From the IMG/VR virus record IMGVR_UViG_3300011013_000014, positions 1-55,279 of that record: DNA of 55,279 nucleotides; one strand, given 5' to 3'. The notes beneath the pieces are model-generated. The model searched no databases. It was not told where the DNA came from and saw nothing but the letters and a program-made list of their open reading frames with translations. Of this stretch, positions 1 to 55,279 are shown piece by piece. Positions within the stretch are counted from its first letter, which is position 1, and each line of letters opens with the position of its first letter. This DNA is from a virus. Position numbers and translations under genes: made by a program.

Positions 1-90
1 GAAGAGGTAAACGAGCTCAGATTTCAAAATGTAATGCTGGGCAAGAAAATAAAAGAATTAACTGAGATGAGGAAATCGTCTGACGGATAG
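1..90 (+). CDS. C-terminal end of an unrecognised protein (partial)
   Basis: Frame 1 is open from the left edge to a TAG at 88-90 and gives the last 29 residues of a protein whose start lies outside the window. The visible part is charged and helical (ending MRKSSDG), as in a coiled-coil tail. The next gene starts four bases after the stop, so it probably belongs to the same transcript. No function can be assigned from so short a piece. Confidence 0.5.
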   Translation, partial: EEVNELRFQNVMLGKKIKELTEMRKSSDG

Positions 91-94
91 TAAT

Positions 95-250
95 ATGAGC
101 GCATTACTAGCAATTCTAATTGTATTCTGTATAGGTGCATTTGGAAAGCTTGCAATTGGCTTTGTTCAGGTGGCAATAAAGGTAGCGGCTCCATTCGTAG
201 GAGCCGCTTTTGTATTTTACATGGCAATGGTAGCCTTTGGGATTGTTTAA
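95..250 (+). CDS. small hydrophobic membrane protein
   Basis: A 51-residue ORF starting at the ATG in the TAATATG that follows the previous stop. It is almost wholly hydrophobic, with two likely membrane segments (about residues 2-26 and 30-51) separated by a Lys near residue 29 and few other charges. Size and composition fit a small inner-membrane phage protein, such as a holin-like or superinfection-exclusion peptide, but no family was recognised. The next gene follows after one base with the same TAATATG arrangement. An antisense reading of the same bases lacks any support. Confidence 0.5.
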   Translation: MSALLAILIVFCIGAFGKLAIGFVQVAIKVAAPFVGAAFVFYMAMVAFGIV

Positions 251-251
251 T

Positions 252-836
252 ATGAAGAGCTGGCCTTTGACCGCGGACGAAGAGAGGGCGTTGCGTGCCC
301 ACCTGAATAAAAATATAGATTTAGAAGCTCTAATCACTAAGCATTCTAAGCACGTGGAAGGCACATTGGGCGTGCAGTCTACTCACAAAGCAATATGCCC
401 CAATAAAGAGCACAAGGGAGGAGAAGAGAGGACGCCGTCCTTTTTCTTTTCTACAGAAACAAACACATATAACTGCTTCGGTTGCCAGGTATACGGAGAC
501 GCATTTGACTTTATTAGCCTAGTTACTGGCCAGCCGGTACATATTGTTTTGGATGAGTACAAGCGAAAAGGCCCTTCTTTCTCTGATATAAAAGCACCGG
601 CTAGACCGAAGTTCAAGGTGAGAGATGTGGGTTATAAATTAGGCATCTCATTCAGGGAATATTTGAAAGCGCTAGAGGGCGCACCATTGCATTCTGCAGA
701 GGCAGAGTGGGTAGACAGTATGTTCCGGCGTATAGATGACAGGTTTTCGTGTCTTGAAGCAGATGATTACGAACAGGCCCTTAGTTTTGCTATGCAAATG
801 AATATGGAATTAGAAAGGAGACAAGAATGTTATTAG
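252..836 (+). CDS. DnaG-type primase, CHC2 zinc-binding half
   Basis: The 194-residue product carries a CHC2-type zinc-binding module: a CPNKEH motif, then about 20 residues on CFGC, followed by the GDAFDFI segment typical of DnaG (CFGCgkgGDvi). In DnaG primases this domain recognises the template initiation site. There is no RNA-polymerase/Toprim domain here, and the protein ends after a short helical tail. A matching Toprim protein lacking the zinc domain is encoded at 22584-23333, so the two probably make one primase in trans. The ORF can be extended to an ATG at 237, but the TAATATG at 252 mirrors the preceding gene. It overlaps the SbcD-like gene by ten bases. Confidence 0.75.
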   Translation: MKSWPLTADEERALRAHLNKNIDLEALITKHSKHVEGTLGVQSTHKAICPNKEHKGGEERTPSFFFSTETNTYNCFGCQVYGDAFDFISLVTGQPVHIVLDEYKRKGPSFSDIKAPARPKFKVRDVGYKLGISFREYLKALEGAPLHSAEAEWVDSMFRRIDDRFSCLEADDYEQALSFAMQMNMELERRQECY

Positions 837-2047
837 CAGTCATAGGAGACATGCATTATGGTGCAAATTACAATATGGGGCACACTCACCACAGGCAGCA
901 TATTAATACCAGGTTGCTTGATTACCATGAAACATTTTTAACAACCATAGATGAAATAACCGATGCAGGAGTGACCGCACTTGTACTCACTGGTGATATA
1001 TTCGAGCATCGTCGCCCTACATTAGTTCAGCAAAAGTTTTTCTCAAAGGCCCTCGCGTATGCATTTGCGTCAGGCATAAAAGACATCTATATAGTTATAG
1101 GCAACCATGATCAGCAGCGTATAAGCAGGACTAACACGCTTAGTTATTTGCAGGAGCTTAAACTAGGAAACCTACATATAGCAGACGAGCTAACGGGATT
1201 TACACTATCTCATGATGGGCAAGTATATGCAAACCTTATATTAATGCCTTATCGTGACAGAAAGTGGTATGGGGCAGATACTTATGATGAAGCACGAGCG
1301 TGCCTTAAAAAAGAATTAGATTATCACGTAAGAAGCATAGAGAATAATAGTCCCAAGATCTTAGTAGGGCATATGACCATTGAGGGCACCTTGCTTAGCG
1401 AGAGCCACCTTGATTTGAATTACGAGAATCAGCTTTATTTGCAAAAAGACATGTTCGGGGGTATAGATATTACTTTAATGGGGCATATACATGAGCCTGG
1501 CGTAATGTCCAAGGATCCTTACATAGCCTATGTAGGCTCTATGGAGAAGAGGAGTGGTCTTGAGGTAAACGACAAAGTTTACTGTATTGTTGACTTGGCC
1601 AAGGCCGAGGTCGATTTTCTCCCAGAGCCGTGCCGTAAAATATTCGATTTAAATATTGACTTCGGACACGTGGCTTTAGGTAAGGATTTGCATGACAAAA
1701 TACATGACCAAATAAGCAAAACAATAGATATTGACGGCTTGCCGGGAGCAATAATAAAGATATCTCTTAGAATTTCTGCTAGCGATAGCAAGTTTTGCGA
1801 CCTTAAAGAGCTAAGGTCGGAGATAATTGAACGATATAAAGTAAATAATTGTTTAGATATCATTCCTAATGTATTATCTCCTAGACAGGCAAGAGACGAT
1901 AGAATTACTGAAGGGATATCAGACATTGAGGCCTTCAAGCTATTCTTAGGCAATACTATAGATGAGCCAGAAAATAGGAAGAATATAGCCGCTATGGGGA
2001 TTGACATCATAAAGCAAATAGAGGGAGAACTAAATGTTGCCGATTAG
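827..2047 (+). CDS. sbcD: SbcD/Mre11-like nuclease subunit (T4 gp47 type)
   Basis: 406 residues opening with the calcineurin-type metallophosphatase motifs in order: GDMHYG (D8, H10), LTGDIFEHR, IGNHDQQ, VGHMT and MGHIHEPG. These bind two metal ions and cut DNA ends in Mre11, SbcD and T4 gp47. An AAAGGAG-type SD lies just before the ATG. The gene overlaps the SbcC-like gene downstream by 14 bases, the usual linkage of the two-subunit nuclease-ATPase. In T4 the pair resects ends for recombination-dependent replication and degrades host DNA. Length is close to SbcD. Assignment to the Mre11/SbcD family is secure; the exact role in this phage is inferred. Confidence 0.9.
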   Translation: MLLAVIGDMHYGANYNMGHTHHRQHINTRLLDYHETFLTTIDEITDAGVTALVLTGDIFEHRRPTLVQQKFFSKALAYAFASGIKDIYIVIGNHDQQRISRTNTLSYLQELKLGNLHIADELTGFTLSHDGQVYANLILMPYRDRKWYGADTYDEARACLKKELDYHVRSIENNSPKILVGHMTIEGTLLSESHLDLNYENQLYLQKDMFGGIDITLMGHIHEPGVMSKDPYIAYVGSMEKRSGLEVNDKVYCIVDLAKAEVDFLPEPCRKIFDLNIDFGHVALGKDLHDKIHDQISKTIDIDGLPGAIIKISLRISASDSKFCDLKELRSEIIERYKVNNCLDIIPNVLSPRQARDDRITEGISDIEAFKLFLGNTIDEPENRKNIAAMGIDIIKQIEGELNVAD

Positions 2048-4124
2048 TCTGCATATGAAGAACTTCCAGTCTCATATAGACTCAAAGCTGGAGTTTGACT
2101 TTAACTCTGCCCTTATAATGGGAACTAATGATGAGGACGAGAGGCTCTCAAACGGAACTGGCAAAAGTTCAATCTTAGAGGCTATAGGGTTCTGCATTCA
2201 TAATCAAACTAAAAATAAAAACAAAGATGATGTCGTGCGCAGAGGAGCGGTAACTGCCTGTGTTGAGATGATGTTTTCTCACAACGACAGGGTTTTTAGA
2301 GTAGTGAGAACCCACAATGTCAAAGTATCAAAGATGGAAGTTGAGTTTGAAGAGATTTTGCCAAATGGTGAGATAATAAACAAAACTCTAGACACTAATA
2401 CTCTGACTAACAAGGCCATCCAGAATACCATAGCTTCAAATTATAATGTATTTATAAGCTCTTCTTATTTTAGGCAGGGACTGGGATTTGATTTCGCTGA
2501 GGGAACATTTAGTTCTAGGCAAGAACTAATTAGTTCCTTACTTGATTTGGACAAATGGAAGGCTTATCAGGAAGAGGCAAAGAGGCAGTACAAGTTACGT
2601 TCTAAGCGGCTAGACGAACTTAAAATTGAGATAAATAAAAGAGGAATAACGCAGGAAAAGCTAGAGTCTGTTGGTACAGAGCTTGATTCTCTTAATAAAG
2701 AGAAAGCAGCGTCTGCGATTAAGAATGCAGCCTTAGTAGCCCAAATAAAAGATATTGAAAATAAGTTATCGGCCAATTCGGGAGCTGTAAAGAGCATTAG
2801 GAAATATAGGGACTTGGAGCAAGAAATAGCGTTTGTTAAGCGCAAGCTGGATACATCTAGAAACGAGATAGCTTCTTTGGCCGCTCAATCCAGCAAGTTA
2901 GATGATGATTTGGCAGAATTTAGCAGCGCTAAGAACTCCCTTTCTCTTCGTATGGCTGAGAACAAAGAGTTTCTTTCTGGCAGAGATCCAATTGATACAG
3001 ATGCGATGGAGCGCCAAATTATTGAAGGAAAGGCCAAGAGATCCTCAGTATCTAAACAGGTAGATAGCCTGCTCAATGATAAAGAGTGCCTGATGTGCGG
3101 TCATAGCTGGGATGACTTAGAAGCGAAAGACGTAGAAATATCGCGTCGTAAAGAATATTTGAAAAAAATAGAGAAAATGCTCGAACAGGCATTGAGTAGT
3201 TTTGCCACCGCTAAAGACTTTTTAAATAGCACGCAGTCTGCAGAGCTTGAAAGCCACAGACTCTCAAGCGATTACGCACAAGTTTCTGAGCGTATGGAGT
3301 ATTGCTACTTGCGCAAAAGCACCGTAGATTCTAACTTAGAAGGAGCCCAGGAGGCTCACAGCTCCCTTGTAAGCTCCTTGGAGCAATTAGAGGAGCGCCT
3401 TGAGGGCCTTGACGAGATAAGCGGCATAGACGATGTGGAGCCCCTAGAGAGCATGCTCACAGGCAGCCGCAAAGAGTTTGATGCCCTTAGAGAGGCGGGC
3501 GGTGACTTAGTATACAGGCTAGGTGTTTTGGCCGGGGAAAAAAATATTTTAATTGAAAGCATTGATAGCTACGGAGACCTGGATACTGAGTTAAAAGAGG
3601 CAAATGACGACGTGGCAACCCTGGGTCGCTTAACCAAGGTTTTTAGCAGAGACGGAGTCCCTGCTATAATCATAGACAATGTCATTGAGGAGCTAACTCG
3701 CACTATTAATGAGTGGTTACATGAGTTCTGCACAGAGCCTACTTATATACACTTTGTAACCCAAAAGAAAAACAATAAGGGAGACTGGCGTGAGACCCTA
3801 GATATTGAAATACATACTCCCAGTGGAGTGTGCATGTTTGAGTCTCTTAGCGGTGGAGAGAAATTTAGAGTTGGATTTGCCATCAGGCTAGCCCTAAGCA
3901 CCCTTCAGGCTCGCAGAATGGGCGGAGAAATGCAGATGTTATTGCTAGACGAGGTTAGTTCTAGCCTGGACATGGCGGGCCTGGATTCCTTTCTTGGAAT
4001 TATTCGTAAATTAGAAAAAGACATGAAAGTACTCGTAATCACACATGATGATAAGTTAAAAGATGAATTTGATACCGTGATTACGGTAAGAAAAAATGCT
4101 GAAGGTAGCAGAATTGAGAGATGA
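2034..4124 (+). CDS. sbcC: SbcC/Rad50-like ATPase subunit (T4 gp46 type)
   Basis: 696 residues with the split ABC ATPase layout of Rad50/SbcC. A Walker A (NGTGKSS) lies near residue 45. Long coiled-coil arms flank a CLMC zinc hook at about residue 355. The C-terminal lobe has the signature LSGGEKFRVG, Walker B LLLDEVSSSLD and the H-loop VITHDD. The protein is shorter than E. coli SbcC (over 1000 residues) and nearer T4 gp46, because the arms are short. It pairs with the overlapping SbcD-like gene to form the end-processing nuclease. All ATPase motifs look intact. Confidence 0.92.
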   Translation: MLPISLHMKNFQSHIDSKLEFDFNSALIMGTNDEDERLSNGTGKSSILEAIGFCIHNQTKNKNKDDVVRRGAVTACVEMMFSHNDRVFRVVRTHNVKVSKMEVEFEEILPNGEIINKTLDTNTLTNKAIQNTIASNYNVFISSSYFRQGLGFDFAEGTFSSRQELISSLLDLDKWKAYQEEAKRQYKLRSKRLDELKIEINKRGITQEKLESVGTELDSLNKEKAASAIKNAALVAQIKDIENKLSANSGAVKSIRKYRDLEQEIAFVKRKLDTSRNEIASLAAQSSKLDDDLAEFSSAKNSLSLRMAENKEFLSGRDPIDTDAMERQIIEGKAKRSSVSKQVDSLLNDKECLMCGHSWDDLEAKDVEISRRKEYLKKIEKMLEQALSSFATAKDFLNSTQSAELESHRLSSDYAQVSERMEYCYLRKSTVDSNLEGAQEAHSSLVSSLEQLEERLEGLDEISGIDDVEPLESMLTGSRKEFDALREAGGDLVYRLGVLAGEKNILIESIDSYGDLDTELKEANDDVATLGRLTKVFSRDGVPAIIIDNVIEELTRTINEWLHEFCTEPTYIHFVTQKKNNKGDWRETLDIEIHTPSGVCMFESLSGGEKFRVGFAIRLALSTLQARRMGGEMQMLLLDEVSSSLDMAGLDSFLGIIRKLEKDMKVLVITHDDKLKDEFDTVITVRKNAEGSRIER

Positions 4125-4125
4125 T

Positions 4126-4545
4126 ATGATTAATGATCTTGTTTCGGAGCACATTTTATATAACAAAGTCAAAGACTTAACTGTTGCTTTTGGAAAAAAA
4201 CGATCAGCCACAAGGCCCTCTCTGGTATTTCCAATGTCAGAAGAGTGCTCTGCCTTGGTAGTTGCCAATGCTGGCAAAGCGAGGTTCCGCGCCTTATATG
4301 ACATTGAAAAAAATACAATTTATCCTTCTATTAATGAAATTCATATCAATGATGGTAAAGTCGTTAACAGGCTTCCTAGGTCGGCCTATCTATCATTTGA
4401 TATAGAAGGAGAGGCTGTTGATGTCTACGTATTTTCTTCAAAAAAGGTAGGATTCGTGGCAGCAGATAGCGAAGACGCAGTGGTTAGTCTATTCAGGAGT
4501 TTTTCTGATGCAGATAAGCACCCGGTACAGGATACAGGAGAGTGA
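4126..4545 (+). CDS. unrecognised protein, 139 aa
   Basis: No family recognised. The ORF opens at ATG 4096 inside the SbcC-like gene. The ATG at 4126 is preferred because GAGAG lies at normal spacing and the start then sits just beyond the SbcC stop at 4124. The product is mixed alpha/beta with a run of alternating hydrophobics in the second half. It overlaps the next gene by 38 bases, so translation is probably coupled. Context between SbcC and a small gene suggests an accessory DNA-metabolism role, but that is only position. Confidence 0.6.
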   Translation: MINDLVSEHILYNKVKDLTVAFGKKRSATRPSLVFPMSEECSALVVANAGKARFRALYDIEKNTIYPSINEIHINDGKVVNRLPRSAYLSFDIEGEAVDVYVFSSKKVGFVAADSEDAVVSLFRSFSDADKHPVQDTGE

Positions 4546-4846
4546 CTTAGAGTCTACGCTGGATGCCATTAAGAGCATAGGCTTTGTTGCTGCTTTGGAC
4601 CTGGCTTACAATGGCTCAATCGGCTTAATAAAGGAAGACAAGGATAGCACTCTGGCAACTAGGTTTTTATCTTGGAGCTACAACCTGTTATTAGACTCAA
4701 GAAAGGCTAAGAGTCACAAAGGTAGAGCGAGCGATTTACTACTATTGTCTAATTTTTATAGGCAGCTAGCACACAAGGTGTACTGGGTACAGAGAAAAAG
4801 AGGGAACATTGGTTTGATTAAAGATTTCATCCAAGTTATTGACTAA
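4508..4846 (+). CDS. unrecognised protein, 112 aa
   Basis: A basic, mostly helical protein with a Lys/Arg-rich centre (SRKAKSHKGR) that could contact nucleic acid. It has no other internal Met, so the start at 4508 is the only canonical choice even though it overlaps the previous gene by 38 bases in another frame. The stop overlaps the next ATG by one base (TAATG). No family was recognised. Confidence 0.6.
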   Translation: MQISTRYRIQESDLESTLDAIKSIGFVAALDLAYNGSIGLIKEDKDSTLATRFLSWSYNLLLDSRKAKSHKGRASDLLLLSNFYRQLAHKVYWVQRKRGNIGLIKDFIQVID

Positions 4847-5742
4847 TGCCAATTGTAACATTAACTTTTACTCCATCTGCAGACGAGACCATCTCGGGTA
4901 TTCCCAATACTGTTGAGATAGAGACAAATACTGCCGCTACTATTTATTACACTATAGATGGCAGTCTGCCCACATTGCTGTCTGAGGTCTATACAGAACC
5001 CGTAGTTCTTCCGACAAATGAGAACTCTATAGTCCTAAGCGCCATAGCTTATTTTCTGGATGGATACGGAAATATGGTCCCCAGCTCTGTTTTGAGCAAG
5101 CCTTATATGACTGACCAGTCCGACTTAGACAGAACTCGGCATTTGTTTTTTGAAGGCGTTGTTTATTCTTATCCTGGCGGAGCGGATATTCCATTCTATT
5201 ATGATGAAAATGGGGATGTGTCTGTCACAATAGACATACCTGCAGACCAATTAGAATTCATTGCTTCCGACCGAGATATTGATGGAGATTATATAGGCAC
5301 AGAAAACGAAGTAGAGCCGGTGCCTCCTAATGAGACGGCTACTTTAGTAGACAATGATACGCCTCTTTTTTCAACTCCAAATGCAGATACGTTCAGTCCT
5401 GAGGCTTTATACATAGAGATTGATGGCCGAGGGGGTGCGCCGGATCAGGTAGTCAAGTTAATAAATGGGCCATATATGTCCTTTAGGGATATGAGGGCAT
5501 CTTATGGCGGCATAGAGTTTTATAATATACAGGGTGCAAACTACATCAGCGGTGATGCAGTCAAGCACCATTACGATCGTGACAAGGGGACACTTGTGTG
5601 CTACTATCATGACAGTAATACTAACCGCTGGGTAAAGTCTATACAGGATTTACCGGACGCAACAGACACTACGCCCAGCTCCGTAGTAAGCAATCCCTTG
5701 GTATTTAAGTGGTTCTTATACGGGCGGCACCAGTCTGTGTAA
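4846..5742 (+). CDS. protein with chitobiase-C-terminal-like beta domain
   Basis: 298 residues, no signal peptide, start fixed by TAATG overlap with the previous stop. Residues about 5-85 look like the CHB_HEX_C fold: the segment IYYTIDGSLPT matches the family hallmark (YYTlDGS.PT), followed by a Tyr-containing strand. That small Ig/FN3-like domain is found on surface and carbohydrate-binding proteins. The rest is beta-rich and acidic with many Tyr, Gly and Asp. It could be a virion surface or fibre component, although it sits in the replication block. The domain call is moderate and the function is unknown. Confidence 0.55.
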   Translation: MPIVTLTFTPSADETISGIPNTVEIETNTAATIYYTIDGSLPTLLSEVYTEPVVLPTNENSIVLSAIAYFLDGYGNMVPSSVLSKPYMTDQSDLDRTRHLFFEGVVYSYPGGADIPFYYDENGDVSVTIDIPADQLEFIASDRDIDGDYIGTENEVEPVPPNETATLVDNDTPLFSTPNADTFSPEALYIEIDGRGGAPDQVVKLINGPYMSFRDMRASYGGIEFYNIQGANYISGDAVKHHYDRDKGTLVCYYHDSNTNRWVKSIQDLPDATDTTPSSVVSNPLVFKWFLYGRHQSV

Positions 5743-5756
5743 AATATACGTGATTA

Positions 5757-6527
5757 ATGACAAAAAAGAATTCTAGTTTAACAGTTCTTAAACTAAGCGC
5801 TAGTGCTATCAAAACGTACGAAAGTTGCTCTCGAAAATATTACTATACTTATATCGATAGGCAGCCCAAGAAGGAATGGGCCCACCTAGAGCTTGGTAAT
5901 TTCGTACACGATGTGCTGGAGCATTTTCACAAAAAGGCGGTTTCTGCTCCCAGAGAGCAATGGGCCAGCTTAGTAGGCGAGCTTTGTGAGAGTATATCAA
6001 CAAAATATAATTTAATAGCCAAGGACGTTATTAGGGCCAGGGAAATGCTAATATGGTACTTGTCCATAGTATTTGAGCAGGGATTGCCACCTGTCTTGGC
6101 CAATGAGCAAAGTTTTAATATTCAGCTTGATGAGGGATTGGTGGTCCGCGGGTATATTGACCGAATAGATCAGCACTCCGAGGATGAGTTCGAGATAGTG
6201 GATTATAAAACGGGAAAATCTAAGTACTTAGACGACTTCCAGCTTTTAATATACGGACTTTATCTTCTCAATAAAGAGCCACATTTGGAGAGCTTTAAGG
6301 GATCCTATCTGGTCTTGGGAGAGGAAAAAGAAATATCATATAAGTTTACCAGAACAGATGTCGAGCGTTGTGTAGACAAAATAAAGCTAGTTGCCGATCG
6401 TATCCGGTCTGAAGTGAGCTGGGAGCCCAAGCCGCAGTTTCTTTGTCGTTTCTGTGATTTCAGAGCTATATGCCCTATAACTACTGATAAGAAGGCCACA
6501 GAGTGGGCCCAGCAGAGCACTCTTTAG
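5757..6527 (+). CDS. RecB/Cas4-family PD-(D/E)XK nuclease, probable Fe-S
   Basis: 256 residues of the PDDEXK_1 type. Motifs in order: SASAIKTYESCSRKYYY at the N-terminus, LGNFVHDVLEHF, GYIDRID, then EIVDYKTGK (the D...D-x-K catalytic core) followed by the Gln-containing motif DFQLLIYGLYLL. Cysteines at 24, 230, 233 and 239 (CRFCDFRAIC at the end) match the four-Cys arrangement that holds a 4Fe-4S cluster in AddB and Cas4. Family members are ssDNA exo- or endonucleases used in end processing, which suits the neighbouring SbcCD and RecA genes. No CRISPR or helicase partner is present. A strong terminator follows directly. Confidence 0.85.
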   Translation: MTKKNSSLTVLKLSASAIKTYESCSRKYYYTYIDRQPKKEWAHLELGNFVHDVLEHFHKKAVSAPREQWASLVGELCESISTKYNLIAKDVIRAREMLIWYLSIVFEQGLPPVLANEQSFNIQLDEGLVVRGYIDRIDQHSEDEFEIVDYKTGKSKYLDDFQLLIYGLYLLNKEPHLESFKGSYLVLGEEKEISYKFTRTDVERCVDKIKLVADRIRSEVSWEPKPQFLCRFCDFRAICPITTDKKATEWAQQSTL

Positions 6528-6538
6528 CTTATTCCAGG

Positions 6539-6566
6539 GCCGGTCAAACCGGCCTTGTTAATTTTC
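6539..6566 (+). terminator. intrinsic terminator after the PD-(D/E)XK nuclease
   Basis: A perfect 7-bp GC-rich stem (GGCCGGT at 6539-6545, ACCGGCC at 6549-6555) with a three-base loop is followed by TTGTTAATTTT. It lies in the 48-base gap between the nuclease and sigma-like genes, so it probably separates two transcripts or damps read-through. Confidence 0.75.
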
Positions 6567-6575
6567 AGGTGATAA

Positions 6576-7397
6576 ATGTTAGATATAGTTAGTGGACAAG
6601 AAAATGGTAAGAAGTGGATTGCGGGCACGTTGCCCATGAAGCACAACATTACCTTAGAGATAGATACCAGGACGGGCAAGGGAGTGATTGACGTACTGAA
6701 CTACCTCAAGGACTTTGTTGGGTACCAGGCCTCGAAAATATTTTTACCAGCACACTCTGTAGAAGACACAATACAGGAAATTTATACAATAGCAATAATT
6801 GCCATTCCAGAATATGACGCATCTAAGTGCGCGAATCTATTGACGTTTTTGCAGAACCACATACGCAATCGTATAATAAATCTTTATAAATTTGTCACTG
6901 AGCAAAGAAGGACGGCCGTGTGGGGCTACTTTAGATTTTTTAAAATAAGATGTCCGGCCTGTAAGAAGTATTTTTTAGCAGATGAGCTGTCTGATGACAT
7001 GTTTTCATGCAAGACATGCGGGCATACTCGGCAGGGAGAGGAGCGGTGGAAGAAGTATCCCATATCTATAGGAGTCCTTTCTTCTAATGAGATGTTTGAA
7101 TTGCCAGATGGTAGCCACACAACCATACAGGACCATTTTTCCTACGAGGATCTCGGGCACTTGGTAGGCGTAGAAGATAAAATGTCGGAAGATTCTGTAT
7201 TGTCACGCTCCGCGATTTTTTCTATAATCAAAAATTATGATGAATTCACACAGGCTGTTGCTAATATGATCATAGAAGGATATAATGTGTCTGAAATAGG
7301 AAGAGAGCTAGATGTGTCTAGCGCCAAAGTCAAGGCCAGATTGAATAAATTGTCAAAAAACAAGGGTTTAAGGGAGATTTTCCTTACACATAGGTGA
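6576..7397 (+). CDS. sigma-70-like factor with zinc-ribbon insertion
   Basis: 273 residues with an SD AGGTGATAA directly upstream of the ATG. Residues about 60-107 resemble sigma region 2: DTIQEIY, then IPEYDAS, then FLQNHIRNRIINLYK, the pattern of ECF and phage sigma factors. A zinc ribbon follows (C126, C129, C145, C148). The last 60 residues form a region-4-like helix-turn-helix (YNVSEIGRELDVSSAKVKARL). The zinc ribbon between regions 2 and 4 is unusual. The likely role is redirecting host RNA polymerase to phage middle or late promoters, as T4 gp55 does. Core binding and promoter preference are inferred. Confidence 0.65.
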   Translation: MLDIVSGQENGKKWIAGTLPMKHNITLEIDTRTGKGVIDVLNYLKDFVGYQASKIFLPAHSVEDTIQEIYTIAIIAIPEYDASKCANLLTFLQNHIRNRIINLYKFVTEQRRTAVWGYFRFFKIRCPACKKYFLADELSDDMFSCKTCGHTRQGEERWKKYPISIGVLSSNEMFELPDGSHTTIQDHFSYEDLGHLVGVEDKMSEDSVLSRSAIFSIIKNYDEFTQAVANMIIEGYNVSEIGRELDVSSAKVKARLNKLSKNKGLREIFLTHR

Positions 7398-7401
7398 TGC
7401 A

Positions 7402-10400
7402 ATGCTTGCTGGAGCAGTAGTAAAAAGTATTTCTAATAATATAAATAAGTACGCTGAAAGTTTTAGGAATACTGGAGATCTTAAGTGGTTCTTGCGTTAC
7501 GCGCAAGAAGCTAGTTTGTATCGAAAGTTTACCAAGGCAAAACGAGTCAAGGACGACTTTTTTGTACCTCTCAACATAGATGATTTTTTGGGATTGCTTA
7601 AAGATGCCGCTGAAGTGCCTTCTGGCGACGAAGTCCAGGACTCACTTAATCAGCTAGTTGCAAGCGCATTATTGCGTCATTATGTTGATTTTGATGGAGC
7701 GGCACCAGCGTTCAAAACATACAATATGGGGCCCATTGCTGACACCTTGTCAGATCCTTTGCTGGTGCAGGACAATGATGATTTTGACAACGTTCGCACC
7801 CTATTTTTAAACAAGGTGAGCGATCCAGACGCTGACTTATCGGACGAGATAAAAGAAGTATTTGTTAGCATAGCTCGCAACGAAGAGCAGCTCCGAAATG
7901 CAATAGACTTCGTACTAACAGTAGCTTATCTGAATGCGTATAGCTATGTGGTTTATAGCAACCCCATACTCACCGTGCTGGACCCCGATCAGGTTTTAGC
8001 AGAGTCTCTTACCAAGACAGCCGCGGGCCCTAGTAAGCAGGACTTAAAGAGGCGTACGCCTAGTAAACGTGGTCCCAGGCTCAGCGACCTGCTAAATGCT
8101 GTACGCATAACAAGTGGAAAATTTGCACTGTCTTTAAGAAACACCATGAGGCAGATTGATGCTTACAGCAAACAAGGCATCCCAACCCCTTCTGCATTGG
8201 TCAGGCAGCATGATGAGTTGCTTAAAAATATCACATACTTGGATGCTTACATTGATTATCTTACGCGTCTAAAGAACGATCTACAGACCTTTATGACCTC
8301 TAACATTGAGAATCCTTATTTGAAGTATGGCGGGGGAGCAAGAGACTATATCACTGATAACCCACTGGTACGATCTGGTATTAAAAATGTTGAAAAGCTC
8401 GGCGACCTATTTCGTGCCCCTACTCCTAAAAAACTATTTGAAGTTGACGGGTGGGACGGGGCGAAGGTAAAATTCAGCCAGTTTGGCCTGCCGCAAAACT
8501 TATTTCATAAGCACTATGCTGCAAAAATGGGAGATCCTTCTTATCAAAAAGATATGGCGTCCAGTTTGTCTGACAATGCCCGGTTGGCTCAGGGCTATTT
8601 TAAAAATAGCAGATTCTCCTCGCGTTTAGAGGAACTAAAGTCCGTCATGCCAGGCGCTCCCTCTGCTCAGTTGGTAGATATATATGATGATATAAGCAAA
8701 CAATTATCTGCCTCCGTGCCGAATTTGTCTTCTGACCTAGAAGGAGAAGGCCTGGATGATTCTGGCGTGGGAGTTATTGAGAGTTATGAATCAGACATGG
8801 CTGAGTCTACCAGCAAGGCCAAGGCACTATTGGGCGAAAAATACGCTGCACAGGTAGGAGAAAACAAGGGTCGCTTTAATGATTTTTTAGATAAAATCAT
8901 AATACAGGATGCTTTACCACTTACTCCATTGGATTTAAAAGGACTTAGCGGTACGTTGTGGCCCAGCCCGGCAAAGTCTAAAAATGTAATTACAGAAACA
9001 TCAAAAAATATATTTCCAGTTTTGCATGATGTGTTAGACTCTGGCCAGTTCAGGCAGAATTATATTCAGAACGAATCAGACATGATAGTCTATGAGGAAG
9101 AGCATGCTGGTGGGGCGCCAAGCCAATTAGAGCATGAAATTGACAAGCATAAGAAGGAAATAAGCAAGGCACCCATTCTAAGAGATGAGATCGGCATCAT
9201 TAATTTACCAGTTGATAGCGTCGCATCGTACAAGGAATCGTTTGGAAATATGATTAATGACATTCTTTTTAATAACTGGGACCACACCAAGTCTATGTTG
9301 GACATGACAGACATTCCCGTGCAGGCGCTTTACGCATATCTTGGCGACCAATATATGGCGGTTGTAGGTACTGACATGGCGTGCAAAATAGCTTGTCAGT
9401 TTGGCGGCGCGCGTGAAAAGGCCGCTTACCAAGAAGAGGTAGAAGAGATAAGTACGACCTTTGGCGGAGGAAGAGAGGAATGCATGTGTTTTAATAAGCG
9501 CCCTCCTAATCCCGCTGCTTATGAAGAGGCCCAGTACTTCGTTAATGATTTAGCTCAACCACGTGAAAAAAAGAGGACTACGGCTCGGCATGCAGATAAG
9601 GCATTGGCGCAAAGAACTGTGCCTGGTATGTTGGAATACTGGCACAAGGACCCAAGTTTAAAATCTAGAGATGCGAGCAGGCCGAACTTGGCAGCTGTAA
9701 TTAGCAAGGGAGCTCAATCAGCTTTTGGGGCTCACATAAGGGATAACGGTCATAAGTTTGTTAAGGCCTTATTTATACAGAATAAGGAGCTAAGAGACGC
9801 TGCAATTAGGGCAGGAAAGAAATTAGACTGGGACGACCCTTCTAACCCGCTTCCTACTTCGCTACCCGAGTTAGCACATGTTACTGGCGCTTTTGCAGAC
9901 CCAATTCCTTCTTCTGCTAAAAAAGCAGGGCGCTTTGAAGGACGGCCGGACGAGGCTATGGATGTAGTTCCGGATGATGATATGTACATAGAAGGAATGG
10001 ATACGGCCAGTAATCATTTGAAAAGATTAATAGAGAGCGGGGCTATATTTGGCCTTGGCACTTCCGGCGCTATCAATCCTGTGCGTGAAATAAGAGAGGG
10101 ATTTTTTCAAAGAAAGCAAAAAATCATAAATGATGATGAGCGTTACGAAGAGTATATCGTTCCATACGATATAGAGAATAGAGAGACTGATAATCCTCGA
10201 AAGTATGATATTAAGGCTTCAGAAGTGCAGAGCGGTACGGACTTAGGTGCACCATTTGATGGAGAAGTTTCTTCCAAGTCAGACGCCGAAGCGCTTATAC
10301 GCGGGTTGTCAGATGACTTGCTTGAACCAGCTGTTAAATTGCAAATTATACAATTTATAAACAGGTCTTACCCCAGCAATGAGGATGTTGCCTATGCTAA

Positions 10401-11199
10401 CAATGCTAGTCTTGCTAAAGCACTAGCTCCGCTGGGAGCGTTTATCAATATAGAGCCAATTCTTAGCGAGCTAGGGCACCCTGACAGCGCCCCTACTGCA
10501 GGATTGCCAGGCGCACTAACTGGGTACTTGTCAGACATCACAAATGCAGTACGTAGCGTTTCACAGATTGTCAAGCGAAACCCATCAAGCGATATAGAGT
10601 CTTTGCAAAAAGACATTTACGAGCTAGAAGGCGGACGAGCTAGCTTAGGCGTATTGCTTGATCGGGCTACTGACTTCGGAGAGTCTGAGCTTGAAGAAAT
10701 AAGAGAGGATATTATCAGCCTAAACAAGGCTGCAGAACAGGCAGCATTTGTTTTAGATCAGTGGAAAAACATATATCAGCAATTAGGACAAATGGAGCAA
10801 AAACAAGATCAAGCGGGCCCTTTGAACCTTTTGGAAACTATTTTAAATGTTATTCAAGACCCTTCGTTTCATATAGCTGACGTACTCCCTGCTGACCAAA
10901 TTGGGGCGCGACTTGATTTGCAGTTGGCAGTCGAAGACGTGGCGGAATCTATTAGTGCGGGACGGTTTAGCGATGAGATGTTACCCGTACTTGCTCCACA
11001 ATTCGCAAAAGTAGTACAAGACATCAGGGAGGCCATAGGTGCTCAAAGACTAACTAGAGAATATGTGGCCGGACTTGTATCGTCCTTTAAGAGTATTAAG
11101 AACTATGCTGACACTGAACATGATCAGGGTTCTTATATGTTCGATGAAGATGATGTAGATGATAATTACACTAACGATAAGTATTATTCATTGCAGTAG
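7402..11199 (+). CDS. large unrecognised protein, 1265 aa
   Basis: The largest gene in the left half, with an AGGTGATG SD overlapping the end of the sigma-like gene. No catalytic motif or known fold was recognised. It is soluble and mostly helical with long polar stretches. There is a Cys cluster near residue 690 (ECMC) and an acidic C-terminus (MFDEDDVDDNY). A KTAAG sequence near residue 210 resembles the KTAS tetrapeptides of the virion candidates further right. Size and lack of enzyme motifs suggest a virion or injected protein, yet it sits among replication genes just before the trigger factor, so it could be a client of that chaperone. Function unknown. Confidence 0.75.
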   Translation: MLAGAVVKSISNNINKYAESFRNTGDLKWFLRYAQEASLYRKFTKAKRVKDDFFVPLNIDDFLGLLKDAAEVPSGDEVQDSLNQLVASALLRHYVDFDGAAPAFKTYNMGPIADTLSDPLLVQDNDDFDNVRTLFLNKVSDPDADLSDEIKEVFVSIARNEEQLRNAIDFVLTVAYLNAYSYVVYSNPILTVLDPDQVLAESLTKTAAGPSKQDLKRRTPSKRGPRLSDLLNAVRITSGKFALSLRNTMRQIDAYSKQGIPTPSALVRQHDELLKNITYLDAYIDYLTRLKNDLQTFMTSNIENPYLKYGGGARDYITDNPLVRSGIKNVEKLGDLFRAPTPKKLFEVDGWDGAKVKFSQFGLPQNLFHKHYAAKMGDPSYQKDMASSLSDNARLAQGYFKNSRFSSRLEELKSVMPGAPSAQLVDIYDDISKQLSASVPNLSSDLEGEGLDDSGVGVIESYESDMAESTSKAKALLGEKYAAQVGENKGRFNDFLDKIIIQDALPLTPLDLKGLSGTLWPSPAKSKNVITETSKNIFPVLHDVLDSGQFRQNYIQNESDMIVYEEEHAGGAPSQLEHEIDKHKKEISKAPILRDEIGIINLPVDSVASYKESFGNMINDILFNNWDHTKSMLDMTDIPVQALYAYLGDQYMAVVGTDMACKIACQFGGAREKAAYQEEVEEISTTFGGGREECMCFNKRPPNPAAYEEAQYFVNDLAQPREKKRTTARHADKALAQRTVPGMLEYWHKDPSLKSRDASRPNLAAVISKGAQSAFGAHIRDNGHKFVKALFIQNKELRDAAIRAGKKLDWDDPSNPLPTSLPELAHVTGAFADPIPSSAKKAGRFEGRPDEAMDVVPDDDMYIEGMDTASNHLKRLIESGAIFGLGTSGAINPVREIREGFFQRKQKIINDDERYEEYIVPYDIENRETDNPRKYDIKASEVQSGTDLGAPFDGEVSSKSDAEALIRGLSDDLLEPAVKLQIIQFINRSYPSNEDVAYANNASLAKALAPLGAFINIEPILSELGHPDSAPTAGLPGALTGYLSDITNAVRSVSQIVKRNPSSDIESLQKDIYELEGGRASLGVLLDRATDFGESELEEIREDIISLNKAAEQAAFVLDQWKNIYQQLGQMEQKQDQAGPLNLLETILNVIQDPSFHIADVLPADQIGARLDLQLAVEDVAESISAGRFSDEMLPVLAPQFAKVVQDIREAIGAQRLTREYVAGLVSSFKSIKNYADTEHDQGSYMFDEDDVDDNYTNDKYYSLQ

Positions 11200-11213
11200 T
11201 ACTTGAGGTTTTA

Positions 11214-12503
11214 ATGAAAATAGAAGTAGAAGATACCGGCGGGCTTAGTCGCCGGATAAGCTTCGCAGTGCCAAAAGCCAAGGTGGAAGCAGAATGGGCT
11301 TCTTTCCTTGATGAGGTGCGCTCTAAAGTAGATGTTCCCGGGTTTAGAAAGGGAAAGGCTACTGATGAGGCACTTCAAGCGAAGCTGGGAGACGTGGCTC
11401 GCGCCGAAGTCTCTGGCAGGTTGATTTATAACGCAGTTGTGGACTCGATGCGCGATGAGGAGCTTCCCATTGTGGGCTCTCCTGTCCTTGTCGAATCTGA
11501 CCGAGCAACTGATAAGAGAAAATTCGCTGGTCACTTTAAGCTTGACGGTTCGTTCGAGTTTGCGGCTGATGTAGAATATGAGCCAGAACTGGACGTTACT
11601 GATTACATGGGTGTTGATGTCGTAGGAAAAATGCCTACGTCTGATGACTGGGTAGTAGAGCGTCTTGCTGAATACCAAGACACATTCGCAGAGCGAAATG
11701 AAGTTGAGCGTTCAATTCAGGTCAATGACGAGATAATCATTGATTTCGAGGGTTTTATCGGCGAGGAAACTGTGCCCAACAGCCGTGGTGATTACCAAAC
11801 GATGCTAGTTGGCCAAGGCGGGTTCATTCCTGGTTTTGAAGATGCACTGATAGGCAAGGTGGCAAATGAGCCATTCAGCTTTGATGTCACTTTTCCAGCG
11901 AATTACAAGTCCGAGGATATTGCAGGAAAGGAGGTGAATTTCAAATGTTTTATCCATTCAGTTACAGAAGTAACTGCACATCCTATCAATGATGAGCTTG
12001 CTCAGATGGTATCGTTCGATGATTTAAATGCTTTAAAGGCCGACTTGGCTAGTAAAGTAAGTGATGAGTTCGAAAAGCCTATAAAGGCTAAATTATTCGA
12101 ACAAATCATCAATCATGTAATCATTAAGAACCCATTCATTGTTCCCAATGCATGGGTAGAGTCAGAGACCGGAGTTACAGCGCAAAGATTAGGCATGAAA
12201 GAAATGCCTACAGACCCTGCTGTGATTGATAGTTTGAAGGAAGTGGCCAAGAGAGTAGTGCAGCAGAATTTTATCTTAGATAAAGTGTACGAAAAAGAAG
12301 AGAGCATTCATTTGACTCCAGACGACATTCATGCGTTTCTAGCAGAAGAAGCAAATCGTTTGGACAAGGATGTGGAATATTTGTTGTCACACCTGCGTAA
12401 CTCGGGACAGTATGAGGGCTTCATATCTTTTCAAGAGCACCAGCGTACTATTGATTTCTTATTAAACAATGCTAACTTCACAGAGGAGGTTACTGATGGC
12501 TGA
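11214..12503 (+). CDS. tig: trigger factor (ribosome-associated chaperone/PPIase)
   Basis: 429 residues, full length for trigger factor (E. coli 432). The N-terminal ribosome-binding domain starts in register with bacterial Tig and carries the signature GFRKGKA at residues 43-49; the usual Pro after it is replaced (KAT instead of KvP). The FKBP-type PPIase domain (about 150-245) is clear: VNDEIIIDFEGFI, then GQGGFIPGFEDALIG, then DVTFPANY and KEVNFKCFIHSV. The remaining residues form the helical substrate-binding arms. Arg codons are mostly CGN, unlike the AGR-rich upstream genes, which suggests high expression or host origin. The next small gene overlaps its stop. Confidence 0.93.
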   Translation: MKIEVEDTGGLSRRISFAVPKAKVEAEWASFLDEVRSKVDVPGFRKGKATDEALQAKLGDVARAEVSGRLIYNAVVDSMRDEELPIVGSPVLVESDRATDKRKFAGHFKLDGSFEFAADVEYEPELDVTDYMGVDVVGKMPTSDDWVVERLAEYQDTFAERNEVERSIQVNDEIIIDFEGFIGEETVPNSRGDYQTMLVGQGGFIPGFEDALIGKVANEPFSFDVTFPANYKSEDIAGKEVNFKCFIHSVTEVTAHPINDELAQMVSFDDLNALKADLASKVSDEFEKPIKAKLFEQIINHVIIKNPFIVPNAWVESETGVTAQRLGMKEMPTDPAVIDSLKEVAKRVVQQNFILDKVYEKEESIHLTPDDIHAFLAEEANRLDKDVEYLLSHLRNSGQYEGFISFQEHQRTIDFLLNNANFTEEVTDG

Positions 12504-12714
12504 AAACACTGTTGTCCCAGTCTTTGGGTTCAAAATTCGTAAATTTACCGCTCTTCCTGGCAAGGGAGAGGAAGACATGGGCAAGATCCAGTTTATCTTA
12601 GAGGCACCTAAGGACGAGCTGCGTTCTACCGAACATGATGTTAATGACATTTTGGGAGCGATGAACATGCATCACTCCACGCAGGAGCCAATCTCAGTGC
12701 ATCTCCGGTTCTAG
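12496..12714 (+). CDS. unrecognised 72-aa protein coupled to trigger factor
   Basis: The start is the ATG at 12496, preceded by a strong AGAGGAGG SD inside the trigger-factor gene; it overlaps that gene's stop by eight bases, so translation is coupled. A longer in-frame ORF begins at 12469 but lacks an SD. The product is a compact, mixed alpha/beta protein without recognised motifs (starts MAENTVVPVF, ends SVHLRF). Strict coupling to the chaperone is the only functional hint. A terminator follows. Confidence 0.7.
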   Translation: MAENTVVPVFGFKIRKFTALPGKGEEDMGKIQFILEAPKDELRSTEHDVNDILGAMNMHHSTQEPISVHLRF

Positions 12715-12725
12715 TTATATGTTTG

Positions 12726-12759
12726 GCAGGCAGGGGTGAGAGAACCCCCTGCCTGCTTT
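12726..12759 (+). terminator. intrinsic terminator after trigger-factor operon
   Basis: An 11-bp perfect stem (GCAGGCAGGGG at 12726-12736, CCCCTGCCTGC at 12746-12756) with a nine-base loop is followed by TTTC. The T-run is short, so termination may be partial, but the stem is strong and lies in a 64-base gap. Confidence 0.65.
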
Positions 12760-12778
12760 CAAATGGGGGCGAGACAAA

Positions 12779-13114
12779 ATGGAATCAGTTCAATTAAAAA
12801 CAGTACTAAAGCATTATCCCCTTAGCAGGTGTGCTACGTGTGATAGCCACGAATACATACTTCCGTTTCCCATAACAGGCGCTATTACTGACTTTTTGGT
12901 GGTTTTCGGGGAGCTAAAATATCCGGTCCCAAAGATAAGTCTGATAAAGATTTCAAATCCGCACATCCAGTTAAATAGCAAAGTAGGAACTAATAAAATA
13001 CGTATTAAGTTCAAAAAAGACCCCGAGAAAAGAGGGCTGTTCGAAATACAGTTGGCGGCCTATATATCCAAACACATGAGTGTGATCGTAACAACTGATG
13101 GCACCCTAAAATAA
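12779..13114 (+). CDS. unrecognised protein, 111 aa
   Basis: A basic, beta-rich small protein with CATC near residue 18 and a Lys-rich second half (KIRIKFKKDPEK). It is preceded by GGGGGCGAG and ends 21 bases before the polymerase gene. No family recognised. Position suggests a polymerase accessory factor, but nothing in the sequence shows it. Confidence 0.55.
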   Translation: MESVQLKTVLKHYPLSRCATCDSHEYILPFPITGAITDFLVVFGELKYPVPKISLIKISNPHIQLNSKVGTNKIRIKFKKDPEKRGLFEIQLAAYISKHMSVIVTTDGTLK

Positions 13115-13135
13115 TTACAAGAATCAGAGGTTCTA

Positions 13136-16100
13136 ATGTCATTCGTAAATCTACATGGGCATAGTTGTTACTCCGTGCTTGATGCTATCATTCCTATTAA
13201 GGAAATGTTTGAGCGCGTCAATGAATTGGGACAAAAAGCCGTTGCTATTACAGACCATGGAAATATGGCCTCAATGCATGAGGCGTATGGATTATACAAG
13301 CAATACAAGAAGGACGGAAGTTCATTCAAATTCATTCCAGGAAATGAGATTTACTTTGTAGAAGACTTAGAAGACAAGAAGGCCAAGAGAAGGCATCTAG
13401 TATTATTGGCGGCAAATGAAGAGGGATATAAGAACCTGCTTAGCATAACAGCTGAGGGCTATCTCAATGCTGTTACCGTAATGAATAGGCAATTCCCGCG
13501 TGTCACTGCTGATATTTTAAAGAAGTACAATAGGGGATTATTTGCCACTTCTGCCTGTGGCGGGTCACTCATAGCTGCTGCAATATGGGAGGGAGACCGA
13601 CAGAAGGCCCTTGACGCTGCCACGGTTTTTAAGAACATATTCGGCAACAGGTTTTTTATTGAGTTACAACCGCACGACCTCCATAGGGGTGACTTCAACC
13701 AGGGGGCTCTTAATGATCAAATTAAAACCGTGGCGGAAGAGTTAGACATTCAAATGATAGCCACTTGTGACTCTCATTACCTAACACCCAAGCATGAGCG
13801 ATACCACGATATGGTTCTTGCCATTTCTTCTAAGAAGGCTCTTGACGATCCTAAACGCCATAGGTACGCCAGTGTCGAACCATGTATTGTTTGCGCAGGC
13901 ACTAAGGTTTTTCCTCTTGACTCAGATACGGCGTGTGACCGGTGCATGGGGACTGGTTTGGGAAAAATAAAGCAGTGTGCGGAATTCTACCTAAAAACAG
14001 AACAAGAAATGTACGGCTATTTTGCCAAGAGGTATAATTCTGGATTCGCTAAACAATTAATAAATAACACGTCCATCATTAGCGACGCATGCGACCCGCC
14101 CGATTATATGGAGCCAGGGGAGTACAGACTTCCTATTTTTCCATGGCAAGATGAGGGTGACGCAAGCGAGTTTCGATCTTGGAGAGAAAATAAAGAAACC
14201 CTAGAGGGGCTGGCTGATGACGCCGCCTATTTGCGTTTTAAATCCTGGAAGGCCATGAAGGTATATTGTCGTGGTTTTGATAAAGATAAAATAATGGTAT
14301 ATTGGCAGCGCCTAAATAAAGAGTTAGAGATTTTAGAGGCCAGGAGCTTCAGCTCATATATCCTTATAGTTGCAGACTTTGTTAACTGGGCAAAAAATAA
14401 TGGCGTTCGGGTAGGGCCGGGGCGAGGCAGCGGCGCAGGCTCTCTAGTGGGATATTTTATGGGCATTCACGATGTAGATTCCATCAAATATAAGCTTCTT
14501 TTCGAAAGATTTCAGAGCCGATTAAGGCCAGACCCGCCCGATTATGACATTGATTTTGCGCCTTCCGGGAGGGATCGCGTTATTGATTATTGCAGGAGTA
14601 AGTACGGGCGTATGCATGTTGCGCAGATATCCAATGTCTTGCGTTTGACGCCAAAATTGGTTATAAAGGACGTATCTCGATCGTTACAGCTTGGAGGAGA
14701 TAAAAGCTCTGCTTTTAAAATTGCCAACGAGGTGACCTCAACTGTGAAAGACGAGATCGTAAAGGGTAACAAAAAGATAAAAGTAGACGATATGTCTACG
14801 GCCTTGGATTCTTCCAGAAGGTTGCGTGAGTTTGTAATAGAGTACCCAGAGGTACTAGATTATAGTAAGAACATTGTAGGGCTTCCAAAGACATTTGCCA
14901 CTCATGCTGGGGGGCTTGTAATATCAGATATTCCGCTAAATGAATATATTCCTCTTCGTTGTGATAAGGCGGGCAGTTTAATAACTCAGTACGACAAGGA
15001 CGCGTGTGAGGATGTCAAGCTAGTAAAGATGGACTTCTTGGCAACTGAAGTTTTAGATGTGATATCTGAGACTATTGAGTTAGCTTCTGGTATTGGAATA
15101 GGTGTGGCTGATACAAAAAACATGCCATTAGACGATAGCAACACTTACAGGCTAATTGCCACTGGGTACTTAGCAGGTGTGTTTCAGCTTGCAGGGAGCC
15201 TGACCTCTCTTTGCAAAGCAATAAAGCCCAGGAATATATATGATATTGCGCTAATTAATGCTCTGGGTCGGCCGAATTGCTCTCCAAAGGAAAGGGCTGA
15301 CTTTATTGCTCGTAGATTCGGCAAGCAAAAAACCACATATACTCATCCTGCATTGGAGCCTGTTCTTAAAGAGACGCTCGGCATTCCTATCTTTGATGAA
15401 GACTTGTTGCGGATAGCTAATCACGTGGCTGGATGGGACCTTTCCAAGGCTGATGGTTTGAGAAAGCTCACGAAGTTAAAAAGCAAGGGAGAGGCCCTGG
15501 CGGACAAGTTAGAAAAAGACTTTATTTCCGATACGGTATCAGTATCCAAGATAAGCAAAGACGATGCCACTACTATGTGGAACGATGTAGTGGTCCCATT
15601 TACCAAGTACGGATTTAATCTTAGCCACGCCATAGCTTACAGCATGATATCATACTATACTGCATATTACAAAGTGCACGCAACCGCTCCGTTTCTTTGT
15701 GCAGCTCTAAATAAAGAGACGCGGGGAAATAAACAAAATAGAAGCGAGCAGATAGACATACTTAAGCGAGACTGTAAGAGATTCAAAATAAGCATCAGAA
15801 CTTGTGATATTAACAAAAGCAAGCAGTACTATACAGTGCAAGATAAAAGCACTATTATTACTGGCCTAGGTGCAATTAAGGGAATAGGAGACAAGGCTCT
15901 TGATGCCATTATTTCTCATCAGCCATACGCTTCTTTTGCAGATTTTCTACATAGAACACCCTCTAGGACTGTCAGCAAGTCAGTAGTTATTGCCCTTGCC
16001 CAGGCTGGTGCTTTTGATAGTTTCGGCATTTCGAGAAAGTATGCAGCCACCCAATATGACAAGGTTCGTAAGATTATAATAAAAGACTTGAAGGCACTGA

Positions 16101-16651
16101 CCAAGAAGTTTGAAAGCGAGATCATGGTGGCTTCTGTAGGCGATGGTTATGGCCCGGATGAGTCACTGTACGCATTAGAGAAAGATTATTTAGTTAATTT
16201 CGTATACAGCCTAACGGGAGAGCACAAGGAAGAGTGGTCTTTACAAGAGAGGCTATCTGGAGAGAAGACAGTATTGGGCGAGTATCTGTCCGGCTCAGCA
16301 GAGGACATTTTCCCAGGTTTTTTTAAGGGAGGTATTTATGGTCAGTCATTTGTTAGAATTGCTAAGTCTCCAGACGGTGTTAATTTTAATATGGAAGGCT
16401 TAATTGTATCTATTAGAGAGATAGCTATTAAGAAGCCAGGAAGAAACCTGGGCAAGCTTATGGCTAAATTAAATGTGGAAAACCTCAGGGGAGAGACGGT
16501 AGACGTTACCCTGTGGCCCCAGGATTACAGTAAGTTCAAAAGGTTTTTGGGTGTGGGCATCCCTATTCGAGGATTATTCAAAGTGAATGAATATAATGGT
16601 TCAAAATCATTAGTGATGTTAAACTTAGAAGCTATATACAGAGAGAGTTAA
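13136..16651 (+). CDS. dnaE: DNA polymerase III alpha subunit (DnaE type)
   Basis: 1171 residues, close to bacterial DnaE; SD AGAGGT. The N-terminal PHP domain keeps metal ligands (HGHSCYS with H7 and H9, ITDHGNM, GNEIYF, CDSHYL). Between PHP motifs there is an insert with CIVC, CDRCMGTG and a further Cys that looks like a zinc finger of DnaJ type. The C-family palm has GPGRGSGAGSLVGY and the catalytic DPPDYDIDF near residue 468, then THAGGLVIS, KMDFL and FNLSHAIAYSMISYYTAY. A C-terminal OB-like region ends the protein. It would be the phage replicative polymerase. No epsilon exonuclease gene was found, so the intact PHP domain may proofread. Confidence 0.95.
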   Translation: MSFVNLHGHSCYSVLDAIIPIKEMFERVNELGQKAVAITDHGNMASMHEAYGLYKQYKKDGSSFKFIPGNEIYFVEDLEDKKAKRRHLVLLAANEEGYKNLLSITAEGYLNAVTVMNRQFPRVTADILKKYNRGLFATSACGGSLIAAAIWEGDRQKALDAATVFKNIFGNRFFIELQPHDLHRGDFNQGALNDQIKTVAEELDIQMIATCDSHYLTPKHERYHDMVLAISSKKALDDPKRHRYASVEPCIVCAGTKVFPLDSDTACDRCMGTGLGKIKQCAEFYLKTEQEMYGYFAKRYNSGFAKQLINNTSIISDACDPPDYMEPGEYRLPIFPWQDEGDASEFRSWRENKETLEGLADDAAYLRFKSWKAMKVYCRGFDKDKIMVYWQRLNKELEILEARSFSSYILIVADFVNWAKNNGVRVGPGRGSGAGSLVGYFMGIHDVDSIKYKLLFERFQSRLRPDPPDYDIDFAPSGRDRVIDYCRSKYGRMHVAQISNVLRLTPKLVIKDVSRSLQLGGDKSSAFKIANEVTSTVKDEIVKGNKKIKVDDMSTALDSSRRLREFVIEYPEVLDYSKNIVGLPKTFATHAGGLVISDIPLNEYIPLRCDKAGSLITQYDKDACEDVKLVKMDFLATEVLDVISETIELASGIGIGVADTKNMPLDDSNTYRLIATGYLAGVFQLAGSLTSLCKAIKPRNIYDIALINALGRPNCSPKERADFIARRFGKQKTTYTHPALEPVLKETLGIPIFDEDLLRIANHVAGWDLSKADGLRKLTKLKSKGEALADKLEKDFISDTVSVSKISKDDATTMWNDVVVPFTKYGFNLSHAIAYSMISYYTAYYKVHATAPFLCAALNKETRGNKQNRSEQIDILKRDCKRFKISIRTCDINKSKQYYTVQDKSTIITGLGAIKGIGDKALDAIISHQPYASFADFLHRTPSRTVSKSVVIALAQAGAFDSFGISRKYAATQYDKVRKIIIKDLKALTKKFESEIMVASVGDGYGPDESLYALEKDYLVNFVYSLTGEHKEEWSLQERLSGEKTVLGEYLSGSAEDIFPGFFKGGIYGQSFVRIAKSPDGVNFNMEGLIVSIREIAIKKPGRNLGKLMAKLNVENLRGETVDVTLWPQDYSKFKRFLGVGIPIRGLFKVNEYNGSKSLVMLNLEAIYRES

Positions 16652-16652
16652 T

Positions 16653-17231
16653 ATGAAGTGTATGAATTGCAACGTTCCCGTTCCTCCTAATTTTGCCAAG
16701 GCAATTATAGATAATGTATGCCCCGCGTGCGGTAAAGACATTTTGGGGCCGTCAGAGTTTAGGGAGTTGATAAAAACAAAGAGCCTATTGCAGGATCTCG
16801 CTATTGATGATAATATGAAAATAAGCGTTTCGGCAGTTATTTCTCAAAGATACGATTTGGTTCCAAAAGGCACTGCTAGGCGCCCTGATGGTCTGCCAAG
16901 TGAGGAAGAGATAGACGCCACTGAGGGCTTGAGTGATGAAGAAAAAACGAGGCTAAAGGCCCTTAGGGAGGCTCAGGCGGCAATAAAAAATAAGCAGGAT
17001 GGCGCCATTGTTAAGGAGTGGGGAATGGATCATGGACAATTCGGCTCAGAAGGAGGTGGCTCTGAGGTAGCGATCGATATGGCCCTCCTAGACGATCTTC
17101 CCCTTGCAGGAATGGATATAGCCCCTTTAGCAGCTACCAATAGCAAAGAAAAATACCGTACGGATTTGATGGCAAAGGCCCATGCTTTAAAAGAGGATCC
17201 AAACATGTTCCGAGTACAACGTGCTGAATAA
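16653..17231 (+). CDS. zinc-ribbon protein, 192 aa
   Basis: Starts one base after the polymerase stop region (TTAATATG). The N-terminus has a two-knuckle zinc ribbon (CMNC near residues 3-6 and CPAC near 23-26), then a charged helical middle and a Gly/Asp-rich tail. Such proteins in phage replication blocks often act as transcription or replication adaptors, but no specific family was recognised. It overlaps the next gene by 11 bases in another frame. Confidence 0.6.
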   Translation: MKCMNCNVPVPPNFAKAIIDNVCPACGKDILGPSEFRELIKTKSLLQDLAIDDNMKISVSAVISQRYDLVPKGTARRPDGLPSEEEIDATEGLSDEEKTRLKALREAQAAIKNKQDGAIVKEWGMDHGQFGSEGGGSEVAIDMALLDDLPLAGMDIAPLAATNSKEKYRTDLMAKAHALKEDPNMFRVQRAE

Positions 17232-17493
17232 TTATAAAATATACGAAGTAGGAGGAATAAAGTTTTCTCTTACCAAAAGAGAGGGCATAGAGTTTACGAC
17301 ATTAATATCTCAAATGTCAAATATACCAGACTTGAAGTCTATGGTAGAGACAGACAAGAATGGTTTCATAGTTTATTTTAGCCCAAGAGAAATAAGCTGG
17401 TCCCTCGTGTTTTTCATACAGAACCTCATGATAATGCAGAGATTAAGGGTTATAGACGACATGGTCAATGAAAAGGAAGAAAAGAATGACTGA
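17221..17493 (+). CDS. unrecognised protein, 90 aa (GTG start)
   Basis: Begins with GTG at 17221 inside the end of the zinc-ribbon gene; there is no better upstream start. The product is a small alpha/beta protein with a hydrophobic helix (SLVFFIQNLMIMQRL) and an acidic-basic tail. Translational coupling on both sides places it in the polymerase-SSB operon. Function unknown. Confidence 0.55.
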   Translation: MLNNYKIYEVGGIKFSLTKREGIEFTTLISQMSNIPDLKSMVETDKNGFIVYFSPREISWSLVFFIQNLMIMQRLRVIDDMVNEKEEKND

Positions 17494-18058
17494 TATTACC
17501 CCCGCAGACAGTCATCTGTCTGTACTTGAAAGCGAAGTTAGAAAGTCGCACAACCTTCCACTGAATCACCTTACGATGCGTACCTTATTGGATATTTCTA
17601 GAGAGATACCAGAGGATGCCAATAGCCTAAACGGGCCTTATGCTGAGTTTTTAGCAGGCAGGTTTTTAAAAGGGATGGACCTGTGCGGCGAGTTATACTC
17701 ATTGGCAGTTTCATACGAAATGAAAATGGACATAGCGAAGAAACGCGAATTCGCGGATGCAATGATAATTAGGGCAGTAGAGAGAAATTTAAAGACAGTT
17801 AAAGAGAAAGAATATTATGCTCATGCAGATGGGGAGTATATTGAGGCAGCGGAGGCGTTTGCTGCAGCAAAAATGTTCCGTCTTTTGTTAGAGCAGAAAA
17901 AAGATGCATTTTATAAAGCGCATTATTTGATGCGTAAAATCGCTGATAAGAGCACAGAAACAGAAACAGAAACAAGTTACAGCTATGTAGATCAGAATAA
18001 TAATAGCCCATCAGATGCAGTTAATGCATGGGTAAGGCATTCAACTTACAAAGAGTAA
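17486..18058 (+). CDS. helical protein, UvsY-like recombination mediator candidate
   Basis: The ORF opens at 17468, but ATG 17486 has AAGGAAG at proper spacing and overlaps the previous stop, so the product is 190 residues. It is almost entirely helical. The middle (KKREFADAMIIRAVER, then TVKEKEYY) and the later segment (FRLLLEQKKDAFYKAHYLMRKI) resemble the layout of T4 UvsY, which loads UvsX on SSB-coated ssDNA. Adjacency to a gp32-like SSB and the presence of a RecA/UvsX gene support this. The resemblance is by eye and modest; it could instead be another SSB-loading factor. Confidence 0.45.
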   Translation: MTDITPADSHLSVLESEVRKSHNLPLNHLTMRTLLDISREIPEDANSLNGPYAEFLAGRFLKGMDLCGELYSLAVSYEMKMDIAKKREFADAMIIRAVERNLKTVKEKEYYAHADGEYIEAAEAFAAAKMFRLLLEQKKDAFYKAHYLMRKIADKSTETETETSYSYVDQNNNSPSDAVNAWVRHSTYKE

Positions 18059-18076
18059 CAAAAACAGGAGAATATT

Positions 18077-18757
18077 ATGGGAACAGCAGCTTTTGGACAG
18101 TTAACTTCATGGAACGACGTATCGCCTAGTGGCTCCGGGGGCGACTTTACTCGCTTGCCAGAGGACGGTGATTACGATTTTAGGTTTCTCACAGAGATTC
18201 CTTTCGAATACCCAGTTCATTGGGTAGAGAATAGCAGGGGAAAGCGAAGCAAAATCAAGTGCGCAGGTCGTGGGTGCCCTGTGTGCGAGCGCGGAGAGGT
18301 ACCTAAGAACGTTTATCTTTGCCATGTCATAAACAGGAAGCTTAATCGCATTCAAGTTTATGAGTTCGGCAAGCAAGTATTTGACCAAATTAAAAAACTG
18401 GCATTGAATCCAAAATGGGGTGATATTAGAGGATATGATGTTACTATTACTAAAGATGTTGCTTCAAAGCCCCAGGTATACAACGTTAGCCCTGATCCCG
18501 CGAAGAACAACCTTACTGATGAGGAAAAAGCAGACGCTATGGAGTTCATGAAGCGTATGGACCTCAATAAGCTTTCAGCTTCCGCAAAGCCCGAAGAAGT
18601 AAATCAAAAATTGGCAGAAATTGAGGGAGGCACGTTTGCTCCTGTCGCGGCAGGAACGGCCTTTTCACATAAGGGTAGCACCGGGACTGATAGTGCGGCC
18701 CCTGCAGAGGAGAAGCCTAATTGGGATTTTGAACAGAATTTTCCTGATTTTAGTTAA
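18077..18757 (+). CDS. single-stranded DNA-binding protein (gp32-like)
   Basis: 226 residues, SD ACAGGAGAA. A zinc-binding segment (CAGRGCPVC, followed by LCHVINR) sits in the N-terminal half as in T4 gp32. The C-terminus is short, acidic and aromatic (NWDFEQNFPDFS), the protein-recruiting tail typical of phage SSBs. A Pro/Ala/Gly-rich linker joins the two. It probably coats ssDNA and recruits the polymerase and recombination proteins nearby. Arg codons are mainly CGN, consistent with high expression. A strong terminator follows the stop. Confidence 0.75.
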   Translation: MGTAAFGQLTSWNDVSPSGSGGDFTRLPEDGDYDFRFLTEIPFEYPVHWVENSRGKRSKIKCAGRGCPVCERGEVPKNVYLCHVINRKLNRIQVYEFGKQVFDQIKKLALNPKWGDIRGYDVTITKDVASKPQVYNVSPDPAKNNLTDEEKADAMEFMKRMDLNKLSASAKPEEVNQKLAEIEGGTFAPVAAGTAFSHKGSTGTDSAAPAEEKPNWDFEQNFPDFS

Positions 18758-18777
18758 TAAAGACCTAGTTGCGTCTA

Positions 18778-18815
18778 GGGACCCGCAGGAAAAATACTGC
18801 GGGTCCCCTTTTTTT
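18778..18815 (+). terminator. strong intrinsic terminator after SSB
   Basis: An 11-bp perfect stem (GGGACCCGCAG at 18778-18788, CTGCGGGTCCC at 18797-18807) with an eight-base A-rich loop runs into C and seven T. It is the most canonical terminator in the left block and separates SSB from the 250-residue gene downstream. Confidence 0.9.
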
Positions 18816-18829
18816 GATAGGAGATTTGT

Positions 18830-19582
18830 ATGTTTGCTACCTTGACCAAGGGCCTGGAATACGCTAAAGACAAAATAAGCGAAAAAGCAATGTTATGGAG
18901 AGCAGAAGCACTACTTAATCTTGCTGGAATAAAGGCAGACGACGTGGATGTAGAAGATAATGCTATTTTATTCAAGACATTAAATGACAAAACAGCTTTA
19001 TTTATGGTGGATACGACAATAGGCCACCGACTAGAGAGCACTATTGCGTTCGACGCAGAAGCCAGCTCCTTAAAGGCGGTTTCAGACATAGCAAATGTAG
19101 CTTTTAGCCACAAGTGCTGTACTACCGGCCTTAAGGTATCTGGCCCGGGAAGGCTAAGAGTGTTAATAGCGTATCACCTAGGATCTGGACTTAGTAAAGA
19201 GGCTGTAGAAAATGGTGTAGAGCTCTTAGGCTTGTGCATAGAAGAAATTGTGGAAAATTTAACTCTAAAAGTAGATAATGCTAGCAAGGCCATGATAGAT
19301 ATCTCTATGTTTTCTGAATTTGATGCTATGATTTTCAATCCTAGATTAATAGGAGAGAGAAAAGAATTTCTTTATAGTACATGGGATAATTATGCTAGAG
19401 CAGTATTGCAAAATCAGGACGAGCTTGCATCAGTAGAGACTACAATTGATGAGATAATGGCTTGCAAGGAGTTTGAAGAAGTAAATGACATTCCTCTTGC
19501 TGAGATAGGCGATGTCGCAAGAAAAGAGCTTGGCTCTCATCAGGTAAATATGGAAATGGCGGACGATCTTAGCATTAATTGA
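18830..19582 (+). CDS. unrecognised protein, 250 aa
   Basis: A TAGGAG SD precedes ATG 18830 just beyond the terminator. The product is mostly helical with a central beta segment around SGPGRLRVLIAYHLGSGLS and an acidic C-terminal quarter. No nuclease, helicase or ATPase motif is visible. It sits between SSB and RuvC, so a replication or recombination role is plausible but unproven. Confidence 0.6.
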   Translation: MFATLTKGLEYAKDKISEKAMLWRAEALLNLAGIKADDVDVEDNAILFKTLNDKTALFMVDTTIGHRLESTIAFDAEASSLKAVSDIANVAFSHKCCTTGLKVSGPGRLRVLIAYHLGSGLSKEAVENGVELLGLCIEEIVENLTLKVDNASKAMIDISMFSEFDAMIFNPRLIGERKEFLYSTWDNYARAVLQNQDELASVETTIDEIMACKEFEEVNDIPLAEIGDVARKELGSHQVNMEMADDLSIN

Positions 19583-19595
19583 TGTATCAAAAAAT

Positions 19596-20126
19596 ATGAG
19601 CATCGTATTATCATTGGACATATCCTCTCGTTCCACAGGCCATGCAGTTTTTAAAAATGGCAAATTGCTAAAGCGTAGCCTGGGCACTATAGCTACAAAA
19701 GCCAAGACCCATGGTGAGAGATTAGAGTTTTTTGAAGAATCTTTGTGGGCCCTTATTGACAAGTACCAGCCCACGCTTATTGTAGTAGAAGATATTTGGT
19801 ACGGAAGGAATCTAAAAACTTTTAGGATTCTATCTTATTATCATGGCATAGTACACAAGGTGTCATGGCAGCATAATAATGAGCTGCCTTTAATCTTAGG
19901 AACTTCAGAAGTCAGAAGTCTCATAGGCCAAGAGTTCGATATTAATCTTATGCCCAGTAAGAAAATAAGACTGCAAATGGGTATAGAGAAAACATCTAAA
20001 GAACTTACTTTTGATTTTATCAAAAATAAGTTTAAGTTTAAAGACTATGTGTTTAAGACACATAATGATATTACAGACGCAGTGGCCATTTGCTTGGCAC
20101 ATAGTTTGATAAAAGAGGTTGACTGA
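19596..20126 (+). CDS. ruvC: RuvC-like Holliday junction resolvase
   Basis: 176 residues, the length of bacterial RuvC (about 173). Four catalytic acids are in family order: D8 in LSLDISS, E65 in VVEDIWYG, and D158 and D161 in [15 protein letters not shown]. The fold is RNase H-like. It would resolve junctions made during RecA/UvsX-driven recombination and clear branched DNA before packaging. The ATG has only a weak SD. Its stop overlaps the DnaJ start by one base. Confidence 0.88.
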
Positions 20127-21094
20127 TGGACCCATATAAGGTGCTAGGAGTAGCTAGTAATGCTAGTGAGAAAGAAATAAAAAAGGCTTATAGAAAAAAG
20201 GCCCATAAATACCATCCTGATAAATCAAGTGGTGATGAGACCAAGTTTAAGGAAGTAAATGAGGCATATCAGAGAATTACCGAGCCCGAAAGGTTTGCTA
20301 ACGAAGGAGGCTTTGGCGGGCCCTCTCCAGATATTGACGACCTGTTTTCTAGCATGTTCGGATTTAGGGGCCGTGGCAGGGCTAGGCGCGGGCAGGATTA
20401 TCGCGTAAGCCTTAAGATCTCCTTCAAGGAGGCCTGCATGGGATGTAAGAAGACCGTAGAGTTCTCCGTTAGCGAGCCCTGCGAGCCCTGTGAGGGCATT
20501 GGAGCGAAAGCCGGAGACTACAAGCCATGTACGACATGTGGCGGCACGGGCAAGCTGAGGCAGCGTAGCGGATTCTTGCAGCTAGAGGTGCCATGTAATA
20601 CTTGTATGGGCAAGGGCTCCTCTATTATTAAGGCGTGTAGTGAGTGCAAAGGAAGTGGAAGCGTGAATACTCCTAAGAAACACGAGCTATCCATACCATC
20701 ACTGCGTGAAACTGGCAATGTTCTCAGAGTGCGCGGAGGCGGTGAGCCAGCCCATGCCCAAGGAATGCAGCCAGGAGACCTACTTGTTCAACTACATGTA
20801 GAAAACAAGCCAGGTTTTTCCAGGAGTGGCACAGATGTAGAAACGGAGCTAAAAATAACGCTCAAAGAAGCCCTATTGGGTACAGAAAAAGAAGTAGATA
20901 CAATTCATGGCGCTACTACAGTGAAGGTACCAGAGTGTACTAGGCCAAAGCAGAAATTAAGTTTAAATAACAAAGGGGCCAAGAATCCCCAAAATGATCA
21001 ACTGGGCCGGCATCTGCTAAGGATAAATATAGATTTTCCAGACGTACTTGATGATGACCAAAAAGAAATGATAGGGAAGGTTTTTAATGACTGA
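20126..21094 (+). CDS. dnaJ: DnaJ (Hsp40) co-chaperone, full length
   Basis: 322 residues with the whole type I DnaJ layout. The J domain has HPD at residues 30-32 within [10 protein letters not shown] Gly/Phe-rich linker ([15 protein letters not shown]) follows, then four zinc repeats ([32 protein letters not shown]), then two client-binding beta domains. The HPD motif means it should stimulate a DnaK ATPase; no DnaK gene is in the window, so it presumably uses the host's. Lambda and some other phages need host DnaJ for replication initiation, which fits its place between RuvC and RecA. The end overlaps the RecA-like start by eight bases. Confidence 0.95.
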
Positions 21095-22241
21095 TACGGC
21101 AAGTATTTGGAAGGTTTTAAATAAAGAATATCAAGGAGATGCTTTCTTCCGAGGCAGCGACCCCCTTGTTTTTAACTGGGAAGTGATAGACTATCCCATG
21201 GCGTCTCTTGGAGATGCCTCTCACGTATGGGGACTGCCACTGGGCAAGATGTCTCAATACTACGGAAAAGAAGGCTGCGGAAAGACCTTTCTTGCCATGA
21301 TCATGGCAGCCCAGACGCAAAAGCAGTACCCAGACTCAGAGGTGTTGTGGATTACTGCAGAGACTAATTTTGATAAGCGGTGGGCTGCAAAAATAGGAAT
21401 AGATCTTGACCGTATTATTATTTCGCCTAAAAATGATGCAGCACAGATTTTTAATTTCTTATGTGGTAAGGTAAATGACAAGGGCAAGTTGCAGGTTCCC
21501 GGAGTTTTGCAGTTAGCAGCCGAAGGAAAACTAAATGTTAAGTTGATAGTTATCGATAGTATTGACCAGCTTATAGCGCCAAGTGAGAATACTAAGAATT
21601 TTGATTCCTCAAAGCAATTCAGCCCACTAGCAGGCTTCTTGCCCTTTGCTCTCAAGCGCACCAGGCCGCTTTTGGAGAAGTCCAAAGCAGCTATGCTATT
21701 TATTAACCAGGCCCGCGAAAAGATTGTTTCTTTTGGACCTGGCGGCATCACTTATGCCGGAGGCCGCGCCCTTAGGCACAATCTTGATTTTTCCATCAAG
21801 TTACACGCAAGTGCTGGTAAAGATGGAAAGCTAATGGAGGGTGATAAAAAAGTAGGGCACAAGATCTTAGCTACTGTTGAGAAATGCCGCGGAGGGCCTA
21901 ATGGGTGGCAAGCTGAGTTTTGGCTTAATTTTCACAAAGGGCATGTCAAGAGGGGTGAGGAGATTGCCAAGCTAGGAGCAGCCTATGATGTTGTAAAAAG
22001 ACCTAGTAATACAACGTGGGCCTACGAGGACGTATCCATGGTTGGCAAAGATAAGTTTTGGGGCTATTTGGACGAGAATGTAGGTGTTGCGGAAAATATC
22101 ATTAAAGAAATTAAGGAACGAAAAGCTAAGGGTGAAGATAGAGATAGCGCTGTTTTAGACAAGGATGATACTGAAGCAGTAGGACAGGTACAGGAAGTTA
22201 TGGAAACAGCTGATGAGCTAGATACAAAAGAGGAAAAATAA
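21087..22241 (+). CDS. RecA/UvsX-like recombinase
   Basis: 384 residues. Walker A is GKEGCGKT at residues 60-67, a catalytic-Glu region lies at [11 protein letters not shown], Walker B is [10 protein letters not shown] near residue 150, and an L2-like region follows [10 protein letters not shown] ([18 protein letters not shown]). This matches the RecA/UvsX core, with a divergent acidic C-terminus. It should form filaments on SSB-coated DNA and drive strand invasion. SD GGAAGG lies upstream. The stop TAA overlaps the next ATG. Confidence 0.88.
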
Positions 22242-22600
22242 TGTTTATCGAATGCACAAACAAGGGCTGCTATGCTAGTGAAGAGCAGCTGTTAGACCCA
22301 GAAGAAAACGAAGTCTATTGCGTAGAATGCGGAGAAACTATCAACGTCCCTCCAACCACTAAAGCATTGCTAAAATCATTGGGGCAAATAAAAAAGGCAG
22401 TCAAGTCCGGCATACAGTATACATGCAAGTCATGTAACTTTACTGGAAAGCCACTACTTAAAAAGATGGCCGGCACTACGCATGCCGCTTATTGTAGAAA
22501 ATGTGACGCACAACTAGACGTGCACCCATCTTTCATTCAGGCTTTAAAGCTTATGAAAGAAGAGTACGGCGATGGAGATAAGGATGGAGGCTCCCTCTAA
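22241..22600 (+). CDS. double zinc-ribbon protein, 119 aa
   Basis: Four CxxC-type pairs make two zinc ribbons: C5/C10 region with CVEC in the first, and CKSC with CRKC in the second. The two halves look like an internal duplication, each ending in a helix (TTKALLKSLGQ and SFIQALKLMKE). Starts at the TAATG overlap with the recombinase and overlaps the Toprim primase by 17 bases. Perhaps a primase or transcription adaptor; the template-reading zinc domain of the primase is absent from the next gene, so a functional link is possible. Confidence 0.6.
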   Translation: MFIECTNKGCYASEEQLLDPEENEVYCVECGETINVPPTTKALLKSLGQIKKAVKSGIQYTCKSCNFTGKPLLKKMAGTTHAAYCRKCDAQLDVHPSFIQALKLMKEEYGDGDKDGGSL

Positions 22601-23333
22601 GAAGGAGATACTAGCAAAAGTAATAGATTTTTGCCATGAGTATTTAATTCAAGACAAAGAGGTGTATGGCTACCTTAAAAAAGTAAGAAAGCTATCTGAT
22701 GAAACTATAAGTGAATTCAAATTAGGGGCCTTCCCACGTAATATATATCATGTAATAAGAGATATTGATCCCTGGGAGCTGCAATTAGCAGGGATCATGT
22801 GGAATGATCAAGAAACGGAAATGCTCACACCACGTTTCTTGCATAATCGGGTCATGATACCTATATATGATGTGCACCAACGCCCTATAAGCCTTATAGG
22901 GCGTTCCTTACTCACAGATGAGAAGAGAGCAGAGCTAGGAGTACATAAGTACACAAATACTAAGTTCTCAAAAGGTTCTTGTCTGTTTGGCCTAAATGCA
23001 GCTAAAGATCACATTAGACGAAAAAATGAGGCCATAGTAGTAGAAGGCAATTTTGATGTAATTACAGCGCATCAAAATGGATTGAAAAACGTAGTAGCAT
23101 CCTCAGGGTCCTGGTTTACCCCACATCAGTTTAATTTGTTATCCAGGTACACAAATAATATATCTATTTCTTTCGATAATGACAAAGAGGGGCAGAGGGC
23201 CGCAGAAAGAATATTAAAAAGAAACATTCCTAACGATGTAATTATCAAGCAGAAAGACATACCAGAGCCTTTTAAAGACCTAGATGAGTATTTCAAAGCA
23301 AAGGCCGCTTATGTAACTTATAATCGGAGCTAA
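22584..23333 (+). CDS. DnaG-type primase, Toprim half
   Basis: 249 residues from ATG 22584, chosen over 22572 because a GGAG lies seven bases upstream. It has the primase N-terminal Toprim-associated segment (LGAFPRN, then RFLHNRVMIPIYD) and the Toprim motifs VVEGNFDVI (catalytic Glu) and ISFDNDKEGQRAA (the D-x-D). The CHC2 zinc domain found in ordinary DnaG is missing and occurs instead in the 252-836 gene. The helicase-binding C-terminal domain is also missing. It likely synthesises primers for the DnaE polymerase together with the zinc half. Confidence 0.85.
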   Translation: MEAPSKKEILAKVIDFCHEYLIQDKEVYGYLKKVRKLSDETISEFKLGAFPRNIYHVIRDIDPWELQLAGIMWNDQETEMLTPRFLHNRVMIPIYDVHQRPISLIGRSLLTDEKRAELGVHKYTNTKFSKGSCLFGLNAAKDHIRRKNEAIVVEGNFDVITAHQNGLKNVVASSGSWFTPHQFNLLSRYTNNISISFDNDKEGQRAAERILKRNIPNDVIIKQKDIPEPFKDLDEYFKAKAAYVTYNRS

Positions 23334-23335
23334 AA

Positions 23336-23392
23336 ATGCCAACACTTCCTGACTCACTATCTGAAATCAACTGCTTTCATGCAGAAAGTTAG
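23336..23392 (+). CDS. possible 18-residue leader peptide
   Basis: A tiny ORF (starts MPTLPDSLSE, ends FHAES) begins two bases after the primase stop with GGAG at good spacing. Its stop codon lies inside the first arm of the hairpin system that follows, as in transcription-attenuation leaders. No run of one amino acid is present, so a classical amino-acid attenuator is unlikely. It may equally be chance. Confidence 0.2.
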   Translation: MPTLPDSLSEINCFHAES

Positions 23393-23471
23393 CGATTCGA
23401 AAGGGTTCAGGATTAGGCGGGTACCTCTTTTAGAGATCGCTTAATCCCGAACCCCCCCCCTTTTTTTTTTG
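23391..23471 (+). terminator. long-stem terminator with competing upstream arm
   Basis: GGGTTC-A-GGATTA (23403-23415) pairs with TAATCC-C-GAACCC (23442-23454) with a single mismatch; C6 and T10 follow, an intrinsic terminator with a 26-base loop. A second inverted repeat, AGCGAT (23391-23396) with ATCGCT (23436-23441), interlocks with it. The two stems cross, so either a pseudoknot or alternative structures would form, the usual design of an attenuator or antiterminator. The terminator part is solid; the switch is inferred. Confidence 0.65.
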
Positions 23472-23479
23472 TTTTTAAA

Positions 23480-23533
23480 GCAGGGAATTAATTTCCTGCC
23501 TTGTTGTTGAAAGGCCGTAAGTTTTTGTAAAAA
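23480..23533 (+). promoter_or_regulatory. two further hairpins in the leader
   Basis: GCAGGGAA-TTAA-TTTCCTGC (23480-23499) forms an 8-bp stem with one G-T pair, and GTTTTT-GT-AAAAAC (23521-23534) forms a small A-T stem directly before the SD of the next gene. The second could mask or present that ribosome site. There is no protein-coding sense in this stretch. Confidence 0.35.
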
Positions 23534-23534
23534 C

Positions 23535-23541
23535 GAGGTGA
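23535..23541 (+). promoter_or_regulatory. ribosome-binding site pointing to an ATC start
   Basis: GAGGTGA at 23535-23541 leaves six bases between its AGG and the ATC at 23545. The AGGTGA sites of the genes at 6576 (ATG) and 34096 (GTG) have exactly the same spacing. No ATG, GTG or TTG lies at this position in the open frame; the next ATG (23620) has no SD. Confidence 0.5.
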
Positions 23542-23544
23542 CTT

Positions 23545-23976
23545 ATCGCCAAAAGTGACGTAGTACAGTTTAGGTATCGAGAAATATCTGTAGAGCCGTC
23601 TATAGTTAATAATTTTTCTATGCAGGATCAAATGCACCATACAGGGTTTAAACAGTCTGATGAGTTGCTAGATATGATGCAAGATTTGTCGGATAAGGTT
23701 AGAGAAATAATCGCCGGAAGGCTAACGATGCGGCAAAAACAGGTTATACAGAAGATTTTCTTTGAAGAACTTACGCAAACGGAAGTAGCATCCGAGCTTG
23801 GACTATGCCAGCCGACTATACATAAGATTTTGAAGGGCAACATTGATTACCAGAATGGAGGAAAGCGCTATGGTGGAGCATTAAAGAAGATTAAAAAAAT
23901 ATGCGACAATGACCCAGAAGTACAAAAGATATTATTTGATATAAATGAGCTCAAGAGAACATTAGAGATTGACTAA
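23545..23976 (+). CDS. sigma-region-4-like HTH protein, probable ATC start
   Basis: The frame is open from just after a TGA at 23539 to the stop at 23976. Its strong SD points to ATC at 23545, giving 143 residues that read naturally from the start (xAKSDVVQFRY). From the first ATG (23620) the product would be 118 residues. Residues about 80-115 form a region-4-like helix-turn-helix (LTMRQKQVIQKIFFEE, then LTQTEVASELGLCQPT), as in the promoter -35-binding part of sigma factors. Region 2 is absent. It may be a transcription regulator or co-factor of the sigma-like protein. It opens the virion-gene half, so a middle/late switch is conceivable. Confidence 0.6.
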   Translation: MAKSDVVQFRYREISVEPSIVNNFSMQDQMHHTGFKQSDELLDMMQDLSDKVREIIAGRLTMRQKQVIQKIFFEELTQTEVASELGLCQPTIHKILKGNIDYQNGGKRYGGALKKIKKICDNDPEVQKILFDINELKRTLEID

Positions 23977-24011
23977 CCGTGGTGCGCCAGCTCCACATAG
24001 AAAGAAAAGAA

Positions 24012-24950
24012 ATGCAAGAAGGATATAGATCTCAAAAGAACGATATGATCGGGCACATTTTTAATGAATGGACAGTAATGTCTTTTTCCCATGTTAAAAA
24101 CAAAAATGCTGCTTACTTCAACTGTAGGTGCTCTTGTGGCGAAGAAAAAGAAGTTCGCGGGGACCTGCTTCGCAATGGCAATTCAAAAGGTTGTAAAAAA
24201 TGCTCCCATGTGCGCAAGGCTAATGAGCATATGGGTAAAAAATTCGGTCACCTCACTGTTTCTAAAATTGATCCAGTCAAGACAGAAAAGTGGAAGCAGA
24301 TTTATGTTTGGGCCACCTGTGATTGCGGAAAAGAGACATCCACGAGCTTGAGTCGTCTCACCACGGGGAAGACTGGCACCTGTAGTAAGAGGTGCAGTAC
24401 TTTTTATGACTTACAAAAATACATAGGCCAAAAAATCGTTAGATTGACGGTAGATGATGTCTTTTATAAAGAGCCTAGAAATAGGCACTATTTTAAATGC
24501 AGCTGTAGTTGTGGAAATAACAAGGACGTACTGTTTAAAGATGTTATTGCTGGACGCACTACCAGTTGCGGTTGCGTAGCTAAAGAATATGCGGCATCAA
24601 TCACTGGTGATAACAATCCTAATTGGAAAGACGGTGCGACTCCCGAGCTTTTGCTAGCTCGTGCTTCCAAGGAGTATAGTAGCTGGCGCGGTGCGGTTCT
24701 AGATAGGGACGGGCACCACTGTCAGAAGCATGGTTGCAAAAATAATACCAATTTGTGCGCTCACCACATAGAGGGTTTTGCCAGCAATCCTAATTTGCGT
24801 TATGATATTGATAATGGGATTACTCTTTGCGACAAGCACCACCGCCGTTTTCATGTTGAGTTTGGCATTACTAAATTCACCTCTTCTAATTTGAAAGGCT
24901 TTATAGCGCAAGTAACTAATGATTCTATCAATATTCAACCTAATACTTGA
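24012..24950 (+). CDS. HNH homing endonuclease with zinc-repeat modules
   Basis: From ATG 24012 the product is 312 residues; the frame extends to GTG 23979 without an SD. Three repeated modules of the type GxxFGxLTV...CxCG...SCGC precede a NUMOD-like GDNNPNWKDG. The HNH core is LCAHHIEGF, then N, then CDKHHRRFH. This is the usual layout of free-standing phage homing endonucleases, which spread by cutting a genome lacking the gene. It lies between the sigma-4-like gene and virion genes and looks intact. Codon use is not obviously different from its neighbours. Confidence 0.88.
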   Translation: MQEGYRSQKNDMIGHIFNEWTVMSFSHVKNKNAAYFNCRCSCGEEKEVRGDLLRNGNSKGCKKCSHVRKANEHMGKKFGHLTVSKIDPVKTEKWKQIYVWATCDCGKETSTSLSRLTTGKTGTCSKRCSTFYDLQKYIGQKIVRLTVDDVFYKEPRNRHYFKCSCSCGNNKDVLFKDVIAGRTTSCGCVAKEYAASITGDNNPNWKDGATPELLLARASKEYSSWRGAVLDRDGHHCQKHGCKNNTNLCAHHIEGFASNPNLRYDIDNGITLCDKHHRRFHVEFGITKFTSSNLKGFIAQVTNDSINIQPNT

Positions 24951-24982
24951 TACTAGATCTATCCGCCATATGGAGGCATAAT

Positions 24983-25450
24983 ATGTCAAATGATTTGGAT
25001 TGGCAAAGTTTAAATGGGGAATTAAATCCCACTACTAGCCGTTACCGGTTTGCAGACGTCAGTCACCTTTTCAAGAAGGTAGCCTTTGATGTTTATAAGC
25101 CACTAAATGAATCCGAGCAACTTTGGGTATTGGAAGAAGATGACAGCGGTGTTAGTTATATCGCTGCTTTATACGATGATCCAGACGACATTACAGTTGA
25201 GTCTAATAAAGATCAGATATGGAGTGCAGCTAGCGACAAAGACGGTAAAAACGTCACTTTGAGCTATAAGAACATGCCCATAACTAGGTTTGCCTCAGCG
25301 GAGTATGGGTTTGAGCCCGATGAAGCCATTGAATTCGCAACGTTTTTAGAAGCAAAGGCTACAAATAATTCTTTTGTAAAGAAACTGATGGTAGAGCTAC
25401 CTGAAGCTAAGAGGGAATTACTGACTGATTTACTTGGTCAGAATAACTGA
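24983..25450 (+). CDS. unrecognised protein, 155 aa (probable virion)
   Basis: ATG 24983 has GGAGG at good spacing; the ORF extends upstream to 24947 without an SD. The product is acidic with alternating beta strands and an amphipathic C-terminal helix. It is immediately followed by the 516-residue protein, and both are probably virion or head-associated by position. No family recognised. Confidence 0.6.
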   Translation: MSNDLDWQSLNGELNPTTSRYRFADVSHLFKKVAFDVYKPLNESEQLWVLEEDDSGVSYIAALYDDPDDITVESNKDQIWSAASDKDGKNVTLSYKNMPITRFASAEYGFEPDEAIEFATFLEAKATNNSFVKKLMVELPEAKRELLTDLLGQNN

Positions 25451-25462
25451 GGGATTTAAAAT

Positions 25463-27013
25463 ATGACACATACAATCGATGTGAGTAAACTTGCTCGTGA
25501 GGCTGCAGAGCTTTTAAGCGGCCGTGAGTATTTTGTAAGCACAGTATTAGAGCGTGTTCGCCAAGCTGCTAACAAATACCCTCATGACGGCGCTATTAGG
25601 ACAGCTCAGAATGTCTTAGAGGGCCGCGTGGCCAAGCAGGGGTCCCTGGCAACGATCAGTCAGAATGATTTTAGCGAGATCTACCGTGAGGTTAGCGGAC
25701 TGGGCCTTGCTACTAATTTCCGTGAAACTCTAGGTGACTTGCTCATAGATGCTGCGCCAGAGCGCGACGCTCATTACAATGAGGATTTCGCTAGCTCTCT
25801 TCGTAGCAGTGGCACTGAGCTCGATATAAGCGATCCTGACATGGTAGAATCTCTTGCTGGCTTGTTCGGCGAGCCTTCTAATGTGGCTAAAGGGTCATTT
25901 GTTGATAATGGCCGCAAAGGCGTTGAATTAGAGCTGTCCTCCCTGGGGTTTTCCAATCCGTCTGTTGAGATTGCAGCCAGAAATGATAAATTTGTTGTTT
26001 ACGCAGCAGCAATTGAGTCTACTGGAGGGCGTTTTGCGGCCTTGATTCCGGCAGAGGTAAAACTGGGCACTGTGTTAATGCCCAGCGTGTTTGTCTCTGG
26101 CAGTGAATTTGTGGATTTCAATAAAAGCAATTTAATGGCCCATGCACAAATGATTTCGCAAGGCATGCGAAATGCTGAGCCGGCAAAGGTATTGTCCGCA
26201 TTAACCGCTAATGCTGTCAGTAAAGAATCTTTTGAGAGCGTCACAGCTGATATGAGTGATGACATAGCTCTCAATTCCCCTGGGCTGTATCAAAGTGATA
26301 TTGAGCCAGTACGCCAAGACATGCTTGAGCTTGAAGTTCCAAATCCCGAAGTTCCTGAGGCTTTGGCGCATTTAACCGAATCCATGGTTCGCGAGGCATT
26401 GGTCGAATCAGGTCTCTCTTATAATACGGAATTAATTACCAATGCCAAGGCCCTAGTATCTAGTGAGCTTCGCAGCATGGGCATTCCTTGTAATAAGGTA
26501 ACGGTAGCTTCTGAGTTTGATGGCGGCATTTGTATTGCTGCTAATTTGACCGGCCCAGGTGGTGTAAAAACCATTGAGGTGCCAGTAGAGGTTGTAAACG
26601 GTCGCATTTTAATGCCGAGCGTATTTACCTCGGGAGTAGTAGCCAAGCCCTTTGATGTATCTAGTCTGAAATCTTTTGCTAGTGATGATAATGGTGGTAA
26701 GTTTAGCGCTATCTACTCTGATAAATACGGCATGAGTTTTCCTGACTTGCATGACTTGACCCTTAAAAGCGCATCTTACGGCAATTTTGTAGACGTAGAA
26801 GAGTGTTTGGCAGTTATTTCTGAGAATTATGGCGACCAGCTACACAAGGTTGCATTTGATGATCTAATGGGCTTGCTCGCTCTTGGCTTTAATGACTCCG
26901 AAGAGTCTGATGGCATGGATAAATATATGAAAGAGGCCATTGATAAGGCTCAGTACGAAGAAGCCAGTATCAAAATGAGCAGTAATCTAATGTATCTTCT
27001 TCCAGAAGACTGA
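25463..27013 (+). CDS. probable abundant virion protein with internal duplication, 516 aa
   Basis: No known family. Two roughly 75-residue stretches are related: one with KLGTVLMPSVFVSGSEF (about residues 195-215) and one with VNGRILMPSVFTSGVV (about 375-395), each preceded by beta strands and followed by a helix. Arg codons are nearly all CGT/CGC, unlike the AGR-rich replication genes, which suggests strong expression. SD GAGGG is upstream. It could be a major tail, head or injected protein; it does not show an HK97 capsid pattern by eye. Confidence 0.65.
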   Translation: MTHTIDVSKLAREAAELLSGREYFVSTVLERVRQAANKYPHDGAIRTAQNVLEGRVAKQGSLATISQNDFSEIYREVSGLGLATNFRETLGDLLIDAAPERDAHYNEDFASSLRSSGTELDISDPDMVESLAGLFGEPSNVAKGSFVDNGRKGVELELSSLGFSNPSVEIAARNDKFVVYAAAIESTGGRFAALIPAEVKLGTVLMPSVFVSGSEFVDFNKSNLMAHAQMISQGMRNAEPAKVLSALTANAVSKESFESVTADMSDDIALNSPGLYQSDIEPVRQDMLELEVPNPEVPEALAHLTESMVREALVESGLSYNTELITNAKALVSSELRSMGIPCNKVTVASEFDGGICIAANLTGPGGVKTIEVPVEVVNGRILMPSVFTSGVVAKPFDVSSLKSFASDDNGGKFSAIYSDKYGMSFPDLHDLTLKSASYGNFVDVEECLAVISENYGDQLHKVAFDDLMGLLALGFNDSEESDGMDKYMKEAIDKAQYEEASIKMSSNLMYLLPED

Positions 27014-27022
27014 GGTTTATGA

Positions 27023-27907
27023 ATGCTACTTACTTATTTAGCGAAAACAGCAAATTTACTAGACAGTGTTGGCACCGAACAGTCTACCCAGGCTGCGGAG
27101 GGCATAGATGCCGTATTGGCGAGCTTACACAAACAAGCTACTGATCCAGTTCTATCTTTTTATAAAGAATTAAACGAGTTGGAAAGCAAAATAGCTGCTG
27201 TGGCAGCAGCTGCAGATCAGTCAGGAGTTAAAGATTATATAGACGGCTTCGACGATTTGTTTGGCTCTGTTGGCCAAGCGGTAGCCTCCTTGGCTGACCG
27301 CATGCGTGGAGATGAAGGCCTCGATATAGCAGGGCGCTTGGATGCCCAGCATCCTTCTGTTGGAGATGACAGAGAGAACACAAGAGGAGAGCCCCTAGTT
27401 CCTTCTCCAATTGATTTAGGACAAGAGGGCGTATTAGCATCCGAAGTATTTAATCGATTAAGCAAGGTTGCAGACATTATTGATGAGGACGGCTCAGTAG
27501 AGGCTGCTAATATTATTGATGGAATCACTAAAGAGGCAATGGACTTGCCTAGCTATCCTAGTAGGATGGAGACTAGGGAGCCACTTTATAATGCTAAAAA
27601 GCGTAATGAAGAAAATATGTTCGAAGTAGTTAAGCGCGAGGTTACTGAAAACCGGCAAAAGCATCATCTAAGGACCATGCAGGACCACGCAGAGAGCTTG
27701 AGCACTCGTTATTCTCCTGAATTGCCCGGCGTGCAAGTGCTGCATGTTGCGGACGGTGTTTACCAGGATGCTCTTACTAAGAAGATTTATGATTTTAATC
27801 AAGGATGGTCTGGTACGGATGGCCAAAAATACCCAGGCGGTTCGGTCAAAAATCAGACCCCGGCCTTGACCCAATATTACTCCCCTTCGCGCCTGTTTGA
27901 TATTTAA
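27023..27907 (+). CDS. virion candidate with two helical-hairpin motifs, 294 aa
   Basis: The protein opens with LAKTANLLDSVG...AAEGIDAVLASL and repeats the theme near residue 140 (LSKVADIIDEDG, then AANIIDGITKEA). This LA-x-x-LD-x-x-G...A-x-x-ID motif recurs in several other genes of the window (41217, 43808, 50800, 52149, 53086). The C-terminal part is polar and ends in an aromatic SPSRLFDI. A terminator follows. Function is unknown; a structural role is inferred from the shared motif. Confidence 0.65.
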   Translation: MLLTYLAKTANLLDSVGTEQSTQAAEGIDAVLASLHKQATDPVLSFYKELNELESKIAAVAAAADQSGVKDYIDGFDDLFGSVGQAVASLADRMRGDEGLDIAGRLDAQHPSVGDDRENTRGEPLVPSPIDLGQEGVLASEVFNRLSKVADIIDEDGSVEAANIIDGITKEAMDLPSYPSRMETREPLYNAKKRNEENMFEVVKREVTENRQKHHLRTMQDHAESLSTRYSPELPGVQVLHVADGVYQDALTKKIYDFNQGWSGTDGQKYPGGSVKNQTPALTQYYSPSRLFDI

Positions 27908-27927
27908 AATACGGCAGAGGGAGTGCT

Positions 27928-27968
27928 GGGGTTTTCTACTTGATTAGCAAGTAGGAGCCCCATTTTTT
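27928..27968 (+). terminator. intrinsic terminator before the Dps-like gene
   Basis: GGGG...CTACTTG (27928-27942) pairs with CAAGTAG...CCCC (27948-27961) around a five-base loop with a small internal bulge, followed by ATTTTTTAT. It sits in the 78-base gap and isolates the Dps-like gene from upstream transcription. Confidence 0.8.
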
Positions 27969-27985
27969 ATTTAAGGAGACTTGGT

Positions 27986-28501
27986 ATGGATTTGGATTAT
28001 TTAGGAATGCGCAGGATACATAGGCTTACTCGTTTGGCAGGCGCCACAAAGGGAATGGCTTCAAAATTAGTTCCCTTGCTTGCATGTACTAGAGCGCTTG
28101 CTGTAGTTGCTCAGAGCTACCATTGGCGTACAGAGGGCGAGAGTTACTATTCTGATCATCTTTTATTTGAGCGCATTTATGGCGCAGCGAATGACATGAT
28201 TGATGGCCTTGCTGAGAAAATAGTAGGACTATGCGGGGACGGATCTTTAGTGGAAATTAATTTACAAACTAAATTAATCTCTGAGTTGGTAGAGAGTCAC
28301 TCTCCTCCTGACACGAAGTCAGAAGCATTTCCCGCCTCCCTATTAGCCTTTACAGAGCATAGTATTGATTGTATAAAGAAAGTGTTAGAAGAACTAAAAG
28401 GGTCGGATTCATTATCTGACGGTCTTGAAGACATGCTTCAAGGCATTGCTAGTAAGCACGAAGAGCATGTTTATTTACTGCAGCGCCGAATAGGAGAGTA
28501 A
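27986..28501 (+). CDS. dps: Dps-like ferritin protein
   Basis: 171 residues, SD AAGGAG. The Dps ferroxidase signature is present with exact spacing: H46 (in YHWRTEGESY), H58, E62, D73 and E77 (IDGLAEKI). These match E. coli Dps H51, H63, D67, D78 and E82 at intervals of 12, 4, 11 and 4. Dps 12-mers oxidise and store iron and protect DNA. The N-terminal extension (RRIHRLTRL) is basic, as in DNA-binding Dps. It lies among virion and packaging genes behind its own terminator, so it may protect DNA during late infection or be packaged. Confidence 0.82.
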   Translation: MDLDYLGMRRIHRLTRLAGATKGMASKLVPLLACTRALAVVAQSYHWRTEGESYYSDHLLFERIYGAANDMIDGLAEKIVGLCGDGSLVEINLQTKLISELVESHSPPDTKSEAFPASLLAFTEHSIDCIKKVLEELKGSDSLSDGLEDMLQGIASKHEEHVYLLQRRIGE

Positions 28502-28504
28502 TAG

Positions 28505-29209
28505 TTGGCACCTCAAAATAAAATCATAAATCACCCTTGTAGGGACGAAATCACAAGGAAGCTTACCAGCGGAGAGTCTGTAAGGGATATTTCTGCCTGG
28601 TTGGCTGATAAGTACCCGGCGACAACCCAGAGACATTTGCGCATTAGCCCCAGTAGCATCCAGCAGTTCAAACGAGATCATCTTAATTTGACGGGGCAGG
28701 TTTTAAAAGATATTAAGGACGCGTCTCGTCAGACTAAAGCTATTATAAAGGAAGAAGTTACCAAGGATATGGTGAGGCAAAGCACTGCGTACCAAGAAGC
28801 TATACAGGCTATAGCGGAAGAAAAGCTAGATGTTCAGCGTGAGCTAGTCGAAGTAGTACATATTTTGAAAGCAAAAATAGAGTATTTCTATAACAAATTA
28901 GAAATGCAGGATTTTAGCGAAAAACAAGAGAAAGCTTTTCAGAAATATTTAGATCAAATGATGCATTCTCTTGAGGCTTATAAGAAATATGTTGAAGGGC
29001 ATACGGAAACTACCGAACACAATATAAATGTTAATATCGTTACTGATCAAGTTGGTCTTATTCGTGAATCAGTTAGGGAGATACTTTTAGATATGGAGCC
29101 AGACATGGCAGTGTCCTTTATGGGCAAACTCAATGGAAAAATGAGGAATCTGTCTTATAACTCCGAAATGCACAGTCAGTTATACGATGATGGTATTACT
29201 AATGTCTGA
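28505..29209 (+). CDS. HTH protein, possible terminase small subunit (TTG start)
   Basis: 234 residues from TTG 28505, with GGAGAG upstream at the end of the Dps gene. The N-terminus reads as a helix-turn-helix (LTSGESVRDISAWLADKY, then ISPSSIQQF), followed by a long coiled-coil and an acidic C-terminal helical region. That is the general layout of small terminases: DNA-binding, oligomerisation, then contact with TerL. TerL lies 5 kb downstream rather than adjacent, so the call is tentative. The stop overlaps the next start. Confidence 0.4.
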   Translation: MAPQNKIINHPCRDEITRKLTSGESVRDISAWLADKYPATTQRHLRISPSSIQQFKRDHLNLTGQVLKDIKDASRQTKAIIKEEVTKDMVRQSTAYQEAIQAIAEEKLDVQRELVEVVHILKAKIEYFYNKLEMQDFSEKQEKAFQKYLDQMMHSLEAYKKYVEGHTETTEHNINVNIVTDQVGLIRESVREILLDMEPDMAVSFMGKLNGKMRNLSYNSEMHSQLYDDGITNV

Positions 29210-30713
29210 TGAATTGGATTTCAACTCCGAGATACAGGTGCTTTTAAGCTCTGGCACTCTCAATACCTATATGGCTCATTACCTTAGTGATATGGGCAAG
29301 GAAGGGTTGAATGAGAAACTGTGGCAAGAGGCTATGGATGATGCCATAGAGGCATCTGTAGCGGGCGTGGACTCAGAAGAGGAATTCCTTACTTTTTTCT
29401 ATATTGATCATTTTGTTGAGCAGGCATGCGAAGATATATTCGGTGTTAAATTGGATGATAAGGAAGAGGCGGAATTAAAATATTTCATGTTTGACTTGCG
29501 CGGGGAAGTGGACTTTGGCGCTTTATCAACATATCATGGCGCTGTATTGCAATGGTTACAAAGCAAAAAGGATATTGAAACGAAGGCACATCCAAATCGC
29601 AAACCCTCTTTTGTTCCTTTGAGTAAATACAATATAGAGAATTGGAAAGCATTGGCTGAAAGAATAGCCAAGTCAGTAATGGTAGGGTTTTCCAGGGCGT
29701 TTGCATTAAAAGAGGCATCTTCTACTTTGGGGAACCAGGAACGGTTTGATTTTCTCGTTTGGTACAAGTATTTTGTCACTGGAGAGAATACCAAGTATGA
29801 TGTAAATTCTCAAATAAAAGCTAAGAATAGGGAGATAAGAGCGATGGCACATTTGGAAAAACAGGCAATATCGTTTGATAGTCAGTATTACTATATTCCC
29901 AAGTATAAGGAAGAGCCTAAGCCGGCTATAAGCAAAGATCCATTTACTCCCTATGACGATAAGGATGCCTCTGATTTTCAATCTGTTAGAAAGAAATTAA
30001 TGAGCCGTATTTTTGCCATCGACAAGCTTCTTGAGAAATATCGCAAGGTGCTTCCTGTAGACCAGGTTGATGGCATTGAAGATGCTATGACTGAGTTGCG
30101 AAAAAAGGTACGCAAATTAAAGATGGCTACCACTATCAGTGACACTATGATTAAGACAGCCAATATATTACGAAATAAGTTTTCTTTTAGCGAGGGAGCT
30201 GATGAGCTCATTGCTATTGCTGCTGAGCAAGAAGGTAAAGACTTTGAGGAGCCCAGTGCTGGGCAAATAGTTTTAGATAATAGGCAAACGGAGCTGCGCG
30301 CCATCATAGAAGAGTTGTACGAAGTAAGTCATGCTCTTAAAAATAGGAACCTAGTAAGGCGTTTGGCAGAGATTGACATTAGGCTGCATGGAATAAACAT
30401 GTCTAGCTTTTTCCCAGAGATTACCGACGCCCAATCACGCCTCATTGATGCTTATGGTTACGCTAGTAATAAAGTAGATGATGTGTTGCCACGCTTGCAG
30501 GGCGGCATCGCCTTGGAAGCCTTAGAAGACAAGGTTGATTCTAGTGAAAAGGGCAAGTCCTTGGCTGATGAGGTAAAAGATATGTCTAAAAATATAAAGG
30601 TGCCTAGCGAGCCCAAGCCACAGGGCGCTCCCACTCAAAAGCCAGTCCCATCTCTTATCAAGGACGTAGAGCCTGCCGAAGTGGCTAATATAGACGTGCC
30701 ATTGGCGGGATAA
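29202..30713 (+). CDS. unrecognised virion candidate, 503 aa
   Basis: Start placed at ATG 29202, which overlaps the previous stop by eight bases; the frame extends five codons further. The protein is acidic and mostly helical, with an MIKTANILRNKF segment near residue 320 and a Pro-rich C-terminal tail (PKPQGAPTQKPVPS). Long helical proteins with flexible tails are common among head and neck proteins. No family recognised. Confidence 0.65.
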   Translation: MSDELDFNSEIQVLLSSGTLNTYMAHYLSDMGKEGLNEKLWQEAMDDAIEASVAGVDSEEEFLTFFYIDHFVEQACEDIFGVKLDDKEEAELKYFMFDLRGEVDFGALSTYHGAVLQWLQSKKDIETKAHPNRKPSFVPLSKYNIENWKALAERIAKSVMVGFSRAFALKEASSTLGNQERFDFLVWYKYFVTGENTKYDVNSQIKAKNREIRAMAHLEKQAISFDSQYYYIPKYKEEPKPAISKDPFTPYDDKDASDFQSVRKKLMSRIFAIDKLLEKYRKVLPVDQVDGIEDAMTELRKKVRKLKMATTISDTMIKTANILRNKFSFSEGADELIAIAAEQEGKDFEEPSAGQIVLDNRQTELRAIIEELYEVSHALKNRNLVRRLAEIDIRLHGINMSSFFPEITDAQSRLIDAYGYASNKVDDVLPRLQGGIALEALEDKVDSSEKGKSLADEVKDMSKNIKVPSEPKPQGAPTQKPVPSLIKDVEPAEVANIDVPLAG

Positions 30714-30714
30714 A

Positions 30715-31467
30715 ATGAAATTAGCTGAGATTCTAAATGTATTACAAGGAGTTGCTGACCAAAATGGCTTGAGCAAGCCATATGTTGTGGGTGGAATTCC
30801 ACGCAATATTATATTAGATATTTTGGATAATTTAAACGATGTGGATATAACTACCGGCTCAGCAGATATTGATGAGCTGGCTGATTTGTTTGCTGAAGCG
30901 CTTGGTGTTGAAGCCAAGGTTTTAAAGGATGGCCATAAGAAGGTCATATTCGAGGGAATATCTATTGACTTTTCTAGTAATTTTATGTATCCGAACATTG
31001 ATGAAATGCTTTCTGATATGGGAGTTACTGAAATAAATGACTTAGCAAGAGAGACTTATAGTAGGGATTTTACAGTTAATACCCTACTAACTCCTTTGGA
31101 TTTTAGCTCTATTATAGACTTAACAGGCAAGGGGGTATCTGACGTTAATGAGAGGCTACTGCGCTGCCCCGTTGATTGCAACTTAGCATTTAAACATTCT
31201 CCAATACGTATTATAAGGGCGTTTTATTATAGTGCCAAGTACGACCTGGCCCTATCAGGAGACGTTCAGAAAGCCGTGGTAAATAATCTTGATTTACTAG
31301 CCGGGGTGAGCAAGCAGTATATGGGAGATAAAGTTAATAAAATAGTTGAGATGAAGCCTAGCGTGCTAAGCACCATGATCGAGCTAGGAGTGCTGCACAA
31401 GGTACCCATGACTAAAGAACTAAGTAAGGCTTTGATCAAAAACAGGCAAATAGGCAAGGTACTATGA
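30715..31467 (+). CDS. CCA-adding/poly(A) polymerase-family nucleotidyltransferase, short
   Basis: 250 residues of the class II head and neck only; bacterial enzymes are about 400. Motifs: VVGGIPRN (26-31, where the family has GGxxRD), NDVDITT with D42 and D44 as metal ligands, SIDF (D85), TYSRDFTVNTLL, and the neck helix HSPIRIIRAFYYSAKY. The RD aspartate of motif A is Asn here. It could repair tRNA CCA ends during infection or add nucleotides to another RNA. It is surprising between virion genes. Catalytic carboxylates are present, so activity is plausible. Confidence 0.8.
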   Translation: MKLAEILNVLQGVADQNGLSKPYVVGGIPRNIILDILDNLNDVDITTGSADIDELADLFAEALGVEAKVLKDGHKKVIFEGISIDFSSNFMYPNIDEMLSDMGVTEINDLARETYSRDFTVNTLLTPLDFSSIIDLTGKGVSDVNERLLRCPVDCNLAFKHSPIRIIRAFYYSAKYDLALSGDVQKAVVNNLDLLAGVSKQYMGDKVNKIVEMKPSVLSTMIELGVLHKVPMTKELSKALIKNRQIGKVL

Positions 31468-32036
31468 GCGTTGCTGTGCATTTACGCAAGTCATTTCGGA
31501 GCATGCTTCTTGACGTGGAATTAGAAAGGCGCGCCGCGTTTGAGGAAGCAGACTTGCCAGCATTGCATTGCTGGAGTAAAACTAGTAATGACTTAGGCTC
31601 TGTACTTGCTTTGTCAGATGTTGACTTAATTAGATTTACTGCATTTGCAGTTGCAAGCAAAAGCAAGCCAAGTGGTTACTTATTGCCCAGAAAACAGGTG
31701 TTTAGGAATAATTATGATTATGGTGAGGGGTGGCCTACCATGATGGATGATTTTAGATCTGGAAAAATAAAGGGAGTGCGTGATTTTATTGAAAAGAAAC
31801 GCAATGATCCTCCTGTTATTAAGGACTTGTATGAGGGCGATGCTGGTAATAAGAAAAAGGCTGGCAAAAGTGGTAAAAAGAAGAAGAAGGAACGGGCTGG
31901 CCTGGCATTTGACCCCCTGCTCTTTGATTCTTACTGTAAGCAGAAATCAAAATATTGGAAAAAGAACCGCAAATCCCCCTCTGATGCTGTAGAGGATTTT
32001 ATCGAATACTCTGAAAGTGTGGATTGTTATCAATGA
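31464..32036 (+). CDS. unrecognised basic protein, 190 aa
   Basis: Overlaps the nucleotidyltransferase by four bases (ATGA). The C-terminal third has a Lys-rich stretch (KKKAGKSGKKKKKERAG) and ends in a helix; the front part is mixed. The basic patch suggests nucleic-acid contact. No family recognised. Confidence 0.6.
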   Translation: MSVAVHLRKSFRSMLLDVELERRAAFEEADLPALHCWSKTSNDLGSVLALSDVDLIRFTAFAVASKSKPSGYLLPRKQVFRNNYDYGEGWPTMMDDFRSGKIKGVRDFIEKKRNDPPVIKDLYEGDAGNKKKAGKSGKKKKKERAGLAFDPLLFDSYCKQKSKYWKKNRKSPSDAVEDFIEYSESVDCYQ

Positions 32037-32575
32037 CTGAATTGCCCATTATAAAAGAAGCTATAATACGATCGCCAGATGGGCGCAAGTGTCCTTATGG
32101 TTTGGAAATTGCAATTTCGTGTCATAATGCTGGTCAAAGCGTTGATCAAATGCAGGTGTTGGACTCTTTGCCGGCAGAGAAAAGAGATAGGTGCGCCGCT
32201 AGCAATAGAAAGGTTTATAGGCATCATCAAAATGGCGAAAGATGTGTTTATGCGGATAAAATAGTAGAGGGCAAAGACTTTGTTCATTGCGATCTAGGAG
32301 AGCCGGGTGAGCGCATTAGCGACACTCCCATGAGGCCAGCGCCTTATTATCCCAGAGTGTTTAACGGACTGGGGCAATCTGGCCTTTATAGCTGGCAGAT
32401 GGGAGATTATACTGATTATTCAGGCTCCTATCAGTTATTTGACTCGTTGTTCTTCGCCATGTATGCGTCAGGTTGGAAAATAGGAATAGAGAAAGTATCT
32501 TCTAAAGATTACAGTTCTAAATATTATTATGAAATAGATGGTATTTGGGCAGAAAATGATTCGGAGGCAGAATAA
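32033..32575 (+). CDS. unrecognised protein with Cys/His residues, 180 aa
   Basis: The start is ATG 32033, forming an ATGA overlap with the previous stop; an in-frame TTG lies nine bases earlier. The N-terminal half has spaced Cys and His residues (CPYGLEIAISCHNAG, RCAASNRKVYRHH, CVYADK, HCDLGEPG), possibly metal-binding. The C-terminal half is rich in Tyr and Trp. Its stop overlaps the next ATG. Function unknown. Confidence 0.6.
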   Translation: MTELPIIKEAIIRSPDGRKCPYGLEIAISCHNAGQSVDQMQVLDSLPAEKRDRCAASNRKVYRHHQNGERCVYADKIVEGKDFVHCDLGEPGERISDTPMRPAPYYPRVFNGLGQSGLYSWQMGDYTDYSGSYQLFDSLFFAMYASGWKIGIEKVSSKDYSSKYYYEIDGIWAENDSEAE

Positions 32576-33483
32576 TGGAAATTGTAGATTTGGGTGAGCT
32601 ACCGCTCGATGTTGTAGAAGTAGAGCTGCCAGAGGGCGTTGAGGTAGAAGATCTTGGATCTGATATCCCTATGTTACCTGGAGCGTTAGAAGCAATTCTA
32701 GAACCAGAGGTAGAAGTGGAAGACTCTGCTAGGCCAAAAACGTGGGAAGAGGACAATGATCATGGTCAGTTTATCATATATATGACAAGACGAGTAGATG
32801 AAATTCCTCAACACAGCGGCCAAACAACTGTGGGGTGCGAGAAAGCTATTGCTTTCCTTAAACGACTGGATAAAGAAATAAGTCGTGCCGTGCAGTCCGA
32901 TGAAGATAATGTAATTGATGAGGGCGAAGCAGAGGGGCTACGGGACAAAATAAATGATTATATATCGAAATTAGATGAAGCTCTTGAACGGCTAATGTCT
33001 GATAAACGCCCCAAAAAGAAGGCGTCTGTTCGCCTTGGCAAGAATGTAGTTGCGCGCATGAATGATGGCGTTGATATAGGGTATTATATTCCAGTTATTC
33101 GTGATGATGAAGAAGAGCTCTTAAAAGTAACACTTGCAGAGCCTACCCCTGAACAAGTGCAGCTTTTTACATCAGCCGATGATGAGCGCAGTGGCCTTAA
33201 AAAAGAAGGGCAGACTGCAAAAATAGTCTTAATCGAGGATCCTTTCTTGCACAGCATTACTAGAATTTTAATTAATTCTCACGTTTCTGCAGGTAGGAAT
33301 ATTGAGGAAGTATATGATAATTTAAAAAAGAAATATGCATTTACTTCTCGCGAAGAGCTGAGCATACAGGAGCTCTTGCTGCAAAAAGGCATGCCAATTT
33401 TTAAGGATTTCGGTAGGATTGGAGAGGAAGCAGACCCTGCCGATGGCAAGGGCGTAGAGTTTTCAACTACTTATCAATCATAG
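32575..33483 (+). CDS. unrecognised acidic protein, 302 aa
   Basis: The first 60 residues are strongly acidic and Val-rich (VEVELPEGVEVEDLG). A helical middle follows, then KKKASVRLG near residue 150, one of the K-x-A-S sites shared by the virion candidates. The C-terminus is helical. An acidic propeptide removed by the prohead protease at KKAS would be a natural reading, but that is inference. No family recognised. Confidence 0.6.
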   Translation: MEIVDLGELPLDVVEVELPEGVEVEDLGSDIPMLPGALEAILEPEVEVEDSARPKTWEEDNDHGQFIIYMTRRVDEIPQHSGQTTVGCEKAIAFLKRLDKEISRAVQSDEDNVIDEGEAEGLRDKINDYISKLDEALERLMSDKRPKKKASVRLGKNVVARMNDGVDIGYYIPVIRDDEEELLKVTLAEPTPEQVQLFTSADDERSGLKKEGQTAKIVLIEDPFLHSITRILINSHVSAGRNIEEVYDNLKKKYAFTSREELSIQELLLQKGMPIFKDFGRIGEEADPADGKGVEFSTTYQS

Positions 33484-33492
33484 GAGGCCGTC

Positions 33493-34086
33493 ATGAGTGA
33501 AATTGGAGCAAAAGAACTGCAGTGGATTTTATCTGGTCCTGCATTTGGTAGAAATAACCAGCAAGCAAGGCAGATGAGAGGAGAGCAAAAAGCCGATTGG
33601 ATGGAGGCTTTTATTATGGCTAACTCCAAAAATGACCCCACTATTAATGCAGCAACTGGCATTAAACACACCGTGGATTCTATTGTGGCTGAGCTTAGAG
33701 AACGAGTGCAATTGGATGCCTTTACCAAGCAGGCCTCGCTTACTCCCCCGCTGGCTGTAAAGGCTTCTGACGGTGATCAGAAAGCTATACTGGAAGTAAT
33801 GGCCGATTACGTTACAAGGCATTACCTGCTTCCTGAGCGCGGCAGAACGTCACTTCCTGCCTTGTTCGAAGCCATTAAGGATAGGTTCGGAACTAAAGTC
33901 ATAGTGGCAGCAGGCGGCCCAGATTATATTAAAGAATTGCTCGCTAAACTAAAAGGAGATCATGAAACTCCTAATTTGGCTGATGGCCTGCCCACTTATG
34001 ACGGACAGCCCCTAACCGTACGGTATGATGGAGATATGCGCGATAGCTCTAACTTTCTAACGCAAGACGCCGGCAGTGTAATTTAA
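33493..34086 (+). CDS. unrecognised protein, 197 aa (probable virion)
   Basis: Strong SD AGGAGG before ATG 33493. The product is mainly helical, with KQASLTPP and VKASDGD (33727-33768) near the middle, resembling the K-x-A-S sites elsewhere. It precedes the GIY-YIG gene and large terminase. No family recognised. Confidence 0.6.
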   Translation: MSEIGAKELQWILSGPAFGRNNQQARQMRGEQKADWMEAFIMANSKNDPTINAATGIKHTVDSIVAELRERVQLDAFTKQASLTPPLAVKASDGDQKAILEVMADYVTRHYLLPERGRTSLPALFEAIKDRFGTKVIVAAGGPDYIKELLAKLKGDHETPNLADGLPTYDGQPLTVRYDGDMRDSSNFLTQDAGSVI

Positions 34087-34095
34087 AGGTGATTA

Positions 34096-34578
34096 GTGGA
34101 AAGTGCAATATATCATATATTGGATGAAAAGGATAGAGAGCATATAGGTTCGGCAGTTAATTTTACTAAAAAAAAGGGCGCTCACTTAACTCTCTTGCGG
34201 AATAATAGACATTATAATCCAAAATTGCAAAATGCCTTCAACAAATACGGTGAAGGTTTTTTTGTATTCGAACCTATAGTTTATTGTGAAAAAGAAGATC
34301 TATTAGGGACTGAACAAGTACTAATCGACAATCTTGAGCTTCATTACAATATAGCAAAATGTACCACAGCACCAATGATGGGGCGAAAACATACAAAGGA
34401 AGCTATTGCTAAGAGTACTAAGCGCGGTAAAGATCACTCCTGGCTTGGTCGGGCGCATACAGATGAGACTAAAGCGAAAGCAGCTCGTGAGTCTGGAGTA
34501 AGCGCTTCTTGCATTACTTGTGTTTGTAGAGGTAAAGTGATATCCTCCGGTGGATTTGGATTGAGGTACATAACATGA
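34096..34578 (+). CDS. GIY-YIG homing endonuclease, degenerate active site
   Basis: 160 residues from GTG 34096 with AGGTGAT at optimal spacing. The GIY-YIG domain aligns with I-TevI: AIYHILD for GIY, EHIGSA for YVGSA, LQNAFNKYGE, TEQ and HYNIA. The Tyr of the second motif is His, and the Arg that aligns with I-TevI R27 is Lys (NFTKKKGAH), so catalysis may be lost. NUMOD3-like repeats follow (GRKHTKEAIAK, GRAHTDETKAK), then a DNA-binding tail. It sits directly before the terminase gene and overlaps its start by four bases. Confidence 0.8.
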   Translation: MESAIYHILDEKDREHIGSAVNFTKKKGAHLTLLRNNRHYNPKLQNAFNKYGEGFFVFEPIVYCEKEDLLGTEQVLIDNLELHYNIAKCTTAPMMGRKHTKEAIAKSTKRGKDHSWLGRAHTDETKAKAARESGVSASCITCVCRGKVISSGGFGLRYIT

Positions 34579-36416
34579 GTAATGTTTCTTTGAAAGCAAA
34601 GCCGGATGCGCATCTTGATCTTTTTAAAGATTTAAAAAAGGAGCTTGCGGTTCTTGATCCCGTGGCGTTTGCCGAAAACCATTTAATGATAGACGGGAAG
34701 CCGTTTAATATGACTGGTACGGGCTGGAAGTTTATGACAGATGTTTATCGCGAGATAGCAGCGCAGGCAAGCAGCAAAGATGCCAAGCCAATTGTAATCC
34801 TCAAATCACGCCAGATAGGCGCCACATTGCTCGCTGCTGTGCTTTCCTTGTACTTTACAGCATCTGGGCTTTATGGGTCTGTGCACGGAAGGCCGCCTAT
34901 TCGTGTGCTACATGTTTTCCCAACCCTAGGGCTTATGGGCAAATATTCTAAAGATAAATTGAGCACGCTAATATCTAGCTCACAAGAAAACTTTATTGAA
35001 AAGAGAGCGGCCCATAATGATCCTGACTTAAAAAGAACAACTCCGGAGGATACGCTTACTGAAAAAACTTTTGCTGGCGGTAATAAGTTAAGAATTGATT
35101 CTCTTGGTCGCGATGCTGATCGCTTGCGTGGCCTATCCGAGGATGTACTGTTTTTTGATGAAATTCAAGATATGGGGCAAATAGCAGTTGAGACGGCCTT
35201 GCGAGTATTGACCATGGCCCAGTATGGACCTCCAGGGCAGGGGGTGCAGCTGTATTTCGGCACTCCTAAAAACACGGGTTCCTATTTTTGGGAGCTATGG
35301 AATATTTCTGATCAGCGGTTCTACCAGTTGCGCTGTACTGACTGCGGCCATTATTTCTTTTTTTACACATTGGGAAATGATGAATGGCGCACAATCTGGA
35401 TTGAGGGTTTTATTATTCAGTGCCCGGAGTGTGGTCACAGACAGGATAAGAAGGACGCTATCGAGGGCGGTCGTTGGGAAGCTACGAAGCCTGGCAAGGA
35501 CAAGTATGTGGGTTACCACATGAATGTGTTGTTAAATCCTATATTTACCAAGGAAGCGGTATTAGACTTGGACCCCAATGTTAATCCTACTCGTAGTCAC
35601 CGTGCTTGGCATAATGAGACTATGGGCGACTTTTTTAGTAGCTCTAACATGACCGTGTCCTTTGAAGATTTGCGAGCTACTTGTTTGAATCCAGAACGAG
35701 GCTTGGCTCGCAGGGTCCGCAATGACAAAGATAAAGTTTATATAATGGGAATTGACTGGGGCGATAAGATTGAGGCCGAAGATGATGATGGCGGGAAGGG
35801 CAAATCTTATACCGTAATAGTTATTCTTTCCTTTGATAAGCGAGGATTTTTTACTGTTGAGAACGCTTGGAAGTTACCTAAAAATGATTTTGAGTATAAA
35901 ATTGAGGTAATAGAGCATTTGTTTCGTATGTTTAAGATCCGTGTTTGTGTAGCGGATTATATGTGGGGAAATGATGTAGTTACTCATATGCAGACGGCAT
36001 TAGATTACGGTACTAAGTTTTTAGGGTGTATTAATAGTGGAAATGTGGGTAGTACTCTGACTTATAAGCCCAAGCAACTACAAGTAACTCTGAATAAAGA
36101 TCTAATGCTGGATGAAGTATTTTCTATGATGAAGAAAGGAAAGGTACAATTCCCCGCTAAAGATGATTCTTACGACCGTATTGAGTGGCTTTTAAGGCAT
36201 TGTGCATCAATGGAAATAACAGTTGCTAAGCGCCACGGTAGTCCGGTAAAGAAATACGTAAAAGGCATAGGGCCTAATGACGGCTTGATGGCCCTTATGT
36301 ATGCACTGGTAGCATATAAGTTTATAGCAACTAATGGTTTTAAGGGCTTGTCTAGCAGCAAGGCTGACGGGCAGCGGCCAATGCCTTCGGTTGCATATAT
36401 ACCAGGAATGAGGTAA
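34575..36416 (+). CDS. terL: terminase large subunit
   Basis: 613 residues, SD GAGGT. The ATPase half has a variant Walker A (KSRQIGAT at 77-84) and Walker B with catalytic Glu (VLFFDEIQD near residue 192). A zinc ribbon (CTDC near 253, CPEC near 282) is inserted between the ATPase and nuclease halves, as in GpA-type enzymes. The RNase H-like nuclease starts at IMGIDWGD near 390, with a further Asp in VCVADYMWG and PNDGLMALMYAL towards the end. It powers DNA translocation into proheads and cuts the concatemer. The portal gene follows immediately. Confidence 0.93.
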   Translation: MSNVSLKAKPDAHLDLFKDLKKELAVLDPVAFAENHLMIDGKPFNMTGTGWKFMTDVYREIAAQASSKDAKPIVILKSRQIGATLLAAVLSLYFTASGLYGSVHGRPPIRVLHVFPTLGLMGKYSKDKLSTLISSSQENFIEKRAAHNDPDLKRTTPEDTLTEKTFAGGNKLRIDSLGRDADRLRGLSEDVLFFDEIQDMGQIAVETALRVLTMAQYGPPGQGVQLYFGTPKNTGSYFWELWNISDQRFYQLRCTDCGHYFFFYTLGNDEWRTIWIEGFIIQCPECGHRQDKKDAIEGGRWEATKPGKDKYVGYHMNVLLNPIFTKEAVLDLDPNVNPTRSHRAWHNETMGDFFSSSNMTVSFEDLRATCLNPERGLARRVRNDKDKVYIMGIDWGDKIEAEDDDGGKGKSYTVIVILSFDKRGFFTVENAWKLPKNDFEYKIEVIEHLFRMFKIRVCVADYMWGNDVVTHMQTALDYGTKFLGCINSGNVGSTLTYKPKQLQVTLNKDLMLDEVFSMMKKGKVQFPAKDDSYDRIEWLLRHCASMEITVAKRHGSPVKKYVKGIGPNDGLMALMYALVAYKFIATNGFKGLSSSKADGQRPMPSVAYIPGMR

Positions 36417-36421
36417 ATATT

Positions 36422-39400
36422 ATGAGTGGCAGCAGGTGGGAAGACGGATCGAGCACGAGCAATACTTTTCAGGAATTCCACGAAAATAGCAAGTGGGACC
36501 AGATGCATTATAATGCGCTCGCAAACCGAAGGGGGCTGGCTGTAGATAATAGCATTCAGCACGGACGGGGGTTGTCTCAGAGCGAGGCGGCCTTAATGAA
36601 TCGCAGGCAGTACGATGCTAGCATTTCCAATGATAATTTTAAAAAATTAAGTAGCACCCGCCAGGCTTATTTTGAAGACATGCAAGCCCGGGCCAATGAG
36701 GAACGGGGAGGCCGCCCTGATTTGGGCATAGGCTCTTCTTATAGTAGGGAATCAGAGCTCAGAAAATATGCTAGAGAGGAAGAAATAAGGAAGTTTTCCA
36801 GTGTGTCTGGAACAGGCGGCGGGTCCTTAGGGGCTAGCACAAATACAGTTCATATGGCACCGGAAGTATACTCCCCTTTATTTCTCACTCAAAATTTACA
36901 GCTGCCTAGGGACAGAATAACAGCGAATGCTTGGAATCGGGCATTTTATGAAACAAATCCTTACGTACGTAACGCTATCAACCTCCATGCTACTTATCCA
37001 ATTAGTAAGTTTAATTTAACTTGTGATGATAAGGAAGTAGAGAAGTTTTTCCTTGATATGTGTGAGCGCATTGATATACAAACAGTGATTCATCAAGTAG
37101 CCTTAGAGTACCACAAGATAGGAGAGGCATTTGTTTATGCTTCTTTTGATGAAACCTCTGGTATGTGGGACCAGGTGTACTTGCACAACCCGGATTATAT
37201 GAGGGTTAAGAGCTCTCCCATTCCAACAAAGGTCCCGTCTATTTCTCTAAGGCCTGATCCAGAGTTGCAACGGATAGTTAATAGCTCTGATCCTGAGCAT
37301 ATAAAGATGCGAGAACAGATAGATCCTAAAATCATTGATCATGTTATTAGGAATGAATATATTCCTCTGGATAGCTTTAATATCAGCCATTTGAAATTGC
37401 TGGCCTCTCCATATGATGTGCGCGGCACTTCCATGATAGTTAGTGCTTGGAAGGATCTAATGCACTATGATAAATTAAGAGAATGCCACGATTCTGAAAC
37501 CGAGGTATTGACTGAAAGTGGCTTCAGGAGCTGGTCTGAGGCCATTGAGCTGAGCAGCGTAAAAGCAGACGGCCCGAAGGCCAATGCAGACGAGCCGAAG
37601 CCCAAAGCTGGCATTAAAATTGCCTGTTTTAATCCAGAAAATGAGAGCATAGAGTTTCACGAACCGACCCGCGCTGTAGCTTACAAGTATGAAGGAGACA
37701 TGGTCCATTTTAATGGACAAAAAGTTGACATAATGGTAACTCCTAACCATCAAATGCTTGTACAGAAAAAGACCAAGAAAAAAGGGTGGTGTGAATGGAG
37801 TGATATTGCAGCTGGTGACATGACTATGGGGTCGCTTTACAGGTTTCGCTCTAAAGCAGGCTGGGAGGGTGAGACTTTAGACACGGTAGAATTTGCAGGA
37901 AAAGCTATAGATACTAATTTATTTATGGAATTTTTAGGCTACGTAGTAAGTGAAGGGTGTGTGTATCACAATGCTAAAAATCATGATAGCAAGGTATCTA
38001 TAAACCAACTACTTACTCAGCCCCATTATGAGCCCATGAGGGATAATTTTAAGAAAATAGCTACTATTTTTGATAGAAAGCTATCTGAGCGTACTTTTAT
38101 GCAATCCAGCGGCTATTCGGAGCTGTCTCCAAAGGAGATTTGGAGCGGTGTGATTTGTCACAAAGAAATGGTTGCAGAGTTTAAAAAACAGATAGGCACA
38201 GAAGGCAGGACTGGCTCGTATGATAAGCGCTTGCCTAGGTGGGTTTTCAAGCTAGCTACTGAGCACTTAGAGGTGCTGCTAAAAGCGCTGGTTGCTGGTG
38301 ACGGATCTATAATTCCCAGTCCTTATGGAGCGGCCGAAAATGGTTTCCGCTACAATACCGTGTCAAAACAGTTAGCAGATGATGTTAGTGAAGTGGCTTA
38401 TAGATGCGGATTCGTGCCTGCTGTGAATGAATACCAGCGTCCTGATCGTGATTTCAAAGAATACCTAGTGTCTTGGTCTGAAACTAACTATGGTGACTTT
38501 CCCTCTGTGTATGGCAATAAGAATCATGGTGGCGCTGACATAGACAGGGTTCCTTATAATGACTACGTGTGGTGCTTCGAGGTGCCTACGGGTTATTTTG
38601 TTACCCGTCGTAATGGAAAAATCACTATTCAGCACAATTGCAAATACAGCCAGGCTGACGGGCTCGTTAATCCGATTACTTTAATCAAAGTAGGCGCTGC
38701 TGGACCAGACGGATTTTACCCTAGGCAAGAGGAGCTAGATGCCTGGAGGCAGGTATTCGAAGCTGGGCAGTATGATAAAGATTTTAAAATAGTAACACAT
38801 GATGCTGTTAGTGTAGAGCGTGTTGGGTCCGCAGGATCTGTAATAGATGTCAGTGCGGACTTTAATCTTATTCTAGATAATATTCTTGTAGGCTTGATGG
38901 TTCCTAAATCGATTATGAATCAGGAAGGATCTTCCTATGCCTCTGCCTCGGTAGCTTTGGATGTTATGCGCCAGCGGTATAATAGTTTTAGGAATATGAT
39001 GTCCAACTGGTTGGAGAAGAAAATATTTGCTCCCATAAGCGAAGTACAGGGATTTTACAAGTTAGATGGTGGCAAAAAGAGATTAATCATTCCCAAAATA
39101 GAGTGGAACCACATGACTCTTTATGATCTTGATAATTATATTTCTCAAATTTCTCAGCTAGTAGACAAGCAGCGGGTCTCTCAGCATACTTTGGACTATA
39201 GTTTGGGCTTAAATCGTAATAACGAGGATGTGCATTTGCGTCAGGAAATGATCGAGAGTGCCATACGCCAGCAAGAGATGGCAGCTTTGGGCAAGTTAAG
39301 TTTGGCAGAATTGCGTGGTCTAGACCCAGAGAAGCCTGTAGTTATTCAAGAGCAAGGAGACGCCCTTCCTGGGCAGGCAATGCCTGGAATTCCTGGTGGT

Positions 39401-39562
39401 GACATGGGCGGTGGCCTTGGTGGTGGCGGCATGGGCGGACTACCTCCGTTACCTCCTCCTCCAATGGGCGGCGGGCTCCCACCTCCACCTCCCGCTGGCG
39501 GTCTTGATCTAGGGCCACTTCCTGGTGGCGGGGCCGACCTGCCTCCCTTACCTCCGGGCTAA
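36422..39562 (+). CDS. portal protein interrupted by an intein
   Basis: 1046 residues as translated; removal of the 385-residue intein (355-739) leaves a 661-residue portal. Portal identity rests on position after TerL and on a typical core: NPYVRNAINLHATYPIS, then a clip/stem region with LLASPYDVRGTSMIV, then LMVPKSIMNQEGSSYASAS. SD GAGGT is upstream. The last 60 residues are Gly/Pro-rich (LPPLPPPPMGGG), a low-complexity tail that may contact tail or core proteins. The extein junction is in a conserved portal segment (KLRE before, CKYSQADG after), where splicing is essential. Confidence 0.88.
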   Translation: MSGSRWEDGSSTSNTFQEFHENSKWDQMHYNALANRRGLAVDNSIQHGRGLSQSEAALMNRRQYDASISNDNFKKLSSTRQAYFEDMQARANEERGGRPDLGIGSSYSRESELRKYAREEEIRKFSSVSGTGGGSLGASTNTVHMAPEVYSPLFLTQNLQLPRDRITANAWNRAFYETNPYVRNAINLHATYPISKFNLTCDDKEVEKFFLDMCERIDIQTVIHQVALEYHKIGEAFVYASFDETSGMWDQVYLHNPDYMRVKSSPIPTKVPSISLRPDPELQRIVNSSDPEHIKMREQIDPKIIDHVIRNEYIPLDSFNISHLKLLASPYDVRGTSMIVSAWKDLMHYDKLRECHDSETEVLTESGFRSWSEAIELSSVKADGPKANADEPKPKAGIKIACFNPENESIEFHEPTRAVAYKYEGDMVHFNGQKVDIMVTPNHQMLVQKKTKKKGWCEWSDIAAGDMTMGSLYRFRSKAGWEGETLDTVEFAGKAIDTNLFMEFLGYVVSEGCVYHNAKNHDSKVSINQLLTQPHYEPMRDNFKKIATIFDRKLSERTFMQSSGYSELSPKEIWSGVICHKEMVAEFKKQIGTEGRTGSYDKRLPRWVFKLATEHLEVLLKALVAGDGSIIPSPYGAAENGFRYNTVSKQLADDVSEVAYRCGFVPAVNEYQRPDRDFKEYLVSWSETNYGDFPSVYGNKNHGGADIDRVPYNDYVWCFEVPTGYFVTRRNGKITIQHNCKYSQADGLVNPITLIKVGAAGPDGFYPRQEELDAWRQVFEAGQYDKDFKIVTHDAVSVERVGSAGSVIDVSADFNLILDNILVGLMVPKSIMNQEGSSYASASVALDVMRQRYNSFRNMMSNWLEKKIFAPISEVQGFYKLDGGKKRLIIPKIEWNHMTLYDLDNYISQISQLVDKQRVSQHTLDYSLGLNRNNEDVHLRQEMIESAIRQQEMAALGKLSLAELRGLDPEKPVVIQEQGDALPGQAMPGIPGGDMGGGLGGGGMGGLPPLPPPPMGGGLPPPPPAGGLDLGPLPGGGADLPPLPPG
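37484..38638 (+). mobile_element. intein with LAGLIDADG homing endonuclease in portal
   Basis: The intein begins at Cys355 (CHDSETEVLTESGF, block A), has block B TPNHQML, and ends in block G HN before Cys740 as the +1 nucleophile. Two endonuclease motifs are present: FLGYVVSEG (block C) and LLKALVAGDG (block E), each keeping its acidic residue. The 385-residue length is typical of inteins with an endonuclease domain. Splicing residues C1, TxxH, His-Asn and C+1 all look intact, so it should splice itself out and may still home. Confidence 0.93.
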
Positions 39563-39565
39563 TGA

Positions 39566-39862
39566 ATGAAAGCATTAGATGGACTTATAGGGGCCTTGTG
39601 GTATGACCGCATGGCCCCCGTATTCAAAATACTGGATACTTTCGACAATATGGCGCGTGATGCTACTAAGCGAGGCAAAACTGAGTTAGTTCGCGAGTTG
39701 CGCACTCGTTTAACAGAGTGGAATGACTCTATTAATAATTCCCAAGTATATTACGATGATAAGACCAATGTCGTCTTGAAGAGCAATTTGACTCGTTCTA
39801 TGTATGAAATAAGAAAATTGGTTAACATTATAGATGACAGGCTAGGTGGTTTAAAAAAATGA
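39566..39862 (+). CDS. unrecognised helical protein, 98 aa
   Basis: Starts in ATGAATG just after the portal stop and overlaps the next gene by four bases. It is a small, basic, all-helical protein. It could be a neck or head-completion component by position. No family recognised. Confidence 0.6.
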   Translation: MKALDGLIGALWYDRMAPVFKILDTFDNMARDATKRGKTELVRELRTRLTEWNDSINNSQVYYDDKTNVVLKSNLTRSMYEIRKLVNIIDDRLGGLKK

Positions 39863-41217
39863 TCCCTCTTTCTTTAGCGAAGCGTAAATATGAAAAGCAC
39901 TATTCCGAGAAGCGCAAGACTGACTCGGGAGAGGTCCGTATCTACTCTGAAGAGCATGTGGCTAAGAGGTGGAAGAAAAAAGTAGAAAAACTTAAGCGTC
40001 TTGAAAAAGACGTTATTAAGTTGCGGAAAGAATACAAGGGCCATTTGACTGATGATAATGATGCTAAGACTCGCGCTACTGCTGCCTTAATTGGGCTTAT
40101 AGACAATACCGCTATTAGAATAGGCAATGAGGATTCTGTTGCAGAATCAGGTTCTTTCGGAGCTACTACTTTGCGTAAGAAGCATGCTAAGGTTAAGGGC
40201 AATAAGGTTCGTTTTAAATTCAAGGGTAAAAGTGGGGTCCAGCAAGACATCTTGTTGGATGACGCAGCTGTTGTATCTGAGATCAAAAAGCTACTTAGCG
40301 GCAAGGGCGCCGAAGATGAGATATTTGAATACGAGCCGGGCAAGAGAGTGTCGGGCAAGATTGTCAATAGTTATTTAAAGAAATTTGATATTACGGCTAA
40401 AGACCTCAGGGGGTTTCACGCCAATAAAAAAATGACTGAGGCTTTGAAAAAGACCAAAGATTTTGACAAAGCATTAGAGCAGGTTGCTAAGGAAGTTGGA
40501 CATGAGGCCAAGACCCTGATGAATCAGTATTTGGATCCAGATTTTGTTAAGAAGCACAAGAAGGAGTCTTCATTCCTGCCTCCTCTGAGCAAGAGGGGTG
40601 CGGATTATAGGGCCGAGTTGGAAGACAAGGTAGATTCTATTTTGAGTGGTAGTGGTGGCAGGCAAGATGCCGAGGCTCCTATTGGATTTGGCCCAGCTCA
40701 ACAGCCTGAACAGGGCAAGGGACATGTAGTCCCTCCCTTGACTGAGCGTAGCAATGCCGTTTTGCCGCCCGATCAAATGGAACCTGTTGGCAGGAATAGA
40801 AAAGTCGGGCCGCACCATATTACTGACTTTTACGGACCACGAACCCATCCCACTACTGGCAAGCAGCAATTCCATAGTGGCGTAGATTTGCGAGCTAGGG
40901 AAGGCACGGAGATTTTGTCAATATTCTCAGGAGTAATAACCAGTACGGGCCATGACAATCTAAGCGGCAATTATGTCAGAGTTAAACACCCCGATGGCTT
41001 TAATTCTTCCTATTCTCACTTGAGTGAGGTATTAGTATCCGAGGGGCAGGGAGTCAGTGCCGGCCAGGTAGTTGGGCTAGCAGGTTCTACCGGGCGCGTA
41101 ACTGCGGCCCACCTTCATTTACGTTTGGAGTACAATGGAGAAAAAATAGATCCAGCTCCTTATTTGCGACAATACACAGTAATTGGGCGTACTATCCAGA
41201 ATAGGAGCAATTCATAA
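39859..41217 (+). CDS. topoisomerase IB fused to M23 peptidase
   Basis: 452 residues, SD AGGTGG. Residues 1-235 are a type IB topoisomerase: R87 in AIRIGNE, K124 in KFKGKSG, R184 and H187 in KDLRGFHANKK, and the nucleophile Y224 in NQYLDPDFV. A disordered linker with Pro/Gln follows. Residues about 315-436 are an M23 (LytM) peptidase with H339 and D343 in FHSGVDLRA, H387 in YSHL, and H418/H420 in HLHLRL. TopIB relaxes supercoils through a 3' phosphotyrosine; M23 enzymes cut peptidoglycan crosslinks. Both active sites look intact. Position after the portal suggests a virion protein that acts on the wall and on DNA at entry. Confidence 0.9.
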   Translation: MIPLSLAKRKYEKHYSEKRKTDSGEVRIYSEEHVAKRWKKKVEKLKRLEKDVIKLRKEYKGHLTDDNDAKTRATAALIGLIDNTAIRIGNEDSVAESGSFGATTLRKKHAKVKGNKVRFKFKGKSGVQQDILLDDAAVVSEIKKLLSGKGAEDEIFEYEPGKRVSGKIVNSYLKKFDITAKDLRGFHANKKMTEALKKTKDFDKALEQVAKEVGHEAKTLMNQYLDPDFVKKHKKESSFLPPLSKRGADYRAELEDKVDSILSGSGGRQDAEAPIGFGPAQQPEQGKGHVVPPLTERSNAVLPPDQMEPVGRNRKVGPHHITDFYGPRTHPTTGKQQFHSGVDLRAREGTEILSIFSGVITSTGHDNLSGNYVRVKHPDGFNSSYSHLSEVLVSEGQGVSAGQVVGLAGSTGRVTAAHLHLRLEYNGEKIDPAPYLRQYTVIGRTIQNRSNS

Positions 41218-41495
41218 TGCCAGAGTGGATGGGCAAGGCCCAGGAGAAAGACTTTGAGGCCGCGTCAAAAATAGTGAAGAAAGATATTGGAAAGAATAAA
41301 TTAAAGGACGATGATTATGCCTTGGTGATGCACATATGGAAAAACATGGAAAAGGCGCATCGTGGCAATAAAAAGAAGAAGAAGAAGTCTGAATTGGTGT
41401 CGGACATGATTTTGCTAGCAAATGAATTAGATTCGCGGGCTTTGTTTAATCATGCTGATAAGATAGATTTAATACTTAGTGGTTTAGCTAGCTAG
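41217..41495 (+). CDS. small basic protein with C-terminal helical-hairpin motif, 92 aa
   Basis: Overlaps the topoisomerase gene by one base (TAATG). The N-terminal half resembles a small helical domain (EWMGKAQEKDFEAASKIV), a Lys run (NKKKKKKS) forms the hinge, and the C-terminus is the LLANELDSRALFNHADKID motif shared with other virion candidates. It may be a small virion or scaffold-associated protein. Function unknown. Confidence 0.6.
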   Translation: MPEWMGKAQEKDFEAASKIVKKDIGKNKLKDDDYALVMHIWKNMEKAHRGNKKKKKKSELVSDMILLANELDSRALFNHADKIDLILSGLAS

Positions 41496-41528
41496 ACGCT
41501 AGATGCACTAATGTTCTCGGGAGATATT

Positions 41529-43811
41529 ATGGTTGAAAATGTATACGAGTCTTTAAAGAAGGTTTTGCTATCTAGGCTTGAGAAGACTGCAGCGAGCGAT
41601 GATCTAGGACGTTTATTAGGTCAGATGTATCGTCGTTTAACTGGATATGAGAACAAGCTTGCAAATGCGGATGACGTTATAAGCCGCGTTCAGTCAGCTC
41701 CTGAGAATTCACTTGTAAACAAAGATGAGCAGCTGAGTAAGCTCATGCGAGATCGAGAGCGTATTGCTGATAGTATTAATACTTTGCGAGAGCAGTACGA
41801 GATTAAACAATTACAATACACCACTGAGCAAGGCCAGCCTTGGTCAGAACCAGAGCTTAGGCGCCCTCCATTGCAGTACAAGGAAGAAGAAAGGGCGGCA
41901 CCCAGCCCTAGGCAGGATGGCCCCATGCGTAAAGAGCGTCGGCCTGAGATGTGGGGTAGTAAATCTAGGGAAGATCGTAAAGCCAGAGAGCGTGCTCTGA
42001 GTGGTGAAGAGCCTGCTATGTCTGTTAAGGTAAAGGAGGAAGTTCCATTATCTGTAAGCAAAGATGCTCCTTCAGAGAGCAAGGCTCCCAGTGGTAAAGG
42101 CCCTATGTCGTTTAAAGAATGGCGCGAAGGGGTGGGCAAATCCCATCCAGCAGCTATGGATCTTGAGACAGAGACTGATTTCGCTGTAAGGAACGAAAAG
42201 GCCAGTGAGCTTTTCGGTGCTTACAAGCAGTATTTGGACTCTGTTACTGGGCAGCGCAGTGAAAGTTTGAGACCGTCTCATTTAGACATTGTCAAGCCTG
42301 AAGAGCTCGGAGAGATTTCCGCTTCAGATATAATGTCTAACTTATTTAGTCATATTTTAAAAATAACAGGCGCTGCTGAATCTGGCGGAGACAGCGTTTC
42401 TGGACAGATGGTGCAATATTTGTATTCAGTTGTGCAGGGTGCAGAAACAGACGTCCCTGATTTTATCGCTTTTAGTAAGCGGGACTGGATCTCTCACAAA
42501 GGAGAGCGTTTGCATGGGTATGCGGCAAATAAATTAGTAGCTGATGATTTAAACCGTGTTGCCAAAAATCTTGGCAGTTTTCTTGGTGATTTTGGCACGA
42601 GGTTAGAAGAATTGCCAGCTTCTCCGAGTGATGCTGATCGTAAACGATTAGCTAACCAATTAAATACTCAACTTGATAGTGCTGCAGGCTCTATTGTGAG
42701 TAGCCTGGTAAATAATTTGGAAAAAATGAATAAGGCTGATGTTATGCATGGTCGTGGAGAGGGCGCTCGTCTTGCTCCGGGGGAAGAGGGGTTTTTAGAG
42801 CCCAAGCCTGAGGCTAAAGAGCGATACGAGCCATTTATAGGCGGAACTTCAAGAATGCAGGAGCTCATGGGTGTTGATCCTCAGCGACCCTCTGGCACTC
42901 CAGAGGACCTTGGAGTGCTAGACACTCGTCGCCCTACTCCTTCGGACTTGAAGATGCTTTCATTTGAGGAATGGGGCAGGAGTGGCGCTGGTAAGGACTC
43001 TGTAGATGCATGGAGGGCCGGAGGAGGCGGTGCGGATGGCTTGAGTGCGTTATCTGACGAATATCAGGCTTATGTTCAAAAGCAAAAAATGCTTGGTCGC
43101 CAAATGAAGGAACAGCAGTCTGGTACAGGCGGGCAAACTCGCCGCCGTGTAGCACCTTTGAGACGACGCAGGCAGCGCAGCAAGAAGCGCCCAGGTACTG
43201 AGGTCCAGCAGGAGCATGGCTCCATACCGGCCCCTATTGATCTCCCCGATTTGGAAACAAGCAAGGCTAATGACTTGTTAGAGAAGATAGCTGTTAGGCG
43301 CAGGCATCGCAGGCACCTGATGAAACACAAGATGGAGGGCCGCCCAGTTGTGCGTGACATTGCACCGGAAACCCCTCTGGACGATCCAGAAGCATTTAAG
43401 GGAGAGCGCGCTACGACACCCTCGGACGAAGTCATGGAAGGCATGCACGAGGGCGCCAGGCTTATGAGGGAGCAGTTGGGAGAGCGGTCCGACCTAGTAA
43501 CTGATGATTTGTATAAGACCAGAGAGGAATTGATGGACCTATATGAAATTGTTAAAAACCAACACAGGCATGCTAAGCGCCAGCATAAGGCGGGCGACAT
43601 AAGTGATGTCAAATTCGGAAAATATGAAGCCCTTTTAAATAATCTTAAATCAGATATTAAAAACGTAGAAATGAAAATAAAGGATGCCGAAAGATTCATG
43701 CAAGAAGAGGGAACCTATAGCGATCCTCTGGGCGGGCAATCTGATAGAATCAGCCCTGTAGACCCTCGCTTCACTCCCTCTCGTTCTAGGAAAATGCATA
43801 GCCAAACATGA
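41529..43811 (+). CDS. large unrecognised virion candidate, 760 aa
   Basis: ATG 41529 has GGGAG five bases upstream, whereas the ORF's first ATG (41511) has none. Long low-complexity, charged linkers (Pro, Arg, Glu, Lys) separate helical parts. KTAAS lies at residues 19-23. A FKEWREG segment recurs as LSFEEWGRSG further on. An Arg-rich stretch (RRRVAPLRRRRQR) lies near residue 545 and the last 120 residues are coiled-coil. The design suggests a scaffold-like or internal head protein. No family recognised. Confidence 0.65.
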   Translation: MVENVYESLKKVLLSRLEKTAASDDLGRLLGQMYRRLTGYENKLANADDVISRVQSAPENSLVNKDEQLSKLMRDRERIADSINTLREQYEIKQLQYTTEQGQPWSEPELRRPPLQYKEEERAAPSPRQDGPMRKERRPEMWGSKSREDRKARERALSGEEPAMSVKVKEEVPLSVSKDAPSESKAPSGKGPMSFKEWREGVGKSHPAAMDLETETDFAVRNEKASELFGAYKQYLDSVTGQRSESLRPSHLDIVKPEELGEISASDIMSNLFSHILKITGAAESGGDSVSGQMVQYLYSVVQGAETDVPDFIAFSKRDWISHKGERLHGYAANKLVADDLNRVAKNLGSFLGDFGTRLEELPASPSDADRKRLANQLNTQLDSAAGSIVSSLVNNLEKMNKADVMHGRGEGARLAPGEEGFLEPKPEAKERYEPFIGGTSRMQELMGVDPQRPSGTPEDLGVLDTRRPTPSDLKMLSFEEWGRSGAGKDSVDAWRAGGGGADGLSALSDEYQAYVQKQKMLGRQMKEQQSGTGGQTRRRVAPLRRRRQRSKKRPGTEVQQEHGSIPAPIDLPDLETSKANDLLEKIAVRRRHRRHLMKHKMEGRPVVRDIAPETPLDDPEAFKGERATTPSDEVMEGMHEGARLMREQLGERSDLVTDDLYKTREELMDLYEIVKNQHRHAKRQHKAGDISDVKFGKYEALLNNLKSDIKNVEMKIKDAERFMQEEGTYSDPLGGQSDRISPVDPRFTPSRSRKMHSQT

Positions 43812-44155
43812 TTAAATCTGCATCAATATTAGCCCTTAGTGTGTTGGCCAGTGAGCTTGACTCTGCTTATTTTTTTAATGAGGCAGACGGGCTTGATGTT
43901 ATGGCAAAAAACATGCTTTCAGATGGTCCAGAGTCAGCATTAGAAAAAAAGATATTTAATCACATTTTGGACGCGGCTCATGAGTTTTTAGAGCACAACG
44001 ATATAGACGCAGATCCTCTGTCACTTGTTGAAGAGCTGGCCATGTCTTTCTATGACACCTTTGAACGTCATTTTGATGAGAATTTAAGCAAAGATTTAGA
44101 TGATGGTCGGTTTGGCCTTAATGACTCTACGGACCCTACAGGAAAAGCAGCATGA
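43808..44155 (+). CDS. helical-hairpin motif protein, 115 aa
   Basis: Starts MIKSASILALSVLASELDSAYFF in an ATGA overlap with the previous stop; the KSAS and LASELDS...EAD-x-LD elements are those of the shared motif, here at the very N-terminus. The rest is acidic and helical. It overlaps the next gene by four bases. Function unknown, probable virion. Confidence 0.55.
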   Translation: MIKSASILALSVLASELDSAYFFNEADGLDVMAKNMLSDGPESALEKKIFNHILDAAHEFLEHNDIDADPLSLVEELAMSFYDTFERHFDENLSKDLDDGRFGLNDSTDPTGKAA

Positions 44156-44562
44156 TCAAAGAGGGAGCTATGGAGAGCAGCGGGGTAACCGATTCGTCTT
44201 CCGGCAAAGAAATTATGATATCGACTACCGCACGCAAGTTTTTCAGAGAGCAGTTTCAGGAACATGCCAAAACTAGAAATGTTATTATAAACAGATACTT
44301 GGCAGATATGTTTTCTCAGGGAGCAGTAATTCATTCTTTTAAACCAAAAGGGTATGACCAGCTGGCTCCTAATGAGAAGCCAGATGAGACAGGAGAGGTC
44401 CGCTCTGTTGGTGGCGGTAAAGTCATAGGCATAGTGGCCTCCGACCATGTGCGCATCTTGGCAATAAAAGGCGGTATTTCAAATACTTTGCCATCAGTAG
44501 AACAAGGGAGCGCGCCAAGCACAGGCGGCGAAGTCGAAGAGGCATTGCGAGGTACGTTTTGA
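44152..44562 (+). CDS. unrecognised protein, 136 aa
   Basis: ATG 44152 forms an ATGA overlap with the upstream stop; an alternative start at 44170 is preceded by GAGGGAG at short spacing. The product has a Gly-rich strand region (VGGGKVIGIVASDHVRIL) and a polar C-terminus. No family recognised. Confidence 0.55.
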   Translation: MIKEGAMESSGVTDSSSGKEIMISTTARKFFREQFQEHAKTRNVIINRYLADMFSQGAVIHSFKPKGYDQLAPNEKPDETGEVRSVGGGKVIGIVASDHVRILAIKGGISNTLPSVEQGSAPSTGGEVEEALRGTF

Positions 44563-44900
44563 ACAAAAATGAATTATTTTGGACCGAGCACTTGATTGAG
44601 GCTGCTTGTTGTAACACAGGGATGAGCCGGCGTCAATTAAAAACAGTAACTGCACGCATGCGCTCTATTGGGGGACTGACTATTCGGGCAAGCCTGACTA
44701 GTCTCGCTAATAGTTCTAATGCTGAAATAGTTAAGAAATTCACCCCGTATATACTCGAAGTAGCAGATAGCGAAGGTGGAGAAGATATAGATGAAGGGGC
44801 CGTAAAATTGCATGATAATACTAAGGACATGATTCAAAACCACCCTTATGAAGTTGTCAATGAGCATTCTGCTTTTTCAGTACAGGCTCCAATTGCCTGA
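44559..44900 (+). CDS. unrecognised protein, 113 aa (TTG start)
   Basis: TTG 44559 with GAGGT upstream, overlapping the previous stop by four bases. The N-terminus is helical and basic (MSRRQLKTVTARMRS), then an acidic loop (EGGEDIDEG). Probable head or neck component by position only. Confidence 0.55.
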   Translation: MNKNELFWTEHLIEAACCNTGMSRRQLKTVTARMRSIGGLTIRASLTSLANSSNAEIVKKFTPYILEVADSEGGEDIDEGAVKLHDNTKDMIQNHPYEVVNEHSAFSVQAPIA

Positions 44901-44938
44901 TCTATTAATACAGAACCACTTTAAGCGCGAGGGCCCTG

Positions 44939-45526
44939 ATGCGTAAACAAGCTATTCCCATTTACTCTATTGACATTACTGACAATGAGATGGCCCAGGC
45001 AGCTCAGACTCGTAAAGAGTTTGAGAGTCTGATTTTCCATATGGATGATGCTTTTCAGCATTTATATAAATTAGATTCGGCCTTAGAGAGCTTGAAGGAT
45101 AGTGCCAACTTTTCCAGCTTGGCGGATCTGTTTGTTAAGTTTAGAAGGAAAACCAAGAAGCTTTTTGATGTATTTATTAAGCAGTTAGAATCTTCTTTAT
45201 TTTCTATAAACAAAATGATTTCTGACTCTGAGATGGTACGAATTAAAGAAACCATTGTGGCAGAAATAAGAGAAATAAGAGATGGCGTGAATGAGATACT
45301 TCAGGTTTTAGAGGTCCCTACAGACCCTCAATTCATTCAGGATTATAGAGAAATTGTAGAGAGAATTGGCCACAGGGCTAATTCATTAGAAGAAGTTATT
45401 ACAGACCAGCTATATTCTCATATAGATCATGATATACTTGGCAAAATACGCCTAGGTTCGAAAAAACCTGCGCTTGTTATTAGGGGTGAAAAATGGGATT
45501 CGTTAAATATTCCGTTGCGAAGGTAG
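44939..45526 (+). CDS. coiled-coil protein, 195 aa
   Basis: SD GAGGG precedes ATG 44939. The product is nearly all helix with heptad-like spacing (residues about 25-165) and a short beta tail. It overlaps the next small gene by 34 bases. Such proteins in this position can be tail-completion or scaffold helpers; no family recognised. Confidence 0.6.
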   Translation: MRKQAIPIYSIDITDNEMAQAAQTRKEFESLIFHMDDAFQHLYKLDSALESLKDSANFSSLADLFVKFRRKTKKLFDVFIKQLESSLFSINKMISDSEMVRIKETIVAEIREIRDGVNEILQVLEVPTDPQFIQDYREIVERIGHRANSLEEVITDQLYSHIDHDILGKIRLGSKKPALVIRGEKWDSLNIPLRR

Positions 45527-45636
45527 AGGTGGTAGCTCAAGACAAAGAAGTTCCTGCCTGGGTAGCCAATGCTACTGTCAGTGCTGAAGAGTCTGCTTCG
45601 GAAGAGAGTGACGCAGAGGATGCTGTAGAGGAGTAG
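45493..45636 (+). CDS. small acidic protein, 47 aa
   Basis: ATG 45493 with GGGTGA at good spacing, inside the end of the coiled-coil gene in another frame. The product starts MGFVKYSVAKVEVV and ends in an acidic Glu/Ser/Asp/Ala tail (SEESDAEDAVEE). Such small acidic tails recall phage head-assembly or inhibitor peptides. The following HNH gene starts five bases after its stop, so it probably marks where that element landed. Confidence 0.5.
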   Translation: MGFVKYSVAKVEVVAQDKEVPAWVANATVSAEESASEESDAEDAVEE

Positions 45637-45640
45637 TTGG

Positions 45641-46538
45641 TTGGAAATTGAGAAGAGCAAATATTCCATGCAGGATGTAAATAAATGGGCCGAGTCATAT
45701 AAGGACGTCGGTTCTTTTGCCGCTGTAGCCAGGCAGGCTGGTGTTAGCAGGGATACTGTAGGGCGGTGGCTAACAAAGTATAAGGACCTATTTGGTATTG
45801 TTTTCTTAAAAGATGTGAAAGCAGAATTTGAAAAACAAGGCCTGCGAAAATGCACAATATGTAATGACACTAAAAAACTTGTTTGCTTTGGCAAAAATAA
45901 TGCTTCAAGATGCAAGCCATGTGGTTGGAAAATAAGTGCTGAATGGCGCAATAATAATAGAGTCAGATCTAATGCTATATCGCGAGAATATAATGCAAGG
46001 AGAAGCGGAAGGGACCATGCTTTGGCAATTATTAATGGGCAAAAACGGTGTATTGACTGCTTGATGGCTTATGATATATCAGCCTTTTATAATGCACGTC
46101 GAACAAAAAAAGATGGCACCAGGGCCAAGGTAGCAAGGTGTAGGAAGTATTTTCTTGCTCGCGTTTCCAACAGAAGAGTTAATGATGTGGGATTCAAATT
46201 AGCTACTCATTTACGGACTAGAACTAGGCAGGCTATTAAGAACGGACAAAAAAAAGGGCTCGGCTGTTAGAGACCTTGGGTGTTCAGTCCCGGAATTAAA
46301 AACTTACTTAGAAGAAAAGTTTTATAAAAGCAAGGATGGCCAAAGCATGACTTGGTCCAATTATGGTTTCAATGGCTGGCATATAGACCACATAAGGCCA
46401 CTTGCCGCTTTTGATTTGGCTAATAGGAGTGAGTTTTTAAAAGCTTGTCATTTTACTAATTTGCAACCATTATGGGCGGCGGATAATTTTAAAAAAGGCA
46501 GTAAAATTATGTATGATGTAATGAAAAACGAGGGGTGA
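45641..46538 (+). pseudogene. HNH homing endonuclease split by a frameshift
   Basis: The first part (TTG 45641 to stop 46270) has an N-terminal helix-turn-helix (VARQAGVSRDTVGRWL), zinc-like Cys pairs (CTIC, CKPC, CIDC) and the start of a His-Asn-His domain. The conserved continuation (SAVRDLGCSVPELKTYLEE, WSNYGFNGWHIDHIRPL, NLQPLWAADNFKKG) lies in the +1 frame up to 46538. The break is at an A8 run (46248-46260 region): one A fewer would restore the whole protein. It is a genuine frameshift, a slippage site or a sequence error. It sits directly before the protease gene. Confidence 0.8.
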
Positions 46539-46545
46539 GGTAATA

Positions 46546-49500
46546 ATGTTTTTAAAACAAGCCACTGCTGTGGGATTTGAGCCAATTAATGGTGCCGCCA
46601 GAGACGCGGCCTTGTCTGCTTATGCTGATGAAATTAATGAAATGCTTGTCAAGCGTGCCAAGAAGGCCAAGAGGCTGATGCCAAAGCCGGATGATTTCAT
46701 TTTGGGCCATTGCATTATGATGCACGCAGGAGAGACGACCCTAATCAATCAAGCCACTGGCGAGCCAATTCTGAACAAAAAAGGGAAGCCTGTTTCTGGT
46801 TGTTTTGAGAAAGTCGTAGATGGCAATGGAAAAGACAGTGTGAGGTGGGTTTCTGCTGACGGTATAATGCCTTATAAAAATATGAACGGAGATATTTTTC
46901 CTGAAGAAGATTTAATTGCTAAGCACAAGGAGTGGATAGGAAAGCCTCTTTGCAAGGATCATATTAGCAGCTCTGTTGATGGCATACGCGGCATAGTGGT
47001 AGATACTTATTATGATACCAAGTTTAAACGAGTGCATGCTTTGTTTGCTCTTGATCGTAAAAACTACCCTGAGCTTGCTGCAAAAGTAGAGCGTGGTTAT
47101 GCAACTTCTGTTTCCATGGGAACGGCAGTGGGCAAGGCTATATGTACAGAGTGTTCTAATATAGCTACTACCGAGGCAGAGTATTGCGAGCATATACGTA
47201 AAAAGAGTAATTATGGTGAAATAAATAAAGATTTATCTCCCATAGAGCTCAGCTTGGTGGTCACAGGCGCAGATCCTGCTGCTAAGGTAAAAACTGTACT
47301 TGCTAGTTTGCGCGATTATGTAGCGCAAGCAGAAAATGAATTTCATGAGATTGCGAATGGCAATTCTGCTGATAAGCAATCTCTAGATAGTATCCTAGCA
47401 TCTATCAGAAAAGCGGAAATCAAGCTTGATGATGTTAGGATTTGCAAGATGGCAGATTTAGATCTTGATCATCTTGCAGAAAATATAGTGAATTTGGAGA
47501 GTCGTAAAAAGGGAGACCCTAATATTGAATTCTATGCACAACAGCTGCCTCAGGGAGTTGAAGAGTTGGCAGGAGTTCAGGATCAGGGATTATTGAGACG
47601 ACTTCTTCATCAAGCTAATAAACATGATCTTGAGTTTTATCAAAATGTGTCTGACGCTTTATCTCAGCTTGAAATGGCTGAGAGTGGCGAAAATGAACTA
47701 CTAATAAATAAAACTCATGATAACGGTGACGTTGGAAATCCTGGGCAAGAACATACTGTTGGCTTTACTGACAGTTCAGGATATACTCTTAACGAAGGGT
47801 TTTCCGACGATTTATCTACTGGCGATCTTTTGCCAATGGATAATAAGCCGCCACCGGGTGAATACATGCAAGGGTTTAGCTCCTTGTATACTGAACTGGA
47901 CAAAGTTGGAACGTCTGATGAAATCACTAGCCTGGAAAACAAGTTAGCTGGCTTAAAAGACCAAATTCTAAGTCTTGAAAAAACTCTTGAATACAATAAG
48001 GAGAAACCAATGAATTTTGATGAGATGAAGGAGCGTTCAATCAGTCGCCGTCTTGCATATCACCAGGGTACGGAGCCCAACCAGAAGTATGAACTTATGG
48101 GAGATCAGGATAAGATCCGTAACACGATGGATAAGCAAATGGTGGGAGATGAACTCGACTATGGTAGTGATGCTGAGGCATTAGCTGCTGGTGACAAAAG
48201 TAAGAAAGAACTAATGCAACGTGCTGCGCTTGAAGAGCGTAAGTTGCGTCGTGCTGCTTTGAGGGCCCAGATTGAAAAGGCCGCTAATAATGGAGAGATT
48301 GTTTATGATAAATCAGGGCAGCCTGCTGGCGTCAAAGGCACTGATGGCAAGTTCCGCGCAGTAACCCAGTCCGCTGATGATGGCGAAGAGGGTAAGAAAG
48401 AGTACAAGAAAAAGGCCTATTACCAGGGGTCTGAGGAGCCGAAGCCAGGTCAACCTCAGTATGAAAACTCTGGCAACCAAGACAAGGTTCGCAGCACTAT
48501 GGACAAACAAATGGTGGGCGAAGGTATGGAGTCTGGATCGGACGGCTTGCACCCTGGTTACAAGGGCAATTCTGATGAGTCAGTTAAAAAGTACTGGCAG
48601 CGAATGGCTAACCTGAAGGGCAAGCTCGTTAAGGGCGCTGCTTCTGACGCGCGTTGGGACATTTTTGCTGATGGCGAAAAAGTACTTACCGTTAATGCTA
48701 GCGATGTTTATGGCGCTGTTTGGAATGATAAAGTTTCTAAAGAGGCCGGTGCGGCTACTCACGGAGAGTACTTTCAAAACAAGGATTATGGCAAGCGCCT
48801 TCTGAATCTTGTACGCGAAGCAGAGGGCCCTATGGGCGCTGCTGAAGCACTTGAGCTCCCCGATGAGGCTGGCATGGCCGGTAAGGCTGGCATGGCCGGC
48901 GATGATGGGATGAGTGGAGCGAAGGATAAGGTTCTTGCTGCCATTTCGGCAGCACAGGATGCATTGGCCGATGCCGAGGCTGCTCTTGGTGCTTCTGGAA
49001 TCGTAGACGTTGAGGTCCCTGCTAGCGAAGACAACTTGGGCGGCCTGCCTATTGCTGCTTCTGCGAAACACTTAATTGAGGTTCGTGCCGAGGTTGAAGC
49101 CTCTATCGAAGAACTTTCATTTTTGGGCCAAAACATGAGTAATGATGAGTCAGTAGCCAGTGCTGCGACTGAGGCTGTTAATGATGCTAACGCAGTTATT
49201 GCTTATTACAAAGGCCTCGTTACTGAGGCTAAAAGCTCTACTGAGAAAACCGCATCTGATATGTTGCAAGACCTGCTCAAAGTTCGCGCTGCCAAGCGTG
49301 CTGCTGTAGCTGCCAAGGCTATTAGGACCACTGCTAATGCAGACCTGAGTAATGCAGGGGTTGATGAGCTGATTTCTGCCGCTTCTGATGAATGGGCAGA
49401 TCTTCCTGATGACTGGGCTGATTTACCAAAACCAGAGGTTGATACGACGCGTCCTGGAGATGCTTACGATATGCTTGTTGATGATATGGCCGCTAAAGAC

Positions 49501-50541
49501 GGTAAAGACAATGATGATGATAAGGATGACGAGGGCAAAGACGAGGACGATAAGGGTGATGAGGACGATAAGGGTGATGAGGACGATAAGGGTGACAAAG
49601 ATGATAAGAAAGACGATAAGGACGAAGACGAAAAAGATGCCGATGGCATGATGTATGCCAAAGACGGCAAATACAAGGAAGACGATAAAGAGGGCGATGA
49701 GGACGAGGACGAAAAAGATGCCAAGGGTGGTAAATGCCCTGAAGATGATGTCTCTGTTGAAGAAGAAAAAATGATGGAGGTCAAAGTTGAGGAGCATAAT
49801 GAGGATGCCGGCGCGCACAAAGAGTCTAGCAAAACATGGCGTAATCGCCTAGTTGCCATGGCGAAAGGTGAGTACCAGTCTACTTATGAGGAAGCTCGTA
49901 CTGATGCCGGTGCAAAGGTTGCTGTAGACGCTAATGTCTCTGATGACCTTGACCTGGTTGAAAACCTCCACACTCAGCATGCCAAGCATGTGGATGTCGC
50001 AACTTCCGAGCCTCGCAATGTTCGACTGGCTAAGGCGCTTAATAACGCTATAGTCAAGGGAGCTGTGGATGCTTCTAAGTTGGACGACCTTGTTGCTCTT
50101 GGCATGGTTGATGCTGACGCGGTTAAATACTGGAATGATCTATATGGCGAGGGTGACCAAGCCAGTGGCGCATTTGGTAATGAGCTTTCCAAAGAATTTG
50201 GGAATCATAAGAAAACCGCCTCTAACAAGGACAGCCTAAATGAGCATGAAGCTCGTTTGCGCCGCTCTTTCATGCTCGGATTGGAAGCCCAAGAAAAAGG
50301 CCTTATCAGTAAGAGCGCTTCTGCTCTTAATGAGTATGTAGATAATGTCTCTACGCTCCCTGACGAGGTATTCCAAAGTGTAAGGAACATTGTTTCTCAG
50401 CACAAGAAAGCTTCGGCTTCTGTCACACCTCAGGTAGGTATCAATCACGACACCACTGGAGAGCAGGAAACTGTTGTTAGGACTGCTTCAGTCCGCAACG
50501 GATCCCCTTCTGTCCGTGATCTCGCTGGTATCTTTAGCTGA
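46546..50541 (+). CDS. prohead protease-scaffold polyprotein, 1331 aa
   Basis: SD GAGGT. The N-terminal 270 residues look like a prohead serine protease: MNGDIFPEEDLI, LCKDHISSS (H139), YATSVSMGT (candidate Ser188/190), a small zinc element (CTEC...CEH), then LSPIELSLVVTGADP, the family's closing motif. Downstream parts are scaffold-like: coiled coil, two repeats around TMDKQMVG, an Ala-rich helical region, a long acidic run and a helical C-terminus. KTAS, KTAS, KKAS and RTAS occur at 49246, 50212, 50404 and 50479. A strong internal SD at 48010 suggests a nested scaffold. A major terminator follows. Confidence 0.7.
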   Translation: MFLKQATAVGFEPINGAARDAALSAYADEINEMLVKRAKKAKRLMPKPDDFILGHCIMMHAGETTLINQATGEPILNKKGKPVSGCFEKVVDGNGKDSVRWVSADGIMPYKNMNGDIFPEEDLIAKHKEWIGKPLCKDHISSSVDGIRGIVVDTYYDTKFKRVHALFALDRKNYPELAAKVERGYATSVSMGTAVGKAICTECSNIATTEAEYCEHIRKKSNYGEINKDLSPIELSLVVTGADPAAKVKTVLASLRDYVAQAENEFHEIANGNSADKQSLDSILASIRKAEIKLDDVRICKMADLDLDHLAENIVNLESRKKGDPNIEFYAQQLPQGVEELAGVQDQGLLRRLLHQANKHDLEFYQNVSDALSQLEMAESGENELLINKTHDNGDVGNPGQEHTVGFTDSSGYTLNEGFSDDLSTGDLLPMDNKPPPGEYMQGFSSLYTELDKVGTSDEITSLENKLAGLKDQILSLEKTLEYNKEKPMNFDEMKERSISRRLAYHQGTEPNQKYELMGDQDKIRNTMDKQMVGDELDYGSDAEALAAGDKSKKELMQRAALEERKLRRAALRAQIEKAANNGEIVYDKSGQPAGVKGTDGKFRAVTQSADDGEEGKKEYKKKAYYQGSEEPKPGQPQYENSGNQDKVRSTMDKQMVGEGMESGSDGLHPGYKGNSDESVKKYWQRMANLKGKLVKGAASDARWDIFADGEKVLTVNASDVYGAVWNDKVSKEAGAATHGEYFQNKDYGKRLLNLVREAEGPMGAAEALELPDEAGMAGKAGMAGDDGMSGAKDKVLAAISAAQDALADAEAALGASGIVDVEVPASEDNLGGLPIAASAKHLIEVRAEVEASIEELSFLGQNMSNDESVASAATEAVNDANAVIAYYKGLVTEAKSSTEKTASDMLQDLLKVRAAKRAAVAAKAIRTTANADLSNAGVDELISAASDEWADLPDDWADLPKPEVDTTRPGDAYDMLVDDMAAKDGKDNDDDKDDEGKDEDDKGDEDDKGDEDDKGDKDDKKDDKDEDEKDADGMMYAKDGKYKEDDKEGDEDEDEKDAKGGKCPEDDVSVEEEKMMEVKVEEHNEDAGAHKESSKTWRNRLVAMAKGEYQSTYEEARTDAGAKVAVDANVSDDLDLVENLHTQHAKHVDVATSEPRNVRLAKALNNAIVKGAVDASKLDDLVALGMVDADAVKYWNDLYGEGDQASGAFGNELSKEFGNHKKTASNKDSLNEHEARLRRSFMLGLEAQEKGLISKSASALNEYVDNVSTLPDEVFQSVRNIVSQHKKASASVTPQVGINHDTTGEQETVVRTASVRNGSPSVRDLAGIFS
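47998..48003 (+). promoter_or_regulatory. internal ribosome-binding site inside the protease gene
   Basis: AAGGAG is followed after six bases by an in-frame ATG at 48010. No upstream coding constraint requires this hexamer, and the codon style changes to CGT/GCT-rich right after it. Confidence 0.5.
48010..50541 (+). CDS. nested in-frame product, probable scaffold, 843 aa
   Basis: The internal start would give a product lacking the protease domain (MNFDEMKERS...). Lambda C/Nu3 and several protease-scaffold pairs use the same design, so that scaffold is made in excess over protease. The region is helical, charged and, by codon style, strongly expressed. The precise use of this start is inferred, not shown. 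Confidence 0.45.
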   Translation: MNFDEMKERSISRRLAYHQGTEPNQKYELMGDQDKIRNTMDKQMVGDELDYGSDAEALAAGDKSKKELMQRAALEERKLRRAALRAQIEKAANNGEIVYDKSGQPAGVKGTDGKFRAVTQSADDGEEGKKEYKKKAYYQGSEEPKPGQPQYENSGNQDKVRSTMDKQMVGEGMESGSDGLHPGYKGNSDESVKKYWQRMANLKGKLVKGAASDARWDIFADGEKVLTVNASDVYGAVWNDKVSKEAGAATHGEYFQNKDYGKRLLNLVREAEGPMGAAEALELPDEAGMAGKAGMAGDDGMSGAKDKVLAAISAAQDALADAEAALGASGIVDVEVPASEDNLGGLPIAASAKHLIEVRAEVEASIEELSFLGQNMSNDESVASAATEAVNDANAVIAYYKGLVTEAKSSTEKTASDMLQDLLKVRAAKRAAVAAKAIRTTANADLSNAGVDELISAASDEWADLPDDWADLPKPEVDTTRPGDAYDMLVDDMAAKDGKDNDDDKDDEGKDEDDKGDEDDKGDEDDKGDKDDKKDDKDEDEKDADGMMYAKDGKYKEDDKEGDEDEDEKDAKGGKCPEDDVSVEEEKMMEVKVEEHNEDAGAHKESSKTWRNRLVAMAKGEYQSTYEEARTDAGAKVAVDANVSDDLDLVENLHTQHAKHVDVATSEPRNVRLAKALNNAIVKGAVDASKLDDLVALGMVDADAVKYWNDLYGEGDQASGAFGNELSKEFGNHKKTASNKDSLNEHEARLRRSFMLGLEAQEKGLISKSASALNEYVDNVSTLPDEVFQSVRNIVSQHKKASASVTPQVGINHDTTGEQETVVRTASVRNGSPSVRDLAGIFS
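48055..48545 (+). repeat. imperfect protein-level repeat in the scaffold region
   Basis: Two copies of about 40 residues share the order YxQG, then QDK[IV]R[NS]TMDKQMVG and a GSD ending. They start near 48055 and 48418 and are separated by about 80 residues of unrelated, basic helix. The conserved TMDKQMVG block is identical in both. Confidence 0.7.
49543..49596 (+). repeat. three tandem 18-base repeats (acidic)
   Basis: Unit GAGGACGATAAGGGTGAT occurs three times in a row, the last with one change, encoding EDDKGD repeats within a long Asp/Glu/Lys run (49500-49760). Such in-frame repeats expand and contract by slippage. Confidence 0.85.
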
Positions 50542-50563
50542 GGTACTTTTAATATACCCTAGT

Positions 50564-50622
50564 GGCGGGGACACATACATATTGGCACAGAGTTGCATTA
50601 TGGTGTCCCCGCCCCTTTTTTT
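50564..50622 (+). terminator. long-loop terminator after the protease-scaffold gene
   Basis: A perfect 11-bp stem (GGCGGGGACAC at 50564-50574, GTGTCCCCGCC at 50603-50613) with a 28-base loop runs into CCTTTTTTT. The loop is longer than usual. The following small gene uses the next AAGGGG as SD. Confidence 0.85.
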
Positions 50623-50635
50623 AAGGGGCTTTTTC

Positions 50636-50803
50636 ATGTTTGATTTTTATTTAAAATACATCGGTAGTAACCTTGATCTGCAAGACATAGTTGATTTAAA
50701 AGTCAGAGGACTCTCTAGTGAAGAAATAGAGGGCTATTTGGATTTTTTCCAATATGACAATAAGTACGGTGCTCAGCATGAGCAAAATGGAGAAAAACAA
50801 TGA
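50636..50803 (+). CDS. unrecognised small protein, 55 aa
   Basis: ATG 50636 with AAGGGG upstream, just after the terminator; the longer frame back to 50474 reads through the terminator and is rejected. The product starts MFDFYLKYIG, has a short helix-turn-helix-like stretch (LKVRGLSSEEIEGYLDFF) and a polar end. It overlaps the next gene by four bases. Function unknown. Confidence 0.6.
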   Translation: MFDFYLKYIGSNLDLQDIVDLKVRGLSSEEIEGYLDFFQYDNKYGAQHEQNGEKQ

Positions 50804-51069
50804 ATACATTCTTGGGAAGTAATAATCGTGAGTTGGAACTAGTCCATGCTTTAGCAGATAGCTTTCAGCTTACTGATTCAATTAATAAGACAGCCAGTGT
50901 TGCTGAATCAACAGTGCTTCCTGAGCCTATGAGCTCGCTTGCATCTGTGGTTGAAACACTGGTCAAGTGCGCTGATGCGCTTGATGGTGCAGGAGAGTCT
51001 ACTGATAAGGTAGACAATGTTCTTTCTTTTATTGAGAAAGAATTTTTCTCAACCTCTGCTGCAGAATAA
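50800..51069 (+). CDS. helical-hairpin motif protein, 89 aa
   Basis: SD GGAGAA inside the end of the previous gene. The protein has NKTASVAEST near residue 30 (a KTAS site) directly ahead of the hairpin motif (LASVVETLVKCADALDGAG, then KVDNVLSFIEKEF). That order, protease-like site then hairpin, would free the hairpin on cleavage. Function unknown; probable virion. Confidence 0.6.
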   Translation: MNTFLGSNNRELELVHALADSFQLTDSINKTASVAESTVLPEPMSSLASVVETLVKCADALDGAGESTDKVDNVLSFIEKEFFSTSAAE

Positions 51070-51081
51070 CAGGGGGCCCTA

Positions 51082-51774
51082 GTGTCGCTTAAAGTAATAC
51101 AATCAGGGCTGGGGCGCCCTGTGCAATACCCAGTAGATCCAAACGATGTGTTTGAGCCTGGTATGATTGCACAGTTGCGCGTTATAGGCAATGATGTCTT
51201 TTTGGGAGTGTCAGATGGCACTGCCCCAATGGGCATTATTGATGATATAAAAACAGTAGCTTTTACCCAGCGAGTAGTTGATGAGATTGTTGACATAGCA
51301 GTCCCGTCAAGTACTTTTGATGGTTATAATTTTGTTAGCACAGCGGTGTTCTCAAATGAGCTTATGAATGCGCACATAGTGGCCAACAGCTTTGTTGCTG
51401 ATTATCCTGGATTGCAGTTAAATCCGGTTAATGGAGTCATAAGGGCCCCGATAGGTAGCGTTCTTAATTATACCTCACCAGGCGCAGGTCAGCCAGACAC
51501 TATACGGACTAAGGTAAGTTATGCATTTCAAGTGCCTAATATTCCGGGTGAGGACACGACTGTTGGCTCAGGGCGGATGACGGTTTGGATTACACGCGGT
51601 GTGTTTGAAACAGACCAGTTCGAGCTGGTTCCTTACTCAGTTAATGCTACTCTTTTTGTAAGTTCTGCAGGAAAGCTGACGACCGAACAAACGCGTAGTG
51701 ATCAGCCAGGGGTAGGGATGTGTACTTTGCCGCCCACCAGTCATAATGCTAAATTACAATTTATTTGGTTTTAA
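51082..51774 (+). CDS. beta-rich virion protein, possible capsid decoration
   Basis: 230 residues from GTG 51082 with AGGGGG at good spacing. Almost all beta, no Lys-rich or helical regions. The stretch FEPGMIAQLRVIGNDVFLGVSDGTAPMGIIDDI resembles a widespread phage structural theme (GxxAxL...vSDGTAPxGiidDi), which is found in head-associated and tail proteins. It follows the protease-scaffold gene where head proteins are expected. It is too small and the wrong pattern for an HK97-fold capsid. Decoration protein is the best guess. Confidence 0.5.
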   Translation: MSLKVIQSGLGRPVQYPVDPNDVFEPGMIAQLRVIGNDVFLGVSDGTAPMGIIDDIKTVAFTQRVVDEIVDIAVPSSTFDGYNFVSTAVFSNELMNAHIVANSFVADYPGLQLNPVNGVIRAPIGSVLNYTSPGAGQPDTIRTKVSYAFQVPNIPGEDTTVGSGRMTVWITRGVFETDQFELVPYSVNATLFVSSAGKLTTEQTRSDQPGVGMCTLPPTSHNAKLQFIWF

Positions 51775-51786
51775 AAGGAGCTCTCA

Positions 51787-52152
51787 ATGACATTTGATAC
51801 ACCAGAAGATAATTGGAAGAATAGCGAAGTTATGCGTAATTTTGTTGAGTTTTATCCTACAGAAGAGAAGAGCATAAGTGCTGAGGCAGATAGCCAGATA
51901 CAAGTAGAAGCCTTTAGCGAAGAGTTTGATGAAAAATATGATTATTTTGATGATATGTATAACCAAGTCACTTTGCAGGCTCTTGGGAATATTGATACAG
52001 CGATAAGTCGTTTGTCGTCCGTAGCGCAGTCAGCGGCAGATAATGGTAATATAAAAGCGGCTTACCTTGTAGAAAGAACAATGCAGGCGCTTAGAGATGT
52101 GGAACCGAATTTGATGCCAGAAGTAGTAAGTAATGAAATAGGAGTTAAATGA
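51787..52152 (+). CDS. unrecognised acidic protein, 121 aa
   Basis: SD AAGGAG. Acidic N-terminus, then a helical C-terminal half whose sequence (LSSVAQSAADNGNIKAAYLVERTMQAL) looks like a weak version of the shared hairpin motif. It overlaps the next gene by four bases. Confidence 0.6.
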   Translation: MTFDTPEDNWKNSEVMRNFVEFYPTEEKSISAEADSQIQVEAFSEEFDEKYDYFDDMYNQVTLQALGNIDTAISRLSSVAQSAADNGNIKAAYLVERTMQALRDVEPNLMPEVVSNEIGVK

Positions 52153-53093
52153 TGCGTCATATAAATATGGAAGACAGTGAGGTATTTCAATTGTTTTCTG
52201 AAATTGCTCACAAAAATGGTATTTTAGACAAGAAAGCCAGCCTTTTATATCCTGATTTCGATATCAGCGAACATAATCCAGAATTGGATATCAAAGTAGC
52301 TGTGGCCTCTGAGCACCAAATGTATGGCGTTACTAGTGAGAGCGGAGAAGACCTGGTTGGATCTGCTCATCCTGGCGGCGGCATTAGTGTGGATGACTCA
52401 GCCAGTGGCGACCTTTCTAAGGTAGAAACGATTGTAGAGCAACATAAGCGGTGGCGAGATGTTGCAGAAAGTATGCCCACTGGAAAAGTGGCCTCTTTAG
52501 CTAAGGAGCTCGTAGCCCTTGCTGATGCGCTTGACGAAGGTGGCTTTATAGAGTTAGCAGACTTAATAGAGAAAGAGGTAATCAAGATTGCTCTCCCTTT
52601 AGCTAACGCCCAGGAAGAAGGTGCTCTGGCCACTCTTCCTGGGGAATGGGAAAAAGAATTAAAAATAGAAAAGCCAGAATTAGATATCGGAAAACATAAA
52701 CCGGTAAATTTGCCAGAAGGACTTCCTGGGTCCGGCGATAAGTTTCCCTGGAACAAGGATAAAGTGAAGGAACTTGTTCCAGAGCCAATTGAGAATAAGC
52801 CACTGACCGATAAGCAGAAAATGCTTAATATTCAGAGGTTGATCAATAAAAAGGTAAGTGGCTTGCATCACTCCTATCAAGTTCCGGAGAACGGATATTT
52901 GGGAGATAGCCAGACGTATGACATGGCCACTAAAGTGTTCGGTCTTAGACCCGGCGTGCATTATCGTAATTGGGATCAGTTTGCGAGTGCATTAAAAGGC
53001 GCAAAGTTGCCAGACTGGGCATATATTAAGACATATTATGGCGACATGTTAAACGAGCATGGTAAGGCGCCGTACGAGGTGGCTGATGTCTGA
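52149..53093 (+). CDS. hairpin motif plus peptidoglycan-binding-like protein, 314 aa
   Basis: ATGATG start with GGAG upstream; the second ATG is equally possible. Layout: KKAS near residue 28, an HPGGG segment, then the hairpin motif (LAKELVALADALDEGGF, LADLIEK), a Pro-rich linker, and a C-terminal part resembling PG_binding_1 (NIQRLINKK, then ENGYLGDSQTYDMATKVFG). The front half is related to the next gene, so the two are tandem paralogues. Likely virion proteins that contact the cell wall or baseplate. Confidence 0.6.
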   Translation: MMRHINMEDSEVFQLFSEIAHKNGILDKKASLLYPDFDISEHNPELDIKVAVASEHQMYGVTSESGEDLVGSAHPGGGISVDDSASGDLSKVETIVEQHKRWRDVAESMPTGKVASLAKELVALADALDEGGFIELADLIEKEVIKIALPLANAQEEGALATLPGEWEKELKIEKPELDIGKHKPVNLPEGLPGSGDKFPWNKDKVKELVPEPIENKPLTDKQKMLNIQRLINKKVSGLHHSYQVPENGYLGDSQTYDMATKVFGLRPGVHYRNWDQFASALKGAKLPDWAYIKTYYGDMLNEHGKAPYEVADV

Positions 53094-54129
53094 TCCAAGA
53101 AAATACTTATATGATATACACCCTGTGGGTTCTGAGTCTCAGAACGCCATGGCGCATCCTGGTGGGGGCACTGAAACTGTAGAGATTGCCTCCGGAGAGG
53201 GCCTTGTGGAGGACTTGTATGAGTCTCACTTGGTAGCGCTAGAAATAGCTTACAGCACTCCGGTAGCTAGTGAGTTAGCCAAGCTGGCTAACGATTTGGA
53301 AGATCAGGGACTTGTTAGCTTGGCTAATAATGTCGATGATACTTTGGCTAATTTCGTAAAACAAGCAAATCCGCTAATGAAGGAGTTGCGCGACGCCCTG
53401 GGTGTGCTGCGCTCAATAATTCGGGGTGCTGATTTTGGCCTAGTCGCTTCTATGCGCGACGCTAAGAGCATTATGAAGTCGTGGATTTCAGATGTGGAAT
53501 CTAATACTAGAATGGGAAAGTACGATGATGCACTTATTGCAGTAAATAGGCTTGGGAGCGAAGAGCTTCTCACTGGTTCTTTTGGGCAGATATACGAGGT
53601 TGATCTTGAAAATGATTTAACAGAGGATAATTATTTTGAATGGGTTCGAAATGTGGCCAAAACAAAGGCTATTTTGGAGCAGCTTGGCCAGCCTAAATCA
53701 GCCCCCGAGGAAACACATAGACAGCGCGTAGAGAAGGAGTCTGTTCAGCCTGCTGCCACTCCCAAGGTGCCTGCTAAGGTGCCTGAGTTCTCTCCAGAGA
53801 GCAAACAGAGGTATGATATGTTAATGGTAGAGGTGTCAAAGATTAATGACTTATGGACAGCCATAGATTATCAGCTAGATGAACGCTCTGGCAATATCAT
53901 AGATGCTGATCAGTTGGCCAAATACGAGGCTAGTGCGCGCAGCATTACTCAAAGGTACATACAAACACTTACATATTGGAAAAAACACCGAGAAGCAATT
54001 AGCTCTCCGCATGAGCTCAGTATGAGAAGGTATGGTGATGTGTTAAGTGTTGTGAATCGTGTATTGTCTACTTTGGTAAAAATGAATTCAGAATTAGATA
54101 GAGCTTATAATGCTTCAGTGAATGGCTGA
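53086..54129 (+). CDS. tandem paralogue with HPGGG and hairpin motif, 347 aa
   Basis: ATG 53086 has GAGGT five bases upstream and overlaps the previous stop by eight bases; the frame extends nine codons further without an SD. The first 110 residues align with the upstream protein: AHPGGGTETVEIASGEGLVE, then VASELAKLANDLEDQG and VDDTLANFVKQA. The rest is helical with a Pro-rich linker (ATPKVPAKVPEFSPE) and no peptidoglycan-binding part, so the pair has diverged at the C-terminus. Function unknown. Confidence 0.6.
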   Translation: MSDPRKYLYDIHPVGSESQNAMAHPGGGTETVEIASGEGLVEDLYESHLVALEIAYSTPVASELAKLANDLEDQGLVSLANNVDDTLANFVKQANPLMKELRDALGVLRSIIRGADFGLVASMRDAKSIMKSWISDVESNTRMGKYDDALIAVNRLGSEELLTGSFGQIYEVDLENDLTEDNYFEWVRNVAKTKAILEQLGQPKSAPEETHRQRVEKESVQPAATPKVPAKVPEFSPESKQRYDMLMVEVSKINDLWTAIDYQLDERSGNIIDADQLAKYEASARSITQRYIQTLTYWKKHREAISSPHELSMRRYGDVLSVVNRVLSTLVKMNSELDRAYNASVNG

Positions 54130-54147
54130 ACAGGGGCACAGTGATTT

Positions 54148-55279
54148 ATGTCATTAGACGAATTAATTAGCGATGTTGCTAGCGGCGGCACGGGGGCGGG
54201 CAGTGGGCGCCAAAGAATAACGTTGGACACGGTTGATGTTAGTCCTAGCTCTGAGACCAGGCAGCGAAAAGCTCCTGAGTCTGGCAATTATTTACAAATA
54301 ATTGCTTTGCAACAATTCCTTATAGCTAGAGAATTACCAGTAAGCGTTAAGAACCCTTATGGTGCTGACGGTAAGTTCGGGCAAACCACCAATAAATCAT
54401 TGATTACATTCATTACTGATTCTTCGAAGCATAAGGATGAATCTGATGTTGCAATTGCAGCCGCACTACAGAGCAGTGGACTGGTAAGCGATAAATGGCA
54501 AATAACAGCAGGAAATCTACCTTCTGTATATAATTTAATAAAGCACAAAGGCACTGCTCCTCCTAAGAAGAAAATAGTTAAGGCTCCCTCTGGTCTTTCA
54601 ACACTTGAGTTTACAACCATGGGCAAGACTGTGAATATGCCATTGTTGGTTGCTATGAAGTCTTTGGGCAATCTGGATAAGGTTTTAAAAGATTTTATTA
54701 TTAATCCATTGATGAAAAGGGAAGGGATTGAGGTACCAGCTGGTTATAGTGGATATGACTTAAAACAACTTTTGCGCATGTTGCGGCAAATAAAGGTCGA
54801 TATGATGAACGCCCTTACCAGCAACCCTCTGCATGGAACTAGCCGGCGCTTCCAATACGGGGCTCATTTGCTTGATAATAGCATGATGACGCTTATAAAT
54901 CGATATGATGTGAAACTAAAACAACAAGGTACTAAGGCGCCCAAGGTAAAGGCTATAGATGAAATTAGAAAAGACTATGCTGAGTATTTGTATTTGGCCG
55001 GTGATGCTAACTTGCGCAGCATGCTAGAGACGCGGGCTCTTCGCGTATTCGAAGGCCATGGAGCTGTGGATAAAGATGGCAATATACGGTCGAAACAATT
55101 ATATGTGCATGCTAAAGAGCGTGTTAGGCGAGAGATGGAAGCTCTTTTGAAAAGATATAAGGGGCGCATCGTTCCTAAGGACAGTGCTCCAGGGGTCCCT
55201 AAGCCTGAAGCCACCTCTCCTTCATTGGATAAAGCAATAAGCAAGCTTCCTCCTGCGGGCAAAAGGCCGGCGGGAGAGA
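54148..55279 (+). CDS. peptidoglycan-binding-like virion candidate (partial, runs off window)
   Basis: The frame from ATG 54148 stays open for 377 codons to the right edge. An early segment (LQQFLIARELPVSV, then GADGKFGQTTNKSLITFI) matches the PG_binding_1 pattern of an LQ...G.fG..T..a..F. A basic Lys/Pro linker follows, then a helical region. With the previous two genes it forms a row of wall-binding-like proteins. The end is missing, so the full domain set cannot be judged. SD is weak (CAGGGG far upstream). Confidence 0.6.
   Translation, partial: MSLDELISDVASGGTGAGSGRQRITLDTVDVSPSSETRQRKAPESGNYLQIIALQQFLIARELPVSVKNPYGADGKFGQTTNKSLITFITDSSKHKDESDVAIAAALQSSGLVSDKWQITAGNLPSVYNLIKHKGTAPPKKKIVKAPSGLSTLEFTTMGKTVNMPLLVAMKSLGNLDKVLKDFIINPLMKREGIEVPAGYSGYDLKQLLRMLRQIKVDMMNALTSNPLHGTSRRFQYGAHLLDNSMMTLINRYDVKLKQQGTKAPKVKAIDEIRKDYAEYLYLAGDANLRSMLETRALRVFEGHGAVDKDGNIRSKQLYVHAKERVRREMEALLKRYKGRIVPKDSAPGVPKPEATSPSLDKAISKLPPAGKRPAGE

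Follow-up and report, generated by a model that had tools for sequence, protein, structure and literature searches.

A Complete Trigger Factor Encoded at the Replication Locus of a Clade of Uncultivated Tailed Phages

Introduction

Do large phages control co-translational folding in their hosts as well as initiation? Ribosomal proteins, tRNAs, and GroES-like helpers have all been described in phage genomes, and the stretch of DNA analyzed here (the window, an entire IMG/VR virus record of 55,279 bp) makes this question testable through a gene for a ribosome-associated chaperone, the trigger factor (TF). It has to be established that this gene is a TF, that it belongs to a phage, how it is distributed and inherited, and what the phage protein is likely to do.

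A study of huge phages lists phage bS21, L7/L12, S1, S4, IF1, and IF3 (PMC7162821), and a phage peptide deformylase, known from cyanophages, figures there in the title of a work in the reference list. Trigger factor is unmentioned in the main text of that paper and of two others (PMC9723584, PMC13157829), and according to a study of the Southern Ocean virome, its viral proteins included no detectable analogs of trigger factor (PMC8407431). No report of a phage TF and no cultured phage with one was found in the open-access literature and collections searched, although annotation tables may contain earlier mentions. An earlier note on this DNA knew of no common phage TF, and the phage collections and papers that we searched agree with it, contaminants apart.

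Results

The window gene encodes a complete trigger factor

The TF gene begins with ATG, and a Shine-Dalgarno-like GAGG site lies 5 nt upstream. Its product scored 251.6 bits (E = 1.2e-74) against the TIGR00115 "tig" equivalog, for which the cut-off is 180.2 bits, and the Pfam scores for Trigger_N (78.3 bits), FKBP_C (35.5 bits), and Trigger_C (53.0 bits) all exceeded the gathering scores. Residues 1–427 align with residues 1–422 of E. coli TF (phmmer, 1w26, E = 1.2e-33). GFRKGK, the docking loop, keeps the residue numbers of E. coli F44, R45, and K46, and the residues aligned with F168, I195, F198, F217, Y221, and F233 of the E. coli PPIase pocket are identical in the window TF.

The AlphaFold2 model, built from an input alignment of 20 phage TFs, had a pLDDT of 89 and a pTM of 0.63, so the domain arrangement is less sure than the fold of the parts. 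The best PDB match of the model was E. coli TF 1w26 (Foldseek, E = 6.5e-26), 2vrh was also matched, and the predicted structure resembles ribosome-bound E. coli TF. The earlier note described a TF complete from end to end and proposed checking it with profiles and a structure prediction; the profiles, the alignment, and the model all agree with that description. The window gene is a bona fide, complete trigger factor, and its product looks, from its sequence, competent for ribosome binding.

Two details that the earlier note had taken as signs of adaptation or recent acquisition did not hold up. The ratio of CGN to other arginine codons is 13:5 in the TF gene versus 455:399 elsewhere in the window, and this bias is not significant (p = 0.15); by codon usage the gene is unremarkable within the window (rank 11 of 26), and its GC content is typical. 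Approximately one-third of the sampled phage TFs have T, S, or N after GFRxGK in place of the proline that is missing in the window TF, and S or T occurs at this position in bacterial TFs too. A promoter and terminator scan around the TF gene gave matches at no more than chance frequency, or close to it.

Table 1. Positions of the trigger factor, its parts, and other genes in the window
Feature	Position	Strand	Remarks
SbcD-like subunit	827..2047	+	PHROG 100
SbcC-like subunit	2034..4124	+	PHROG 77, 1.5e-75
PDDEXK/Cas4-like exonuclease	5757..6527	+	Pfam PDDEXK_1, 1.3e-34; bait for the TF-independent census
Sigma-70-like factor	6576..7397	+	Pfam Sigma70_r2; PHROG 1740
1265-aa fast-evolving protein	7402..11199	+	upstream of TF
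Phage trigger factor (TF), 429 aa	11214..12503	+	N domain, FKBP-type PPIase domain, C-terminal arms
GFRKGK ribosome-docking signature	11340..11357	+	residues 43–48; alignment to E. coli TF
PPIase (FKBP) domain	11661..11972	+	about residues 150–253
C-terminal chaperone arms	11973..12488	+	about residues 254–425; Trigger_C
72-aa protein	12496..12714	+	overlaps TF by 8 nt; GAGGAGG at 12483–12489
111-aa protein between TF and DnaE	12779..13114	+	conserved in relatives
DNA polymerase III alpha (DnaE)	13136..16651	+	Pfam DNA_pol3_alpha, 1.9e-71; right-hand border of the TF cassette
Terminase large subunit	34575..36416	+	PHROG 675, 4.4e-63; Pfam GpA_ATPase
Portal protein, probable internal intein	36422..39562	+	PHROG 16240; LAGLIDADG_3 and Intein_splicing inside
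Large protein with head-maturation-protease segment	46546..50541	+	PHROG 18299

The contig is viral

Nearly all genes of the window lie on one strand, and they include, besides those in Table 1, a UvsX/RecA-like recombinase, SSB, and primase (Pfam/PHROG). Neither clpP nor clpX was found beside the window TF. The presence of genes for terminase, portal, head protease, and phage replication shows that the window is no piece of host chromosome; these viral genes contradict the alternative that the earlier note had named, and the TF is encoded by a genuine phage.

Several other features of the contig were observed. In the portal gene (1046 aa), portal matches flank the LAGLIDADG_3/Intein_splicing segment (residues ~397–739), and unusually long DnaE or exonuclease ORFs in relatives (e.g., L190, L192, and L220) may also hold inteins. 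A homing-endonuclease-like gene (NUMOD3; 34096–34578) directly precedes the terminase gene, and pieces related to it are located between TF and DnaE in relatives (L185). The sigma-70-like factor consists of region 2, a weak zinc-ribbon-like match at residues 123–150, and then a region 4-like C terminus; it is syntenic in the nearest relatives and was not detected in the jumbo clade. A CCA-adding/poly(A) polymerase-like nucleotidyltransferase is encoded at 30715–31467, and no tRNA genes were found in the window. The gene w4846 (4846–5742), with a chitobiase C-terminal/Fn3-associated domain, is conserved across the whole clade within the SbcCD-exonuclease-TF-DnaE block.

TF is located in a conserved cassette of large phages

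When viral contigs were scanned with single proteins, either TF or the 1265-aa protein, no match was obtained, and TF loci were found only afterwards with degenerate alignment patterns. This alignment-based scan yielded 63 TF loci. TF lies inside the cassette SbcD-SbcC-w4846-exonuclease-(sigma)-TF-...-DnaE in 49 of them, on contigs of up to 480 kb, and the remaining 14 are without the cassette, several of these carrying clpPX or lon. The scan used the GFR motif; hence, a second census was performed with the neighboring exonuclease alone as bait, and it gave 61 distinct loci with exonuclease and DnaE, of which 40 have TF and 21 do not. No TF was found elsewhere in the TF-less records that were checked (0/23). 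The nearest relatives of the window are L220, L227, and L179, and the terminase relatives G002 and G003 (contigs of 54–60 kb) are members of the TF-less sister clade, with other genes in the TF slot. TF almost certainly belongs to the core genes of its tailed phages, which form a large and uncultivated clade. One phage contig of 372 kb (G018:C1) carries two different TF genes, at 93448–94719 and 186910–188109.

Public collections gave a different picture. Among 50,697 phage records, TF was detected only as apparent bacterial contamination, which was demonstrated for the records opened: three phage-labelled records (L003, which is CAKLQH020000005.1, L002, and L004) are bacterial chromosome with the order tig-clpP-clpX. 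TF matches in a collection of plasmids were set aside since they look bacterial-chromosomal, many being chromosome-sized records, and a search of predicted structures of viral proteins yielded no TF. PHROG 26774, labelled as having "unknown function", is a TF family listed among phage proteins. Bacterial TFs fit it much better (347–436 bits) than TFs of the phage clade (71–205 bits), so it probably consists of bacterial or prophage-flank sequences and not of this lineage, and it was rejected as a known phage TF family.

TF has one origin and descends with the replication genes

On a phage tree built from the exonuclease and w4846, the presence of TF changes exactly once, dividing 68 loci with TF from 28 without (support 100). 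Distances among TFs correlate with those among DnaE proteins (Mantel r = 0.951; none of 999 permutations reached this value), and of the 41 TF splits with good support, 26 are also found with good support for DnaE. TF arose once in the phage tree and has been passed on vertically together with the replication genes, and it was apparently never lost afterwards across the 68 sampled phage loci.

Phage and bacterial TFs fall on opposite sides of one branch (support 99/97), as they did in an earlier, larger tree; the bacterial sequences came from seven named phyla, with Bacteroidota, Cyanobacteria, and Actinomycetota among those left out. The tree with host phyla proposed in the earlier note thus sets the phage TFs apart from these seven phyla and points to no donor phylum. 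Between close pairs of phage TFs, dN/dS is 0.05–0.13, and TF in close relatives is under strong purifying selection. The vertical inheritance with DnaE, the separation from bacterial TFs, and the codon usage and GC content typical of the genome argue together against recent capture, and the recent acquisition suggested in the earlier note is therefore rejected in favor of a vertically inherited clade core gene.

Docking and chaperone domains are kept, and the PPIase domain erodes

Pfam domains were compared across 43 TFs, comprising the window TF and 42 from the exonuclease census. Trigger_N was recognized in 43, Trigger_C in 42, and FKBP_C in 20. No census TF lacks G[FY]R, and these loci had been selected by exonuclease, not by motif; among the sampled phage TFs, G43, R45, and G47 are invariant, and position 44 is F or Y. 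The mean identity of the PPIase domain is 0.27 among phages versus 0.43 among bacteria, and for the N and C domains the mean identity among phages is approximately that among bacteria. This pattern of retention and identity indicates constraint on docking and on the chaperone arms. Isomerase activity, judged by these sequences, looks dispensable in part of the phage lineage, and the window TF itself retains the full set of PPIase pocket residues.

Phage TFs are nearly all full length. A shortened segment of the C-terminal arm is common to nearly all of them, including the window TF: the P311–A345 span mostly comprises 30–38 residues, with outliers of 14 and 62, versus 37–51 in bacteria.

Genes adjoining TF

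The gene for the 72-aa protein follows TF directly in the window, and its homologs do so in L179, L220, L227, L008, L011, L012, and L194. The coupling of TF to this gene, proposed in the earlier note, is supported by the overlap, the strong Shine-Dalgarno site (GAGGAGG), and the homologs in the same place. The 72-aa protein had no Pfam, PHROG, or PDB fold match, and its model had a pLDDT of 72.

The 1265-aa protein had been called an orphan, with TF as its possible folding helper. It has homologs of 1294–1810 aa in the same slot in L179, L220, and L227 (blastp, 22–23% identity, E = 1e-15 to 1e-30) and is therefore not an orphan. In most TF-bearing phages, an exonuclease or sigma gene adjoins TF with no giant gene there, and some TF-less sisters have a giant gene in the slot. 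As TF is common without a giant neighbor and the reverse is also seen, TF is not tied to the 1265-aa protein, and the helper role proposed for it finds no support in these arrangements. Giant genes are also located between sigma and DnaE at L097:8201–15106 (~2300 aa) and L180:11532–19628 (2698 aa); no known domains were found on a scan of the L097 gene, and the 1265-aa protein of the window may be a diverged counterpart.

TF co-occurs with phage bS21 and peptide deformylase

A phage bS21 gene is present in 28 of 33 TF-bearing records versus 0 of 23 in the TF-less sister clade, and peptide deformylase in 16 of 20 TF-bearing versus 2 of 5 TF-less sister records. In many jumbo contigs both genes precede TF, deformylase by ~9–11 kb and bS21 by ~12–15 kb, and in the nearest relatives of the window bS21 lies 15.07 kb upstream. 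Neither gene is in the 55-kb window, and the distance of bS21 in the relatives falls beyond its left end. The association of TF with bS21 is one phylogenetic event, that is, one independent pair and not independent statistical evidence, so it reflects co-inheritance and not repeated co-selection. GroES, considered as a regular partner of phage TF, was rejected as sporadic (4 of 20).

Discussion

The phage TF is probably a ribosome-docked chaperone of nascent chains. From the conserved anatomy of the protein, we infer docking, protection of clients, and competition with host TF. The phage TF would be made during infection along with the replication genes and would use its GFR loop to dock at L23 of the host 50S subunit, either beside host TF or in its place, where it would cradle nascent phage polypeptides emerging from the exit tunnel. 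The phage deformylase would act on these chains too, by trimming them, and phage bS21 would influence which messages the 30S subunit initiates; host ribosomes would thereby be refitted by all three for phage proteins. Prolyl isomerization appears secondary because about half of the lineage has an eroded PPIase domain. That TF usually occurs with a phage bS21 and with a further enzyme of the ribosome exit suggests that these viruses refit the protein factory of the host. A stronger version, nearly as likely as not, is that TF, deformylase, and bS21 form a ribosome-directed set that the whole clade has carried since a single ancient event and that makes host ribosomes phage-specialized from initiation through to the folding of nascent chains, with phage TF replacing host TF at the exit port. 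That the TF-less sister clade manages without TF counts against the chaperone reading.

Displacement of host Tig by phage TF, raised in the earlier note, is possible. As a full explanation, it would mean that phage TF occupies L23, keeps the ribosome clear of host TF and of other factors that act at the exit site, and disturbs host protein folding or targeting while folding little itself. The complete retention of the N-terminal docking domain (43/43), with G[FY]R universal and a PPIase domain that erodes, would fit such a blocker. However, a pure blocker needs the N domain only, and these proteins are nearly all full length, with the C-terminal chaperone domain kept in 42 of 43 and diverging about as much as in bacteria, and we consider this explanation unlikely. 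It is similarly improbable that phage TF works mainly off the ribosome as a dedicated assembly chaperone for the 1265-aa protein or for virion subunits. The T. maritima TF, found with S7, acts off the ribosome in complex assembly, and TF is closely linked to the 1265-aa gene in the window, L179, L220, and L227; nevertheless, most TF-bearing phages have no large gene beside TF, giant genes occupy that slot in some TF-less sisters, and the ribosome loop is universally kept. Both explanations fit the retention pattern less well than a docked chaperone does.

The finding could also be an artefact, either host chromosomal contamination or the chance recent capture of a host gene, and the phage-labelled TF matches in the public collection do include clear bacterial contaminants with tig-clpP-clpX. 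In this lineage, however, the same phage cassette recurs in dozens of independent contigs with no clpPX adjoining, and TF is inherited vertically with DnaE, has phage codon usage, and forms a clade apart from bacterial TFs, which makes an artefact very hard to credit.

A ribosome-associated chaperone as a phage core gene is new relative to the collections and papers searched. The TF-bearing and TF-less sister clades, which share the same gene order, constitute a natural experiment, and the naturally PPIase-eroded TFs offer a means to separate the docking, holdase, and isomerase functions.

Among known systems, the closest is bacterial TF (TIGR00115; E. coli Tig, 1w26), which the window TF resembles in domain order, GFRKGK, pocket residues, and fold. 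Phage TFs differ from it in their location at a phage replication locus, their separate clade, their shorter C-terminal arm segment, and a PPIase domain that is unrecognizable in about half of the lineage (23/43). The bS21 of huge phages (PMC7162821, PMC9723584) is, like phage TF, a phage gene product aimed at the host ribosome, but it acts in initiation, whereas TF works on nascent chains where they leave the 50S subunit, at the exit port. Phage peptide deformylase shares with TF the nascent chain as its object and the ribosome exit region as its place, but it is an enzyme and not a chaperone. GroES/Cpn10-type co-chaperones are likewise phage-borne folding helpers; in contrast to phage TF, they are post-translational partners of GroEL, and they are sporadic in this clade.
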